The notes beneath the pieces were generated by a model. That model searched no databases and had not been told where the DNA came from. It saw only the letters and a program-made list of their open reading frames with translations. Shown one piece after another: positions 1-52,904 of a stretch of 52,904 bases of DNA. This DNA comes from Deltaproteobacteria bacterium (GTDB lineage: Bacteria; UBA10199; JACPAL01). The translations under genes were made by a program, and so were the position numbers. The stretch is from the NCBI GenBank assembly GCA_016180855.1, contig JACPAL010000005.1:1-52904 (forward strand). Direction: 5' to 3'. Each line of letters begins with the position of its first letter. The stretch's first letter is position 1.

Positions 1-217
1 CCGTCTCCGTCGTTGCGTTCTTGGTCGTGAGGGATGAGATGCTCAAGGCGGAGGAGGACGGTAGTGTGACTGTCGTACTCACATCGATACCGGAGGCACT
101 TGAGGCACTCTCTGAGGTTGAGTTTGCTTCGTCGGCATCACCGCACCCACCAATGCCAAAACCAACGAGCAGAACCGACACCCCCAACGTAACAAGAGAG
201 AAAAAGTGTCTCTTCAT
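1..217 (-). CDS. lipoprotein of unknown function, partial (N-terminus only)
   Basis: The reverse strand has an ATG at 217 preceded by a purine-rich ribosome binding site (AGGGGGAG), and the frame stays open to the window edge, so 72 codons are seen. The product starts with a lysine/arginine n-region and a hydrophobic stretch ending in a lipobox (GIGGC, Cys at residue 25). A Ser/Thr/Ala-rich linker follows, which fits a lipoprotein sent to the cell envelope. No functional domain is visible in this part. It is divergent from the sensor kinase gene at 593, so the 375-bp spacer may control both. The lipid anchor is fairly sure; the function is unknown. Confidence 0.7.
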   Translation of the reverse strand, partial: MKRHFFSLVTLGVSVLLVGFGIGGCGDADEANSTSESASSASGIDVSTTVTLPSSSALSISSLTTKNATTET

Positions 218-369
218 ACTCCCCCTGTTTCTTCTGATCTGGTCTCCCCCATCAAACGAAGCAATCCGGATGCCAGGGGCCTCTATTCTTATCCCCATAA
301 AATCAATCAGAAAATTGATGGGTAAGAAAAGAAAATGGGTGGAAATGAACCCGATGGGTGTTAGATTGT

Positions 370-464
370 TGACGGTCACTAGAGCGGGCGTTCGTCACCC
401 GCTCTCGTGTACAAATAAATATGACAGTCACATTAACGGGCTTAAATCGACTGTCACATTTACG
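370..464. promoter_or_regulatory. cluster of three TGACNGTCAC operator-like motifs in a divergent spacer
   Basis: The 375-bp spacer between the lipoprotein (minus) and the kinase (plus) holds three similar motifs: TGACGGTCAC at 370-379, TGACAGTCAC at 422-431 and CGACTGTCAC at 448-457. The last two sit in a longer direct repeat (423-438 and 449-464, 14 of 16 bases alike). Spacings are 52 and 26 bp, both multiples of 26. The core TGAC-N-GTCA is palindromic, as expected for a dimeric regulator. No convincing sigma-54 or sigma-70 promoter was found in the rest of the spacer. That a regulator binds here is inference. Confidence 0.4.
378..408. other. stem-loop in the divergent spacer
   Basis: AGAGCGGG at 381-388 pairs perfectly with CCCGCTCT at 398-405 across a 9-nt loop. 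After one mismatch the stem gains three more pairs (CAC/GTG). No T-run follows on either strand, so it does not look like an intrinsic terminator. It lies just after the first TGACNGTCA motif and could be a regulatory hairpin. Confidence 0.35.
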
Positions 465-592
465 AAGACTGGTTGCTTTTTTATCATTTTGAGAATTTGA
501 TTGTTGCCATTGATAATCTAACGTGGTATTTTTCTACCCGTTCTGTAACTCATTTATTTGAGACCGTTTTTAACCGACTTCAAGGGGGATAA

Positions 593-1768
593 GTGGGGCG
601 GCTTCATTCAGAGGGTAAAATTCCGGAAAAGATTGATGATTTGAGGGCACTTTTTGAGATTGTCGAGAGGGGAAAAATTACCTGGGAGGCGACTTTTGAT
701 GCGATCCTCGATCCTGTTCTGATCATCAACAAAAACTACCAGATAGAGAGGGCTAATCTTGCTGCTGCCGACCGATCAGGTCTTTCCGTCCGCGAAATGG
801 TCGGGAAACGTTGCTACGAAGTCTTTGCAGAGCGTCAAGATATCTGTCCCCGGTGCCCCTTACAAAAGACGATCTCTTCTCGGGCTCCCCACATGGTTGA
901 TATTGACCGTTTGAGGAGAAGTTCGGATTTTCAGGTTAATTCCTATCCGTTGTCTCTTGATGCAGAGGAGCCATCGGTTGTCCATCACTACCGTGATGTG
1001 ACTGGAGAGAAGATGCTCCAGAAAAAATTGATTCAGAGTGAAAAGATGGCGGCGATCGGCATGCTTTCCGGTGGTATTGCCCATGAAATCAATAACCCTT
1101 TGGGCGGTATTCTCGCCTTTGCTCAGCTTTTGCAATCAGAACTCCCCCCCGATAGTCCGACTCAGGAAGACGTAAAGGAGATTCAGGAGGCGGCGCTCCG
1201 ATGCAAAAAGATTGTCGCCGATCTTTTAGCGTTTGCGCGGCCGGCCACGGCGATTGAGAAAAGCCCCCATAATCTTAGTCAGCTTGTTGAGAGGGTCCTC
1301 CCGCTCCTCCGGCTTAACCTGAAAACGAAGGGGATTAGCATCAGGACAGATTATGACAAAAACCTTCCCCCCGTCTGGGGGGAGGGGAACCGGCTCCAGC
1401 AAGTCTTTCTGAATCTCATTCAAAATGCCGCAGAATCGATGAAAAATGGGGGAGAGGTGCTTGTTCGGACGGAACTGAGCGCCGATCGTTCGGAAGGTTA
1501 TGTGGAGGTGAGGGATGCCGGTCATGGGATTAGTCCGGAGAACATGGCCCGTATTTTTGATCCATTTTTCACAACCAAGGGAATTCATGGCACCGGCCTG
1601 GGACTCGCAATATGCGATTCAATTATCAATGATCATCATGGTCGAATTGAGGTCAAAAGCGAAATAGGTCAAGGGAGTCTGTTCCGTGTCATTCTCCCGA
1701 TTTATAGCAGAGAGGCCGAGACAACAGAGGAGATTTATGCCCCAGTCCGTACTCATCGTGGAAGATGA
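593..1768 (+). CDS. PAS-domain sensor histidine kinase (NtrB-like)
   Basis: A 391-aa kinase with GTG start at 593 after AAGGGGGA. A PAS-like sensor spans roughly residues 30-140 and contains a CPRCP motif (Cys85, Cys88) that could bind a metal or sense redox state. The HisKA H-box GIAHEINNPL carries the phospho-accepting His164. The HATPase domain shows the N-box (NLIQNAAES), G1 (DAGHGI), F-box (FDPFF) and G2 (GTGLGL). There is no transmembrane segment, so it should act in the cytoplasm. Its 3' end overlaps the next gene by 32 nt, which ties it to that response regulator. The kinase call is secure; the signal is unknown. Confidence 0.93.
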   Translation: MGRLHSEGKIPEKIDDLRALFEIVERGKITWEATFDAILDPVLIINKNYQIERANLAAADRSGLSVREMVGKRCYEVFAERQDICPRCPLQKTISSRAPHMVDIDRLRRSSDFQVNSYPLSLDAEEPSVVHHYRDVTGEKMLQKKLIQSEKMAAIGMLSGGIAHEINNPLGGILAFAQLLQSELPPDSPTQEDVKEIQEAALRCKKIVADLLAFARPATAIEKSPHNLSQLVERVLPLLRLNLKTKGISIRTDYDKNLPPVWGEGNRLQQVFLNLIQNAAESMKNGGEVLVRTELSADRSEGYVEVRDAGHGISPENMARIFDPFFTTKGIHGTGLGLAICDSIINDHHGRIEVKSEIGQGSLFRVILPIYSREAETTEEIYAPVRTHRGR

Positions 1769-3137
1769 ACCGGTTCTCCAGAAGGCGTTGGTTCGTTTTT
1801 TCGAAAAGAGATCCTATGAAGTAACAGCGGGTTCCAATGGGCAGGACGGTTTGGCTTTTCTGGAGAAAAAACCATTTGATCTCCTGCTCGCCGATCTGAT
1901 GCTGCCCGATATTTCCGGGATTGACCTGATCCGTCGTGGCCGTGAAATCCAGCCTTCGCTCGTTTCCCTCGTCATGACCGGCTACGGGACGATTGCGTCG
2001 GCTGTGGAGGCGATCAAGGCCGGCGCCTTCCATTACATTACCAAACCGTTTGAGTTAGAAGATCTTTACTCGCTTGTGACCAAGGCGCTCGAACTTCGGT
2101 ATCTAAGGCAGGAGAACAAGGCGTTGAGACAGGAATTGAAAAAAAAGTTTCTTCCGGAGAACATCATTGGGAAAAGCAAAAAAATGCAGGAGATCTTCAC
2201 CCTTTTGCGGAGGGTTTCGGAGAGCGACAGCACGGTTCTGATCCTGGGTGAAAGTGGCACCGGAAAGGAGCTACTGGCCAAGGCGATTCATTACAGTTCC
2301 CGACGGTCCGACCGTCCGCTGGTGACGATCAATTGTGCCGCTATCCCTGAGACGCTTCTTGAGAGCGAACTGTTTGGTCACGTCAAGGGGGCTTTTACAG
2401 GGGCGATCCAGACCCATCAGGGGCGTTTTGAGGAGGCGAACGGGGGGACGGTTTTTTTGGATGAAATTGGGGACATGAGTCCGCGACTTCAGGTGAAGGT
2501 TTTGCGTGTTCTCCAGGATCACCGTTTTGAACCGGTTGGCTCCAACAAGACTCGTGAGGTCGATGTCCGGATTATTACCGCTACGAACAGGGACCTTGTT
2601 CAAGCGGTCAAGGAGGGGACCTTTCGGGAGGATCTTTTTTATCGATTGAATGTTATTCCGATAACCCTGCCTCCCTTAAGGGAGCGGAAGAGTGATATCC
2701 CGCTGTTGATTCATCATTTTTTAAACAAGATTAATGGAGAGAACAAAAAGAATATTGCTGGTTTTGAGTCGGAGGCAATGGACTGCCTGATGGAGTATGC
2801 CTGGCCTGGTAATGTTCGCGAATTGGAGAATCTGGTTGAACGACTGACGATCCTGAAGGGGGAGGGATGGATCAGGGTAGTCGATCTTCTCCCCCATCTC
2901 AGGAGTGAAAAAAGGCCGGAAGAGATGTTCCACTCCCTCTGTTTGCCGGAGGGCGGTGTTTCGATTCGTGCCTTAATGGATGACTTTGAAACTTTGCTTA
3001 TCCGCAAGGCGTTGGACAAGTGCGGTGGGAACAAGAACAAGGCGGCCGCTCTTCTGCAAATGAACCGGACAACACTTGTTGAGAAGATCAAGCGGTATGA
3101 ACTCATACTTTCGGGAGAAGGGCTTAAGGAGGGCTGA
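1737..3137 (+). CDS. NtrC-family sigma-54-dependent response regulator
   Basis: I place the start at ATG 1737 (MPQSVLIVEDE), where the receiver domain begins and GAGGAG lies just upstream; an open frame further upstream only overlaps the kinase. The 466-aa product has a receiver with phospho-acceptor Asp53 and the conserved TKP lysine. An AAA+ sigma-54 activator domain follows, with Walker A GESGTGKE (171-178), intact GAFTGA (218-223) and Walker B GGTVFLDEIGD. A Fis-type helix-turn-helix near 425-455 ends the protein. It is the natural partner of the kinase at 593 and the first of three such regulators in a row. Confidence 0.93.
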   Translation: MPQSVLIVEDEPVLQKALVRFFEKRSYEVTAGSNGQDGLAFLEKKPFDLLLADLMLPDISGIDLIRRGREIQPSLVSLVMTGYGTIASAVEAIKAGAFHYITKPFELEDLYSLVTKALELRYLRQENKALRQELKKKFLPENIIGKSKKMQEIFTLLRRVSESDSTVLILGESGTGKELLAKAIHYSSRRSDRPLVTINCAAIPETLLESELFGHVKGAFTGAIQTHQGRFEEANGGTVFLDEIGDMSPRLQVKVLRVLQDHRFEPVGSNKTREVDVRIITATNRDLVQAVKEGTFREDLFYRLNVIPITLPPLRERKSDIPLLIHHFLNKINGENKKNIAGFESEAMDCLMEYAWPGNVRELENLVERLTILKGEGWIRVVDLLPHLRSEKRPEEMFHSLCLPEGGVSIRALMDDFETLLIRKALDKCGGNKNKAAALLQMNRTTLVEKIKRYELILSGEGLKEG

Positions 3138-3139
3138 GC

Positions 3140-4570
3140 ATGGAGGAGAGAGGGGAAATTCTTCTGGTGGACGATGAGGAGTCTCTGATTCATGCCTTCG
3201 AGAAGCTGGCTCGTCGCAACCAGTTTCGCTTAAGTGTCGCAAGGAACGGTCTTGATGCGCTTGAAAAGCTTGCAAGCAATACGGTCAGTGTGGTCCTGCT
3301 GGATCTCAACTCGTCCGGTCTCGACGGGTTGCAGATCCTTGATTATATCAAAAAGAACCATTTGTCGACGGAGGTGATCATGATGACCGGCCGTGGCTCC
3401 ATTGAGACGGCCGTCTCCTCTCTAAAGAGCGGCGCCTATGATTACCTCCTGAAACCGTTTGATGATCTGGATCATGTGGTGAACACACTGATCAAGGCCC
3501 AGGAAAAGGCAGAACTGGTGCGGCGCCTAAAGACATTTGAAACAGCCGAATCTTCGGAAAATGGATTTGATACACTGGTCGGCCAAAGTCAGAAGATGAA
3601 AGATGTTTTTGACCTGGTGGTGAGTGTTGCTCCCAGCGAGTCAACTGTCCTGATTATGGGTGAGAGCGGAACCGGGAAGGAACTGGTGGCCCGATCAATT
3701 CACAAGAGAAGCTTCCGAAAAGAACGCCCTTTTATTGTAGTCAACTGTGCCGCCCTTCCGGAAACGCTTTTGGAGAGTGAACTTTTTGGCCATGCGAAGG
3801 GATCTTTTACAGGAGCGGTTGCCGACACAAAGGGACTTTTTGAAGAAGCAGATCATGGGACTCTTTTTCTTGATGAAATCGGCGAGATCCCTCCCTCGAT
3901 GCAGGTCAAGCTGCTCCGTGTCCTCCAGGATGGTGAAATCCGGCGGGTTGGAGGATCGGAGGTCAAGCACGTTGACGTGAGAATCCTTTCGGCAACGAAC
4001 AAGGATCTTTACCAGAAGGTGAAGCAGGGGAGTTTTCGGGAGGATCTCTTTTACCGATTGAATGTGATTACCCTCTATCTTCCGTCCCTCCGGGACAAGA
4101 AAGAAGATATCCCTCTGATGGCCTACCACTTTATGAAGAAGTATGTCGCTAAAATGGGCAAGAAGGTCGGTCAGATCTCTCTGGATGCGATGCAGGCGTT
4201 GCAGGCTTATGACTGGCCTGGGAACGTTCGGGAACTGGAGAATGTCATTGAACGGGCGGTTGTACTGACGGAGGGAGACGGCATTTCGGCGAGGGATCTG
4301 CCTTCCAAGCTTCTCGGAGAGGTTTTTTATGCGCCGGATCCAAAGCACAATGGGGAGGAGGACATTTTACGGCTTCCCTACCACAAGGCCAAGGAGAGGA
4401 CGATCCATCTTTTTAACCGCTCCTACGTCTCCCAGTTGCTGCGTTATGCGGAGGGAAATATTTCTATTGCATCGGTCCAGGCCGGCATGGATCGGAGCAA
4501 CTTTAAAAAAATTATCAAGAAGTGTGAGGTTAGTGTTAGGGAATTCAAAAGAGGAAGGGAGAAGCGATGA
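3140..4570 (+). CDS. NtrC-family sigma-54-dependent response regulator, second copy
   Basis: It begins 2 nt after the previous stop and is co-directional. The 476-aa protein has a receiver with acidic pocket DDE (11-13), predicted phospho-Asp55 and a conserved Lys in LKPF. The AAA+ domain has Walker A GESGTGK (174-180) and Walker B FLDEIGE. The sigma-54 contact loop reads GSFTGA (221-226) instead of GAFTGA, a one-residue change at the second position. A Fis-like helix-turn-helix is at the C-terminus. It is probably phosphorylated by the upstream kinase or by an unlinked one. Its targets are not apparent. Confidence 0.92.
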   Translation: MEERGEILLVDDEESLIHAFEKLARRNQFRLSVARNGLDALEKLASNTVSVVLLDLNSSGLDGLQILDYIKKNHLSTEVIMMTGRGSIETAVSSLKSGAYDYLLKPFDDLDHVVNTLIKAQEKAELVRRLKTFETAESSENGFDTLVGQSQKMKDVFDLVVSVAPSESTVLIMGESGTGKELVARSIHKRSFRKERPFIVVNCAALPETLLESELFGHAKGSFTGAVADTKGLFEEADHGTLFLDEIGEIPPSMQVKLLRVLQDGEIRRVGGSEVKHVDVRILSATNKDLYQKVKQGSFREDLFYRLNVITLYLPSLRDKKEDIPLMAYHFMKKYVAKMGKKVGQISLDAMQALQAYDWPGNVRELENVIERAVVLTEGDGISARDLPSKLLGEVFYAPDPKHNGEEDILRLPYHKAKERTIHLFNRSYVSQLLRYAEGNISIASVQAGMDRSNFKKIIKKCEVSVREFKRGREKR

Positions 4571-5946
4571 CGGGAAAAGTCCTTTTAATTGGGTTTCTTG
4601 AGAAGCCGGACAAGAAGGTAGGCAGCTTTTTGTCCAAGGAAGGATGGGAACTTGTAGAGGAGACACCGGTAGCGATTCTTGGTACAAAACCGGTTCCCTC
4701 CGTGGACGTGGCCCTTCTTTCGTTTGGAAACGAAGAGGTGGATGGGGCGACACAGGCGATTCAAAAACTCCGGTCGGGTGCCCAGGAGATTCCTGTTGTT
4801 TGTCTGACGCGCCTCTCTCATGTGGATCAGGCCGTCATGATCATGAAGAGCGGTGCCTTTGATTGTCTTCAGACGCCGGTTGATATGGGAAAGCTCAGTA
4901 CCGTTCTCAAGAACGCAGCCCAAACGGCCCGCCTCAAGAAAAAGGTGCTTCTTCTCGAGAGCCAGGTCGGATGGGAAGGAAAGTTTGATGATATGGTCGG
5001 CGTTTCTCCGCAGATCCGCGAGATTTTCCAGATGGTCCATACCGTTGCAAAAAGTAATGCGACTGCCTTGATCCTCGGAGAGAGCGGAACCGGGAAAGAG
5101 TTGGTGGCACGGGCGATTCATCGCCACTCGGAACGGTCCAAAAACAAATTTATTGATATCAACTGTGCGGCGATCCCCAGAGAGCTCCTGGAAAACGAGC
5201 TTTTTGGGCACGAACGGGGGGCCTTCACGGGGGCGGACCGTCTTTATGTCGGGAGTTGTGAACGGGCTCATGGTGGAACCCTCTTTCTGGATGAGGTGAG
5301 TGAAATGGACCCATCACTTCAGGTCAAGTTGCTGCGTGTCCTTCAGGAGAGGAGTTTTGTCCGGATTGGCGGAAACCAGAATATTCAGGTCGATATCCGG
5401 GTGATTGCTGCGACCAACAAAAACCTGAAGTCCGAGGTGGAAAAGGGGGCGTTTCGGGAGGATCTTTATTATCGGCTCAATGTCGTCCCGATCATCCTCC
5501 CCCCCTTGCGGGCGCGACGTGAAGACATACCGGTTTTGGCGCAATTTTTCCTTGAGAAGTACGCCAAGGAGAACAGAAAATCATTTAAGGGTTTTACCCC
5601 TGAGGCGATGGAGTGCTTCGTTAATTATGACTGGCCCGGGAATGTGCGGGAGCTCGAGAATAATATTGAGCGCATTGTCGTATTGCATGATGAGCCGAGG
5701 GTGAAACCGGCCCATCTGCCCCGCTTTATATTGAGTGTGGAGAAAAAGGGGGGGCAGGAGCTTGGTGCCTGGGATGCCAATGGGTATCAAAAAATTCTCC
5801 CCCTCCATCTGGTGGAACAGTACGCAATTGAGTCTGCGATTGAACGTTGTCGCGGAGATCTGCTTGCTGCCGCACGCAAACTGGGGATTGGTCAGGCGAC
5901 GATGTATCGAAAAGTGAAACGATACGGTATCAAAATGGCGAGCTAG
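4567..5946 (+). CDS. sigma-54-dependent activator with degenerate receiver domain
   Basis: It overlaps the preceding gene by 4 nt (ATGA). The 459-aa product keeps an intact AAA+ domain (GESGTGKE, GAFTGA, FLDEVSEMD) and a Fis-type helix-turn-helix. The N-terminal 120 residues have the length and pattern of a receiver, but the acidic pocket is missing, the acceptor position reads LLSFGNE without Asp, and the usual KP motif is TP. It is therefore likely a pseudo-receiver controlled by something other than phosphorylation. Third regulator of the operon; no obvious terminator follows. Confidence 0.9.
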   Translation: MTGKVLLIGFLEKPDKKVGSFLSKEGWELVEETPVAILGTKPVPSVDVALLSFGNEEVDGATQAIQKLRSGAQEIPVVCLTRLSHVDQAVMIMKSGAFDCLQTPVDMGKLSTVLKNAAQTARLKKKVLLLESQVGWEGKFDDMVGVSPQIREIFQMVHTVAKSNATALILGESGTGKELVARAIHRHSERSKNKFIDINCAAIPRELLENELFGHERGAFTGADRLYVGSCERAHGGTLFLDEVSEMDPSLQVKLLRVLQERSFVRIGGNQNIQVDIRVIAATNKNLKSEVEKGAFREDLYYRLNVVPIILPPLRARREDIPVLAQFFLEKYAKENRKSFKGFTPEAMECFVNYDWPGNVRELENNIERIVVLHDEPRVKPAHLPRFILSVEKKGGQELGAWDANGYQKILPLHLVEQYAIESAIERCRGDLLAAARKLGIGQATMYRKVKRYGIKMAS

Positions 5947-5974
5947 TGTAATATCCCATAAATTCCTTTACGCT

Positions 5975-6045
5975 TCGTTGCCCACTCGTTCGTGATCCTC
6001 ACGTACATTCAAGTACGCTCCGGTCGCTCGTTTGTGGGTACGAGG
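5975..6045. repeat. interspersed palindromic repeat, CGTAC-N6-GTACG core
   Basis: A GC-rich element between the regulator operon and a decayed gene. The core CGTAC (6002-6006) / GTACG (6013-6017) is flanked by an outer pair CCCAC (5981-5985) / GTGGG (6034-6038). The same core, on the other strand, lies inside the repeat at 32488-32628, so they appear related. Nothing coding is seen in it. Confidence 0.55.
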
Positions 6046-6068
6046 CCTATTATCCAATTTTTGACACA

Positions 6069-6420
6069 TTAAAATTCACCCTTAAACTTCCAGGATATGG
6101 TTTTCTTGCATTTCTACTCTATCTTTGGTTCCTGGGCCGGCAGATCCGTGGCCGTTCTTCCTCACACAAGACGCTTCTTACATTTGCAACCTATCATCAG
6201 AAAAGAGATAGTTCGTCATAAAAGATCACGTTCCTATTATGCCTACACGGAGCTACAGCGTGATCCTGGGGGGCAAGGGATCAGGAGCCCTGTAGAAGCG
6301 GAGATACGAATTAGCCGAGCTGAATACGACTCTATCCAGCCCCACCAGAGCCGAATAATCCTTGTTACCAAGCCAGGTTGGTTGGGACAGGAGTGGTTGG
6401 TCTCTTATAGAATAGAGTGA
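6069..6420 (+). pseudogene. decayed small membrane protein gene (frameshifted, no start)
   Basis: Two frames must be joined to make a sensible protein. From about 6069 one frame reads a transmembrane segment with a positive exit (FLAFLLYLWFLGRQIRGR) and stops at 6219-6221. The +1 frame then continues with an extracytoplasmic-looking part (SYYAYTELQ ... ISRAEYDSI ... KPGWLGQEWLVSYRIE) to a stop at 6418-6420. No ATG or GTG with a ribosome site exists in the first frame, which runs back into the repeat at 5975-6045. A 107-aa open frame (6097-6420) covers only the second part with an implausible N-terminus. I infer 5' loss plus a frameshift near 6200-6220. The family is not identified. Confidence 0.5.
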
Positions 6421-6465
6421 GATTTTACCAACAACTCATTGTGACGGGACCCGAACAAGGGGTCA

Positions 6466-7650
6466 GTGATCACTTTTAATCCATTTGCGCCCGTCCGAAA
6501 TGGGTCTCTCCAAACGCCTTCTGGGGAAGGGTTGGGAAGGGATAAATGGATTGATCGGTTTGAGATTGTTGATTCTTCCCACCGTCAGCTGTTTTGGTGG
6601 ACGGCCGGTATTTCTACCCTGGCCTTTTCTGCTGCTGTTCTACGCCTGGGTCATGTCCCTTCTCGTTTTTACTATGGAGTGACGTACCGAGTTCCAAAAG
6701 GTCGATTGGGACAACCGATGAGGCTTCTTGATTCAGATTGGATCTTAAAGGTTGAGCAGGTAGAGCCAGGCCTTTGCAGCATTACCTCTGCGGTTCCAGC
6801 AAACAAACGACAACCGTTTGTAGAACTTAAACAGGTTCAGGCAGGTAAATTGGGGACGGAAGAGGTTGTTGGCAAGGTAGGGTCAGCCAGAATTTGGCTG
6901 GCGGATGATCGGGGTGTCATGTTTTCCATCCTGGATGCCCATCTGGATCAGCCTGTTTATACTTATATCGCCCCGGGAAGCGCCGCACACCGCCTCTTGA
7001 TGGACAACAGGCACCTCTGGGAGGGACAGGGGGCAGCGATTAAAAACATGAGTGTTGTCCATCTGGCCGCAAACGTTTTCGCGTCTCATCAGGAGAGATT
7101 GTTTGAGGCCGCAGCGAAGGGAGGGACATTGACACTCCCTGTCTATAAAACCCAGGGGCCGTGGGGACATCCTCTAACACATATTTTTCGATGGCGTTAT
7201 GGACAGGGGAGGTCTGTCTATTTCATTCAGGAATTGGGGGAAGACCAAAAACTCTATACAACAACGCTGATCCCCGATGAGATTTACCTGACTCGTCCTG
7301 AGGAGAAGTGGCTTAAACTGACCTATGCACAAATAACCTCCGATTCAAAGTTTCCCTGGAATGCCTCCCTGTTGGTGCATGAGGAGTCAACCTTGGGAAA
7401 GGCGTTGCTTGCGTTACAGGCCCGGTGGGTTCATGAAGAGAAGGGTGTTTACTACCTTTCTCCGAGTGTCTTCGGGGAGGCGGTAAAGGTTTTTGAGGCA
7501 CAGTCTTCCGAAGTGATTCAATTTTATCGTAAGGCCGCCTTGGATAAGATCGGGCAACTTTCCTTAGATCCTCTAGCAAAAAATGCCAGCACGGAGGAGA
7601 TGATTCGCTGGGCCCTGTTTGATGTAAAACCGCCCCGCAGAAGAGCGTGA
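6466..7650 (+). CDS. uncharacterised protein with N-terminal hydrophobic segment
   Basis: A 394-aa frame from GTG 6466, with AAGGGG close upstream. One hydrophobic stretch (about residues 43-60) is followed by a soluble region rich in aromatic and charged residues that I cannot assign. The last codons overlap folC by 4 nt (GTGA), so it is probably cotranscribed with it. The N-terminus is doubtful. An overlapping frame (about 6500-6682) encodes a Leu-rich membrane-like segment and ends in a TGA that overlaps an in-frame GTG of this gene at 6679. The real product may start at 6679, or a frameshift may join the two frames. The part after about 6680 is the secure portion. Confidence 0.5.
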   Translation: MITFNPFAPVRNGSLQTPSGEGLGRDKWIDRFEIVDSSHRQLFWWTAGISTLAFSAAVLRLGHVPSRFYYGVTYRVPKGRLGQPMRLLDSDWILKVEQVEPGLCSITSAVPANKRQPFVELKQVQAGKLGTEEVVGKVGSARIWLADDRGVMFSILDAHLDQPVYTYIAPGSAAHRLLMDNRHLWEGQGAAIKNMSVVHLAANVFASHQERLFEAAAKGGTLTLPVYKTQGPWGHPLTHIFRWRYGQGRSVYFIQELGEDQKLYTTTLIPDEIYLTRPEEKWLKLTYAQITSDSKFPWNASLLVHEESTLGKALLALQARWVHEEKGVYYLSPSVFGEAVKVFEAQSSEVIQFYRKAALDKIGQLSLDPLAKNASTEEMIRWALFDVKPPRRRA

Positions 7651-8999
7651 AGAAAACAGATTCCCTTTCTCCAGGAAGTTATGAAAATTTTGTTTCTCAG
7701 CTTGCCGATCGGGAATACTTCGGCCAAAAACTGGGGTTAGAGCGCATTCAAAGGCTCCTTGATCAGCTTGGAAACCCGGAGAAGAGATTTCCCTCTATTC
7801 ATATCGCCGGTACCAACGGCAAAGGTTCCACCGCGGCGATGATCGCCACCATCCTTAAAGAAGCCGGATATCGGGTCGGCCTTTATACCTCGCCGCATCT
7901 GATCGATTTTTGTGAGAGGATCCGCATTCTCTCTCCTTCCATAACTCACCCCCAGCCCCTCTCTTACATTAAGAGAGGGGAGAGCAATCCCCCCATACAA
8001 CCTGGTCAAGTCCTCCACTACGCCCGTCTTATCAAGGAAGCGGAAGAGGAGCCGCTTACCTTTTTTGAACTTGCGACGGCGATCGGGTTTTTGCATTTCG
8101 CGACTGAGGGCGGGTATCCACCGGAGGAGGGTAAGGAACCTGTTGATATCGCCGTTATCGAGGTCGGGATGGGGGGACGACTCGATGCAACGAACGTTAT
8201 TACACCACTTGTCTCGGTGATCACAACGATTGGATTGGATCACACCCAATATCTTGGGGATTCGATTGAAAAGATTGCCTTTGAGAAGGCCGGGATCATC
8301 AAGCCGGGGGTGCCGGTGGTGGTTGGGGATTTGCCGGAGGGGGCCGCAGAGGTGCTGCGAACAATAATATCCCCCCACCGAGATCCCCACGGTCATCAAG
8401 AGGCCCCCCTTGGTTTAAGGGGGGCGAAGATTATCCCGGCGCTGTTTGAGGGGGGATACAAGATTGGTCTTTCAGGCTCCCACCAACAACAAAACGCCGC
8501 TGTGGCCATGGCGGTTATTGCTGAATTAAGGAGACAAGGCTGGTCCATCTCCGATGCCGCCGTTTCCGAAGGGCTTGCCAACATCGACTGGCCGGGCCGT
8601 CTTCAAACGATTCAGGAAGAGCCATGGATCTTGATCGATGGAGCCCACAATCGGGAGGCGATGGAGACCGTCCGGCGGTATCTCGAGCAGAGCCTTCAAG
8701 GGCGACGACTAAAAGTCTTATTTACCGCGATGGCCGATAAAGATATTTCAGGAATGTTGGGCGAGATAGGGTCGGTCGCTTCGGAGATCGTTGTGACCGA
8801 ACTCCCCATGAAGAGGGCCGCCAGCTCCGATGAGCTTTTACGTTTGGTAAAAGAGAATGGCATGGAAGGTCAGTTCATAAGTCCCCCCGAAAAAGCTTTC
8901 CAATTGATGAGGGAATCCCTTAAAGAGGATGAGGTGTTGCTGGCAACGGGCTCCTTTTATCTGGTGGGAGAGCTTCTCCGATGCTTGTTAGATCCTTAA
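7647..8999 (+). CDS. folC: bifunctional folylpolyglutamate synthase / dihydrofolate synthase
   Basis: The product (450 aa, GTG start overlapping the previous stop) adds glutamate to folates, and in bifunctional members first makes dihydrofolate. Visible Mur-ligase features are the P-loop region HIAGTNGKGSTAAMI, the SPHLIDFCERIRI segment, EVGMGGRLDATNV, TTIGLDHTQYLG, the lysine segment FEKAGIIKPGVP and the C-terminal DGAHN. Two stretches look foreign to the family, around residues 98-121 and 241-271. Both coincide with palindromic repeat DNA that stays in frame. The protein is accordingly longer than I expect for FolC. It overlaps the next gene by 19 nt. Confidence 0.93.
   Translation: MKKTDSLSPGSYENFVSQLADREYFGQKLGLERIQRLLDQLGNPEKRFPSIHIAGTNGKGSTAAMIATILKEAGYRVGLYTSPHLIDFCERIRILSPSITHPQPLSYIKRGESNPPIQPGQVLHYARLIKEAEEEPLTFFELATAIGFLHFATEGGYPPEEGKEPVDIAVIEVGMGGRLDATNVITPLVSVITTIGLDHTQYLGDSIEKIAFEKAGIIKPGVPVVVGDLPEGAAEVLRTIISPHRDPHGHQEAPLGLRGAKIIPALFEGGYKIGLSGSHQQQNAAVAMAVIAELRRQGWSISDAAVSEGLANIDWPGRLQTIQEEPWILIDGAHNREAMETVRRYLEQSLQGRRLKVLFTAMADKDISGMLGEIGSVASEIVVTELPMKRAASSDELLRLVKENGMEGQFISPPEKAFQLMRESLKEDEVLLATGSFYLVGELLRCLLDP
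7956..7994. repeat. palindromic repeat inserted in frame in folC (first)
   Basis: A perfect 10-bp stem, CCCCTCTCTT (7956-7965) and AAGAGAGGGG (7971-7980), closes a 5-nt loop inside folC. ATCCCCCC follows at 7987-7994, an end motif shared with the other inserts in this window. The encoded residues (SYIKRGESNPP) resemble nothing in FolC and fall in a variable part between the substrate loops. No stop is introduced. Confidence 0.65.
8368..8458. repeat. 91-bp palindromic element with terminal inverted repeats, in frame in folC (second)
   Basis: The element is bounded by TATCCCCCC (8368-8376) and its perfect inverse GGGGGGATA (8450-8458). Inside is a perfect 9-bp hairpin, GCCCCCCTT (8403-8411) / AAGGGGGGC (8417-8425). 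FolC reads through it without a stop, giving an extra segment between VLRTII and GLSGSHQQQNAAV. It resembles a very small non-coding mobile element. Confidence 0.7.
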
Positions 9000-9727
9000 G
9001 TCTTATCGTCTGTCTCTTTTCATTCTCCCTTTCAGCGGATGATGGGCGTTTGATCATCGAAAAGATGGTTCAGAGGATACGTGGCCACGCCAATATCGCG
9101 GAATACGAGATGACGATTCAGCGTCCCTCCTGGACACGCACAATCCGCCTCAAGGCGTGGGATGATCGTGCTCACAGCCGCGTTTTTGTGCGTCTCCTGG
9201 AGCCTCCGAAGGATGCGGGGATCTCTTTCTTGAGGCTTGATTACAATCTCTGGAACTATCTCCCGAAGGTGGAAAAGGTTATGAAGATTCCGCCCTCGAT
9301 GATGCTCCAACCCTGGATGGGGAGTGATTTTTCGAACGATGATCTTGTTAAGGAGTCAAGTTACATCGATGATTATGAGCATCAGGTGGTGGGTCACGAG
9401 ATGAAGGAGGGGGAGAAGGTCTTTAAAATCGAGCTCATTCCAAAACTGCATGCGCCGGTCGTCTGGGGAAAGGTCGTTTTCTGGGTCCGTGAAAAAGATG
9501 ATCTGCCGATGGAGCAGCATTTTTTAGATGAGAGGGGAAGGCTGATCAAGGTCTTGACCTTTAAGGATTTCAAAATCATGGATGGTATTCTTCACCCCCT
9601 CCTCTGGGAGATGGAAAATAAGCAGAAAGAGGGACAGAAGACGATGATTCGGCTCGTAAATGTTGACTTTGACCCTTTGCCTCCGATTCCCACGTCGGTG
9701 TTTACGGAACAGAATTTGCGACGCTAA
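8981..9727 (+). CDS. LolA-like outer membrane lipoprotein-sorting family protein
   Basis: A 248-aa protein with a signal peptide (MLVRSLSLIVCLFSFSLSA) followed by a LolA/LppX-type lipid-binding fold (PF17131-like). The signature stretches are YEMTIQRPSWTRTIRLKAW, a PPKDAGISFLR segment, LWNYLPKVEKVMKIPPSMM, a WMGSDFSNDDLV motif and a late LPMEQHFLDERGRL. It should act in the periplasm and bind a lipid or lipidated cargo. Family members often neighbour MacB/LolCDE-type ABC transporters; here that transporter lies 2.5 kb downstream, beyond the minus-strand cassette. It overlaps folC by 19 nt and meets the convergent protease gene with a 4-nt overlap. Confidence 0.85.
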   Translation: MLVRSLSLIVCLFSFSLSADDGRLIIEKMVQRIRGHANIAEYEMTIQRPSWTRTIRLKAWDDRAHSRVFVRLLEPPKDAGISFLRLDYNLWNYLPKVEKVMKIPPSMMLQPWMGSDFSNDDLVKESSYIDDYEHQVVGHEMKEGEKVFKIELIPKLHAPVVWGKVVFWVREKDDLPMEQHFLDERGRLIKVLTFKDFKIMDGILHPLLWEMENKQKEGQKTMIRLVNVDFDPLPPIPTSVFTEQNLRR

Positions 9728-11010
9728 CCTACGTTCTCCTTTCTCAACTCCTGCCAGGCATAATAACCATCAAGATTGAGGATCGGCAGGAGATTTATTA
9801 AACAGAGGAGATAGGAACCGGCTGTGAAGAGCCACAGAACCAATTGGGACTCCGATCCTTCGAACAGGAATAAGAGGCAAGAGGAGAGTCCTCCCAGGAT
9901 GAGATGGGTGTACGGGCCGGCGAGTGAGACAACAATCCTCTGCCACCGACTTGCGAGCCACATGTCGGAGGTATCCACGAAAAGGATCGGGCTGATCCAG
10001 TTCCAACCGACTCCTATTCCGAGAATCCGTCGACCAAATGCCTTCGTCGTAAAGGCGTGCCCTCCTTCATGAATGGGGCCGGACAGTAGAAGAAGCACGA
10101 TGAGAGGTAGAGTGATGCCTGGAATTTCATCGAGATTCATTTGGGACCATTTCAGGGGGAGGTCTTTAAGAAAGAGTAGAAGACCCGATAGGGTGAGGAG
10201 GCCGATCAGTAACTGCCCACTCCTGGAGAAGAGGGGACGGATGAACCGGTAGAGACGGGAGATGAGGGGATCAACATTTCGGAGCATGAGTCTCCATTCA
10301 AACAGATGTTGCAGTCCTTGTAAAATCCTTTGGCCCCACGAGGGGATCAGAAGGAACGATGCCCTTGTCGTGCGACTCTTGGCAAATCCTGAGGCGACCA
10401 GCCCTGAGATAGTCTCTGCAATTGAATGTGGCGCAAAAAGTCCGAACTCTTTCAAGTAAAGAAGGGTTAGATCTTTCAGATTTTTATGGCCGTCGAGATT
10501 TTGCCAAATAAATATCCCTTGGGAGGAGAGTCGGAAGTAGGTCCCATCGCCTCTATTGGCAAGGATCGTCATCACGGTTCCATCTTCCGAAGTTGTTGTT
10601 TGTTCCTCAATGCCGGTGGTTCGAATCGGTCGATCGCGAAGACTCAAGATTTCAAACATTCCGAGGCGAAGTTCGCGACTCTCGCCGACCACCTTCATGA
10701 AATCCTCCCGTTTTAATTCCAGGAGTTCGGTTTCCCCTAACGCACGAACGGTCGCATTTCGGGTAGATTCTGTGAGAAGGGCGGTCTCTCCAAAGAGGGC
10801 ACCTGCTTCCAGGATAGCCAGTTGCCTTTTCCGCCCATTGTCTTTCTGAATCACTTCAACCCGACCGGTTTTGACAAGAAAACAGGAGCTGGCCACTTCC
10901 CCCTCACGAATAATCGTGTCGCCTTGTTTGATGGAAAGGCAATGGATCTTTTGAGCCAGAAGGTGCAGGCGGTCGACTTTAAGGGAGCCAAAAGGGGTGG
11001 CCCTCTTCAA
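9724..11010 (-). CDS. fused cNMP-binding / PqqD-like / M50 site-2 protease membrane protein
   Basis: 428 aa from TTG 11010. Residues about 8-130 form a cyclic-nucleotide-binding fold (QGDTIIREGE, GALFGETALLTESTRNATVRA). Residues about 133-212 match PqqD-type domains, the RiPP recognition fold (GTYFRLSSQGIFIWQNLDGHKNLKDL). Residues 264-428 form a multi-pass M50 peptidase with the zinc motif HEGGH (314-318), AGPYTHL and the distal NLDGYY (412-417). The domain mix suggests a membrane protease that recognises a peptide leader and may respond to a nucleotide. It directly follows the 66-aa precursor-like peptide gene. Codons upstream in the same frame (VKTEQLLVIDFL) look like natural cNMP-domain sequence, so the start may lie further upstream at an unusual codon. 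Confidence 0.85.
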   Translation of the reverse strand: MKRATPFGSLKVDRLHLLAQKIHCLSIKQGDTIIREGEVASSCFLVKTGRVEVIQKDNGRKRQLAILEAGALFGETALLTESTRNATVRALGETELLELKREDFMKVVGESRELRLGMFEILSLRDRPIRTTGIEEQTTTSEDGTVMTILANRGDGTYFRLSSQGIFIWQNLDGHKNLKDLTLLYLKEFGLFAPHSIAETISGLVASGFAKSRTTRASFLLIPSWGQRILQGLQHLFEWRLMLRNVDPLISRLYRFIRPLFSRSGQLLIGLLTLSGLLLFLKDLPLKWSQMNLDEIPGITLPLIVLLLLSGPIHEGGHAFTTKAFGRRILGIGVGWNWISPILFVDTSDMWLASRWQRIVVSLAGPYTHLILGGLSSCLLFLFEGSESQLVLWLFTAGSYLLCLINLLPILNLDGYYAWQELRKENVG

Positions 11011-11039
11011 GAAATCGATGACAAGGAGCTGCTCTGTCT

Positions 11040-11240
11040 TTACATTCCCTTGCTGATTTGTGATTTTAATTCCTCGTCAGGTCGGTTCCAGTCGATCTTT
11101 CGGAGTGTCGTCAATTCCTCGCTATTTAGCTTGACGCCTGATTTCTGGATCGTCCCTTCAGGATCTTTGCGGAATTCCACCCTGAATTTCTGGTCGTTCA
11201 TCCACTTGTCGATCAGTTTGCCGATATCTTGGTAGCTCAT
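11040..11240 (-). CDS. 66-aa RiPP precursor-like peptide (Os1348/NHLP-leader-like)
   Basis: ATG 11240 is preceded by a strong AAAGGAG. The peptide resembles Nif11/NHLP-type leaders: a helical start, FRVEFRKDPEG, then LNSEELTTLRKI, a spacing seen in Os1348-like precursors. The short tail after it is charged, lacks Cys and has a Trp at residue 51; another Trp is at 13. It lies between a prenyl-synthase-like gene, which it overlaps by 83 nt, and a protease carrying a PqqD-like domain. That context supports a modified secreted peptide. ComX of Bacillus is a Trp-prenylated peptide encoded next to a prenyl synthase (ComQ); the parallel here is inference. Confidence 0.7.
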   Translation of the reverse strand: MSYQDIGKLIDKWMNDQKFRVEFRKDPEGTIQKSGVKLNSEELTTLRKIDWNRPDEELKSQISKGM

Positions 11241-12186
11241 GGGTTCTGTTCTCCTTTTTGAAAAGTGAGACGTTACCTATATAGGAAACAAGCCTCTCTT
11301 GATAGCTTTTTTTTGGGTGGGCCGCCGCGAGACTTTTTTTCGCCCGTTCACAATAGAGCTCAATTAAGAAGGCTGTGAGACGGCCGATCCCCTTGGCAAA
11401 GAGAAGGGACCTGGCCTTTTCAAGAGGTCCGAACAAAACCCTCTTTTCGGCCTCGGAACATCTTTGAAGGCAAAGGGCGATCGGGAGTGTCCTCGTACCG
11501 TTCCTCAAGTCCCGACTGATGGGGGCCTGAAACAGGTCATAGAAGTCGGTGGCGAGTTGGGTCGCGGTTCCGAGATTTCGTCCCATCTCTTCATAGGAAC
11601 TGATTTGGTCTTCTGCTCCTCCGGCCAGTAATGCGGCGATTGAGGCGAGGGTCGCGATACCACTGCTCTTGGCCCTCACGGAATCTTCGACCTCTTGTGT
11701 CTGGACATTTGTTTTCCCCGTCATTGCGAGTTCCCTTTGCTGCCCGGTGGCGGCCTCCAACAGTCCCTTTGCAAATCGGAGCTGGATCTTTATGCGGAGC
11801 TCTTCGGTCGTCTTGAGCTCTGCGATCAAAATCTGGGGGAGTGCTGAGAGAAAGAGTGAGGAGCCGAGTTGGAGTTCTGGCGTTCTGTGGTTCGGCCAGT
11901 GAGCTATCGCATCCCCATCGGCGATGTCATCGATAATATCCATTCCCAGGAAGAGGAACTTCCCCAGTGCGGTCAGCGGAAGCGCCTCCTCTTCACGTCC
12001 GGCGATTCCGCCATAGACGAGGAGGGGAATATCGACATACGGAGAGTTTTCCCCTGTCGGGAACTGATCGAGAAGCGAATGCAGAAGAGAGCGCTGATCC
12101 TGGGAGGAGATAGAGATATCGATGAATGATCGTGCCGGATCACTCTCGTCTTGGAGAGGCAGGGGAGCAAAAGCGACTCGTGACAT
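11158..12186 (-). CDS. polyprenyl / isoprenyl diphosphate synthase-like protein (ComQ-like context)
   Basis: 342 aa with an all-helical isoprenyl synthase pattern. The first Asp-rich motif DDIAD (86-90) is intact. The second is reduced but keeps the Q-x3-D-x2-D pattern (QLATDFYD, 210-217), as in peptide-prenylating ComQ proteins and some lipid synthases. RAKSSGIATLASIAALLAGG fits the family lysine helix. The last ~28 residues are read from DNA that also encodes the start of the 66-aa peptide. No good ribosome site precedes ATG 12186, only 50 nt from the divergent ABC ATPase gene. Substrate could be a free prenyl chain or the neighbouring peptide; the sequence does not decide. Confidence 0.8.
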   Translation of the reverse strand: MSRVAFAPLPLQDESDPARSFIDISISSQDQRSLLHSLLDQFPTGENSPYVDIPLLVYGGIAGREEEALPLTALGKFLFLGMDIIDDIADGDAIAHWPNHRTPELQLGSSLFLSALPQILIAELKTTEELRIKIQLRFAKGLLEAATGQQRELAMTGKTNVQTQEVEDSVRAKSSGIATLASIAALLAGGAEDQISSYEEMGRNLGTATQLATDFYDLFQAPISRDLRNGTRTLPIALCLQRCSEAEKRVLFGPLEKARSLLFAKGIGRLTAFLIELYCERAKKSLAAAHPKKSYQERLVSYIGNVSLFKKENRTHELPRYRQTDRQVDERPEIQGGIPQRS

Positions 12187-12236
12187 AAAGTGGGGGGTAT
12201 GCTACCAGAAAAAGGGTCAAAGAAAAGGATTTTTCC

Positions 12237-12911
12237 ATGGAAAATCAGATCCTACTCGAGGCGGTTGAGAAAGTTTATCGGACCAATGGCCTGCCGGTTA
12301 AGGCGCTCACGAATGTCTCTTTGACGTTTGCCTCCGGTGAGTTTGCTGTCCTGGCCGGACCTTCGGGCTCAGGAAAATCGACCCTTTTGAATCTCATCGG
12401 GGCGCTTGATCGTCCAACGTCAGGCGGCGTCAAAGTGGCCGGGAGAGATCTTTTACAGATGAATCTCCGGCAGCTCTCGGAATTTCGGCTTCGAAAGATT
12501 GGATTTGTCTTTCAGTCCTACAATCTGATTCCTGTCTTAACGGCGATTGAGAATGTTGAATACATCCTGCTCCTTCAGGGAATCGATCCAAAGGAGAGAC
12601 GTGAGAGGGCCATGGCCCTCCTGGAACGGGTCGGTCTTCTAGACCAGGTTGGCAAGCGACCGGGTGAAATGAGTGGGGGGCAGCAACAGCGAGTTGCCGT
12701 GGCCCGGGCGCTTGTGAGTCGCCCCGAGTTGATTTTGGCCGATGAGCCAACGGCGAATCTCGACTCACAGACAGGGGCAACGTTGATTGATCTCTTTCGA
12801 GAGTTGAACGAGCAATTTCAAACAACCTTCCTCTTTGCCTCACACGATCCGATGGTCATTGAGCGGGCCCGGCGTGTGGTCCGGCTTAAAGATGGTCGGA
12901 TTGAGTCATGA
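12237..12911 (+). CDS. ABC transporter ATPase, LolD/MacB type
   Basis: 224 aa with Walker A GPSGSGKST, Q-loop FVFQSYNLIP, signature MSGGQQQRVAVARAL, Walker B LILADEPTANLD and switch His in ASHDP. This subfamily powers MacB/LolCDE-like mechanotransmission transporters that act on lipoproteins, peptides or lipids from the periplasmic side. AAGGA precedes ATG 12237. It overlaps the first permease by 4 nt (ATGA). Divergent from the prenyl-synthase cassette with only 50 bp between. Confidence 0.95.
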   Translation: MENQILLEAVEKVYRTNGLPVKALTNVSLTFASGEFAVLAGPSGSGKSTLLNLIGALDRPTSGGVKVAGRDLLQMNLRQLSEFRLRKIGFVFQSYNLIPVLTAIENVEYILLLQGIDPKERRERAMALLERVGLLDQVGKRPGEMSGGQQQRVAVARALVSRPELILADEPTANLDSQTGATLIDLFRELNEQFQTTFLFASHDPMVIERARRVVRLKDGRIES

Positions 12912-14131
12912 GGCTTCTTTTGAAATTGGCGTTTCGAAACATCTTCCGTCATAAGAAGCGTTCTCTCATTACGATGACGGCGATTGCCGTTGGTTTGGGG
13001 GCCCTTATTTTTATGAGGAGCTTTATGCATGGGGCCCATCTCCAGATGGTTCGTAATGTCACGCGAACACTGACCAGTGATGCCCAAATTGTTCCTAAGG
13101 CGCTTGAAAATTTTTACAATACGAATGGGGCGATCGAAGATCCCGAGCCGATCCGTCGTATTCTCCGTTCGGACCCCCGAATCCTGGCATTTTCTGAAAG
13201 GATTATCGGCGGAGGGATGATTGCCTCTGAGAAAAAATCGATGGCGACGTTTATCATCGGTTTTGATCCGGCGCAGGAGGAAAAAATAGGTACCCGCCGG
13301 GAGGTTGTTTCTGGTCGGGCCCTGACGGAAGCGGACGAACAAGGTCTCATTTTGGGCGAAAAGATGCGTCAGATTCTGGGAGCCCAAATCGGAGAGTCGA
13401 TTGTGCTGACGGCGCAAGACTTCTATGGATCCCTCACGGGCGAGAGATTTACCGTTCTGGGGACCTTTCAGACAGGAAATGATCAGGTGGACAACAGTAT
13501 GGTGATCCTCTTGAAGCAATCCGCCCAAAGACTCCTTTCTTTTGAGCAACGCGTTTCGAAATTCGCCCTCCGGATAGATCCCCGTTATTTAACCGATGAT
13601 GTTGTGCACGATTTGAGGGGCAAGATTGTAGATCCAAATCTCAAGGTGGTGACCTGGCAGAATCTGATTCCGATGATCGCGCAGATGATCCAGTTTCAGG
13701 ACGGGATGAGCTTTATCATTATGGCGATTGTTCTGTCCGTTGTCGCCACCGGGATTCTCAATACACTGATGATGTCTATTATGGAGAGAATTCGTGAGTT
13801 TGGTCTCATGATTGCTCTGGGAACAAAGCCGTCACAGATTATTCTTCTCATTCTTCTTGAGTCCTTTTTCTTGAGTATCTTTGGTGCCCTCGGTGGGCTT
13901 TTTCTGGGATCCGGACTTATCTTTTACTTCGGCCATATCGGGATTGACCTGACACGGTTTGTTTCCGCCTTGTCCAATCTCATGATTGGATCACAGGTCT
14001 TCCCCCACTTTGACCTGCGCTATTCTCTGATTTTCCTGCTCGTTGTCCTTGTCAGTAATCTCCTTGTTTCCCTCTATCCGGCCTGGAGGGCCGGGAAGTT
14101 AGCGCCCTTGGAGGCGATGAGACAGGTATGA
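12908..14131 (+). CDS. ABC transporter permease, FtsX/LolE-like, first of a tandem pair
   Basis: 407 aa. One N-terminal transmembrane helix after FRNIFRHKKRSL, a large periplasmic MacB_PCD-like domain (about residues 40-270), then three C-terminal helices of the FtsX fold, with MERIREFGLMIALG before the second. It is clearly paralogous to the next gene: same length and the same motifs (YNTNG, LGEKMRQILG). Together with the ATPase it should form an inner-membrane complex. Overlaps both neighbours by 4 nt. Confidence 0.92.
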   Translation: MRLLLKLAFRNIFRHKKRSLITMTAIAVGLGALIFMRSFMHGAHLQMVRNVTRTLTSDAQIVPKALENFYNTNGAIEDPEPIRRILRSDPRILAFSERIIGGGMIASEKKSMATFIIGFDPAQEEKIGTRREVVSGRALTEADEQGLILGEKMRQILGAQIGESIVLTAQDFYGSLTGERFTVLGTFQTGNDQVDNSMVILLKQSAQRLLSFEQRVSKFALRIDPRYLTDDVVHDLRGKIVDPNLKVVTWQNLIPMIAQMIQFQDGMSFIIMAIVLSVVATGILNTLMMSIMERIREFGLMIALGTKPSQIILLILLESFFLSIFGALGGLFLGSGLIFYFGHIGIDLTRFVSALSNLMIGSQVFPHFDLRYSLIFLLVVLVSNLLVSLYPAWRAGKLAPLEAMRQV

Positions 14132-15351
14132 CCTCTATTCTAATGCTGGCCTACAGAAATATTCTCCGGCACAAAAAGAGGTCATTCATCATTGTTGCTG
14201 CCATTGCGATCGGTCTTGGGGCGATTCTCTTCTTGCGTGGTTTTGCCTCCGGGGCTCAGAGGCAGATGATTGATAACATCGTTTCGGTCATTACAAGCGA
14301 AATCTCAATTGTTCATAAATCGATGGAAAACATCTATAACACCAATGGAACGATAAAAGATCCCGAATCGGTTCGGCGTCTCCTCCGTGAAGACCCGCGT
14401 GTTGCCGGTTTTGCCGAGGAGGTCTTTGGTTCCGGTATCATTTCGTCTCCGCAGGCCTCCATCATGACCTTTGTATCGGGGGTTGATCCGGGGCAGGAAA
14501 CGGCGATTGGAAGTCGTTTCCCGATCGTTTCAGGGCGGCTTTATGCCTCGGAGGAGGAGCACAGTGTTGTTATAGGTGAAAAGATGCGGAAGATTCTTGG
14601 GGTTGAGTTGGGTGAGAAGGTTGTCGTAACGGTTCAAGATCTGGGCGGAACGCTGACGGGTGAGTCGTTTACGCTCGTGGGGACGCTCGAGATTGGCAAT
14701 GATCAGCTTGACAGTGGAACCGTTGTTCTTTCTTTGGGGGCAGGAAAGAGACTGCTCGGAATGGGAGATCGACTTTCCAAATTTGCCGTGAAGGCTCACG
14801 ATCGGCATGAGATTCCGGCGCTTGTGAAAAGTTTGAAAGAGAGGCTTACCGGCACCGATCTCATTGTGATGACGTGGGACGAACTGATTCCGATGCTCTC
14901 ACAGATGATGCGATTTCAGGATGGAATGATTTTCATTCTCCTTTTAATTGTTCTTTCCGTCGTAACGGCTGGTGTTCTGAATACGCTCCTCATGTCGATT
15001 ATTGAGAGAACAAGGGAATTTGGACTCATGTTGGCACTAGGGGTAAAACCGTTTCAGGTTGTTTTGCTACTGATTGTCGAAACGCTCCTTTTAAGTCTTA
15101 TGGGGGTTGTCGTCGGGATTTCGCTCGGTACGCTGGCGATCCTCTATTTTGGTCATGTTGGCATTGATCTGACCCGGTTTTTGTCGACATTCTCCAATCT
15201 CCTGGTTGGTTCCCACGTTTATCCGCGTGTTGACTGGAGCTATGTTGGGATTTTTGTGATGGTTGTGTTGGTTGCCAATATTTTTATCGCCTTTTACCCG
15301 GCTTGGAGGGCCTCAAGGCTCCAGCCTGTCGTAGCGATGAGGCAGGTGTAA
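14128..15351 (+). CDS. ABC transporter permease, FtsX/LolE-like, second of a tandem pair
   Basis: 407 aa with the same architecture as the preceding permease: N-terminal helix after YRNILRHKKRSF, periplasmic domain containing YNTNGTIKDPE and GEKMRKILG, and three C-terminal helices around IERTREFGLMLALG. The pair likely forms a LolC/LolE-like heterodimer and arose by tandem duplication. The substrate is unknown; a LolA-like protein upstream and an outer-membrane barrel downstream suggest transport of a lipid-type or lipidated molecule towards the outer membrane. Confidence 0.92.
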   Translation: MTSILMLAYRNILRHKKRSFIIVAAIAIGLGAILFLRGFASGAQRQMIDNIVSVITSEISIVHKSMENIYNTNGTIKDPESVRRLLREDPRVAGFAEEVFGSGIISSPQASIMTFVSGVDPGQETAIGSRFPIVSGRLYASEEEHSVVIGEKMRKILGVELGEKVVVTVQDLGGTLTGESFTLVGTLEIGNDQLDSGTVVLSLGAGKRLLGMGDRLSKFAVKAHDRHEIPALVKSLKERLTGTDLIVMTWDELIPMLSQMMRFQDGMIFILLLIVLSVVTAGVLNTLLMSIIERTREFGLMLALGVKPFQVVLLLIVETLLLSLMGVVVGISLGTLAILYFGHVGIDLTRFLSTFSNLLVGSHVYPRVDWSYVGIFVMVVLVANIFIAFYPAWRASRLQPVVAMRQV

Positions 15352-15353
15352 TT

Positions 15354-16514
15354 TTGGAGAGATTCCTCCGACACTTTCCCCTGCTGGTGCTGTTATTTTA
15401 TTTTAGTACACCTGCTCTTGCCCTCTCTCTGGTTGAAAGAAGCAAGATCTCACTTGATCTCGGCGGCTACTACAAAAACCTCTTTTTTACCTCCAAACGC
15501 CAGGCAACGGGGGATTTCTATCTTGCCGACTTAAACCGGTTTCGGCTCGAGTGGGATGCCCATTTTCTGGAAAAATTTTCAGCCAATGTGGTCTGGGATC
15601 AGGAACTCATCGGGGGTAATTATATTGCTACGGAGGAGTTTGCGACACGGCAGGCCAATAGAAATATCGCCACTCCTGATCTGGAGTACCAACTTCATAG
15701 GAGCAACCATCTTTTTTATGGGCAGAATTTTTACCGCGCCTATTTGCAATATAAGTCTTCTTGGATGACGGTGACGGTCGGCCGTCAGCGGGTTGATTGG
15801 GGGGTGATGCGGATCAATCCGATCACCGATCTGTTCATCCGGCCGCCGATCTTTGATGTCGAGAAGGACGAGGTGATAGCGCCAGTTGCTGCTAATCTCC
15901 AGATCCCGATCGGTTCCACCTGGAAGCTGAATCCGGTTTATACGGTTCAGTCCGACTTTGACCGTTCGCGCACCGGTTTGCGAGTTACAAAAACGATCTG
16001 GCGATTTGATGTTTCGGCGTTGGGGGGAAGATTTCTAAGGGATACAATGGCCGGCTTTGATTTTGATGGGGACATTGCCGACATCGGTGTCCGGGGGGCG
16101 CTCACACAGGACTGGACTGGGGCCGGGAATAATTTTATCCAGGCGGCAGTCGGTCTGGACTATGGATTTCCAAACACCCTCTATCTTGCGGCGGAATATT
16201 TCTTCAACGGACAAGGGACGAACAACCGGTTAACAGCGCTTCCGTTCCCTGCAACAGCCCCCTTTTTTCAAACGGCTCATCGGCATTTTTTTGGAGCTGA
16301 GGCGCGTTACGAGTTGACGCCGTTGTGGAAGATCCTCCTCATTTCACAGACGGATATTGTCGGTAAAAGTATCGTTGGTAATCTGGAGACGACCTATTCC
16401 CTCTTTTCCTGGATGGACCTCAATGGGGGGGCGCTCTTTCCGGTTGGTCGTGATGCAGGAGAGTTTGGGGCAGTACCGAATTTGTATTATCTGCAGGCCC
16501 AGTGCTTTTTCTGA
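15354..16514 (+). CDS. outer membrane beta-barrel protein (DUF1302/porin-like)
   Basis: I choose TTG 15354, which gives a clean signal peptide (MERFLRHFPLLVLLFYFSTPALA) 2 nt after the permease stop; a longer frame from TTG 15303 lies inside that gene. The 386-aa product alternates polar and hydrophobic residues throughout, has VGRQRVDWGVMRINP (typical of DUF1302-like barrels) and ends in Phe, as BAM substrates do. It is the last gene of the ABC transporter operon and may be its outer-membrane partner. Confidence 0.82.
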   Translation: MERFLRHFPLLVLLFYFSTPALALSLVERSKISLDLGGYYKNLFFTSKRQATGDFYLADLNRFRLEWDAHFLEKFSANVVWDQELIGGNYIATEEFATRQANRNIATPDLEYQLHRSNHLFYGQNFYRAYLQYKSSWMTVTVGRQRVDWGVMRINPITDLFIRPPIFDVEKDEVIAPVAANLQIPIGSTWKLNPVYTVQSDFDRSRTGLRVTKTIWRFDVSALGGRFLRDTMAGFDFDGDIADIGVRGALTQDWTGAGNNFIQAAVGLDYGFPNTLYLAAEYFFNGQGTNNRLTALPFPATAPFFQTAHRHFFGAEARYELTPLWKILLISQTDIVGKSIVGNLETTYSLFSWMDLNGGALFPVGRDAGEFGAVPNLYYLQAQCFF

Positions 16515-16525
16515 TCGCCTCTGTT

Positions 16526-16627
16526 GGGACTGTTGAAAAATGCCATCTGCTGCGTTCCCCTCGTCGCCGGCTCCTCGGGGTGCCTTGCAGCTGGGCATTT
16601 TTGAACAGTCCCCAAAAGCCATTTTTC
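16526..16627. repeat. interspersed inverted-repeat element, copy with a 36-bp internal deletion
   Basis: GGGACTGTTGAAAAATGCC (16526-16544) is inverted, with one mismatch, at 16594-16612, and a flank shared with the other copy runs up to the ATG at 16628. In reverse orientation it matches the element at 32488-32628, but lacks 36 bp lying between two GAGGAGCC direct repeats there. It occupies the whole leader of the protease gene. Confidence 0.8.
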
Positions 16628-19600
16628 ATGCGACGTCGCTTGCGTTGGTTTGTAGTGTTGTGGTTGGTCTTTGCAGGCGCTCTTTCATTTAGCCCAAGTC
16701 GAATTGCCTTGGGATCAGCATCCACATCTCCCGGGGTAGTGAGTCAGAAGACCTTTCTTGGTTCTCTCAAGGAGAATGCGACAAAGGTCCTAAAGAGATT
16801 AAGGACAAATCCAGCCCCAAGCCGGGAAGTGAAGAGACGGTCTCTTGTCAAAAAGACGTTGCCCAAACAATACACGGTGTCAGACGAGACACCTGGCTTT
16901 GTATCCGGACAATTAATCATAAGTCTTAAAGACTGCGAAAAGTCATTTCTGGATCCTGGAATTCAGTCAAAAATCAATGGGCAGTATGGTTTTAGGAATG
17001 AACGGAAATTTCTATCCAAGATTACAGAAGGTGGGAAGACTCGAGGAGGCTTTCAGAAGGCAAAATTGAGCTGTATTCGTACGATCGATCTGGAGGAAGA
17101 GACGGATTTGAGTAAGGTGATCGATACCATAAGAGCCTTGCCAGAGGTTAAATATGTCCAACCGAATTACCGTTATTTTCCGGATGCGATCCCAACAGAC
17201 CCTCAATATGATCTCCAATGGTCCCATCAAATAACCGAGGCAGAGGCGGGATGGGATTTTCAGACGGGATCCCATGAAGTGGTTGTGGCCGTCATTGATA
17301 ATGAAATTGGATGGACTCACGAAGAGCTTGTCTCTCGGATTTGGGCAAATCCATCAGATGTGGCCGACGGTATTGATAATGATGGGAACGGATACGTTGA
17401 TGATGTTCGGGGATGGGATTTTAGTGGTGGTGATAATGATCCGATGCCGGATCCCGGACAAGATATTCACGGGACAAGTGTTGCCAGTATTATTGGAGCG
17501 GCCGCCAATAATGGAAGGGGTATTGTAGGGGTCATGTGGGATGTTTCCCTCATGCCGCTTCGCATCTCATATACCACGGAATCAGTTACAGAAGCACTCT
17601 ACTACGCCCTGCTCCAGGGAGCGGACGTTGTTAATATGAGTTTTGGGAACTATGAAATCGGACGGTATGGTACGGATACCACAGTTCATGAGGCGATCCA
17701 GGAGGGGACAACAGCGGGTATTGTTTATGTAGCCACGGCTGGAAATGATTCGATCGAGGCACTGAGATACCCCGCCGCCTTATCCGAAGTGCTTAGTGTT
17801 ACGGCAACCGATGAGGAAGACCAACGCGCTTCCTTCTCAAATTATGGTGTTTGGTGCGATATAGCGGCCCCCGGAGAGAACATTCGTGCGGCCTCTCTCT
17901 ATCCGAGCCTTGGTTCTGCCTACGATCGAGACCAGGATGGCACCTCCTTTGCGGCCCCCTATGTTTCTGGCTTGGCCGGTCTTCTTAAGCTTCAGTTTCC
18001 GGATCTTGATGCGGCGGGAATTCGCGACCGGATTCTCTACACGGCTGATCCAATCGACACAGATCAGCCGATCGGGATGGGTCGTGTTAACATGAGAAGG
18101 GCGCTGGATCCTTCTGTTTCAATTGAGCCATTCGCTATGATTTGGGCGCCATCCGGAAACTCGCGTTACGATACCAGTGAAACAATAACTGTCGTCGGCA
18201 CTGTTCGGGGCGATTCCTACTTCGTCCGGTATCGCCCTCTATCTTCAACCGGAGGTGAATGGACCACTTTGGTATCGGGGACGGGAAACCATGATAGAGA
18301 GGAGTTAGCCGTCTTCGATCTGGAAGAGATTGAGCCAGGTCGATATTCATTACAGCTTCGTTCTGTTCAGGGAAGTAATGAGGCAATCGTTGAGCGTGAA
18401 CTTCTCGTAGGTCATTTTCTGACAGGCTGGAGACAGCCCATTTCATTGAGACCCTTTGATTCCAGCTGGGAGCTTCTCCATCTAAATTTTGGTGACATGG
18501 ATCATGATGGCAAGACGGAGACTCTGGTAACAGGAACGGTGCCGGCCCATCTCCTTGATTTCGAAGGATCTGAGATGCCTGGATGGCCAGTTGAACTCGC
18601 CGTGGCTGGGACATCAGGTCAGGGGGCAATCGGAGACGTTGATAATGATGGAGATCTCGAAGCAGTCGTTCAGGCAACAAGTACAATTTTCATATTAAAC
18701 CTGGATGGATCAGTTGTTTCAACTCGTAGTTTAGCGATGGGAACCTCGGGGATAGCAACCCCGGCTCCTATCCTCACAGACTGGGATCAAGATGGAGACC
18801 TCGAAATTATTACCGTTGAGTCAACCCACATGGATGCTTTGGGCTACCGAATGGTTGTTGCTCACCATGACGATTTTATCGGGACAATTCTTTTTGACAG
18901 GATCGGGAATGGCCAGCGTCTCTTAACTCCCGCCGTTCTGGCCGATTTTGACGGAGATGACAGCGTCGATGTTGGTCTACGGCCAAGACGACAGGTCTTC
19001 AGCTCTCCCAACATGGAAACCTTGGTCGTTTCACACGAGGGCTCCACTTTGTTTTCCCGTCTCCTTGATACACTGGAGACGCCCGTTTCAGGCATAGCGC
19101 CGGCTGGTTTTACATTTGGTGACGAGTCTCGCGCATGGATTCTTTATACCCACAGTCCCGAAGAGATTCGACTCGTCAGAGTTGATACGGGGGACTTCTA
19201 CCAATGGAACCTTCAGCAGCTTCTCGGTCTCTCGTTGACTTCGTGGGAGGATAATTATCCTCAGGTTGCCGGAGGTGACATTGACGGGGGCGGAGATTTT
19301 GAGATCGCAATTTCCTATGACGACAAAGTTGCGGTGCTCAAAAAAGGTATCTTGAACGGAACCACGCCGGAAACGATGGGCTCTCTTTTAGAGGGCTGGC
19401 CGGTTGAGCTCGATGGAGAAGCGTTCTCTCCTCTCCTGGTCGATCTCAATAATGACAACCTGCCGGAAATTATCGTTGCCTCGCAGGGACGTGCTGTTTA
19501 TGCCTGGCACTCGGATGGAAGTGCCGTGTCAGGATTTCCTCTTCTAACAACCTACCCCGTTGCAACAACCCCTGTCGTGACGGATCTCAACGGCGATGGT

Positions 19601-20311
19601 CAGGTTGATATTCTGGCTCTTGACCGCAGGGGATATTTTTATCCATGGAGTCTGGAGAGGCCATTCAATCCCAATGGAGTTGTTTGGGATCGTGAAAATG
19701 GCAATCCAAGGCTCACCCGAACCTATCCGCCTGGTTTCCCCGTTTATGCTCGTTGTGGAGATGGTTTTTTCTCACCTGGAGAGGCGTGCGATGATGGGAA
19801 TGAGATCAATGATGATTCTTGCCGCAATGATTGTTCCGTGCCGATCTGCGGAGACGGCATTCAGGACTCCGGAGAAGAATGTGATCTGGGAGAGGGGAAC
19901 AGTGATACGATTCCCGATGCCTGTCGCACCCGTTGTCATTTAGCATCGTGCGGAGACAGTGTTACGGATGGAGGTGAAGAGTGTGACGATGGAAATGACG
20001 TTAATGGCGATTCTTGTCGGAACAACTGTTTTCCCCCGATTTGTGGTGATGGAATTTTAGATTCGGGTGAACAATGCGATGACGGGAACCGTAATGAACG
20101 GGATGGGTGTCGACGTGACTGTATCACTTGTCGAAGAGCTGGAGAGATCCCAGCGGTTTCTGGCATTCCCGGCGGGAGTTGTTGCCCCGGGTTGCATGTT
20201 CAAGGACATCTTTGTGCGCGGCCTCGCTTTGAGATTTCAAGTGAGACATGGCGTGAGCTGATGCAAAGAGTTTGTCGGAATGTTCCAAGGCTTTGTGGGG
20301 TTTTCCGATGA
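16628..20311 (+). CDS. secreted subtilisin-like (S8) protease with FG-GAP-like and myxobacterial Cys-rich repeats
   Basis: I start at ATG 16628, where a signal peptide begins (MRRRLRWFVVLWLVFAGALSF); longer forms read through repeat DNA. The 1227-aa product has a fervidolysin-like propeptide (VSGQLIISLKD ... VKYVQPNYRYFPD). The S8 catalytic domain carries Asp224 (AVIDNEIG), His281 (HGTSVAS) and Ser440 (GTSFAAPYVSG). About seven DxDxDG-type FG-GAP/VCBS-like repeats follow (such as GDMDHDGKTE, GDVDNDGDLE, TDLNGDGQVD), likely calcium-binding. The tail has four disulfide-rich CGDG...GEECDDGN repeats of the Myxo_disulf_rpt/DUF4215 type. No ribosome site precedes the ATG. It should be an extracellular or surface protease. 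Confidence 0.93.
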   Translation: MRRRLRWFVVLWLVFAGALSFSPSRIALGSASTSPGVVSQKTFLGSLKENATKVLKRLRTNPAPSREVKRRSLVKKTLPKQYTVSDETPGFVSGQLIISLKDCEKSFLDPGIQSKINGQYGFRNERKFLSKITEGGKTRGGFQKAKLSCIRTIDLEEETDLSKVIDTIRALPEVKYVQPNYRYFPDAIPTDPQYDLQWSHQITEAEAGWDFQTGSHEVVVAVIDNEIGWTHEELVSRIWANPSDVADGIDNDGNGYVDDVRGWDFSGGDNDPMPDPGQDIHGTSVASIIGAAANNGRGIVGVMWDVSLMPLRISYTTESVTEALYYALLQGADVVNMSFGNYEIGRYGTDTTVHEAIQEGTTAGIVYVATAGNDSIEALRYPAALSEVLSVTATDEEDQRASFSNYGVWCDIAAPGENIRAASLYPSLGSAYDRDQDGTSFAAPYVSGLAGLLKLQFPDLDAAGIRDRILYTADPIDTDQPIGMGRVNMRRALDPSVSIEPFAMIWAPSGNSRYDTSETITVVGTVRGDSYFVRYRPLSSTGGEWTTLVSGTGNHDREELAVFDLEEIEPGRYSLQLRSVQGSNEAIVERELLVGHFLTGWRQPISLRPFDSSWELLHLNFGDMDHDGKTETLVTGTVPAHLLDFEGSEMPGWPVELAVAGTSGQGAIGDVDNDGDLEAVVQATSTIFILNLDGSVVSTRSLAMGTSGIATPAPILTDWDQDGDLEIITVESTHMDALGYRMVVAHHDDFIGTILFDRIGNGQRLLTPAVLADFDGDDSVDVGLRPRRQVFSSPNMETLVVSHEGSTLFSRLLDTLETPVSGIAPAGFTFGDESRAWILYTHSPEEIRLVRVDTGDFYQWNLQQLLGLSLTSWEDNYPQVAGGDIDGGGDFEIAISYDDKVAVLKKGILNGTTPETMGSLLEGWPVELDGEAFSPLLVDLNNDNLPEIIVASQGRAVYAWHSDGSAVSGFPLLTTYPVATTPVVTDLNGDGQVDILALDRRGYFYPWSLERPFNPNGVVWDRENGNPRLTRTYPPGFPVYARCGDGFFSPGEACDDGNEINDDSCRNDCSVPICGDGIQDSGEECDLGEGNSDTIPDACRTRCHLASCGDSVTDGGEECDDGNDVNGDSCRNNCFPPICGDGILDSGEQCDDGNRNERDGCRRDCITCRRAGEIPAVSGIPGGSCCPGLHVQGHLCARPRFEISSETWRELMQRVCRNVPRLCGVFR

Positions 20312-20332
20312 GGTGGGCCTCTATAGCATTTC

Positions 20333-20368
20333 AACTTTTAGCGGATACGACTGTACCCGCTAAAAGTT
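20333..20368. terminator. bidirectional hairpin between convergent genes
   Basis: AACTTTTAGCGG (20333-20344) pairs perfectly with CCGCTAAAAGTT (20357-20368), 12 bp, and the 12-nt interior can form three more pairs. It sits between the protease stop (20311) and the convergent nfo stop (20416). The T-run is inside the stem rather than after it, so termination is likely but not textbook. Confidence 0.6.
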
Positions 20369-20415
20369 AGAAATACTTATGGTTTATCAACAAAAATGTA
20401 CTAACCAAAAGCTGA

Positions 20416-21273
20416 TCAACCATAATCCTTAATCAAGCGGCGTAGTATCTTCAGATTTTCCACATCCTCCTTCAGATCCTCTCCCTTTGGCGTCTCCAGC
20501 GACATCGGATGTTCTTTAAATCTTGGATCGTTCATCAAACACCGAAAACCGGTGAGTCCGATATGCCCCTTTCCGATATGCTCGTGGCGATCGACGCGTG
20601 AACCCAGCTCTTTTTTGGAGTCATTTAAATGAAAACATTTGATCTTCGAAATGCCAACGATTTTGTCGAACTCCTCAAATACCTTTTTGTATCCCTCTTC
20701 AGTACGTAGGTCGTAGCCGGATGCAAACGCATGTTGGGTATCGAAACAGATGCCGGTCCTCTTTTTCTCCTCTGTTCGTTCGATCAGTTGCGCCAGGTGT
20801 TCGAAGCGATGCCCTACGTTTGTTCCCTGTCCTGCCGCGTTCTCATAGCAGACGAGGACCTTAAACCCCTTTGTCTTTTGGTGGGCCCGATTGACTGACT
20901 CGGCAATTCTCTTGATCGCCTCCTCTTCGCCCGACCCGACATGAGAACCAGGGTGAAAAACAAGCGCCAAAAGCCCCAGCCTCTCGGCCCGTTCCAGTTC
21001 ATGAATGAACGCATCGAGCGATTTTTTGTGGAGTGTCTTGTCCGGTGAACCCAGGTTAATTAGATAAGAATCATGCGCGAAGGCGGTTTGGATCTTGTGT
21101 TGATCCATGTTTCGTTTAAACGCCTCACACTCTTTGTCAGTTAATGGTTTCGCCGCCCAGTTGTGGTTCGCCTTGGTAAAGATCTGGATAATCTCACAGC
21201 CGACAGAGGCACCACGTTCGGGGGCCAGTCCAACTCCGCCGGCGATAGACATATGAGCGCCGAGATAAGGCAT
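20416..21273 (-). CDS. nfo: endonuclease IV (AP endonuclease)
   Basis: 285 aa from ATG 21273 (MPYLGAHMSIAGG), 2 nt after the stop of the upstream gene. The metal-binding TIM-barrel signatures are present: GAHMSIAGG, FHPGSHVG, CYENAAGQGTNVG, CFDTQHAFASGYD, KCFHLNDSKKELGSRVDRHE and HIGKGHIG. The enzyme cleaves abasic sites in DNA repair in the cytoplasm. Length is normal. An upstream in-frame extension lacks a good start and was dropped. Confidence 0.95.
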   Translation of the reverse strand: MPYLGAHMSIAGGVGLAPERGASVGCEIIQIFTKANHNWAAKPLTDKECEAFKRNMDQHKIQTAFAHDSYLINLGSPDKTLHKKSLDAFIHELERAERLGLLALVFHPGSHVGSGEEEAIKRIAESVNRAHQKTKGFKVLVCYENAAGQGTNVGHRFEHLAQLIERTEEKKRTGICFDTQHAFASGYDLRTEEGYKKVFEEFDKIVGISKIKCFHLNDSKKELGSRVDRHEHIGKGHIGLTGFRCLMNDPRFKEHPMSLETPKGEDLKEDVENLKILRRLIKDYG

Positions 21274-21275
21274 TA

Positions 21276-22286
21276 TTAAAAACCAAATGGTCCGAGGTAG
21301 GTGGTACGGGCGGGATCTTTCCAATAACTCCTTGCCAGTTTTCTTCCCGATCCCTCTTTGTCCACCTTCTCGAGCCGTGTTTTTAACTTCCTTAATCTTT
21401 TTTTATCGGCAGAGGGAAGAGCCTTTTTGCCTCTTTGGTAGAGGTCCAGGAGGGCCAACCCAAAATGTTGTTTTTTGGGGAGTTCCACTTCAATCCAGGT
21501 GATTAGCTCGTTTTCAGGCAGGGAATCACTGAGCCACAAGAGAGATCGGGCGGCATTCCAGAAGTCAAGAGTAACGTAGGCCGTCTCCTTGTTGTAGGAG
21601 ACCTCCCAAATCTTCTGCACGGCGTCTCTGATTTTTTGTGAGTGGGCATCCGAAATATTGAGTTTTCCCAAGAAACGTGAGCGGAAGAGGGGATCATCAG
21701 GCCATTTGGACTGTTCAGCAACGACCGCCATGACAATCCCATATTCAAACGATTCCCCTTCAAAAGGGTAGGTCGTCAGGATCGCCCTGATCTGCTCTCC
21801 ATCGCACCCCCCTCCGGCAAGACCTGCCACTACAAAGTAGGGGAGGGGGCCGTTTGAGGCGGGTCCACCAAAAATCTCCTGATAGGTATTCGCCTCCTGT
21901 CCATTCGGAAGAAAACAGGCGTGCTCCTGGGTCCACTTTTTCGAAAGTGCCCTTGTGAGCGAGAGAAAATCGGTATCGGCATAAAAAGGCTGAAGTGTTT
22001 CGGCGAGGTCCAGTAGCTGATTCCGGGAGTAGGGGTACTGATTATTCAGCACAAAATAGGATTGGATCTCCTCCCGATAGGCACCGACAAGCCCCCATCG
22101 AACCTCCCCCTCCCGATCCCCTGTAATCCCTTTACGACTTAATTCTTCAACGAGGGGTGGGATCGCCTTGTAGGTATCTTCCTTAAGGGAGCTGATCCAG
22201 GCCTCGGTATATTCGTCAAGCGTACGGCAGGATGGCGTGTCTTCTTTCTCGCAAGGGGGCTGTCGCAGGATCGCTTCGAGCATCAC
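21276..22286 (-). CDS. uncharacterised protein
   Basis: 336 aa; starts at ATG 22286 or the next codon. No family recognised. It has no transmembrane segment and no signal peptide. It is helical-looking, with a CEKEDTPSC pair of Cys near the N-terminus, a Gly-rich FVVAGLAGGGCDGEQI stretch mid-protein and a basic C-terminus. It is followed after 2 nt by nfo, so the two are probably cotranscribed. It is divergent from the VOC gene at 22384 across 97 bp. Confidence 0.7.
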   Translation of the reverse strand: MMLEAILRQPPCEKEDTPSCRTLDEYTEAWISSLKEDTYKAIPPLVEELSRKGITGDREGEVRWGLVGAYREEIQSYFVLNNQYPYSRNQLLDLAETLQPFYADTDFLSLTRALSKKWTQEHACFLPNGQEANTYQEIFGGPASNGPLPYFVVAGLAGGGCDGEQIRAILTTYPFEGESFEYGIVMAVVAEQSKWPDDPLFRSRFLGKLNISDAHSQKIRDAVQKIWEVSYNKETAYVTLDFWNAARSLLWLSDSLPENELITWIEVELPKKQHFGLALLDLYQRGKKALPSADKKRLRKLKTRLEKVDKEGSGRKLARSYWKDPARTTYLGPFGF

Positions 22287-22383
22287 TCCTTGATTCGTCT
22301 CTCTTAAGGCACAAGTTGTTTTATTTCTTGAATTGACTCGGATACTCTTTTGATCAAAAAGGTTTTCTTGATGGGGAGGTTTT

Positions 22384-22995
22384 ATGGGAACAATAGAGGG
22401 TAAGGCCGTTGATCGGGCGATTCAGGATTATATCAACCGCTTTGTGCGGGAGAACCGGGCCGCACAGGTTTTTGCGGAGTCTCTTGAGTTAAGCGGTGTC
22501 GGTCTCTATCCGTTGGTTGATCACATCACCGTTCGGACGTTTGATGTCGACAAGCGGGCCAAGGAGTTTTTGGCCCTTGGTTTTGAATACGATCGGGAGA
22601 TCGGCGTGCTCGAATACGACAACTGGTGGGCCAAGGTTTATCGAAAGCCAGGTTATCCGGCGATTTTTGTGGATCAGGCCTACTCCGGTAAGAGGGGAGA
22701 GGGGTGTGTGATTCCGCCGTGGGTCGAGAAGTTCGGTGACAAGACGCTTCATCATATTGCGGTACGCGTGAATGACATTGAGAAGGCGATCTCCTTTTTG
22801 AAGGCAAAACAGGTTGATTGTGTGGGAGAGATTGTCGGCGCGCGGGGGAGTTATCTCCGGCAGATTTTTACCAAGTCAGAGGTTCGGGACGGCAAACCGT
22901 TTTCGGTCCTCGAACTGACCGAGCGCCATGAAGGATATCTCGGTTTCCTGCCGCCGCAGGCGGATGGGCTCATGAAGTCGTCGATTAAGATCTAG
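22384..22995 (+). CDS. VOC-superfamily protein (DUF1338 / glyoxalase-like)
   Basis: 203 aa; ATG 22384 follows GGGGAGG. Putative metal ligands of a vicinal-oxygen-chelate fold are His in VDHITVRTF, His in LHHIAVRVND and Glu in SVLELTER, with WWAKVYRKPGYPAIFVDQA between them. This fits the DUF1338/2-oxoadipate dioxygenase-like or hydroxyphenylpyruvate dioxygenase-like branch. The substrate is unknown. It ends 4 nt from the stop of the convergent gene at 23000. Confidence 0.72.
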   Translation: MGTIEGKAVDRAIQDYINRFVRENRAAQVFAESLELSGVGLYPLVDHITVRTFDVDKRAKEFLALGFEYDREIGVLEYDNWWAKVYRKPGYPAIFVDQAYSGKRGEGCVIPPWVEKFGDKTLHHIAVRVNDIEKAISFLKAKQVDCVGEIVGARGSYLRQIFTKSEVRDGKPFSVLELTERHEGYLGFLPPQADGLMKSSIKI

Positions 22996-22999
22996 ATTT

Positions 23000-23485
23000 C
23001 TACCACTGGCCCGCTCCGCCTGTCCTTAGGAGATGCAGAGCCCCTGTGGTCATTCTTTCTACAGTATCGGCCGCGTAAGAAGGTGGGTGTCCTAGCGTAG
23101 TTAACAACGCTTCCAGCTCATTTCTCCATCGACTGGCATCAGCGATGTCTTTCGGAGGTGAGACCAGCCTTAGAGCTATTGTAAAATCCCAGCGTCTTAT
23201 CTCGTCAATTCGATCTACAGCGAATAGAAGATTAGCCCCTCGTCCGCTGCTGCCCCTAAGGTCATGAATAATTTGACGCGGTAGCGACTTTTGAGGCAGC
23301 CCTCTGATAGAAACCTCCCTCGCGAGTGTCCCTACAGAGATGATTCCTGCTCTTGCACGGTCGAGCAACGAAGCGATTCTCGCGACGTCAATGGGAGTCT
23401 TTGCCTCGCTTGCCAGGAGCTGGAATCCCTCATCCAGGTAGTTTAAGACCAACCTTTCACCCGCAGATAATGCCCTTCCAATCAT
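23000..23485 (-). CDS. uncharacterised 161-aa protein
   Basis: ATG 23485 is preceded by an excellent GGAGGAAG. The product is soluble, mostly helical and Arg/Leu-rich, with no recognised domain, signal peptide or Cys motif. It is convergent with the VOC gene and divergent from hemB across about 125 bp. Reality is supported by the ribosome site and the lack of a better frame. Confidence 0.6.
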   Translation of the reverse strand: MIGRALSAGERLVLNYLDEGFQLLASEAKTPIDVARIASLLDRARAGIISVGTLAREVSIRGLPQKSLPRQIIHDLRGSSGRGANLLFAVDRIDEIRRWDFTIALRLVSPPKDIADASRWRNELEALLTTLGHPPSYAADTVERMTTGALHLLRTGGAGQW

Positions 23486-23610
23486 ATCTTCCTCCTTCTC
23501 CTTTTAAGTCTTAATGCCGCATATGCGGAACGCCAACGCAGTAGTTATCGTCCCTTTAATAAACTTGTTGCGTCATTTTTTTAAAACAGGTAAATTCTCA
23601 AGGGATTTCA

Positions 23611-24642
23611 ATGGGTTTTCCAACAACACGTCTGCGAAGGCTTAGGGTGAGTGAGACACTCCGCCGGATGATTCGTGAGACCCGGCTTCTGCCTGATCAA
23701 CTGATCCAGCCGTTCTTTGTGGTGCATGGGAGAGATGTTCGAAAACCGATCCGGTCGATGCCGGGGGTTTATCAGTTATCAGTCGACACCCTCATCAAAG
23801 AGGCAAAGGAGAGTTACAAACTCGGCATCCCTGCCATCATTCTGTTTGGAATTCCGAAGAAGAAGGACGAACAGGCGTCCGAGGCGTATGATCTGGACGG
23901 GATTGTCCAGCGCGCAGTGAGAGAGATCAAATCAAAGATTCCTGGATTGGTTGTTATTACGGACGTCTGTTTGTGTGAGTATATGAGCCATGGGCACTGT
24001 GGTGTTGTGAAATCCACCCAACCCCCATTTGTCCTTCGACAGAGCTCAGGACAAGTCAAAGGGGGAAAGAGGGGGGATTTTATAATTGATAATGATTCCT
24101 CTCTAGAACTCCTCACAAAAACCGCCCTCTCCCACGCCGAGGCGGGGGCGGATATCGTTGCCCCCTCTGACATGATGGACGGTCGCGTGAAGGCAATTCG
24201 TGAAGGACTCGATCAATCCGGTTTTCAAAATACCATCCTCTTGAGTTATGCGGTCAAACATGCCTCCGCCTTCTACGGTCCGTTTCGGGAGGCGGCCGAG
24301 TCGGCCCCTAAATTTGGAGATCGAAAGACCTATCAGATGGACCCGGCCAACGCTCGTGAGGCGATCCGCGAGGCGCGCCTTGATGCTGAAGAGGGGGCCG
24401 ACATCATCATGGTGAAACCGGCTGGCCCCTCGCTGGACCTGATTGCCGCGGTTCGTTGTTCCGTGAATTTGCCCGTGGCGGCCTATCAGGTCAGTGGTGA
24501 GTATGCGATGATCAAGGCGGCGGCCGAGAAGGGGTGGTTGGATGAAAAGGCGGCGATGTTGGAGAGCCTAACTGCGATTCGTCGTGCGGGGGCGGATTTG
24601 ATTGTGACTTATTTTGCCAGAGAGACGGCACGATCACTTTAA
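23611..24642 (+). CDS. hemB: delta-aminolevulinic acid dehydratase (porphobilinogen synthase)
   Basis: 343 aa. It condenses two 5-aminolevulinates to porphobilinogen in haem synthesis. Family marks: [17 protein letters not shown] (three zinc-type Cys), [15 protein letters not shown], the first active-site lysine in [17 protein letters not shown], the Schiff-base lysine in DIIMVKPA, and [13 protein letters not shown] segment of about 20 residues (from STQPPFVL to GGKR) interrupts the normally short link between HCGVVK and GDFIIDND. It is encoded by a palindromic repeat that keeps frame. The insert lies just after the metal loop, so activity should be tested rather than assumed. Haem demand fits the cytochromes nearby. 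Confidence 0.94.
24010..24080. repeat. 71-bp palindromic repeat inserted in frame in hemB
   Basis: Ends AAATCC (24010-24015) and GGATTT (24075-24080) are inverted. Inside, CCCCC (24022-24026) pairs with GGGGG (24061-24065), and TTGTCCT pairs with AGGACAA around a 12-nt loop. The right end (GGGGGGATTT) carries the same ATCCCCCC motif as the folC inserts and the spacer repeats near 46.2-46.4 kb. The reading frame of hemB is preserved. Confidence 0.7.
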
Positions 24643-24659
24643 ATTTTATGCTTTAGATC

Positions 24660-24956
24660 TTACGGAACCCCGTTGGTTCCGTGGCAGGCGGGGCAGCCGG
24701 TGTTTCCTTGTGAGATCGCCTGGTTATAAACGGCCGTGATATCGACCGTGCCACCTGTTCGGTCAACAAGATGCACATTCTCGAGGTTGTGGCATGTCGT
24801 GCAGTCGGCGCGTCCCCATCCGCCCGTGTGTTCAACCTCCGTCACGACCAACCCCTCCGGCGAGTCCAGCAGATTGCCGTAGTCTTCTCCTTCATTGAGC
24901 TCACTCCCGAGACATCCGGAGAGAAGTAGGATCAGGATAAAAAGAAGAGGGTTCAT
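24660..24956 (-). CDS. diheme c-type cytochrome lipoprotein
   Basis: 98 aa from ATG 24956, which overlaps the stop of the 7-heme gene by 4 nt; an upstream in-frame ATG lies inside that gene. The signal peptide ends in a lipobox (LLLSGC). Two haem c sites are visible, CTTCH and CPACH. It is the last gene of the cytochrome/porin operon and is probably anchored in the inner or outer membrane facing the periplasm. Confidence 0.85.
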   Translation of the reverse strand: MNPLLFILILLLSGCLGSELNEGEDYGNLLDSPEGLVVTEVEHTGGWGRADCTTCHNLENVHLVDRTGGTVDITAVYNQAISQGNTGCPACHGTNGVP

Positions 24957-25522
24957 CGCTTGGAACTCCCGCGCCCGGCGTGACATTCCTGACAAAAGGT
25001 TACGGTGTGACAGGCATCACACCTCCGGGGATTTGCCCGTGCTTCAATAGAATGGAAAAGTCTGAAATTTCTGCGATGAACCTTTTCGGAAACAGTGTCA
25101 CGCCGCTTGTGGCAGTTGATACAGAACGTGGCATTAGTATGGCAGGTCTTGCATTCTTCCGGATTTTGTTTGGCCGGAACCTGATGTTGGCGGGTCCAGT
25201 CAACACGATGGCTCTGAGGCTTGGGAGGTCCCTCCTTGTGGCAAAGAGAACAGTCTTTGGTTGCCTCAATAATCGGTTTGGGGCTGTTGTGACAAAGATG
25301 ACATCCGGCCTTGTTGACCTTGCTTCTGTCTCCGTAGGAGTCGGGATCGGCATGGCAGGTCTCACAGGCAACAGAAAGCGACTCAAAGATCCCCGTGTGC
25401 ATTTCGTGGTTGTAGAGATCAAAGGGGTGGGGAGGCTTCTTTTTTTTGGCCAGGGAGGGAGAGGCGACGAGCAGGAGCGCGGTGATCAGAAAGAGGAGTC
25501 GTTCTTTGTTAAATTTTTCCAT
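24953..25522 (-). CDS. heptaheme periplasmic c-type cytochrome
   Basis: 189 aa with a signal peptide (MEKFNKERLLFLITALLLVASPSLA) and seven CxxCH sites: CETCH, CHLCH, CSLCH, CKTCH, CINCH, CDACH, CQECH. Extra His residues (such as NHEMHTG and SHRVDW) can serve as distal ligands. It has no lipobox. Its place between a porin gene (14-nt overlap) and a diheme lipoprotein fits the periplasmic component of a trans-outer-membrane electron conduit. Confidence 0.9.
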   Translation of the reverse strand: MEKFNKERLLFLITALLLVASPSLAKKKKPPHPFDLYNHEMHTGIFESLSVACETCHADPDSYGDRSKVNKAGCHLCHNSPKPIIEATKDCSLCHKEGPPKPQSHRVDWTRQHQVPAKQNPEECKTCHTNATFCINCHKRRDTVSEKVHRRNFRLFHSIEARANPRRCDACHTVTFCQECHAGRGSSKR

Positions 25523-26747
25523 AGTGGTAATCCAGTTTTAAAGAACCGCGAACATCGCGGTCAAAAAGGTTGTTTCGGTTGTACTCAGCGCCTCCGGAGA
25601 TCTTCCAGTTTTCTGCGGGCCGGTAACCAGTCCAGAGAACGGTGGAGAAGGCCTGGTCGTTGTCGCTGGTGATCTTTGTATAGGTGGCAAAATCAGCGCT
25701 TAGTTCGGATGAGAATTTCTCGTTCCATTCCTCCATCAGTGAGCATTTTGCGCCATGAACGGTTCCTCCAAAGCTGTTCAAAAAATAGTAAGAGGGATGA
25801 ATGAGCAGTCCGAGTTGATCAAAGGTGAGAGGAAAGCCGGCCTCAAGAAGGTGTCCCTTTCGCTCGGTCTCTTCTTCGATCTCGTTTATCTGATAGGAGT
25901 AGCTTCCGATGAAATCCATCCATTCTTCGACGAGTGTTGAGGTTAGTGCAAAACGTCCTGAGATCGTCTCGCCTTGCGTAAAGAGACTAAGGATACTCGG
26001 GCGGTTGGTCTCCCGGTTGGCGTTGAAATAGTTTCCTTCCACGTTAACTGACAGACGCCGGTGAGCAGTTAGTTCTAAACCGGCCGTACCCGTCTCCAGT
26101 ACCTTTGAGGAGAGATTATATTCCGCCAACCCATAAATTTGTGGTTTTATTTTTGAATTCCATCGTCTGGAGAGATCTGCGCCAAGACGTAGTTCATCAT
26201 TACGTCCCAGATCGGCAACTCCCCAGTCATTTTTCCGCCAGGCGGCGTGCAGTCCCCCCCTGGTTCCAAACTCTTCCTTGAGGCGTATGGAGAGGCCGGT
26301 CAGCAGGCCATCGTCTTTGTTGAAATCCCCCTCCTCAACGGTCCTTGGAATCCCGCCGTAAACGGAGAGACGAAGCGGGCCGGCTGGTAGCAATTCTGCC
26401 CGGAGGCCATCCAGCATCTCTGTTGCGAACCCTTCGCTTAAGAATTGACGACCGAAGGTGATACTGGTCGTGGTCAGCGGTTGAAACTGAAGAAGGGCCT
26501 GATAAAGGTCGGCGTCGTCTAATCCCTGGTCGAGATCACGGAAGAGACGAAAAGAGGTCTCGCCACGCCAGCGGCCTGCTTGATAGCCGGCGCCAGCATA
26601 CCCATTCAGTGGGACCTCTACCTCCTCCCTTGTATTTTGACGTCCCTGTCCGAGTAGCGTTACCTCCGCATGGAACGGTTCGGCAAAAATCGGAAGCGAC
26701 CAGAGGAGGAGGATAATTCCCAGACCTTTAGTGGTCACTTTAGGCAT
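25509..26747 (-). CDS. outer membrane beta-barrel, likely porin of a porin-cytochrome conduit
   Basis: 412 aa with a signal peptide (about residues 1-22, cleaved after LPIFA) and amphipathic beta strands throughout (GRQFLSEGF, YGLAEYNLSSK, VNVEGNYFNANRETNR). No haem motif. It lies 13 nt downstream of the 28-heme lipoprotein gene and overlaps the 7-heme gene. This order resembles porin-cytochrome (PCC/Mtr-like) modules in which a barrel insulates a multiheme cytochrome across the outer membrane. Sequence alone does not place it in the MtrB or OmbB families. Confidence 0.82.
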   Translation of the reverse strand: MPKVTTKGLGIILLLWSLPIFAEPFHAEVTLLGQGRQNTREEVEVPLNGYAGAGYQAGRWRGETSFRLFRDLDQGLDDADLYQALLQFQPLTTTSITFGRQFLSEGFATEMLDGLRAELLPAGPLRLSVYGGIPRTVEEGDFNKDDGLLTGLSIRLKEEFGTRGGLHAAWRKNDWGVADLGRNDELRLGADLSRRWNSKIKPQIYGLAEYNLSSKVLETGTAGLELTAHRRLSVNVEGNYFNANRETNRPSILSLFTQGETISGRFALTSTLVEEWMDFIGSYSYQINEIEEETERKGHLLEAGFPLTFDQLGLLIHPSYYFLNSFGGTVHGAKCSLMEEWNEKFSSELSADFATYTKITSDNDQAFSTVLWTGYRPAENWKISGGAEYNRNNLFDRDVRGSLKLDYHYGKI

Positions 26748-26760
26748 ATCTGTTCTTTAC

Positions 26761-29244
26761 TTACCTTCGTTGATGACAGGTAGTACAAAATGCGGATAAA
26801 AAACGAGGTTCGACCGGTGTCGTACCGTGGCACTGGGTGCAACGGTCGGTATCACCATCGAGGATCGCCTGGCGGGCATTTGGATGCGCAGTGCTTGCCC
26901 AGCGGCCGCTTCGTTCACAACATCCCAAATGGGAGACCGCCCCATAATGCTCATGACAACTGGCACAATCCTTGACGGGATCTCCAGCGCCGCGGAAGTT
27001 GTCTCCATGGCATGAGGCGCACGCATTCTGTCTCGCCTCGGTCCCGTCATCGAGCCACTCGTTTATAATAAAACCAAATCCATGCCGCCTCGCCGATAGC
27101 CAATCGGAAAGATGTGGATAGTTGATGTGGCAACTGGCGCAAGCAGGGGCCCGTGCATCACGGCCCCGATCGAAGTTAAGGTGACAAACGACACAAGAAC
27201 TGGCGGCTCCGGCAGGACCAGTACGGTAAGCGGTTCCATGACTTCCTCCATCACTGTTGGACCAATCCGGATCGGAAAGATGTTCCGAGAATCCACTGTG
27301 ACATGTTCCACCGCAAGAGACCCCCGAGGCACCTCCCTGATAATTGCTACCATGACAAACGGAACAACGATTGGGAGAATCTGGAAAGCCGGCATCCTTT
27401 TGTGCAAGGAATGATTCACCATGTCGACTCATGTGGATTATAGAAGAGTCCCAGCAGATGTTTCCATTTCCGTCACAAAAATCTTCGTCACCCTCTTCAC
27501 AGGGACGACAAAGCTGTTCTACGACCTGTCTCTCTCCAACCCACTCGTCACTCCTTGAGGAATGCGGGAACTCGGTATGACAGGAGTAGCAAGAGGGGGC
27601 GGCTTCGTTGCCCGTCAATGATTCACCATGACACCTCTCACCACAGACTCGACGATTGGCGGAATTCAGGGCGGTTTGGCCATGACCCGTTGTTTCCCAA
27701 TTCGGGATCAATCCGTGGGGATAAAACCCGGCGTGGCAGTCAAGACAACTTCGGGCAGCGGCGTAGCCGCTTCTATCTGCCTGATGACAGTTGAGACAAT
27801 CGGCATACCCTTCTGCCAGGACCTGTGAGCCGTGGCGGTTTCTTTCGGCCCAGTTGGCGGGATGAAGATTGGCATGACAGCCGTTGCAACTGGGGCCTCG
27901 TGTGACACCTCCTGCCGGTATGAGTCCTTCTCCATGACAGTGAGATGTGGCACACCCTTCCTGTCCAAAGTCCCGGACATAAAGGGTGTGGCCTTGGGGG
28001 CCGCCGTCCCTGTTCATCCAGCCGGTCGGATGTGGGTAGGCCCTGTGGCAGGAGTAACAGGAGCTGTTTGTCCTGATTCCCCCCGCGAGTTCACGGCCAT
28101 GACAGAGTGTGCATTCTGCGGTGGAATGACTGAAGGTATATTCCCCATGTTGTTCAAAGTCACGCCAGGCGGCTCCTTCACGACCTCGATGAAGGAACGG
28201 ATAGGGAGGGTGACAGCTCGAACAGTTCTCCCCGTTAACAAGGCGCTCGCCGCTCTCTCCATGGCATCGTTGACATGTCTCAGTACTTCCTTGCCGTCTC
28301 TGTTGGACCCTCTCTCCATGTCCTCCCTGAAACGGAAGCCACTCGTCTCTTGCGGGATGGGGGTAGTCTTCGTGACAGGAGAAGCAGTTTCTTTGGTTCA
28401 AGAGACGGCTGAAATCCTCTCCGTGACATCTTTGGCAAAGGTCGTTTCCATATTCACGGGCAACCGCTTTGTGCCCTTCGCTCCAATTTTCCTTGTGGGG
28501 ATAGACGAGGTGACAGCTGTCACAGGAGATTTTAGAGGCGCCGCCCGCGAGATCATTGCCATGACATCCGGTTGCGCATCCGGCCTTTCCATCCTTAAGG
28601 ACCTTGTCACCATGTCGGTCGGGACGGGCCCAGGTATCAGAGTGGGGATATAATTCATGGCAAGAATAACAGTTCGCCGCCCTCTCACCGCCGCGGAAAT
28701 CGACCCCATGACAATTTTGACAGAGCTTTTTCCCTTCACCGAGTGCGGTAGCGCCGTGCTCTCCGATCTCTTTCCAGTTGTCAGGATGGGGATAGGTGGC
28801 GTGACATTGCACGCAGGAGACCTGTGAGAGGCCCCCTTTAAAGTCGGCTCCATGACATGTTGTGGCACATTCTCTTCTCCCCTTTTCTACTACGTGGCCT
28901 CCATGGGAGCCCTTCTCTATCCAACCTTGTTGATGGGGGAAGAGGGGATGACAACCCTGACAGGCTGGTGCCCCTGTTTTTTTAGAATCTTCCGATGCAT
29001 GACATGGCAGGCATGAGGCAACCCCTCGCTCCGTTGCGGAGGTTCCGTGGGAAGCGGGACTGCTCCAATTTTCTGGGTGGGGGAAAAGGGCGGGAAGGGA
29101 GGCTGCCTCTCCCGGCATGAGATTAGGAGAGGCCGGTTCCGAAGTTTTGGAGGTTGCTTTTCTCTTGGCACAACCAGGAGCAACGATAAGAAGGAGCAAA
29201 ACAATCCCTGCCCAAATCAAACTCCTTTTTTTTGGGGGCATCAC
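26761..29244 (-). CDS. giant multiheme c-type cytochrome lipoprotein (about 28 haem sites)
   Basis: 827 aa; ATG 29244 with AAGGAG upstream. The signal peptide ends in a lipobox (APGC). I count 23 CxxCH sites plus four CX3CH (CATTCH, CATGCH, CGERCH, CGGTCH) and one CX4CH (CATSHCH). The protein is built from repeating modules: a CxxCHG site, a Gly-Gly turn, a SCxxCH site, YPH, Trp and a conserved HG whose His is a likely distal ligand. One region (CRPC ... CDGNGNIC) has Cys residues that are not haem sites. It is probably on the outer membrane, passing electrons to or from the outside with the porin and the smaller cytochromes downstream. Confidence 0.93.
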   Translation of the reverse strand: MMPPKKRSLIWAGIVLLLLIVAPGCAKRKATSKTSEPASPNLMPGEAASLPALFPHPENWSSPASHGTSATERGVASCLPCHASEDSKKTGAPACQGCHPLFPHQQGWIEKGSHGGHVVEKGRRECATTCHGADFKGGLSQVSCVQCHATYPHPDNWKEIGEHGATALGEGKKLCQNCHGVDFRGGERAANCYSCHELYPHSDTWARPDRHGDKVLKDGKAGCATGCHGNDLAGGASKISCDSCHLVYPHKENWSEGHKAVAREYGNDLCQRCHGEDFSRLLNQRNCFSCHEDYPHPARDEWLPFQGGHGERVQQRRQGSTETCQRCHGESGERLVNGENCSSCHPPYPFLHRGREGAAWRDFEQHGEYTFSHSTAECTLCHGRELAGGIRTNSSCYSCHRAYPHPTGWMNRDGGPQGHTLYVRDFGQEGCATSHCHGEGLIPAGGVTRGPSCNGCHANLHPANWAERNRHGSQVLAEGYADCLNCHQADRSGYAAARSCLDCHAGFYPHGLIPNWETTGHGQTALNSANRRVCGERCHGESLTGNEAAPSCYSCHTEFPHSSRSDEWVGERQVVEQLCRPCEEGDEDFCDGNGNICWDSSIIHMSRHGESFLAQKDAGFPDSPNRCSVCHGSNYQGGASGVSCGGTCHSGFSEHLSDPDWSNSDGGSHGTAYRTGPAGAASSCVVCHLNFDRGRDARAPACASCHINYPHLSDWLSARRHGFGFIINEWLDDGTEARQNACASCHGDNFRGAGDPVKDCASCHEHYGAVSHLGCCERSGRWASTAHPNARQAILDGDTDRCTQCHGTTPVEPRFLSAFCTTCHQRR

Positions 29245-29301
29245 TTAGGAACTCCTTTTCGTTCTAATTCTGCTGCAATTCTAAATTGTTAGCGCCTAGA
29301 G

Positions 29302-29359
29302 TCATATGATCATCATCATATGAAAACTATTTGAAGAGCAGGGGTAAAAGGCATACACT
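29302..29359. promoter_or_regulatory. paired TCATATGA palindromes and promoter-like sequence between cytochrome and iron loci
   Basis: Two perfect 8-bp palindromes TCATATGA lie at 29302-29309 and 29316-29323, 6 bp apart, in the 141-bp spacer between the divergent 28-heme gene and the gene at 29386. Downstream is a sigma-70-like pair, TTGAAG (29331-29336), 17-nt spacer, TACACT (29354-29359). The block CAGGGGTAAAAGGC (29339-29352) recurs with one change upstream of the Cyc2-like gene (41622-41635), where TCATATG also appears. Operator function is inference. Confidence 0.45.
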
Positions 29360-29385
29360 TCCCCCTGTGGATTGGGGGTGGTCTC

Positions 29386-29652
29386 ATGCCCGGCCTGTAT
29401 GTCAAGTTTGAGATTTTACCCGACGAGTTTTTATCCCATCTTACGGAGGCCGCCTACCGTGTTGCATTAAGACAAGGACTGAAAGGCTCCTTTCTTGATT
29501 TTGAGCTCTGCCTCAGAAAAGAAATTTGTGATGTAATTCAAAGGGATATGCTCGTTTCAGATCTTTGTGGGCTTTATACAATCTGTGAAGAAGCGATGAA
29601 GTGTCAGCCTTGGTCACGTGAGGCGGAGAATATCTACCACGGAGAACGCTAG
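29386..29652 (+). CDS. small uncharacterised protein upstream of feoB
   Basis: 88 aa from ATG 29386 with a G-rich site before it. It is soluble, acidic and Leu/Cys-containing (four Cys, not in a standard motif). No family recognised; it is not FeoA or FeoC by sequence. Its position 38 nt before feoB suggests cotranscription with iron uptake. Confidence 0.6.
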   Translation: MPGLYVKFEILPDEFLSHLTEAAYRVALRQGLKGSFLDFELCLRKEICDVIQRDMLVSDLCGLYTICEEAMKCQPWSREAENIYHGER

Positions 29653-29690
29653 CCCTTGTCACCTGTCCCGATAGGTTCTAAGTTATCGGG

Positions 29691-31634
29691 ATGACCCACG
29701 CGGAAGATAATACAATTGCCCTGATCGGAAACCCCAATGTGGGAAAGAGTGTTGTCTTTGGTTTTTTGACGGGCCGCTATGCAACGGTCTCCAACTATCC
29801 AGGAACGACTGTTGAGATTACTCGGGGAGAAGCAAAGTGTCATGGAAAGCCGTTTTCCCTCATCGATACCCCCGGCATCAATTCGCTCGTCCCTTCCTCC
29901 GATGAAGAGGTGGTTACGAGGGACCTGGTCCTCAATAATCGTTTGAAAGGTGTCGTTCAGGTGGCGGATATGAAGAATCTCCACCGCGCCCTTCACCTCT
30001 CTCTCCAGCTGGTTGAGATGCAGATTCCGTTCCTCCTTGATCTCAATATGGAGGATGAGGCGTCCTCCCGCGGTATTGAAGTTGATGTGGCAGATCTTGA
30101 ATCTCGTTTAGGAGTTCCCGTCATCAAGACGGTAGCGATTCAAAAAAAGGGGCTTGGTCTTCTCAAGGATAAAATAGATTCCCTCTGTTCTTCCCGATTC
30201 TGTTTTTCTTATCCTGAGAAGATTGAGGAGGCGATACGGAGTATCGAGCCGCTTCTCTTGGAGGGGGCTGTCTCCAGGCGGTTTCTGGCGGTCTCCCTCC
30301 TGTCGGGGGATGAGAGCCTCGAGCGGTCTCTTCAGGGATCGGTTTCGGAAGAAAGATTACGGTCGATTCGTCAGATCTGTCTTGAGACATCACGACATTA
30401 CGCGCAACCCCTCTCCTATCTGATTGAGTCCAGAAGAATGCGGAGTGCCGCCGAATTGATGAATGCAGTCTTGAGGAAACAAGCAGGAGTAAAACGGGAT
30501 GCGTTGGAGGCGTTGGGGAAGATTTCGATGCATCCCCTTTGGGGCTATCCGATTTTGGCGGGGGTGCTTTTTCTCCTTTACGAATTCGTTGGGAATCTCG
30601 GGGCGCAGATCGGGGTTGATTGGCTCGAAAATGGTATTTTCGGACAATACCTGAACCCTTGGGCGATCGATATTTTCTCGAGGCTTTTTTCGTTCCTGCC
30701 GATTCTCCGGGATCTCTTTGTTGGAGAGTACGGTTTAATCACAATGGGACTCACCTATGCGCTCGCAATTGTCTTTCCAATTGTGCTTACCTTTTTTCTC
30801 TTCTTCAGTGTTCTTGAGGATTCCGGCTATCTGCCGCGACTCGCGGTCCTGATGCACCGGCTCTTTCAAAAGATCGGTCTGAACGGCAAGGCGGTTGTGC
30901 CGATGGTCTTGGGTCTTGGGTGTGACACCATGGCGACCCTTTCTGTTCGCATTCTTGAGACAAAAAAAGAGAAAATCATTCTAACACTTCTACTCGCACT
31001 CGGCGTCCCTTGTTCCGCGCAACTGGGGATTATCCTCGGGATGCTCTCGGCACTTCCTCCTTGGGCTACGTTTGTCTGGCTCTTGCTCATTGCGGGGGTG
31101 ATTCTCGGGGTTGGGGCATTAGCGGCACGACTCTTGCCGGGCGAGGCGGCAGGCTTCCTCATGGAAGTGCCTCCACTTCGAAGGCCGACGCTTGCCAATA
31201 TCATCACAAAAACCCTGGCACGTCTTGAGTGGTACTTAAAAGAGGTGATTCCAATTTTTCTTGCCGGGACATTCTTTCTTTTTCTTCTTGATCAGCTCCA
31301 ATGGCTTCCTAAAATAAGGAACTTCGGCAACCCGCTTGTGGTGGGGCTCTTGGGGCTTCCTTCGGAGGCAACCGAGGCGTTCTTGATCGGATTCTTAAGA
31401 AGGGATTACGGGGCGACCCGCTTTTTCGACCTTTTCCAAAAGGGAGGGATTGACGCAGTCCAGGCGATCGTTGCGCTTGTTGTGATGACCCTTTTTGTCC
31501 CCTGCCTCGCGAACTTTCTCATGATTGTGAAGGAGCGGGGAACGAAAGTAGCGCTCGGAATTGTGGCCTTTATCTATCCGTTCTCTTTCGCAATCGGCGC
31601 TGCCCTGAATGCCGTCTTGAGGAGACTGGTATGA
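29691..31634 (+). CDS. feoB: ferrous iron transporter FeoB
   Basis: 647 aa. The N-terminal G domain has G1 GNPNVGKS, a G2 region PGTTVE, G3 DTPG and a G4-like NMEDEA (rather than the common N-x-x-D form). A linker helix domain and a polytopic membrane part follow, with LGLGCDTMATLSVR and LGVPCSAQLGIILG, which hold the Gate-like conserved Cys residues. It imports Fe(II) at the inner membrane. No strong ribosome site at ATG 29691. It overlaps the following Cys-rich gene by 4 nt. The Fe supply fits the haem-rich gene set around it. Confidence 0.95.
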   Translation: MTHAEDNTIALIGNPNVGKSVVFGFLTGRYATVSNYPGTTVEITRGEAKCHGKPFSLIDTPGINSLVPSSDEEVVTRDLVLNNRLKGVVQVADMKNLHRALHLSLQLVEMQIPFLLDLNMEDEASSRGIEVDVADLESRLGVPVIKTVAIQKKGLGLLKDKIDSLCSSRFCFSYPEKIEEAIRSIEPLLLEGAVSRRFLAVSLLSGDESLERSLQGSVSEERLRSIRQICLETSRHYAQPLSYLIESRRMRSAAELMNAVLRKQAGVKRDALEALGKISMHPLWGYPILAGVLFLLYEFVGNLGAQIGVDWLENGIFGQYLNPWAIDIFSRLFSFLPILRDLFVGEYGLITMGLTYALAIVFPIVLTFFLFFSVLEDSGYLPRLAVLMHRLFQKIGLNGKAVVPMVLGLGCDTMATLSVRILETKKEKIILTLLLALGVPCSAQLGIILGMLSALPPWATFVWLLLIAGVILGVGALAARLLPGEAAGFLMEVPPLRRPTLANIITKTLARLEWYLKEVIPIFLAGTFFLFLLDQLQWLPKIRNFGNPLVVGLLGLPSEATEAFLIGFLRRDYGATRFFDLFQKGGIDAVQAIVALVVMTLFVPCLANFLMIVKERGTKVALGIVAFIYPFSFAIGAALNAVLRRLV

Positions 31635-31837
31635 CACAATGTCCCCTTTGTCAGAAAAAATTTGACGAATCGACCTGCTGTATCGGATGTGGGCTCCGAA
31701 AAGGGTGTACGCTCATCCGGTGTCCCTCGTGTCAGTATGAGTTTGTAGAGAGGTCCGCGTTGGTCGATCTTTTTCAGAGGGTTGTTCGTGCCCTTCGGCG
31801 GTGGTATGGAGGAAAAGATGAAAAAACGGCTCCCTGA
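31631..31837 (+). CDS. small Cys-rich zinc-ribbon-like protein, feoB-linked
   Basis: 68 aa. ATG 31631 overlaps the feoB stop (ATGA). It has four Cys pairs or groups (CPLC, CCIGC, a single C, CPSC), a zinc-ribbon or Fe-binding pattern, then a basic C-terminal helix. It overlaps the DtxR-FeoA gene by 20 nt, so it is embedded in an iron operon. It may be a FeoB accessory; no known Feo family is matched. Confidence 0.7.
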   Translation: MTQCPLCQKKFDESTCCIGCGLRKGCTLIRCPSCQYEFVERSALVDLFQRVVRALRRWYGGKDEKTAP

Positions 31838-32483
31838 AATGGACGAGTTTTTGGAGCGTATCTGGACCCAGAGGGAAAGAGGCTCTTCCAAAAAAGAATC
31901 GGTTATTGCGGCGACCCCTGTTTCCCACGCGGAGCGCTGGTTATCGGCCCTGGAGAAGGAACGGTTGATTCATGTCGAGGGGGAACGTCTTGAACTGACT
32001 TCCGCCGGCGAACAGGAGGCGGAGAAGATTATTCGAAGGCATCGGTTGACGGAACGTCTCTTCTCGGACCTTTTTGAGACGTCGGAGGAGGTCTGGGAAA
32101 AGGATGCCTGTGAACTGGAACATGAATCGGTTCTGTCAGAAGAGGCGATCAGCGCAATTTGTGCCTTTCTGGGACATCCCCCCACCTGTCCGCATGGTCG
32201 TCCGATCCCGCGGGGGAGATGCTGTTCGGAGTCAGCTCAGGAACTGACTCCCTTTGTGGTGCCGCTCCATCAGGCGTCGAACAACGGATTTTATCGGGTT
32301 GTTTTCATAACCCCCAAGGGGCACGCGCCGCTCGATCGACTGGCCTCGCTCGGGCTCCTGCCGGGGCGGATCGTTCGGATTATTCAGAAAAAGCCGGTGG
32401 TGGTCGTCCGAGTAGATGAAACAGAAGTGGCATTGGACGACGAGATTGTTCGTAACATTTTCGTTCGCAAGGCCCTTTCATAG
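31818..32483 (+). CDS. DtxR/MntR-family metal-dependent regulator with C-terminal FeoA-like domain
   Basis: 221 aa. I choose ATG 31818, which has GGAGG at a good distance; longer frames give an odd N-terminus. The N-terminal winged helix has VSHAERWLSALEKERLIHVEGERLELTSAG. The metal-binding/dimer domain shows HRLTERLF, DACELEHESVLSEE and the hallmark PPTCPHGRPIP. The last ~75 residues are an SH3-like FeoA domain (LDRLASLGLLPGRIVRI). It likely represses iron uptake when iron is plentiful, and its place after feoB suggests autoregulation. Confidence 0.92.
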   Translation: MKKRLPEMDEFLERIWTQRERGSSKKESVIAATPVSHAERWLSALEKERLIHVEGERLELTSAGEQEAEKIIRRHRLTERLFSDLFETSEEVWEKDACELEHESVLSEEAISAICAFLGHPPTCPHGRPIPRGRCCSESAQELTPFVVPLHQASNNGFYRVVFITPKGHAPLDRLASLGLLPGRIVRIIQKKPVVVVRVDETEVALDDEIVRNIFVRKALS

Positions 32484-32487
32484 GTGT

Positions 32488-32628
32488 GTTGAAAAATGAC
32501 TTTTGGGGACTGTTCAAAAATGCCCAGCTGCAAGGCACCCCGAGGAGCCGCGACGCAGGCGTACTTGAGGGTACGTCGAGGAGCCGGCGACGAGGAGAAC
32601 GCAGCAGATGGCATTTTTCAACAGTCCC
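32488..32628. repeat. interspersed inverted-repeat element, full-length copy
   Basis: Outer ends GTTGAAAAATG (32488-32498) and CATTTTTCAAC (32612-32622) are perfect inverted repeats. GGGACTGTTCAAAAATGCC (32506-32524) is inverted with one mismatch at 32610-32628. The centre carries CGTAC-N6-GTACG (32560-32575) between two GAGGAGCC copies. It matches, in the other orientation, the shorter copy at 16526-16627. Its right end encodes the last residues and the stop codon of hemY. Confidence 0.85.
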
Positions 32629-33949
32629 ATAGAACCTGCGATATGGCGTGGGCGACTGTTCGGGGAAGACTCACCCCGCCCAGATAATTCCCAACCAATT
32701 TTAAGGATTGGAGTGTACGAAGTTCTTGAGAAATAGCCTCCAGGATCCGGTTGTGTCCAAGATTGTATTGGGGGATGGCTGCGGTATGTCGGCGTAGTTC
32801 CAGAAGATCGATCGTTTCATGGAGTGAGAGGACCGAAGAGGTCTCATCGAGGATCTTTTGAACAAGCCGGTCTCTCTCCTCCTCAACGATTTGTCGGTTT
32901 CTCGCCCCTCCGGCGTAGACGGTAACATAGTGATGCTGTTTATCGGTAAAAAGGGAAGGGAAGGAGCTGGAGTTCCAAAGAATGCCGAGGATCTGACGCT
33001 TTTCGGCGGTGGGGATCAGAAGCCCGAAGCCAGAGAGCCGGTTTTTCTCGTTTCGCCTGATCCGGAGGTGTGCGGTGACAAGCGGGGCATACTGGACCTG
33101 CCAGAGAAGATCGGCGAGAGAAGGGGTCTGGTTTTGAAATAATCGGGCAGCCTCATAGGCGGGGACGGCGAGATACAATTTTTCCGTTTCGTAAGTCGCC
33201 TTGTTCGTCAAGACCTGAAATCCCCGTGGCAGGCGAACAATTGATTGTACCGCCTCGTTTCGATGAAAATTCTCTTCCCCCATTTTTGAGGAGGCCTCCG
33301 CAAAAATGGAACCGAGCCCTCCTCGTATCTGATAGAGTGAGGAGGGAGGACCTCCTGTTTTTTTCTTACGGATGAGATGCCGGAGCAGAGAGCCGGATTT
33401 GATTTCAGCCTCCCTCATGGTGGGAAAGGCGGCGTCCAGTGAGAGCTGTGAGGAGTCTCCGGCAAAAATTCCGGAGACAAACGGATCGGCGAACGATTGG
33501 GCCGTCTCCCGCCCGAAGTGCCTTAAGAAAAAATCGAAGACCGATTCCTCCCCCTGTTGTCGGGGAGAGGCATAAAACAGCTCTCTCAAAAAACGAAACT
33601 TTCCGTTCCAGGAGAGGGCGTCGGTTGTGAACAATTCAAACGGATTCGAGGGGAGGCGGCTTATCTGACCTCGTTTGAGGATGAACCGTTGTTTGGCCTC
33701 CGGAGCGGGGGAGAGCAACGAATCCTTCATCCCGAGTGCTTCAATCATCTCCAGGATCATCGGAGGTTCTGCCAAGAAGGAGGAGGGTCCCATCTCAAGC
33801 AATCCTCCGGAGATTCGCTTTGTCTCCACCTTGCCGCCGAGTCGTGGTGAAGATTCAAGGAGGAGAAACTCCTCTTTCTTTTTCCAAAGGCAGAGGGCGA
33901 CGGTCACTCCCGCGATACCGCCTCCCACGATCAAGGAACGGATTTTCAT
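32618..33949 (-). CDS. hemY: protoporphyrinogen oxidase (HemY-type)
   Basis: 443 aa from ATG 33949 (MKIRSLIVGGG), with GGGGA upstream. A FAD-binding dinucleotide motif (VGGGIAGVTVALCL), LLESSPRLGGKVET, a GPSSFLAEP segment, FADPFVSGIFAGD and the C-terminal GNYLGGVSLPRTVA fit the oxygen-dependent HemY/PPOX family. It oxidises protoporphyrinogen to protoporphyrin in haem synthesis, or coproporphyrinogen in some lineages. The last residues (LWDC) and the TGA come from the repeat at 32488-32628, so the natural C-terminus has been replaced. Confidence 0.92.
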   Translation of the reverse strand: MKIRSLIVGGGIAGVTVALCLWKKKEEFLLLESSPRLGGKVETKRISGGLLEMGPSSFLAEPPMILEMIEALGMKDSLLSPAPEAKQRFILKRGQISRLPSNPFELFTTDALSWNGKFRFLRELFYASPRQQGEESVFDFFLRHFGRETAQSFADPFVSGIFAGDSSQLSLDAAFPTMREAEIKSGSLLRHLIRKKKTGGPPSSLYQIRGGLGSIFAEASSKMGEENFHRNEAVQSIVRLPRGFQVLTNKATYETEKLYLAVPAYEAARLFQNQTPSLADLLWQVQYAPLVTAHLRIRRNEKNRLSGFGLLIPTAEKRQILGILWNSSSFPSLFTDKQHHYVTVYAGGARNRQIVEEERDRLVQKILDETSSVLSLHETIDLLELRRHTAAIPQYNLGHNRILEAISQELRTLQSLKLVGNYLGGVSLPRTVAHAISQVLWDC

Positions 33950-34021
33950 TGAAGTCCCCACTTTTTCACCCCTTGTCTCCTTCTGGTCTGATCAGGCTCA
34001 TCTAGTCGACTGATCTCCATC

Positions 34022-34915
34022 ATGTCGATTGTTCCTGAATACAACCAGAATGAATTTACCATGTATCCCATCCTGGAGCGGGAGGTGTTGGCCCCTTCTA
34101 CCTATCTTTACATTCTTAAGGCAACGGATCTGTCTCGTGCCTGTCAGCCGGGTCAATTTGTGATTGTCCGTCTTCGAAAAGGGGGAGAGAGGATCCCCCT
34201 GACGATTGCCGATTTCGATCGTGAACGAGGCACGATTACGCTTGTTGTTAAAGTGATCGGAAAGACGACGGCCGAGATGGCGACTTTTGAGAGGGGAAGT
34301 TTTCTTCTGGATTGTGTGGGGCCGCTGGGACAACCGACCGAAGTTTTGCCGCTTAATCATGTCGTTCTTGTTGGTGGTGGGCTGGGGGTTGCCCCTCTCT
34401 TTCCGATTCTTCGCGGATTTCACGAGGCGGGTTCTTACCTCACGACAATCCTTGGCTTTCGATCCAAAAAGGATGCCTTTTGGGAGGGGAAATTTACCCG
34501 TTTCAGCGACCGACTTCTCCTCATGACAGAGGACGGTTCGTCCGGAGAGAAGGGAACGACGGTCGATGGGCTTCGTGACCTTGTTGACAAAAGTCCGATC
34601 GATCGGGTCATCACCATCGGTCCGCTGGCGATGATGCAGGCGATTGCCGAGGTGACGCGACCGTGGAAAATAACCACGATCGCCTCGATCAATCCGATCA
34701 TGGTTGACGGGATCGGGATGTGTGGCTCCTGCCGCGTGAGAATGGGGGAACAGGTTCTCTTTGCCTGCGTCGACGGTCCCGACATGGATGCCCACCAGGT
34801 TGATTTTGAAGAGCTTAAGATCCGTCAATGCCGCTTTCAGGTTGAAGAGAGGGAGGCGTATCGGCGCTATCAGGAAGACTGCGGATTGCGCCAGAAAGGG
34901 ATGTTGTCCTCATGA
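34022..34915 (+). CDS. FAD/NAD-binding, [2Fe-2S] subunit of NAD(P)H:ferredoxin oxidoreductase (NfnA/SudB-like)
   Basis: 297 aa (an alternative start is ATG 34061). An FAD-binding barrel (PGQFVIVR, RIPLTIADFD) precedes an NAD-binding domain (VGGGLGVAPLFPI). The C-terminal Cys cluster GIGMCGSCRV...FACVDGPDMDAHQVDF binds a [2Fe-2S] cluster, as in the small subunit of NfnAB or sulfide dehydrogenase. It pairs with the next gene (4-nt overlap). First gene of a seven-gene redox operon. Confidence 0.9.
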   Translation: MSIVPEYNQNEFTMYPILEREVLAPSTYLYILKATDLSRACQPGQFVIVRLRKGGERIPLTIADFDRERGTITLVVKVIGKTTAEMATFERGSFLLDCVGPLGQPTEVLPLNHVVLVGGGLGVAPLFPILRGFHEAGSYLTTILGFRSKKDAFWEGKFTRFSDRLLLMTEDGSSGEKGTTVDGLRDLVDKSPIDRVITIGPLAMMQAIAEVTRPWKITTIASINPIMVDGIGMCGSCRVRMGEQVLFACVDGPDMDAHQVDFEELKIRQCRFQVEEREAYRRYQEDCGLRQKGMLSS

Positions 34916-36372
34916 CCGGGGTACCGAAAAAACTGAAACCTCAAAGAATTTTGATGAGGGAGATCTTCGCCTCCATCCGTTTAAAGAGTTTTGAGGAGGT
35001 GAATGAAGGGTACACCTTTGAGATGGCGCGTGAAGAGGCGACACGGTGTCTTTTCTGTAAAAAGCCGCTCTGTATCCAGGGCTGTCCCGTTGGCATCGAT
35101 ATTCCGGGGTTCATTCGAAAGATTGTTGAGAACGATCTTCCAGCCGCCCATTCGGTTCTTCGGGAATCGAATCCACTCCCGGCGGTCTGCGGTCGCGTTT
35201 GTCCCCAGGAGACGCAATGTGAGGCGAAGTGTGTGGTTGGCCGAAAGGGAGACCCTGTCGCCATCGGATGGCTTGAGCGCTTTGTCGGTGATTGGGGGAT
35301 TGATAACCTTCACGAACATGAAAAAAAATTGTCTCGTCAGGAGAGCGGCAAGGTCGCCATTATTGGATCGGGCCCTGCCGGGCTTGCCTGCGCCCATGAT
35401 CTTGCGCGTGCGGGTCTCTCGGTCACCATTTTTGAAGCATTGCACGAGGCGGGTGGCGTTCTTGCCTACGGGATCCCCGCTTTTCGTCTTCGGAGAAGAG
35501 TTGTTTACGAGGAGATCAGTGCCTTGCAGAGACTCGGTGTTCATTTTGAATTTAATGTCCTCATCGGTCGTCTGTTTACGATTGAACAGCTCCTGAAGGA
35601 GAAAGGATTTCAAGCGGTCTTTATCGGGACGGGGGCCGGTCTTCCCAAGTTTATGGGAATTCCGGGGGAGTATTTGTGCGGTGTGATGAGTGCCAACGAA
35701 TTTTTGACACGGGCCAACCTGATGCATGGCACCGATCATCGTGATACGCCTGTCGGCATGGGGAAAACGGTTGCGGTGATCGGTGCGGGGAATACGGCCC
35801 TCGATTCAGCGCGGATTGCGCTGCGCCTTGGGGCCTCCCGCGTCCAGATTGTCTATCGGCGGACGGAAAAAGAGTCGCCGGCTCGGATCGAAGAGTTGCG
35901 GCATGCGAAAGAGGAGGGGATCGATTTTCAATGGTTGACCAATCCGGTAGCGCTTGTGGGGGATGCGGTGGGACGTTTGACCGGAATGAAATGTGTCCGG
36001 ATGGAGCTCGGAGCGCCGGATGAAAGTGGCCGTCGGGCACCCAGACCGGTTCCTGGTTCTGAATTTTTGATCGATCTTGATACGGTCATCTATGCCCTGG
36101 GGACCGTTGCCAATCCGATCATCGGCCGGACGACTTTAGGACTGAAGACCAATCGATGGGGATATATCGAGATTGATCCGGAAACTGCGATGACCTCGCT
36201 CCCCGGTGTCTTTGCGGGGGGAGATATTGTGACAGGAGCCGCGACCGTTATCCTGGCGCTTGGAGCCGGCCGGCGTGCCGCCCGTGGAATTTTGAGCTAC
36301 ATTGAGAAATTAAAAACATCTGTCTTGCCAGGGAGAGAGGAGGGGGATCGTTATGCCATCTCAGTGTCCTAA
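34912..36372 (+). CDS. NfnB/SudA/GltD-like NADPH-binding oxidoreductase subunit
   Basis: 486 aa. The N-terminal Fe-S region has CLFCKKPLCIQGCPV and CGRVCPQETQCEAKCVVG. FAD (AIIGSGPAGLACAHDLARAG) and NADPH (VIGAGNTALDSARIALRLGA) folds and a GVFAGGDIVTGAATVI end motif follow. The protein is annotated in different genomes as glutamate synthase small chain, SudA or NfnB. Pairing with the SudB/NfnA-like neighbour favours NAD(P)H:ferredoxin transhydrogenation, possibly bifurcating; no glutamate synthase large subunit is present. It overlaps the next gene by 20 nt. Confidence 0.9.
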   Translation: MTGVPKKLKPQRILMREIFASIRLKSFEEVNEGYTFEMAREEATRCLFCKKPLCIQGCPVGIDIPGFIRKIVENDLPAAHSVLRESNPLPAVCGRVCPQETQCEAKCVVGRKGDPVAIGWLERFVGDWGIDNLHEHEKKLSRQESGKVAIIGSGPAGLACAHDLARAGLSVTIFEALHEAGGVLAYGIPAFRLRRRVVYEEISALQRLGVHFEFNVLIGRLFTIEQLLKEKGFQAVFIGTGAGLPKFMGIPGEYLCGVMSANEFLTRANLMHGTDHRDTPVGMGKTVAVIGAGNTALDSARIALRLGASRVQIVYRRTEKESPARIEELRHAKEEGIDFQWLTNPVALVGDAVGRLTGMKCVRMELGAPDESGRRAPRPVPGSEFLIDLDTVIYALGTVANPIIGRTTLGLKTNRWGYIEIDPETAMTSLPGVFAGGDIVTGAATVILALGAGRRAARGILSYIEKLKTSVLPGREEGDRYAISVS

Positions 36373-36979
36373 ATGCCATGAAGTGCTGGACGAGGATTAT
36401 GTCTGTTGTGCTGGTGTTGAGTTCCAGTGGCGATGCAAAGACTGTTGTAAACGGAGTCGGGGATTTGCCATCCCGTTTGGCCAGTGTGAGTTGTGCGGAG
36501 GGAGTCTTGAAAAAATCTGTGAGGAATCTCCCTCCGATGCAAGAATCGCTATTCTGCAGGAGGCGTTTCAGATTGAGGTGGGCAGCAGTCTCTTTTATCA
36601 GCGTCTTGCCGAGGCGGTTGATGATCCGGAATCGGCCGACTTCTTTGAGGAGATGGCCGAGATGGAGAGGGAACATGCGTCAGAACTTAGCAAAAAATAC
36701 CATCTTCACCTGGGAGACAGGGTCTTTCAGGACACCGGTCGACCGCTCCCCTATCCGTTTTTTGAGGACCTTTGTTTCTTTAACGAATCGGGGGAGATCC
36801 GTCGTCTCTTTGATTGCGCGATTCGACTCGAGAAAAAGACCCTGACATTTTTTGAGAACAAGGTGCCATTGATCCCGGAGGGGCGTGAGAGAGAACTCTA
36901 TCAAGAACTTGCGGCCGAAGAGAGGGAACATATTGTACTCCTGGAATCGAGGAGGGACCGAACAGGAGGGGTTCTATGA
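36353..36979 (+). CDS. rubrerythrin-like ferritin-fold protein with N-terminal Cys-rich domain
   Basis: 208 aa with a very strong ribosome site (GAGAGGAGGGGG). The N-terminus has three Cys groups (CPKC, CCAG, CKDC plus CELCGG), a rubredoxin or zinc-ribbon type metal site. The rest is a four-helix ferritin fold with E-x2-E-R-E-H repeats (EMEREHASEL, AAEEREHIVLL), which bind a di-iron site. It likely reduces peroxide or protects the oxygen-sensitive ferredoxin enzymes of the operon. Confidence 0.82.
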   Translation: MPSQCPKCHEVLDEDYVCCAGVEFQWRCKDCCKRSRGFAIPFGQCELCGGSLEKICEESPSDARIAILQEAFQIEVGSSLFYQRLAEAVDDPESADFFEEMAEMEREHASELSKKYHLHLGDRVFQDTGRPLPYPFFEDLCFFNESGEIRRLFDCAIRLEKKTLTFFENKVPLIPEGRERELYQELAAEEREHIVLLESRRDRTGGVL

Positions 36980-38259
36980 CGAAACTTTTGATCACCGATG
37001 AGCGAACGGGGCGGAAGTACGAGGTGCCAGTCCATGACGGGACGGTCGACGGGAAGGTCTTCCACAGTATTCGTACGAACGGGTCAGACCCGGGGCTCCT
37101 CGTCTACGACCCCGCCTATTTTAATACGGCTGCCTGCCGGAGTTCCGTGACCTATATTGACGGGGATCGCGGGATTCTCCTCTATCGCGGCTACCCGATT
37201 GAACAGCTCGCAGAGAAGAGCCACTACCTGGAGGTTGCCTGCCTGCTCATTCATGGTGAGTTGCCGACACAAAACGCCCTTGCCCGATGGACGGAACAGG
37301 TAACGGTCCACACGATGCTCCACGAGAACTTGAAGAAATTTATGGATGGTTTTCTCTACGATGCCCACCCGATGGGTATTTTGGTCAGCACGCTGGCGGC
37401 CCTCTCCACCTTTTATAAGGATGCCAAGCAGGTGGAGGATCCCGAAGTAAGGCGTCTTCAGATGATCCGGTTGATTGGCAAGATGATCACGCTGGCGGCC
37501 TACAGTTATCGGCACAGCATGGGGCTTCCTTATGTGATGCCAGATAATGATCTCTCTTATGCGGGGAATTTTCTCAGCATGATGTTCAAGATGGCGGAAC
37601 CTAAATACAAGCCGCACCCCGTACTCGAGAGGGCACTCGACATGCTGTTTGTCCTGCATGCCGATCATGAACAGAACGCCAGTACGAGTGTCATGCGGAG
37701 TGCCGGGAGTACGCGCGGGGATCCGTTTACGACAACGGCGGCCGCGGCTGCGACGCTTTATGGCCCACTTCATGGGGGGGCGAACGAGGCGGTCTTGAAG
37801 ATGCTCCGTGAGATCGATTCGGTTAAAAATGTGCCGGAATTTTTGAAAAAAGTTGTTTCTGGTGAGCGGCGCCTGAGCGGTTTTGGACATCGGGTTTACA
37901 AGAACTACGATCCACGCGGAAGGATCATCAAACGGATGGCGTATGAGGTGTTTGAGGTGACCGGAAAAAATCCGTTGCTTGATATTGCCCTTGAGCTGGA
38001 ACGGATCGCCCTCCAGGACGACTATTTTGTGAGCCGTAAGCTTTACCCTAATGTTGATTTCTATTCCGGGCTTATCTACCAGTCGATGAAATTTCCGGTG
38101 GAGATGTTTCCGGTCCTTTTTGCGATTGGTCGGACGGCTGGTTGGTTGGCCCAGTGGGAGGAGATGATCCAGGATTCGGAACAGAAGATTGCAAGGCCGC
38201 GCCAGATCTATACCGGTGCGCCGCTTCGCGAATATCAATTGATCGGAAAGAGGGGCTAG
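36976..38259 (+). CDS. gltA: citrate synthase
   Basis: 427 aa. It condenses oxaloacetate and acetyl-CoA. Family motifs: YIDGDRGILLYRGYPIEQLA, the catalytic-site HGGANEAVLKML, GFGHRVYKNYDPRG and a VDFYSGLIYQ segment. Length is that of hexameric type II enzymes. It overlaps the rubrerythrin-like gene by 4 nt and the next ATG follows its stop directly. The link to a 2-oxoacid:ferredoxin oxidoreductase suggests acetyl-CoA supply from pyruvate, or CO2-fixing use in reverse. Confidence 0.95.
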   Translation: MTKLLITDERTGRKYEVPVHDGTVDGKVFHSIRTNGSDPGLLVYDPAYFNTAACRSSVTYIDGDRGILLYRGYPIEQLAEKSHYLEVACLLIHGELPTQNALARWTEQVTVHTMLHENLKKFMDGFLYDAHPMGILVSTLAALSTFYKDAKQVEDPEVRRLQMIRLIGKMITLAAYSYRHSMGLPYVMPDNDLSYAGNFLSMMFKMAEPKYKPHPVLERALDMLFVLHADHEQNASTSVMRSAGSTRGDPFTTTAAAAATLYGPLHGGANEAVLKMLREIDSVKNVPEFLKKVVSGERRLSGFGHRVYKNYDPRGRIIKRMAYEVFEVTGKNPLLDIALELERIALQDDYFVSRKLYPNVDFYSGLIYQSMKFPVEMFPVLFAIGRTAGWLAQWEEMIQDSEQKIARPRQIYTGAPLREYQLIGKRG

Positions 38260-39210
38260 ATGGTACTTCAAAGCGGCATTTTGGGACGTCTGGAGGAAGG
38301 GGCAACGATTGACCTTCGGGCCGATGGGAAGGCGGGGAGTGGTCTTGTGATGATCCTCCAGACCTTTGCCGATGCGGTCTCCCGTGGAGGGATCTATCAA
38401 TCGCAGGAGTGGCCGTTTTTCAGCTCGGCCCGGAAGGGGGCGAACGTCAGGGTTTTTTTAAGGATCGGGAAGGGGCCTATCCATGTGACCTGCCAGATCG
38501 AGAGACCGGACATCGCTGTTTTGGTGACGGAAAGAACGGGAACCGAGATCGATTTTGCCGGTGGGATGTCGGATGGGTTCTACGTTATCAATACGGAGCG
38601 CTCTCCCCTGGAGATCGCCAAATCGTTTCAACTGCGTGGAGAGATTTTTACGGTGGCCGGGGATCGATTGGGGCAAGAGTTTCTTGGACGTCCGATTCCA
38701 AACATCTCCGTTCTGGCTGCCTTGCAGAAGGCACTACCGCTGATCTCGGTTGAGCAGCTCCTTGAGGCGTTGACGGAGACCGGTCGGAAAAGGAGACTTG
38801 CGGATCGCTATCTCTTGGCGAATCAGAGCTGTTTCCGCTCCTCTTTAAAGGAGGTTCGTCACGCAACAGTTTTGGGGGAGGAGGGCTGGACCCATCCGCT
38901 TCCCGCTTTTGCAGGGTATAGAGGATATCCGATTGGGGGACAGAGCCGGCTTCGGACGAGTCTCACGAATCAGACTGCCAATTATGCCCCGCCGGGGAGA
39001 AGGCTCGTTTTTAGTGATCCGCTCGATCGATGTAATGGTTGTAGTCTCTGTATTTTTAATTGCCCGGAGGGGATCATCGAATTTGAGCCGCATGAAAAGC
39101 TCGGAGTTCGTGTGACGGGTGCCAAGTCGAACCAGTTTTGCAAATTGTGCCGGGAATGTATTGAGGTCTGCCCGGTTGAGCTGTTTTCTGAGATGAGGGA
39201 AGGGGCCTGA
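38260..39210 (+). CDS. 2-oxoacid:ferredoxin oxidoreductase, fused gamma and ferredoxin-like delta part
   Basis: 316 aa. Residues about 10-180 form a gamma-subunit fold (a GKAGSGLVMILQTFADA start). The C-terminal part has two [4Fe-4S] motifs, CNGCSLCIFNCPE and CKLCRECIEVCPVE, the delta-type ferredoxin module. It begins right after the citrate synthase stop and is followed after 3 nt by the alpha subunit. Confidence 0.88.
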   Translation: MVLQSGILGRLEEGATIDLRADGKAGSGLVMILQTFADAVSRGGIYQSQEWPFFSSARKGANVRVFLRIGKGPIHVTCQIERPDIAVLVTERTGTEIDFAGGMSDGFYVINTERSPLEIAKSFQLRGEIFTVAGDRLGQEFLGRPIPNISVLAALQKALPLISVEQLLEALTETGRKRRLADRYLLANQSCFRSSLKEVRHATVLGEEGWTHPLPAFAGYRGYPIGGQSRLRTSLTNQTANYAPPGRRLVFSDPLDRCNGCSLCIFNCPEGIIEFEPHEKLGVRVTGAKSNQFCKLCRECIEVCPVELFSEMREGA

Positions 39211-39213
39211 AAG

Positions 39214-40533
39214 ATGCGGTTCAATCAGAAAGAGACAGAATTATTGCATGGCAAGTCATTTGCCGAGGTTGTTGATCTTGATTTGCTACGACGCTTACAC
39301 CCTCCTCTCTATGAGAAGGCGACACAGGTGCAGAAGGACGGGAACGAGGCGGCCGCGATCGCCTCACTCCAGTTTTGGCGATCACCGATCTACGCCGGTT
39401 TTCCGATCACCCCCTCCACCAAGTGGCTTGAAACGATTGCTGCCAAGATTCACAGTGGAAAATTTGTGATCGATCTGAATGGACGGAGGGTCAGCACCAA
39501 AAAGATCAAGCAGTTGGAGGCGGAGCATGCGGTTGCTGATTATATGGTGGGAGCGGCGGCTGCCTGCAGGGACCTCCTCTTTATTACTGCTACCTCGTCG
39601 GTCGGACTCGACCATATGACCGAGACGACAAAATCGATCGGTTCGAGCGGTCTCGGGAATGTCATGCTCATCAATGTTTGTCGGGCGACCGCCAACTATC
39701 CGCTTTGCATTGAAGGAGATCCTTCCGATACTTTTGGACACCGGGATGACGGTTGGATCCAGGTCGTTTGTCGGGGGAAACAACAGATTTACGATACCCT
39801 CCTTCAACTCCCCTGTGTCGGGATGAATCCGGATGTCCTGATCCCGACGATGCCGGCCTATTACGGGATTAAAGACAGTCATCGGAGCGAGGTCTTTCAG
39901 GTGGAACCGGATCGCAAGATCCATGAGTTTCAGGACTTTCTGATTCCGAACCGATCCCCTCTCCCCGGCTTGATTGACGGAGATACCTCCATGGGAAACT
40001 GCGTGACCAGCGAGCATTTTCAGGGATTCAAGTGGGGGCAGAAAAAACGGATTGAACGGGTCCTCGGGGTTCTTGAGACGGTGGCCAGAGGTTTTGAGGG
40101 TTGTTTTGGCCGTCCCGGGATTTCCCCCTTTGAGGAGTATTTTATAGAAGATCATCCCTCCCGAATTTTGGTCACGATGGGACCCGATTCCGGAACGGCG
40201 TACGAGGTTGTAAGACAAAAGAGAAAAAAGGGAGAGAGGATCGGACTGCTTGTTGTCCGCCTCCTCACTCCGTTTCCTTCGGCTCATCTGCGGGAGATTC
40301 TCAAATCGGCGGAGGTTATTGGCGTTGTGAACAACGCCTTTCAGACGGAACGTGGTCACCTGACCGCTTTGGTCAGCGATGCGTTGTCGGGGTTGCCCAT
40401 CAAGGTCACCGGGCTTTTTGCCGGATTGGGTGGTGCCGATATCTCCGTCGGTTCCTGGGAGAAGATCGTCTCATTGCTCTCGGGGGATGAGGAATCGGAC
40501 GGACGTTTTGTCCATCAGGGGGTCGTTGTATGA
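39214..40533 (+). CDS. 2-oxoacid:ferredoxin oxidoreductase alpha subunit
   Basis: 439 aa. Contains the pyrimidine-binding-domain pattern (AGFPITPSTKWLETIA), ITATSSVGLDHMTE, NVCRATANYPLC and the regulatory and CoA-domain segment GPDSGTAYEVVRQKRKKGERIGLLVVRLLTPFP. With the beta and gamma/delta subunits it oxidises a 2-oxoacid (pyruvate or 2-oxoglutarate; not resolvable here) to acyl-CoA, reducing ferredoxin. The N-terminal ~55 residues before the domain are longer than in many homologues. Confidence 0.9.
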   Translation: MRFNQKETELLHGKSFAEVVDLDLLRRLHPPLYEKATQVQKDGNEAAAIASLQFWRSPIYAGFPITPSTKWLETIAAKIHSGKFVIDLNGRRVSTKKIKQLEAEHAVADYMVGAAAACRDLLFITATSSVGLDHMTETTKSIGSSGLGNVMLINVCRATANYPLCIEGDPSDTFGHRDDGWIQVVCRGKQQIYDTLLQLPCVGMNPDVLIPTMPAYYGIKDSHRSEVFQVEPDRKIHEFQDFLIPNRSPLPGLIDGDTSMGNCVTSEHFQGFKWGQKKRIERVLGVLETVARGFEGCFGRPGISPFEEYFIEDHPSRILVTMGPDSGTAYEVVRQKRKKGERIGLLVVRLLTPFPSAHLREILKSAEVIGVVNNAFQTERGHLTALVSDALSGLPIKVTGLFAGLGGADISVGSWEKIVSLLSGDEESDGRFVHQGVVV

Positions 40534-41567
40534 GTATGACGAAGACCAGGCCTGTGATTCCCTACAAGGAGCTTGCCAAAAAACAGAGTTGCTTCAGGCC
40601 GGGCTCGACCCTTTGTGTCGGTTGTATGGAGTCGATCGCCTTTCAGGATATTGGCCGTGCGACTGATAACGGGGTTAAAACAATTTATTCGATGGGGACC
40701 TTCTGTGGCGAGGTCTCGACCCTTTTCTGGCCCCATGTTATTGCCTGGGGTCGTGGGGATCAGGAGCCGGAGCGATTTGAGGACTCCTTCTCCATTATTC
40801 ACAATGTCTTTGAGTCGGCGCCGACCGTGGCGGAGGGGATACGCGATACAGCCGACCTCCTGTTCGATCTGGGGGCGTTGAAAAAGCCGATTCAGGTCAT
40901 TGCCAATTCCGGTGACGGGGGGGCGCTTGTGATCGGGCTCCGATCGCTTCTCCACACGATTGCGCGCCGTACCCGGATTACGATTGTTGTGCTGATCAAC
41001 GAGTTTTTTGCGAACACCGGGTTTCAGTATGCGGTGACAGCAACGCCTCACTCAGAGACCTCGACAACACCGGCGGGTGACTGGATCCATGGAAACAGTG
41101 CAGAACCGATCAATCACATCGGTCTTGCACTTATGGCGGGGGCTGGTTTTGTTGCCCAGGTCTCTCCCGCGTTTCCTAAGGATTTTACCGAGGCGTGCGA
41201 AAAGGCGTTGGCCTGTTCGGAGACGGCGGTCCTTTTTATTCCGTCTCCTTGTATTGCCGGGTGGAAGTTTGAAGAGGGGCGAACCATTGAACTGGCAAAA
41301 CTTGCTGCCGAGTCGGGAATATTCCCCCTCTTTATAAAGGAGAAGGGGAAGGAGGGGAGGGTGCGCCCGGCCTCGTCGAATCCCCAGAACAGAACAGCAC
41401 TCCTCCGTTTTTTAGCAGCCCAGCAACGGTTCAATCATCTCGTCCGAGAGGAGAAGGAGGGGAGTCTCGTGATCCTCCCCGGTCGTGAACAGGAGGTTCG
41501 CGAGATAGAGAACTGGACAGACCGAAATATCAAAAGCTTAAGCCGTCTGGCGGAGTGGAATTTTTAA
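40530..41567 (+). CDS. 2-oxoacid:ferredoxin oxidoreductase beta (ThDP-binding) subunit
   Basis: 345 aa, 4-nt overlap with alpha. The ThDP/Mg site is IANSGDGGALVIGLRSLL with LINEFFANTGFQ, near the usual GDG...NxxYxxTG pattern but with Phe for Tyr. A CVGC pair near residue 31 is a cluster-type position (four Cys are not visible there). It ends the operon; no clear terminator follows before the Cyc2-like gene. Confidence 0.9.
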   Translation: MSMTKTRPVIPYKELAKKQSCFRPGSTLCVGCMESIAFQDIGRATDNGVKTIYSMGTFCGEVSTLFWPHVIAWGRGDQEPERFEDSFSIIHNVFESAPTVAEGIRDTADLLFDLGALKKPIQVIANSGDGGALVIGLRSLLHTIARRTRITIVVLINEFFANTGFQYAVTATPHSETSTTPAGDWIHGNSAEPINHIGLALMAGAGFVAQVSPAFPKDFTEACEKALACSETAVLFIPSPCIAGWKFEEGRTIELAKLAAESGIFPLFIKEKGKEGRVRPASSNPQNRTALLRFLAAQQRFNHLVREEKEGSLVILPGREQEVREIENWTDRNIKSLSRLAEWNF

Positions 41568-41600
41568 ACTGACGAGAATTATATTGTCACCTGATCTCAA

Positions 41601-41660
41601 TCATATGTAAACGATTGTTGACAGGAGTAAAAGGCGAAGCAAGAAAAATTTAAAAAAAAG
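41601..41660 (+). promoter_or_regulatory. promoter-like region of the Cyc2-like gene, similar to the feoB upstream region
   Basis: TCATATG (41601-41607) is followed by TTGACA (41618-41623), a good -35 box, and by CAGGAGTAAAAGGC (41622-41635), which matches 13 of 14 bases of the block at 29339-29352. The -10 candidate at 41641-41646 (AAGAAA) is weak. A strong AAAGGAG lies before ATG 41669. Confidence 0.45.
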
Positions 41661-41668
41661 GAGAGTCT

Positions 41669-42895
41669 ATGAACAAAATAAAAAGGATGGGAAGCGTCGC
41701 GGCCTGGGGGATCCTGTTTTTTGGGTTACTCCATGTTAATGCAGCCTTTGAGTTTCAGAGCGCCGAGGCGCTCGCTCAATGGGCGAGGAAGTATAACGTA
41801 AATTGCCAGACCTGTCATACCGCCTTTCCGCGGTTGAATTACTTTGGTGAAAAGTTCAAGAGAAACGGTTATCAGATGCCAGGTTCCCGTGATGGGGATG
41901 AGACGAAACAGAACGTTGGGAATCTCTGGTATGACAAGCTCGGTCATTTCCTTGGGATTAGAACGAATGTCAATGCTATCCGTTATGAGGCGAATGCCCT
42001 CACCAACAATACCCGTCCCCGTCTGAGTGTTGGAAACCCCAACTGGATCCAGTTTTTTACGGGGGGCAGCATCTTTAAGGATGCCTCGGTTTTTGTGGAA
42101 ACCGAAATCTTGCCGACAGAGGCTGAGATCAACTGGTTTAGTCTCGGTTATCACAACCTGTTTGATTCCTCCCTTCTGAATGTCAGGGTTGGGAGAATCT
42201 CTCCGATGGAGAATCTGGGGCAATCCGGTCGACTCCGAATGATTCCGAATATCCGGATTGAGACTATTTCCGGGATCGCCAGCTCAGGTGGTGCTGCGGC
42301 TCCGGAGGATTCTGTTCCGCTCGCGAGTGCTCAGTCCTCCCTGGAGACTTATGGCTATCAAGGTCCATTCCTCTATTCGCTCGGCGTGACGAATGGTGCC
42401 CAGTTGACTGACGTTAACAAGTTCAAGAACTTCTTTGGGACCCTTCGTTGGGAGAAGGAGGATGGAGCATTGGCAGGAAGTAATATTGGCACTTGGGGTT
42501 ATCTTGGTTGGGACACAACCGCTGCCAACACTCAGAGCAACAGATTTTGGCGGACCGCCGGTTCGGCCAATCTTCGTTATGAGAAATGGGATGTCATTGG
42601 GCTCTTTATCTATGGGAAGGATGATAATTGGAATCTTTCGACCGGTTTGGATCAGACCTCCAAAGGGGCTTCAGGCCAGGTCGGTTATCTTTTGACCGAA
42701 CGATGGTTCCCTGCCCTCCAGTATGACTGGGTCGATGGGACCGATGGCTCCGATAATTTCAATCGGGTCAGTCCTGCGATTACCTTTATGCCTCGAGAGA
42801 ACATGAGGTTTGATCTGATCGGCCGGTTTGATCTTCGTGATACGGCCGGTGGTCGTCGTCATGAAGGGCAGATCAATATTCGGAGTATGTTTTAG
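41669..42895 (+). CDS. Cyc2-like fused monoheme cytochrome c / outer membrane porin
   Basis: 408 aa with signal peptide and strong ribosome site. Directly after the signal comes one haem c motif in the pattern ARKYNVNCQTCHTAFPRLN then YFGEKFKRNGY, as in Cyc2-type iron oxidases and relatives. The remaining ~350 residues read as an outer-membrane beta-barrel ending in Phe. In this architecture the haem sits in the barrel plug and transfers electrons across the outer membrane, classically from Fe(II). Whether this one oxidises iron is not shown. It is followed by a strong terminator. Confidence 0.85.
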   Translation: MNKIKRMGSVAAWGILFFGLLHVNAAFEFQSAEALAQWARKYNVNCQTCHTAFPRLNYFGEKFKRNGYQMPGSRDGDETKQNVGNLWYDKLGHFLGIRTNVNAIRYEANALTNNTRPRLSVGNPNWIQFFTGGSIFKDASVFVETEILPTEAEINWFSLGYHNLFDSSLLNVRVGRISPMENLGQSGRLRMIPNIRIETISGIASSGGAAAPEDSVPLASAQSSLETYGYQGPFLYSLGVTNGAQLTDVNKFKNFFGTLRWEKEDGALAGSNIGTWGYLGWDTTAANTQSNRFWRTAGSANLRYEKWDVIGLFIYGKDDNWNLSTGLDQTSKGASGQVGYLLTERWFPALQYDWVDGTDGSDNFNRVSPAITFMPRENMRFDLIGRFDLRDTAGGRRHEGQINIRSMF

Positions 42896-42927
42896 CTAGA
42901 GTCGGTGAGCATACTCCTCTCCTAGGT

Positions 42928-42961
42928 CCCACCATCGTGATTACGATGGTGGGGCTTTTTT
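42928..42961 (+). terminator. intrinsic terminator after the Cyc2-like gene
   Basis: CCCACCATCGT (42928-42938) and ACGATGGTGGG (42943-42953) form a perfect 11-bp stem with a 4-nt loop, followed by a six-T run at 42956-42961. Confidence 0.92.
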
Positions 42962-42967
42962 GTTTGT

Positions 42968-44593
42968 TCAAATTTCCTCCGCAAACCTTTTGAGCGTCCT
43001 GGTGATATCTCGCGGTTGAAGCAAGACCTCGATTAAGGAAAATTGGTCTGAGCGATACGCCTTCTGAACGGCTTCTTTAAATTCAGAAGCCGTTTTGACC
43101 CGAAAACCGTTTCCACCCCAGAGCCTGGCCATTTCGGCATAAGGCCAATTGACCAATTTATTATATTTTGCCTCGGGGAGGAAGGTCTCCAGCATCACCC
43201 AGCTTTGATTGTTGAGAACGATGATGATCGGGTTGATCCCGTAACGTCGGCAGTGAGAAATTTCAGGCCCGGTCATCTGAAAGGCGCCGTCTCCAACCAG
43301 GACGATCGGTCTCTCGCCTGTCCCGAGTTGAACCCCCAGGGCGGAAGGGACGGCGAATCCCATGGTGGCGTAGTAGGTAGAGGCCATGACGCGTTCCGAC
43401 TCGATTTCATAAGAGGCGAGCAGGGCGTCCCCCGTATCGGCGATGACAATCATCTGCTTTTCCGTCTTCAGGAAGTTGTTGAGGAGATCGACAACGTCCT
43501 GGATCTTGATTGGCGCACCGGGAGGGGGGGCGGTCGGCAGGGGAGATTTGTGATGAGGCAAAACGGTCCCCTTCTTTATTTTGCCCCGGTATTTTTCAAG
43601 GACCTGATCCAGGAGGTGACTCAAGGGAACCCGTTCATATTTGTGATGCCCGATCAGCAGTTCACCTCCGATACATTGAATAACCTTTTTAGGGCTGATC
43701 CCTCGCAGGCGGGCCGCCATGTTGGTGTCGGAAAAGAGGACACCGAGCATCAGGAGACAGTCGGAGCGCTCCACCGCCTCGCGAACCACCGGTTCACTGG
43801 CAAAGCCGAGATAAGTCCCAAGGTATTGGGGATGCTTCGGGGGGAAGGTCCCTCGCGCCAGGAACGAGGAGACAACGGGGCAGCCAATTTTTTCTGCAAG
43901 GGCAACTGTTTTTTCGGTCAACCCCCGTCGCTGGACCTCGATCCCTACCATGAGGCAGGGCTGTTCTGAATCCTGCAGGCGCGAGACGATCTCGAGAGAG
44001 GCCTCTTCAATGCCGGCCTCATCAACCGATGGAAGGCTCTTCTTCGGTCTCTTGGGATGGAGAATTGGTGCGTTGCAGAGGTCGCGTGGGACCTCCAAAT
44101 AAACAGGGCGCATGAAGTCAGTTGCTGCCTGAAGCGCCTCCTGAATCCTGGTGGCGGCGGTTTTGGGGTCGTCCAGAATTGCTGAATAGCAGGTGAGTTC
44201 CTCATAGATATTGAGTTGACCCGTGAGTGCCTTCACCTGGTGGTGCAGGAGGATCCCCTCTTTTACTTTTTCTTGACGGTAAGGCCCGCCGCTGATGACG
44301 ACCAAAGGGACCATTTCGGCATAAGCGCAGGCGACCTGATTGACCATGCTGAACGCCCCGACCCCATAAGTGACACAGGCAACCCCCAGGCATCGGCCGG
44401 CCCTGGCATGGGCCTGCGCGGCGAAGCCGATTCCGGCCTCCGTAGAGAGGGTAATCAGCTTAAGGTCGGAACGCTTCTCGATTTCATGACAGAAGGTGAG
44501 GACATAATCGCCAGGCAATGCGAAGATCGTCGAGACACCGTGGTCCACGAGGGAATCGAGAAGATAGGTGGCGAGTGTTAGAGGAGGGCTCAT
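42968..44593 (-). CDS. thiamine-diphosphate-dependent 2-oxoacid decarboxylase (PDC/IPDC-like)
   Basis: 541 aa from ATG 44593 (a TTG at 44605 with GGGGAG nearby is an alternative). Shows IFALPGDYVLTF, a HH pair (LLHHQVKALTGQ), a ThDP-activating Glu in STEAGIGFAAQAHAR and the cofactor motif VGDGAFQMTGPEI...LNNQSW. This fits pyruvate/indolepyruvate/branched-chain 2-oxoacid decarboxylases. The Glu sits in an unusual STEAG context rather than NELNA. Convergent with the Cyc2-like gene. Confidence 0.82.
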   Translation of the reverse strand: MSPPLTLATYLLDSLVDHGVSTIFALPGDYVLTFCHEIEKRSDLKLITLSTEAGIGFAAQAHARAGRCLGVACVTYGVGAFSMVNQVACAYAEMVPLVVISGGPYRQEKVKEGILLHHQVKALTGQLNIYEELTCYSAILDDPKTAATRIQEALQAATDFMRPVYLEVPRDLCNAPILHPKRPKKSLPSVDEAGIEEASLEIVSRLQDSEQPCLMVGIEVQRRGLTEKTVALAEKIGCPVVSSFLARGTFPPKHPQYLGTYLGFASEPVVREAVERSDCLLMLGVLFSDTNMAARLRGISPKKVIQCIGGELLIGHHKYERVPLSHLLDQVLEKYRGKIKKGTVLPHHKSPLPTAPPPGAPIKIQDVVDLLNNFLKTEKQMIVIADTGDALLASYEIESERVMASTYYATMGFAVPSALGVQLGTGERPIVLVGDGAFQMTGPEISHCRRYGINPIIIVLNNQSWVMLETFLPEAKYNKLVNWPYAEMARLWGGNGFRVKTASEFKEAVQKAYRSDQFSLIEVLLQPRDITRTLKRFAEEI

Positions 44594-44663
44594 TTTTCCG
44601 TGCAAAAAACTCCCCAAGTGATAAGGGGGGACGGCCAGGAGATCAACATGAATTTTAGAACAG

Positions 44664-44688
44664 AAAACCCCGCCGTCTTGCTGCGGGG
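44664..44688 (-). terminator. intrinsic terminator after the OmpA-family gene
   Basis: On the minus strand, CCCCGC and GCGGGG (plus-strand 44668-44673 and 44683-44688) form a stem with a 9-nt loop, then TTTTCTG, just beyond the stop of the OmpA-family gene. Confidence 0.8.
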
Positions 44689-44716
44689 AGCTTCATCCCG
44701 GAGGTGAGTGTAAAAA

Positions 44717-46162
44717 TTATGGGCTGATACTGCTCTCGTCCAGGACTTCCGGAGAAGGTTGTGGGGCTTGGGTTGGTGTCGGTTGAGGGGGCGTCGGAGG
44801 AGTCACTTCTTTTTCAAGAATTGTAAATGTCACTCGCCGGTTCTTTGCGCGACCGATCTCCGTATCATTTGTATCGATCGGTTCAGAGGAGCCGAAGCCC
44901 ATCGCTCGGAGCCGCTCCGGTGCGACTCCTTTATTAATGAGGTACTGTCGGACCGCCTCCGCCCTCTTCTGTGAGAGGGTCAGATTATAGACCTCATTCC
45001 CCTTGCTGTCGGTATGCCCTTCGATCTGGATCTTCTTGATCTGGGGATAATCTTTGAGGGTTTGTGCGACGGCATCCAGAATTTCATAAGAGACCTCCTG
45101 GATCTCACCCCTGTTCTTTTCAAAATGAACCCTCTTTTTAATCCCTATCTCCGTTGCTGTGATCGTCACAATTGATTCGTCTGCTGCTTGGGGCGGCGGC
45201 TCCGGAATTGGCTCGGCAACCGCCGGGGGAGGTGGTGGGGGGGCGGGGCGCAATTTTTTCTCGCTTGGAGCCGTGTAGGAGAGTGCCCCGAGGGCTCGAT
45301 AGCTTGGGGCTCCATAGCCATTGTTGAGTCCGGCCATCACTCCGAGAGAAAGATCAAGTCCTTCAACCCAGGGGAGGTGAAAGCGGAGGGCACCGCCTGC
45401 CTCGAAAGGGGTCTCCGTTGATCGTTGAAAAGGGTCCGAGGCGAGCAGCGAGGAGGAGATCTCTCCAATAACATCGACCTCAGGAATCGCCTTGATGGCA
45501 ACACCAAAGCCAAGAAGGATTTCATCATCCCGCCGCGTTGTCGTCCCCGGGAAGGCGAACGCCTTTCGTATCCGATAGCCGGCGTTAAGTGCGAGCTGGA
45601 CCTTTTCTGCGATCGTCGTGTCAACGACAAACCTTGCCCCTCCCGAGAAGCTGTTGTCACCGATAAAATGATTTCCATCTCCCGTTGGAAGAAAAAAGAA
45701 TGGGGAGAACGCGATCCCTAATGGAAACTGTTCTGCATCGAGGAGTCTCAGTTTTGTCTCCAGACGAACATCGCCAAGTCCCAGACCTTTATCACGCGTG
45801 ATGTTGGTGTTGTCGGCGGAGAGTCGATTAAGGCTGACAGCGTCGGCCCGTAACGCAATCGGCAGGTCGAGTCCTGTCTCAAGCCAGGGAAAGAGACCGA
45901 TCGCCCCATAGAGGTGACTCATGAGGAGTTCATCCACCATCGTTTGCGTTACCGTTCCAACGCGTCGTGTGAGGATCTTTGGCGAAAAGTCGAAGGAGAG
46001 GCCGAGATGATACTGCCAGGGATTTAGGAGAGATGAACCTGAAGTAGTCAGGTAGGGGCTGTTATCGGTTGCGGGATGGAAATTTTGAACCGATCCGCTT
46101 GTAATTCCCCAAGCGGGGCTAACCCAAAGTCCCATTAAAAAGAGGACGACGATTTTTTTCAT
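44717..46162 (-). CDS. outer membrane protein: beta-barrel plus C-terminal OmpA domain
   Basis: I choose ATG 46162 (MKKIVVLFLMGLWVSPAWG, a clean signal peptide). The 481-aa product has a barrel-like region to about residue 300, a Pro-rich linker (PAPPPPPPAVAEP), and an OmpA peptidoglycan-binding domain with VHFEKNRGEIQEVS, IQIEGHTDSKGNE, LSQKRAEAVRQYL and GRAKNRRVTF. It should anchor the outer membrane to the cell wall. Confidence 0.9.
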   Translation of the reverse strand: MKKIVVLFLMGLWVSPAWGITSGSVQNFHPATDNSPYLTTSGSSLLNPWQYHLGLSFDFSPKILTRRVGTVTQTMVDELLMSHLYGAIGLFPWLETGLDLPIALRADAVSLNRLSADNTNITRDKGLGLGDVRLETKLRLLDAEQFPLGIAFSPFFFLPTGDGNHFIGDNSFSGGARFVVDTTIAEKVQLALNAGYRIRKAFAFPGTTTRRDDEILLGFGVAIKAIPEVDVIGEISSSLLASDPFQRSTETPFEAGGALRFHLPWVEGLDLSLGVMAGLNNGYGAPSYRALGALSYTAPSEKKLRPAPPPPPPAVAEPIPEPPPQAADESIVTITATEIGIKKRVHFEKNRGEIQEVSYEILDAVAQTLKDYPQIKKIQIEGHTDSKGNEVYNLTLSQKRAEAVRQYLINKGVAPERLRAMGFGSSEPIDTNDTEIGRAKNRRVTFTILEKEVTPPTPPQPTPTQAPQPSPEVLDESSISP

Positions 46163-46218
46163 AAGGTCAGATCGTTGCATTCTTTCGTGTTTGACCGCGT
46201 TGTCAACTTTTTTTAAGA

Positions 46219-46443
46219 CAGCGATCCCCCCCTCACCTCTAAAGAAGTTATTTGAGACAACTCCCCTCTCCCGCTGTGGGGAGAGGGTTATTTAGCGAGG
46301 ATGAGGAGAAAGGTTCAGATACGAGGTGTGCAGCGATCCCCCCAATAAAAGGAAGGCTCCCCTGTGGCTACCTTCCGGTCTCCTCCAGGGGAGCTGCTTG
46401 GGGCATCCTGCCATTGGGTATCCGCATATCGCGGAATGGCAGG
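46219..46443. repeat. cluster of palindromic repeats in spacer
   Basis: This 280-bp spacer holds no plausible gene. CAGCGATCCCCCC occurs twice (46219-46231, 46331-46343). Hairpins: CCCTCTCCC / GGGAGAGGG (46264-46272, 46279-46287), GCTCCCCT / AGGGGAGC (46356-46363, 46387-46394), CCTGCCATT / AATGGCAGG (46407-46415, 46435-46443). The ATCCCCCC ends and the CCCTCTC stems match the elements inserted in folC and hemB. The last hairpin lies just beyond the stop of the minus-strand peptidase gene and may help terminate it. Confidence 0.7.
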
Positions 46444-46460
46444 GCTAGGGCCTCTTTAAT

Positions 46461-48068
46461 TTACCTTACCAGTCTGAGCATCGTACCGGTCAGGTTAGGT
46501 CCTCCGGTACCGATAATCCCCAGACTGGAAGGTGGATCCGAAACAATCAAAATTTGTGAGGAGGTCGCATTTAAATTGACGGCGATCGGGAACGAATCAA
46601 CCTCGGCCATGGCCGGTCCTTTTAAAATGGTTCCTCGACCATCCTCGGCGTCGCACCGCAGGCAAATTCCACTCCTATTTCCGGTGACGGAGTGTTTGAA
46701 CGGTGTTTGGTAATTGTACTTTGAATCACTGGTTAGCCCAAGCTCGCTTAATGCGAGCGTCAGAGACCATCGATTCAGGAGATCGGCAAACTCGCCATCC
46801 CCGAAGGAGGCCACGATATTCTCGGCGCCACTGGAATTTCCCTCCAGGAGATTCCGGAGAAAGGCCTCTCCCTTTGGTTGCTGTTCATAGAGGTATCGAA
46901 GGAAGAGATAGCCCGCTCCCCGTTCCGCGAGTGATGGGGAGGTGGTCGGAACAAGAGAGGTTGTGTTCGGTTTATCCAGAAAGAGTTTGACGCGGGAGTA
47001 GTTTTCAAGGCCATAGCCGCACAGGTCTTCCGCGAGGTGTGAGATCGCTTCATTGAGCCAAGGCTCCTCTGTTTTACCTTCTCCCAAGAGGGCATGACGA
47101 TTGAAACTGATCATGTGCTGGTATTCATGGCAGAGGACCCCCGGCAGAATATTTTGCGTGGCGAACTCTGCGGTGATCGGGACCCCGAATTCTCCCTTGG
47201 GATCGGGCACGAGCGTATAAAAGATCTCCTGTTCGTTGGAACAGGGATTGGAGGCGCTTTTTGAGTAAAGGTCACCCGGGAAGAAAAAGCCTGTGACAAT
47301 ACCACCTGAAGAGGCCATTCCGTTGGTGACCCCACTCATGAGGACGCTTATGTAGCCGTCGTTGTTTAAGTCGGATTCATTGCCGAAAAGGTCCCTCTCA
47401 AGGGGGATTGAATTCTGATCAAAATTTAGAGCCAGTTCTTCTATTTCGTCATCCTTGATGTTGTCAGAGGCCTCCTTGTCCACATAGACGAGGAGATTAG
47501 AGGTGATGGCACGCAATTCCCCCGTGACTATTTTGCATCTTGCAATGGAACTCATCGAGGAGAGGACATTGAACGATTTCTTGTCGCCGATAGACGGGCC
47601 TTTTGACAGGCCGGAAAGGAGCGAAGATTGCTGAATAATTCTTTCGTCGGAATCCGGGAGTGAGACCGCTATCTCTCCCAAAAATTGGTGAAACTCGGCC
47701 TCTTCGGGATCCTCGCTTGAAAAATAAGAAGAGCTCAAGGCCAAATGGTCGCTTGCGATGAGAGAAGAGGGGAGCGAGAGATCGGCCAGCTGGACGGTGT
47801 AGTTACCTGAGGTTGTATTCGAGGCCGAGACGACGAGGAGATAACTGTCGTCCGAGCCCCCTTCCTCCAGGCTTATCATTCCACGACCTGATGAAAAATT
47901 GATTTCGGTAATCTCCTCAAGTGACATCTCGCCCAGCTCGTTGGAGGCTGTTGTATCTGTCTGTGAAGTCGATGCGTACCCGCCAGCGGATCTCCTCTCA
48001 TTATCGCTGCACCCCGCGACCACCACTACCAACAGGAGGAACCCCCCTATACTGCACGCTCTCTGCAT
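46461..48068 (-). CDS. lipoprotein zinc metallopeptidase (M30/hyicolysin-like)
   Basis: 535 aa with signal peptide and lipobox (VVVAGC). The zinc site is LCHEYQHMISFNRHALLG (HEYQH at residues 314-318), followed by the likely third ligand and gluzincin segment EEPWLNEAISHLAEDLCGYG. This is the M30-like pattern. The N-terminal ~200 residues form a Ser-rich linker and an unassigned domain. It should act outside the cytoplasm, tethered to a membrane. Confidence 0.82.
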   Translation of the reverse strand: MQRACSIGGFLLLVVVVAGCSDNERRSAGGYASTSQTDTTASNELGEMSLEEITEINFSSGRGMISLEEGGSDDSYLLVVSASNTTSGNYTVQLADLSLPSSLIASDHLALSSSYFSSEDPEEAEFHQFLGEIAVSLPDSDERIIQQSSLLSGLSKGPSIGDKKSFNVLSSMSSIARCKIVTGELRAITSNLLVYVDKEASDNIKDDEIEELALNFDQNSIPLERDLFGNESDLNNDGYISVLMSGVTNGMASSGGIVTGFFFPGDLYSKSASNPCSNEQEIFYTLVPDPKGEFGVPITAEFATQNILPGVLCHEYQHMISFNRHALLGEGKTEEPWLNEAISHLAEDLCGYGLENYSRVKLFLDKPNTTSLVPTTSPSLAERGAGYLFLRYLYEQQPKGEAFLRNLLEGNSSGAENIVASFGDGEFADLLNRWSLTLALSELGLTSDSKYNYQTPFKHSVTGNRSGICLRCDAEDGRGTILKGPAMAEVDSFPIAVNLNATSSQILIVSDPPSSLGIIGTGGPNLTGTMLRLVR

Positions 48069-48119
48069 CTTCCCCTCGTTTCTTTGGGAAAGCCAACCCC
48101 GCCCTGTTGGTTATTAGGT

Positions 48120-48300
48120 GCAATAGACGTACCATTTTGATAATATAGTTAATAAAATTAAAAATATGTATTAGTATCAATATATTATATAATTATTAAC
48201 AAACAAAATTTAACTAAAAAAATAATTAAAATGGGTTAATTTAAACCCTTTTATCTCGATTCAGATATTATTTTATTTAAAAACAAACGGTTAGATGTGT
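48120..48300. other. strongly AT-rich spacer
   Basis: About 180 bp, far richer in A/T than the surroundings, with runs such as TTAATAAAATTAAAAATATG. It lies between the GGDEF gene and the start of the peptidase gene (both minus). No open frame of note. It may be a promoter/UP-element region or a nucleoid-protein binding tract. Confidence 0.4.
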
Positions 48301-48309
48301 TGGCTTTTG

Positions 48310-49278
48310 CTATGAAACGTGTAGTGACGAACCCTCTGGAGAGGCTATTGTCTCATTGAATAGGACGATTCCTCCACGTCCAGACCTCTTTGCCGTATAA
48401 AGTGCTGTATCGGCCTCCTCGAGGAGCTTGGTCGAGCTTTGCGTTGGGATTCTCGAATCGAGGGAGGAGATTCCGATACTTGCCCCTACAGGAAAAATTT
48501 TGTTTTGATGAAGGAGTGGATTCCTCTGAATTTCATTGAGGATTCTCCTGGCAATCCTAAAGGCCATTTTTGATTTGGTTTCAGGCAGTAGAATTGCAAA
48601 TTCGTCACCCCCATAGCGGGCGACGGTATCCAGGGAGCGGACCGATTTTAGAAGTAGATCACCAACCCTGACAAGCACCTGATCACCAACAGGGTGGCCA
48701 CAGGTATCATTAATCGGCTTGAAACCGTCGAGGTCGATCATGAGCAGAGATAATGGTCTTTGAAAACGGGCGGCCCTTAACGATTCCCTCTCCAGAATCT
48801 GTAAAAAATAGCCATGATTGAATAGCCCTGTTAGACTGTCTCGAGACGCTTGGTCCCTCAGATGAAGTTGCCATTTACGGTGGGCGGCGACCTCCTGGTC
48901 CTTCAGAAGAACTTCCGAGATCAGATCGAGTAGCGAGATCGACTCAAGCTCCTCTTTGAGAAGATAATCACGGGCCCCTAGCTTAAATGCCTCACGTGCC
49001 GTTCGAATTTCCTCGTGGCCGGTAACGAGTACAACAGGTGTATGAATTCCCCCTCGTTGCAGCTCTTTTAACAGATGGAGGGCGTTGATCGCCGGCGGAT
49101 GGTGATCGGAGAAGATCAGGTCGTAAAAATTTGTCTTGGCTGCCTGGAGTCCACCCTCGGTTTCATGAAAAAGCTCCGCCTTGATCGGGGCATCTGTATG
49201 GTACAGTTTCTCGCGGACAATAGAGAATCGGGATGGATCGCTATCGATCAAGAGGATTTGCAGTCTGTTTTTTTCCAC
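48310..49278 (-). CDS. response regulator with GGDEF (diguanylate cyclase) output
   Basis: 322 aa. N-terminal receiver with IDSD acidic pocket, phospho-Asp58 (FSDHHPP) and VLVTGHEE. The GGDEF domain has SRDSLTGLFNHGYF, LMIDLDGFKPINDTCGH and an intact RYGGDEFAILLPE, so it should make c-di-GMP. An inhibitory I-site RxxD (RSLD) sits five residues before GGDEF. Divergent from grpE. Confidence 0.93.
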   Translation of the reverse strand: MEKNRLQILLIDSDPSRFSIVREKLYHTDAPIKAELFHETEGGLQAAKTNFYDLIFSDHHPPAINALHLLKELQRGGIHTPVVLVTGHEEIRTAREAFKLGARDYLLKEELESISLLDLISEVLLKDQEVAAHRKWQLHLRDQASRDSLTGLFNHGYFLQILERESLRAARFQRPLSLLMIDLDGFKPINDTCGHPVGDQVLVRVGDLLLKSVRSLDTVARYGGDEFAILLPETKSKMAFRIARRILNEIQRNPLLHQNKIFPVGASIGISSLDSRIPTQSSTKLLEEADTALYTAKRSGRGGIVLFNETIASPEGSSLHVS

Positions 49279-49421
49279 GCGCCCTACCCCGCTTTGAAGT
49301 ATAGCGGGCGATGATTATTTTGACAACTATAATTGTTACTATTAAAAAAATAATGATAAGCAATAAAAAAATATCAAATTGATTGTTTTGTTGAGTCTTT
49401 TTTTACTCTGCCAACGGCTGC

Positions 49422-49450
49422 TTGACCTCCTCGGCGTGTATCACTAGATT
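49422..49450 (+). promoter_or_regulatory. sigma-70-type promoter of grpE
   Basis: TTGACC (49422-49427), 17-nt spacer and TAGATT (49445-49450). Transcription would start about 49457, only 3 nt before the grpE ATG, so the mRNA would be leaderless or nearly so. No CIRCE element or good sigma-32 promoter was seen. Confidence 0.5.
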
Positions 49451-49459
49451 CTATTCACT

Positions 49460-50035
49460 ATGTCCAAAATGTCTTTTAGAGGGAAAGAGGGTGGTGAGGC
49501 TTCACCCGTGAAGGAAGGTCCTGTTGATCCAACCAACCGGTCGGGGGCAACGGAGGGAAAAACTCAGGAGCTTGAACAAAAAGTGAAGGATCTCGATCAG
49601 GCGCTCCTTGAGATGAAGAACAGTTATCTTCGTGCAATGGCCGACTTGGACAATTACAAGAAAAGGGTCATTAAAGAGCGGGCGGAAATTATTCTCTCTA
49701 CCAGCGAACGTCTTCTAAGGGAGCTACTGGAGGTGAAAGATCATTTAGAGATGGCGGTACAACATTCCCACGGAGCGACGGATGTAAAACCTCTTCATGA
49801 AGGGATCCTCTTGACCTTAAAGCAGATGGATCAGTTTTTGGAAAAGGTCGGTGTCACTCCGATCAAATCACTCGGAGAACCGTTCAGCCCCGCTTTTCAT
49901 GAGGCATTGATGGAGGAGGAGAGCGTGGAGTTTCAACCCCGATCGGTCATTAAGGAATTTCAAAAAGGATATTTGTTTCAAGGCAAATTGCTGCGGGCGG
50001 CACGGGTCGTGATTGCCAAGGACAAAAAATTGTGA
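49460..50035 (+). CDS. grpE: GrpE nucleotide exchange factor
   Basis: 191 aa. An N-terminal charged tail, a long coiled coil (LEQKVKDLDQALLEMKNSYLRAMADLDNYKKR) and the C-terminal wing with GVTPIKSLGEPFSPAFHEALM and GYLFQGKLLRAARVVI identify GrpE, which recharges DnaK. No dnaK, dnaJ or hrcA lies beside it in the window. There is no ribosome site before the first ATG. It overlaps the next gene by 4 nt (GTGA). Confidence 0.94.
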   Translation: MSKMSFRGKEGGEASPVKEGPVDPTNRSGATEGKTQELEQKVKDLDQALLEMKNSYLRAMADLDNYKKRVIKERAEIILSTSERLLRELLEVKDHLEMAVQHSHGATDVKPLHEGILLTLKQMDQFLEKVGVTPIKSLGEPFSPAFHEALMEEESVEFQPRSVIKEFQKGYLFQGKLLRAARVVIAKDKKL

Positions 50036-51942
50036 AGAGAAATTTCTGGATCCTTTTTGTTTTTTTCTTGTTTGCCTGTGGGCCCATGAGGGAACCGCGT
50101 GTTGCCGTGCCCCTTCCCCGTACCCCCGAGATGGAAACCGCCTTTCAGGGTGCTGAGGAACTCTTTCTTTCCAGAAAATATCCTGAGGCCGTCTCTGCCT
50201 ATGAGAATTATCTCGCCCGATTTCCCTACAATTATTTTACGGCGAAGACCCACTACCGTTTGGGAGAAATCTATTTTTCCCGCGAGCAATGGAAGGAGGC
50301 GATTCCTCATTATCAGGAGTCACTTCGAAAAAAGATTTCATCGGAGTGGGGAGGAGAGGCGCTCTATGAAATGGCCGCCTGTTATTATCGTCTTGGTGAG
50401 CATGAGGCGGTTTTTAAAGCGTTTGGTCGAATGCCTCCGGACATCCCCGCTTCTCTCAAAGTGCGCTCCGGTTCTCTTCGTGTGAATGCGGCAAGAAAGG
50501 CAAAGAGTGCTGAGGAGGAGGTTCGTGGATTTCTTGAATTGGTGGATGGATACAGCCTTCTGGCTCCGGCGGAATCAAGTATTGGTGAGCTGACCTGGGT
50601 TTTCAATCAGCGGGAGTCGACTGAATTTGTACGTGAGTGGGCTGGTCTGTCCGGCTCTGCAGGAGAGGTTCGCTCGCTCAGACGGCTTTATCAGGACTTC
50701 AAGGGGAAGCTGTCGGGGGGATACGTCCTGTGGAAGCTGGTCAAGACGATGCATGCCATGGGCAACTATGAAAAGGTCGCTTCGTGGGGGGAGCTTTATC
50801 TTCAGGAACATCCAAAGCACGAGTTTGTTCCATCGGCCCATGCCCTCCTCGCTGAGATTGGCAAAAGAGAGGCTGGTGTCCGGCAAAAAGTGGGGGTTGT
50901 TCTTCCCCTTTCAGGCCGACTTTCTGTTTATGGTGAGTCGGTTCTGCATGGTCTCGAATGTGCTGCAGGAATTTTTGAGCCTTGTCGAGGTGATCTCGAT
51001 TTGATTCTTGAGATTCGGGACACGGAGGGAGATCCTCAGAAGGCTGCGAGGTTTGTAGAGGAGTTGGCTGGAATTCCCGAAGTCGTTTCTATCATCGGGC
51101 CACTCTCACAATCAGAGGCAGAGGTGGCTGCGCCGATTGCGGAACGACTGGAGATTCCACTTGTCGCCTTGTCGCAAAAACCGAAATTGCCAGAGGTCGG
51201 TCGTTACATCTTCAGGAATTTTCTGACCATTGCGGATCAGGTGGCGACTGTGGTTCATTATGCCTGCCAGGAATTGAATCAAAAAGAGTTTGCAATTCTT
51301 TATCCTCAGGGGGAGGGCGGGCAGGAGTATCTTAAGGAGTTTGAAAGAGACGTGGGCGATTGTGGTGGGACGGTTATTGCCAAAGAGAGCTATGCCCTGG
51401 AGGCGGCCGACTTTCTTGGCCCACTTCGAAATCTTAAACTCGCTCGGCAGGACTATAATGTTGAGAAGAAGAACCCGTTTGATGTCCTCTTCTTTCCCGG
51501 CACCTACCGTCAAATTCCGGATCTGATGTCCGGTTTAAGTTTTTTGAAGATGGATCAGATTTTGGTCCTCGGGGGAGCCGGCTGGGATCATCCCGAGCTC
51601 ACAACGATCAAGGAGCCGGGACTTGAGAAGGCGGTCTTTGTGAACGGCTTTTATGCGAGATCGGAGGAGTTTCGCACCAAAGACTTCAACGCCTCCTTCA
51701 AGGCGTCCTACGATCTCGAGCCGACCTTGCTGGAGGCTTATGCCTATGATTCCCTCAGACTTCTGGGGTCCGTTTTAAGGGGACGTCCGGGGATCACGCG
51801 CCCTGATCTTCAGGAGGCGCTTACCGGTGTTAAAAATTTTGAAGGAGTGACCGGAAACATCTCTTTTAATGAGGAAGGGGATGCCCGGAGGAGACTCTTT
51901 CTCCTTCAGGCAAAAGGTGGAGAGATTCGAGAGATAAGGTAG
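50032..51942 (+). CDS. LpoA-like lipoprotein: TPR region plus periplasmic-binding fold
   Basis: 636 aa from GTG 50032. Lipobox LFACG. TPR-like repeats over about residues 35-140 (EAVSAYENYLARFPYN, KEAIPHYQESL), then a Leu/Ile/Val-binding-type domain (GVVLPLSGRLSVYGESVLHGLECAAG, VSIIGPLSQSEAEVAAPIAE). The pair of domains resembles the penicillin-binding-protein activator LpoA. Substrate binding is also possible. Last-but-one gene, 3 nt before thiL. Confidence 0.82.
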   Translation: MKRNFWILFVFFLFACGPMREPRVAVPLPRTPEMETAFQGAEELFLSRKYPEAVSAYENYLARFPYNYFTAKTHYRLGEIYFSREQWKEAIPHYQESLRKKISSEWGGEALYEMAACYYRLGEHEAVFKAFGRMPPDIPASLKVRSGSLRVNAARKAKSAEEEVRGFLELVDGYSLLAPAESSIGELTWVFNQRESTEFVREWAGLSGSAGEVRSLRRLYQDFKGKLSGGYVLWKLVKTMHAMGNYEKVASWGELYLQEHPKHEFVPSAHALLAEIGKREAGVRQKVGVVLPLSGRLSVYGESVLHGLECAAGIFEPCRGDLDLILEIRDTEGDPQKAARFVEELAGIPEVVSIIGPLSQSEAEVAAPIAERLEIPLVALSQKPKLPEVGRYIFRNFLTIADQVATVVHYACQELNQKEFAILYPQGEGGQEYLKEFERDVGDCGGTVIAKESYALEAADFLGPLRNLKLARQDYNVEKKNPFDVLFFPGTYRQIPDLMSGLSFLKMDQILVLGGAGWDHPELTTIKEPGLEKAVFVNGFYARSEEFRTKDFNASFKASYDLEPTLLEAYAYDSLRLLGSVLRGRPGITRPDLQEALTGVKNFEGVTGNISFNEEGDARRRLFLLQAKGGEIREIR

Positions 51943-51945
51943 CCC

Positions 51946-52845
51946 ATGGTGAAGCGCCTGGGGGAGTTTGAGTTCATCAGAGCAATTTCAAAGGGAAAGC
52001 AGAAGGGGCGAGGTGTTCTCTGCGGCATCGGTGACGATGCCGCCATCGTCCGTTCTTCAAGAGAGAAAGATCTTCTCATGACCACGGATATGGTGATCGA
52101 AGGGGTTCATTTCCGGACCGACACCTCTTCCCTGATTCAGATCGGTCGCAAGGCGATGCTCGTGAATCTCTCTGATATTGCGGCGATGGGTGGAGTTCCG
52201 AGATATGCAGTGGTTGGGGCTGGAATGCCCGTTCGTCTGCCAATGAATCGGAGGGTGTTGCTCATGGAGGGGATGGAGCAGGTGGCCCGTGAGAACCGGT
52301 TTTCCATTGTGGGGGGTGATACTAACCGATCGGATAAAATTCTTTTGAGTGTCACCCTGATCGGGGAGGTCGAAACGGGAAGGGGGCTGAAGAGGGATGG
52401 AGCGAGAAGCGGCGACCTGATTTATGTGACGGGAAAGTTGGGAGAGGCTGCAGAGGCGCTGAAGAAAAAAACTCACCATGAGCCGCCCAATCGGGTTCAA
52501 GTCGGTCGATGGCTCGTTTTCCGGAAGATGGCACGGAGTTGCATCGATATCAGCGACGGTTTTTTGGGGGATTTAAATCACATTCTTGAGGAGAGTCGGG
52601 TTGGGGCCGAGATTTGGACAGGTCGGTTGCCAGGAAAAGCATCGCTTTTACTCAAATTAACGGGAGGTGAGGATTATGAGCTCCTTTTTACCGCCTCGCC
52701 CCACCGGAAAATTCCCTCAAAAATTCATGGCATTCCGGTGACGGTCGTTGGTACAATAACTTCCCAGATGGGGGGAATCAGCCTTTGCGACGAAAAGGGG
52801 AGGAGGCTTCCGTTGCCTCGCCGGCTCGGCTTCTCCCATTTTTAA
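51946..52845 (+). CDS. thiL: thiamine-monophosphate kinase
   Basis: 299 aa, complete. Begins with LGEFEFI and carries the ATP/Mg motifs GIGDDAAIV, TTDMVIEGVHF, NLSDIAAMGG and GGDTNRSD, plus DISDGFLGDL and GGEDYELLF. It phosphorylates TMP to TPP, the cofactor of the decarboxylase and the 2-oxoacid:ferredoxin oxidoreductase in this window. ATG follows the preceding stop by 3 nt. Confidence 0.95.
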   Translation: MVKRLGEFEFIRAISKGKQKGRGVLCGIGDDAAIVRSSREKDLLMTTDMVIEGVHFRTDTSSLIQIGRKAMLVNLSDIAAMGGVPRYAVVGAGMPVRLPMNRRVLLMEGMEQVARENRFSIVGGDTNRSDKILLSVTLIGEVETGRGLKRDGARSGDLIYVTGKLGEAAEALKKKTHHEPPNRVQVGRWLVFRKMARSCIDISDGFLGDLNHILEESRVGAEIWTGRLPGKASLLLKLTGGEDYELLFTASPHRKIPSKIHGIPVTVVGTITSQMGGISLCDEKGRRLPLPRRLGFSHF

Positions 52846-52858
52846 ATGGTAACCTCTG

Positions 52859-52904
52859 AAAAAGGCCCATCTGCGGCGTTGGCCGCCTCGGACGCTCCTC
52901 GACG
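52859..52904. repeat. start of an interspersed repeat, cut by the window end
   Basis: GAAAAAGGCCCATCTGCGGC followed by GCC-rich DNA and CTCCTCGACG. The end resembles the segment before the CGTAC core in the reverse complement of the 32.5-kb repeat. Confidence 0.45.

What the first reader, a model, noticed from the sequence alone, without database searches (positions are those of the whole stretch)
9724..12186. Candidate new modified-peptide system: prenyl synthase, RiPP-like precursor, PqqD-M50 protease
Three adjacent minus-strand genes encode a ComQ-like isoprenyl synthase (DDIAD plus Q-x3-D-x2-D), a 66-aa NHLP/Os1348-leader-like peptide with two Trp and no Cys, and a membrane protein fusing a cNMP-binding domain, a PqqD-like recognition domain and an HEGGH M50 protease. 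PqqD-like domains are known to bind RiPP leaders, and ComQ prenylates a Trp of ComX. Together they suggest a peptide made, prenylated and cut at the membrane, perhaps under cyclic-nucleotide control. I know of no described pathway with this exact set; that and the prenylation are inference.
Basis: partly seen in the sequence, partly recalled or inferred. Interest (0 to 1): 0.88.

Follow-up and report, generated by a model that had tools for sequence, protein, structure and literature searches.

The report
ComQ-like peptide prenylation cassette, NHLP precursor
Uncultured Gram-negative bacteria of two phyla carry a gene set that very probably makes a small ribosomal peptide, has a relative of the Bacillus pheromone enzyme ComQ attach an isoprenoid lipid to it, and in about half the loci also has a membrane protease to cut it; the enzyme-peptide pairing is well supported here, the chemistry is not shown.

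Summary
The three minus-strand genes are real. The 'synthase' is not a housekeeping lipid enzyme. Against 18 housekeeping isoprenyl synthases and 4 annotated ComQs it shows the ComQ pattern: donor motif DDxxD kept, isopentenyl-diphosphate-binding residues lost, first Asp of the second motif lost. The 66-aa peptide is an Os1348-family NHLP protein. In the class, 11 of 46 genomes have the synthase and exactly the same 11 have the peptide; 3 of 341 Elusimicrobiota-type genomes also have the pair, so all 15 synthase loci have a peptide beside them (26 peptides). The cNMP-PqqD-M50 protein sits at 8 of the 15 loci, and once with a peptide and no synthase.

Co-encoded peptide paralogues are 74% identical, but their last 1-5 residues, neutral and mostly hydrophobic, are 5% identical: conserved leader, hypervariable C-terminus. 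Trp51 is kept in 20 of 21 peptides of the main clade but not in the second clade, which lacks the protease.

Best reading: a new clade of trans-IDS-like peptide prenyltransferase acting on an NHLP precursor, with the M50 protein as RRE-type processing protease. PalQ/PalX and ComQ/ComX are precedents, so this is a new variant of a known kind. Prenylation, its site, cleavage and cyclic-nucleotide control are untested.

The parts
11158..12186 (-). ComQ-like (trans-IDS-like) prenyltransferase, PF00348, 342-aa ORF; the last ~28 codons overlap the peptide gene
   Evidence: Pfam 8.2e-12; motif table against housekeeping synthases and ComQ; model with trans-IDS fold
11917..11931 (-). FARM DDIAD (D86, D87, D90), allylic-donor site; an extra Asp (D83) 3 residues upstream is shared with ComQ only
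11536..11559 (-). pseudo-SARM Q210-LAT-D214-FY-D217: Gln and second Asp kept, first Asp replaced by Thr
   Evidence: ComQ precedent PMC5331326
11040..11240 (-). 66-aa Os1348-family NHLP precursor peptide
   Evidence: NF038399 1.4e-15; in exactly the same 11 of 46 class genomes as the synthase; purifying selection; Foldseek top hits Os1348, then SonA and a proteusin precursor
11251..11256 (-). ribosome-binding site AAGGAG of the peptide gene
   Evidence: sequence
11088..11090 (-). Trp51 codon in the conserved (I/V/M)DW motif; inferred acceptor
   Evidence: W in 19 of 20 main-clade peptides plus G005; Os1348 has IDT here
11043..11048 (-). variable C-terminal tail (Gly-Met here) after ...SK
9724..11010 (-). 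cNMP-binding / PqqD-like / M50 membrane protein; start codon uncertain
   Evidence: daptide_HExxH model 7e-34, below its cut-off
10687..10935 (-). cNMP-binding domain, phosphate-binding cassette FGETALLTESTRNATV retained
   Evidence: PF00027 1.2e-22
10441..10566 (-). PqqD-like (RRE-type) domain
   Evidence: PF05402 1.2e-4, 0.6 bit under the gathering cut-off
10057..10071 (-). HEGGH zinc motif of the M50 domain
9766..9777 (-). NLDG second M50 motif
8981..9727 (+). LolA-like outer-membrane lipoprotein-sorting protein, flanking; participation uncertain
   Evidence: PF17131 2.4e-50; distribution
12237..15351 (+). LolD-like ATPase and two LolC/E-like permeases, flanking; participation uncertain

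Best explanation
A RiPP-type cassette. The ribosome makes a ~66-residue Os1348/NHLP precursor whose helical body is the leader. The ComQ-like enzyme uses its FARM to bind an allylic isoprenyl diphosphate (geranyl or farnesyl most likely) and, having lost the isopentenyl-diphosphate site, transfers the prenyl group to the peptide, most likely to Trp51 in the conserved loop before the last helix. The lipid would bring the peptide to the membrane. There the PqqD-like domain of the M50 protein binds the leader and the intramembrane protease cuts it off, releasing a lipidated C-terminal peptide ending in a hypervariable 1-5 residue tail; the cNMP domain may gate this. Shown: gene content, linkage, motif pattern, leader/tail conservation pattern. 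Inferred: prenylation, acceptor site, cleavage, regulation, export, biological role.
For: Motifs: all 12 synthases compared and all 4 ComQs lack the GKRxRP residues as a set and the RRG pair that all 18 housekeeping enzymes have; all carry an extra Asp three residues before the FARM, lose the first SARM Asp, keep Gln and the second SARM Asp, and have 12-13 instead of 17-19 residues before the next motif. Literature: ComQ's pseudo-SARM keeps only the second Asp, and the normal DDxx(D) SARM is described as unsuitable for Trp prenylation (PMC5331326); all characterised trans-IDS-like prenyltransferases act on Trp (PMC13290415). Peptide beside the synthase at 15 of 15 loci, and in the same 11 of 46 class genomes. 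Paralogue bodies 74% identical, tails 5%, no identical tails in 18 pairs; 46 tail residues contain no D, E, K, R, H, N, Q or C, against 46% D/E/K/R/H/N/Q in the body. W51 is W in 20 of 21, while Os1348 has T. M50 protein at 8 loci and once with a peptide alone; best model match is the daptide RRE-M50 family, whose member MpaP removes the leader RRE-dependently (PMC10036551). Peptide model matches mostly RiPP precursors in PDB.
Against: W51 is Leu in one paralogue (G060c), and the second clade (5 loci) has no Trp aligned there and no M50. W51 is 14-18 residues from the C-terminus and sits in a conserved, not variable, stretch, unlike ComX and PalX. The most variable part is the tail, which has no nucleophilic side chain in common. 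In the fused synthase-peptide model the tail is not placed (pLDDT under 50) and coordinates could not be read, so there is no docking evidence. Two M50 copies have HDxxH instead of HExxH. The tree has long branches and cannot show that ComQ and this clade share an exclusive ancestor.
Confidence: 0.55

Rival explanations
1. The acceptor is not Trp51 but the short hydrophobic C-terminal tail (backbone, terminus or a tail residue) that the NHLP body feeds into the synthase active site, as SonA feeds its C-terminal residues into SonM and PalX its terminal Trp into PalQ; Trp51 is structural.
For: The tail is the hypervariable, charge-free part; a short C-terminal ending is the one thing common to both clades (second clade ends LFGM, FFGM or LLGM; the G037 synthase itself ends MLFGM); SonA precursors are among the few structural neighbours of the peptide model.
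Against: No shared nucleophile in the tails; every characterised trans-IDS-like transferase uses Trp (PMC13290415); near-invariant W51 needs another reason.
Confidence: 0.2
2. The synthase makes a small isoprenoid and the peptide is a partner or regulatory subunit, not a substrate.
For: PF00348 membership; the Os1348 body is a folded stable dimer in the one solved case (PMC7726476); most of the peptide is conserved.
Against: Loss of the IPP-binding residues; multicopy peptides (up to four) with hypervariable tails are hard to explain for a subunit.
Confidence: 0.13
3. The peptide and M50 protein form one RiPP pathway with a modification from elsewhere, and the synthase is a frequent passenger.
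For: G061:C6 has peptide plus M50 without a synthase on that contig.
Against: Peptide and synthase occur in exactly the same 11 of 46 genomes and the peptide is found nowhere else in the class; the five second-clade loci have synthase plus peptide without M50.
Confidence: 0.06
4. Family 2B encapsulin (cNMP-bearing shell plus polyprenyl transferase cargo).
For: Weak hits of the cNMP domain (NF041163, 46 bits) and synthase (NF041169, 43 bits) to encapsulin models.
Against: Scores far below cut-offs (400 and 450); the cNMP protein is an M50 membrane protein, not a shell.
Confidence: 0.01

Closest known systems
PalX/PalQ of Paenibacillus alvei (PMC10853753)
   Same: NHLP-type precursor encoded next to a Trp prenyltransferase of the isoprenoid-synthase superfamily
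   Different: PalX ends in its acceptor Trp; its three-gene cluster has a histidine kinase and no M50/PqqD protein; Bacillota; PalQ was annotated as a terpene synthase and forms a distinct cluster, whereas this enzyme is recognised by the polyprenyl synthetase model
ComQ/ComX of Bacillus
   Same: Same set of motif losses and gains in the enzyme (all tested but the GKxT Lys); small peptide gene directly after the enzyme gene
   Different: No detectable homology of ComX with this peptide (hhalign probability 1%); ComX Trp is near the C-terminus; comQXPA has the ComP/ComA receptor pair, absent here
Os1348 of Pseudomonas sp. Os17 (PMC7726476, PDB 6LK7)
   Same: Same peptide family (NF038399 above cut-off) and probably fold; one gene of its cluster is a predicted peptidase, with transporters downstream
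   Different: Its cluster has a GNAT acetyltransferase and a different peptidase type, and none of its modification genes named in the passages read is a prenyltransferase; Thr instead of Trp at the aligned position
Daptide protease MpaP/DapP (PMC10036551) and YydH/LiaK epipeptide proteases
   Same: M50-type RiPP maturation protease; in the daptide family an RRE domain is fused to it
   Different: 117.6 bits against a cut-off of 300; cNMP domain added; none of the daptide oxidative decarboxylase, aminotransferase or methyltransferase genes next to it, and no C-terminal Thr core
SonA/SonM split borosins
   Same: Helical precursor body with the modified residues at the C-terminal tail (my knowledge of borosins)
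   Different: N-methyltransferase, no isoprenoid chemistry; similarity seen only as weak Foldseek hits
Canonical trans-isoprenyl diphosphate synthases
   Same: Fold, FARM, K of KT motif, Gln before SARM
   Different: IPP-site residues and first SARM Asp missing

Membership tests
trans-IDS-like peptide prenyltransferases (ComQ type) | FARM DDxxD kept | tested here: met
   12 of 12
trans-IDS-like peptide prenyltransferases (ComQ type) | pseudo-SARM: first Asp lost, Gln and second Asp kept | tested here: met
   12 of 12, T or S replaces D
trans-IDS-like peptide prenyltransferases (ComQ type) | IPP-binding GKRxRP and RRG residues lost, as in ComQ | tested here: met
trans-IDS-like peptide prenyltransferases (ComQ type) | separate from housekeeping synthases on a tree | tested here: met
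   one clade at 100/99; housekeeping one clade at 100/98; exclusive kinship with ComQ not resolvable
trans-IDS-like peptide prenyltransferases (ComQ type) | adjacent small peptide gene | tested here: met
   15 of 15 loci
trans-IDS-like peptide prenyltransferases (ComQ type) | acceptor Trp in the peptide | tested here: inconclusive
   W51 in 20 of 21 of main clade; not aligned in second clade
trans-IDS-like peptide prenyltransferases (ComQ type) | prenylation activity | not testable with these tools
   needs mass spectrometry
ComQ/ComX quorum-sensing system | ComX-like peptide plus ComP/ComA receptor genes | tested here: not met
   no ComX homology; none of the genes identified within ~3 kb is a receptor kinase; the nearest histidine kinase found is ~8 kb away at 593-1768
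PalQ/PalX | NHLP leader and terminal acceptor Trp | tested here: not met
   NHLP met, terminal Trp not
Os1348-family NHLP RiPP precursor (NF038399) | score above the curated cut-off | tested here: met
   57.1 vs 40 bits; the second-clade and G005 members that were scanned fall below it or give no hit
RiPP precursor | conserved leader with hypervariable C-terminal part | tested here: met
   74% vs 5% identity between co-encoded paralogues
Daptide | DapP above cut-off and Dmp-forming enzymes | tested here: not met
   117.6 vs 300 bits; no such genes among the flanking ones scanned
Canonical isoprenyl diphosphate synthase | GKRxRP, RRG, both DDxxD motifs | tested here: not met
Family 2B encapsulin system | shell protein and cargo models above cut-off | tested here: not met

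The most novel reading that the evidence does not exclude
A RiPP class in which an isoprenyl-synthase-derived enzyme lipidates an NHLP precursor and the product is only a very short hypervariable peptide (1-5 residues, or the ~16 residues from Trp51 on), cut at the membrane by a cyclic-nucleotide-gated PqqD-M50 protease and handed to a LolCDE/LolA-like route, i.e. a prenylated counterpart of lipoprotein sorting in Gram-negative bacteria.
Probability: 0.12. Interest if true: 0.87.

Novelty: new variant of a known kind. Interest (0 to 1): 0.62.

Why it matters
Trp prenylation by ComQ was described as special to several Bacillus species in 2017 (PMC5331326); PalQ of Paenibacillus and ChrPC have since been added (PMC13290415). 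A clade in two uncultured lineages, with its own precursor family and a linked RRE-type protease, would widen that chemistry, supply new Trp (or non-Trp) prenyltransferases, and make testable how an isoprenyl diphosphate synthase turns into a peptide-modifying enzyme: the residues lost are listed here. The multicopy precursors with hypervariable tails give a ready-made substrate panel.

Tried and rejected
ComX homology of the peptide: rejected. Family 2B encapsulin: rejected on scores and domains. Housekeeping lipid synthase: rejected on motifs and tree. Plasmid origin: no match in PLSDB. Trp13 as acceptor: disfavoured, it lies in the leader helix and is missing from the second clade. Lol-like transporter as an obligate partner: not supported; it brackets or adjoins the genes in G000, G001 and G003, and a more distant LolCE-like permease with an ATPase does in G274, but the same operon occurs without a synthase in G002 and away from it in G004 and G009, and no match at E 1e-20 or better was found in G016, G012, G030, G037 or G061. 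Docking by a fused synthase-peptide model, read through the 83-base overlap with a single four-letter word: the synthase folds well (block pLDDT mostly 86-98) but the tail is not placed and no coordinates are available. The genome-contig scan used only one motif pattern, so its count of 7 loci is a lower bound. ComQ was first queried with a sequence recalled from memory; only the annotated public ComQ records it found were used in the comparison. Literature: no paper in the held library was found that describes this gene set; most subscription papers are missing from it.
Full report
1. Observation. The synthase ORF (11158-12186) matches polyprenyl_synt at 8.2e-12; the middle ORF (11040-11240) matches the NCBIfam Os1348-family NHLP model at 1.4e-15, over its cut-off; the third (9724-11010) carries a cNMP domain (1.2e-22), a PqqD-like stretch (1.2e-4, 0.6 bit under cut-off) and an M50 domain (6.9e-9). 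The peptide has a good ribosome-binding site (AAGGAG, 10 bases before ATG) and overlaps the synthase ORF by 83 bases. Between the window and its nearest relative G001 the peptide has pN 0.14 against pS 0.81, so it is a real gene.

2. Distribution. In the 46 held genomes of the window's class, a profile of the synthase finds a clear group (E below 1e-80) in 11 genomes; a profile of the peptides finds the peptide in exactly those 11 and nowhere else, always beside the synthase. For the main clade the peptides were first found by plain similarity to the window peptide among the ORFs of all fetched loci; the second-clade peptides were weaker at first (E 4e-5 to 1.9, or seen only with a profile) and rest more on position and on the profile. 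The scan of public genomes added two MAGs labelled Elusimicrobia, and a search of their phylum found 3 of 341 genomes with 4 synthases. In all there are 15 synthase loci, each with at least one peptide within about 2 kb, and 26 peptides: four in a row in G016, three in G060 (L074), four at one G061 locus (L077), three in G274. G061 alone has three arrangements: synthase plus four peptides; synthase, M50 and a peptide; and a peptide directly before an M50 gene with no synthase. The synthase of G061:C9 is nested with those of G000/G001 (63% identical to the window's), which suggests that the cassette has moved between phyla. The named records are MAGs titled 'Deltaproteobacteria' and 'Elusimicrobia'; that the window's class is GTDB's UBA10199 is my guess, not tested.

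3. The synthase is ComQ-like. Four annotated ComQ genes, each followed by a ComX gene, were fetched from plasmid records. In one alignment with 18 housekeeping synthases (from the same class and other relatives searched), the 12 synthases of this family and the ComQs share every departure tested bar one: the K, R and R of GKRxRP are gone as a set (one K remains by chance in one sequence), the RR after the FARM is gone as a pair, an Asp sits three residues before the FARM (Leu in all 18 housekeeping enzymes), the first SARM Asp is T/S here and G/N in ComQ, and the segment to the next motif is 12-13 residues instead of 17-19; the exception is the Lys of GKxT, replaced by T/A/S here but kept as K/R in ComQ. 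FARM, the Gln before the SARM and the second SARM Asp are kept. Established knowledge of trans-IDS enzymes says the lost residues bind IPP; ComQ work says the FARM and the second SARM Asp are needed and that a normal SARM does not suit Trp prenylation (PMC5331326). On the tree this family, ComQ and the housekeeping enzymes are three separate groups with strong support; branches are long, so common descent of this family with ComQ is consistent but not proven. The AlphaFold model has the trans-IDS fold, with Ord1, a farnesyltransferase of free Trp (PMC13290415), among the PDB matches.

4. The peptide. The model of the peptide is five helices; of 28 Foldseek matches all but two are RiPP precursors (Os1348 first at probability 0.94, then SonA and a proteusin precursor; E-values are weak for so small a protein). 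Co-encoded paralogues are on average 74% identical over residues 1-63 but 5% over the tail after ...SK, with no two tails alike in 18 pairs. The 20 main-clade tails (GM, IP, Y, WLA, FFS, M, GA, VA, LFV, AFG, LP, PTL, AVPTL, L) contain no charged residue, Asn, Gln, His or Cys, though these make up nearly half of the body. Trp13 is invariant in this clade but is part of the leader; Trp51 is kept in 19 of 20 plus G005, whereas Os1348 has Thr there. In the second clade (G009, G012, G025, G030, G037) the leader core is recognisable, no Trp aligns with Trp51, and all end in (L/F)GM; there a secreted lipoprotein with W-x4-W, and in most copies repeated Cys motifs, sits at the locus instead of the M50 protein, and the G037 synthase itself ends MLFGM.

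5. The M50 protein. It is next to the synthase at 8 of 15 loci; the G005 contig ends too soon to tell. Most copies have two cNMP domains; the window's, G001's and that of G061:C6 appear to have one. HExxH is intact in 7 of the 9 copies linked to peptides, and HDxxH in G001 and G061:C6. Its nearest curated family is the daptide RRE-M50 protease (7e-34, well under cut-off), which removes the leader in daptide biosynthesis (PMC10036551). Pairwise identities of synthase and M50 across eight loci correlate (r 0.75). The phosphate-binding cassette of the cNMP domain looks intact (sequence), but control by a nucleotide is only inference.

6. Neighbours. In the window the three genes lie between a LolA-like gene and a LolD/LolCE-like operon. 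That bracket recurs in G001 and, rearranged, in G003; G274 has a related permease-ATPase pair next door. But the same operon exists without the synthase in G002 and apart from it in G004 and G009, so a Lol-like export route is an attractive but weak inference.

7. Mechanism and verdict. Most likely the ComQ-like enzyme prenylates the precursor, with Trp51 the leading candidate site and the tail the main rival, and the M50 protein, where present, trims it at the membrane. What it works like: ComQ/ComX and PalQ/PalX. What it belongs to: the trans-IDS-like peptide prenyltransferases on every sequence feature tested except a settled acceptor Trp; the activity itself is untested. Novelty: new variant of a known kind.

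Noticed in passing
G000:C5:129565-130746 (L067:8565-9746), outside the window: A second protein with two cNMP domains and a PqqD-like domain but no M50, beside a 1263-aa secreted-looking protein; no convincing NHLP peptide found near it.
   Followed up: partly
L066:8325-10016 (G010): cNMP-cNMP-PqqD-M50 homologue without synthase or peptide; zinc motif degraded to QELGH and the second motif lost.
   Followed up: partly
L062:8577-9926 and L120:7732-9075: M50 copies with HDLGH / HDAAH instead of HExxH, possibly inactive or altered proteases still linked to peptides.
   Followed up: partly
L068:6964-7929, L069:1334-2242, L070:9679-10602, L071:7945-8568, L072:9313-10365: Conserved lipoprotein at second-clade loci with W-x4-W and, in four of five, repeated C-x-DFQCQ-x-FAD...GCC-type motifs; no significant Pfam match in the three copies scanned.
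   Followed up: partly
L069:21-1100 and L068:7883-8896: Synthases that themselves end in MLFGM / KLFGA, like the ending of the neighbouring peptides.
   Followed up: no
window 16502-20311: 1269-aa subtilase with FG-GAP and DUF4215 repeats.
   Followed up: no
window 593-5946: Histidine kinase followed by three sigma-54 response regulators in a row.
   Followed up: no
L104 (CP031730.1): A Stenotrophomonas plasmid record carries a Bacillus-type comQ-comX-histidine kinase-regulator set whose gene layout closely resembles the Lysinibacillus plasmid record L103; possible transfer or contaminated record.
   Followed up: no
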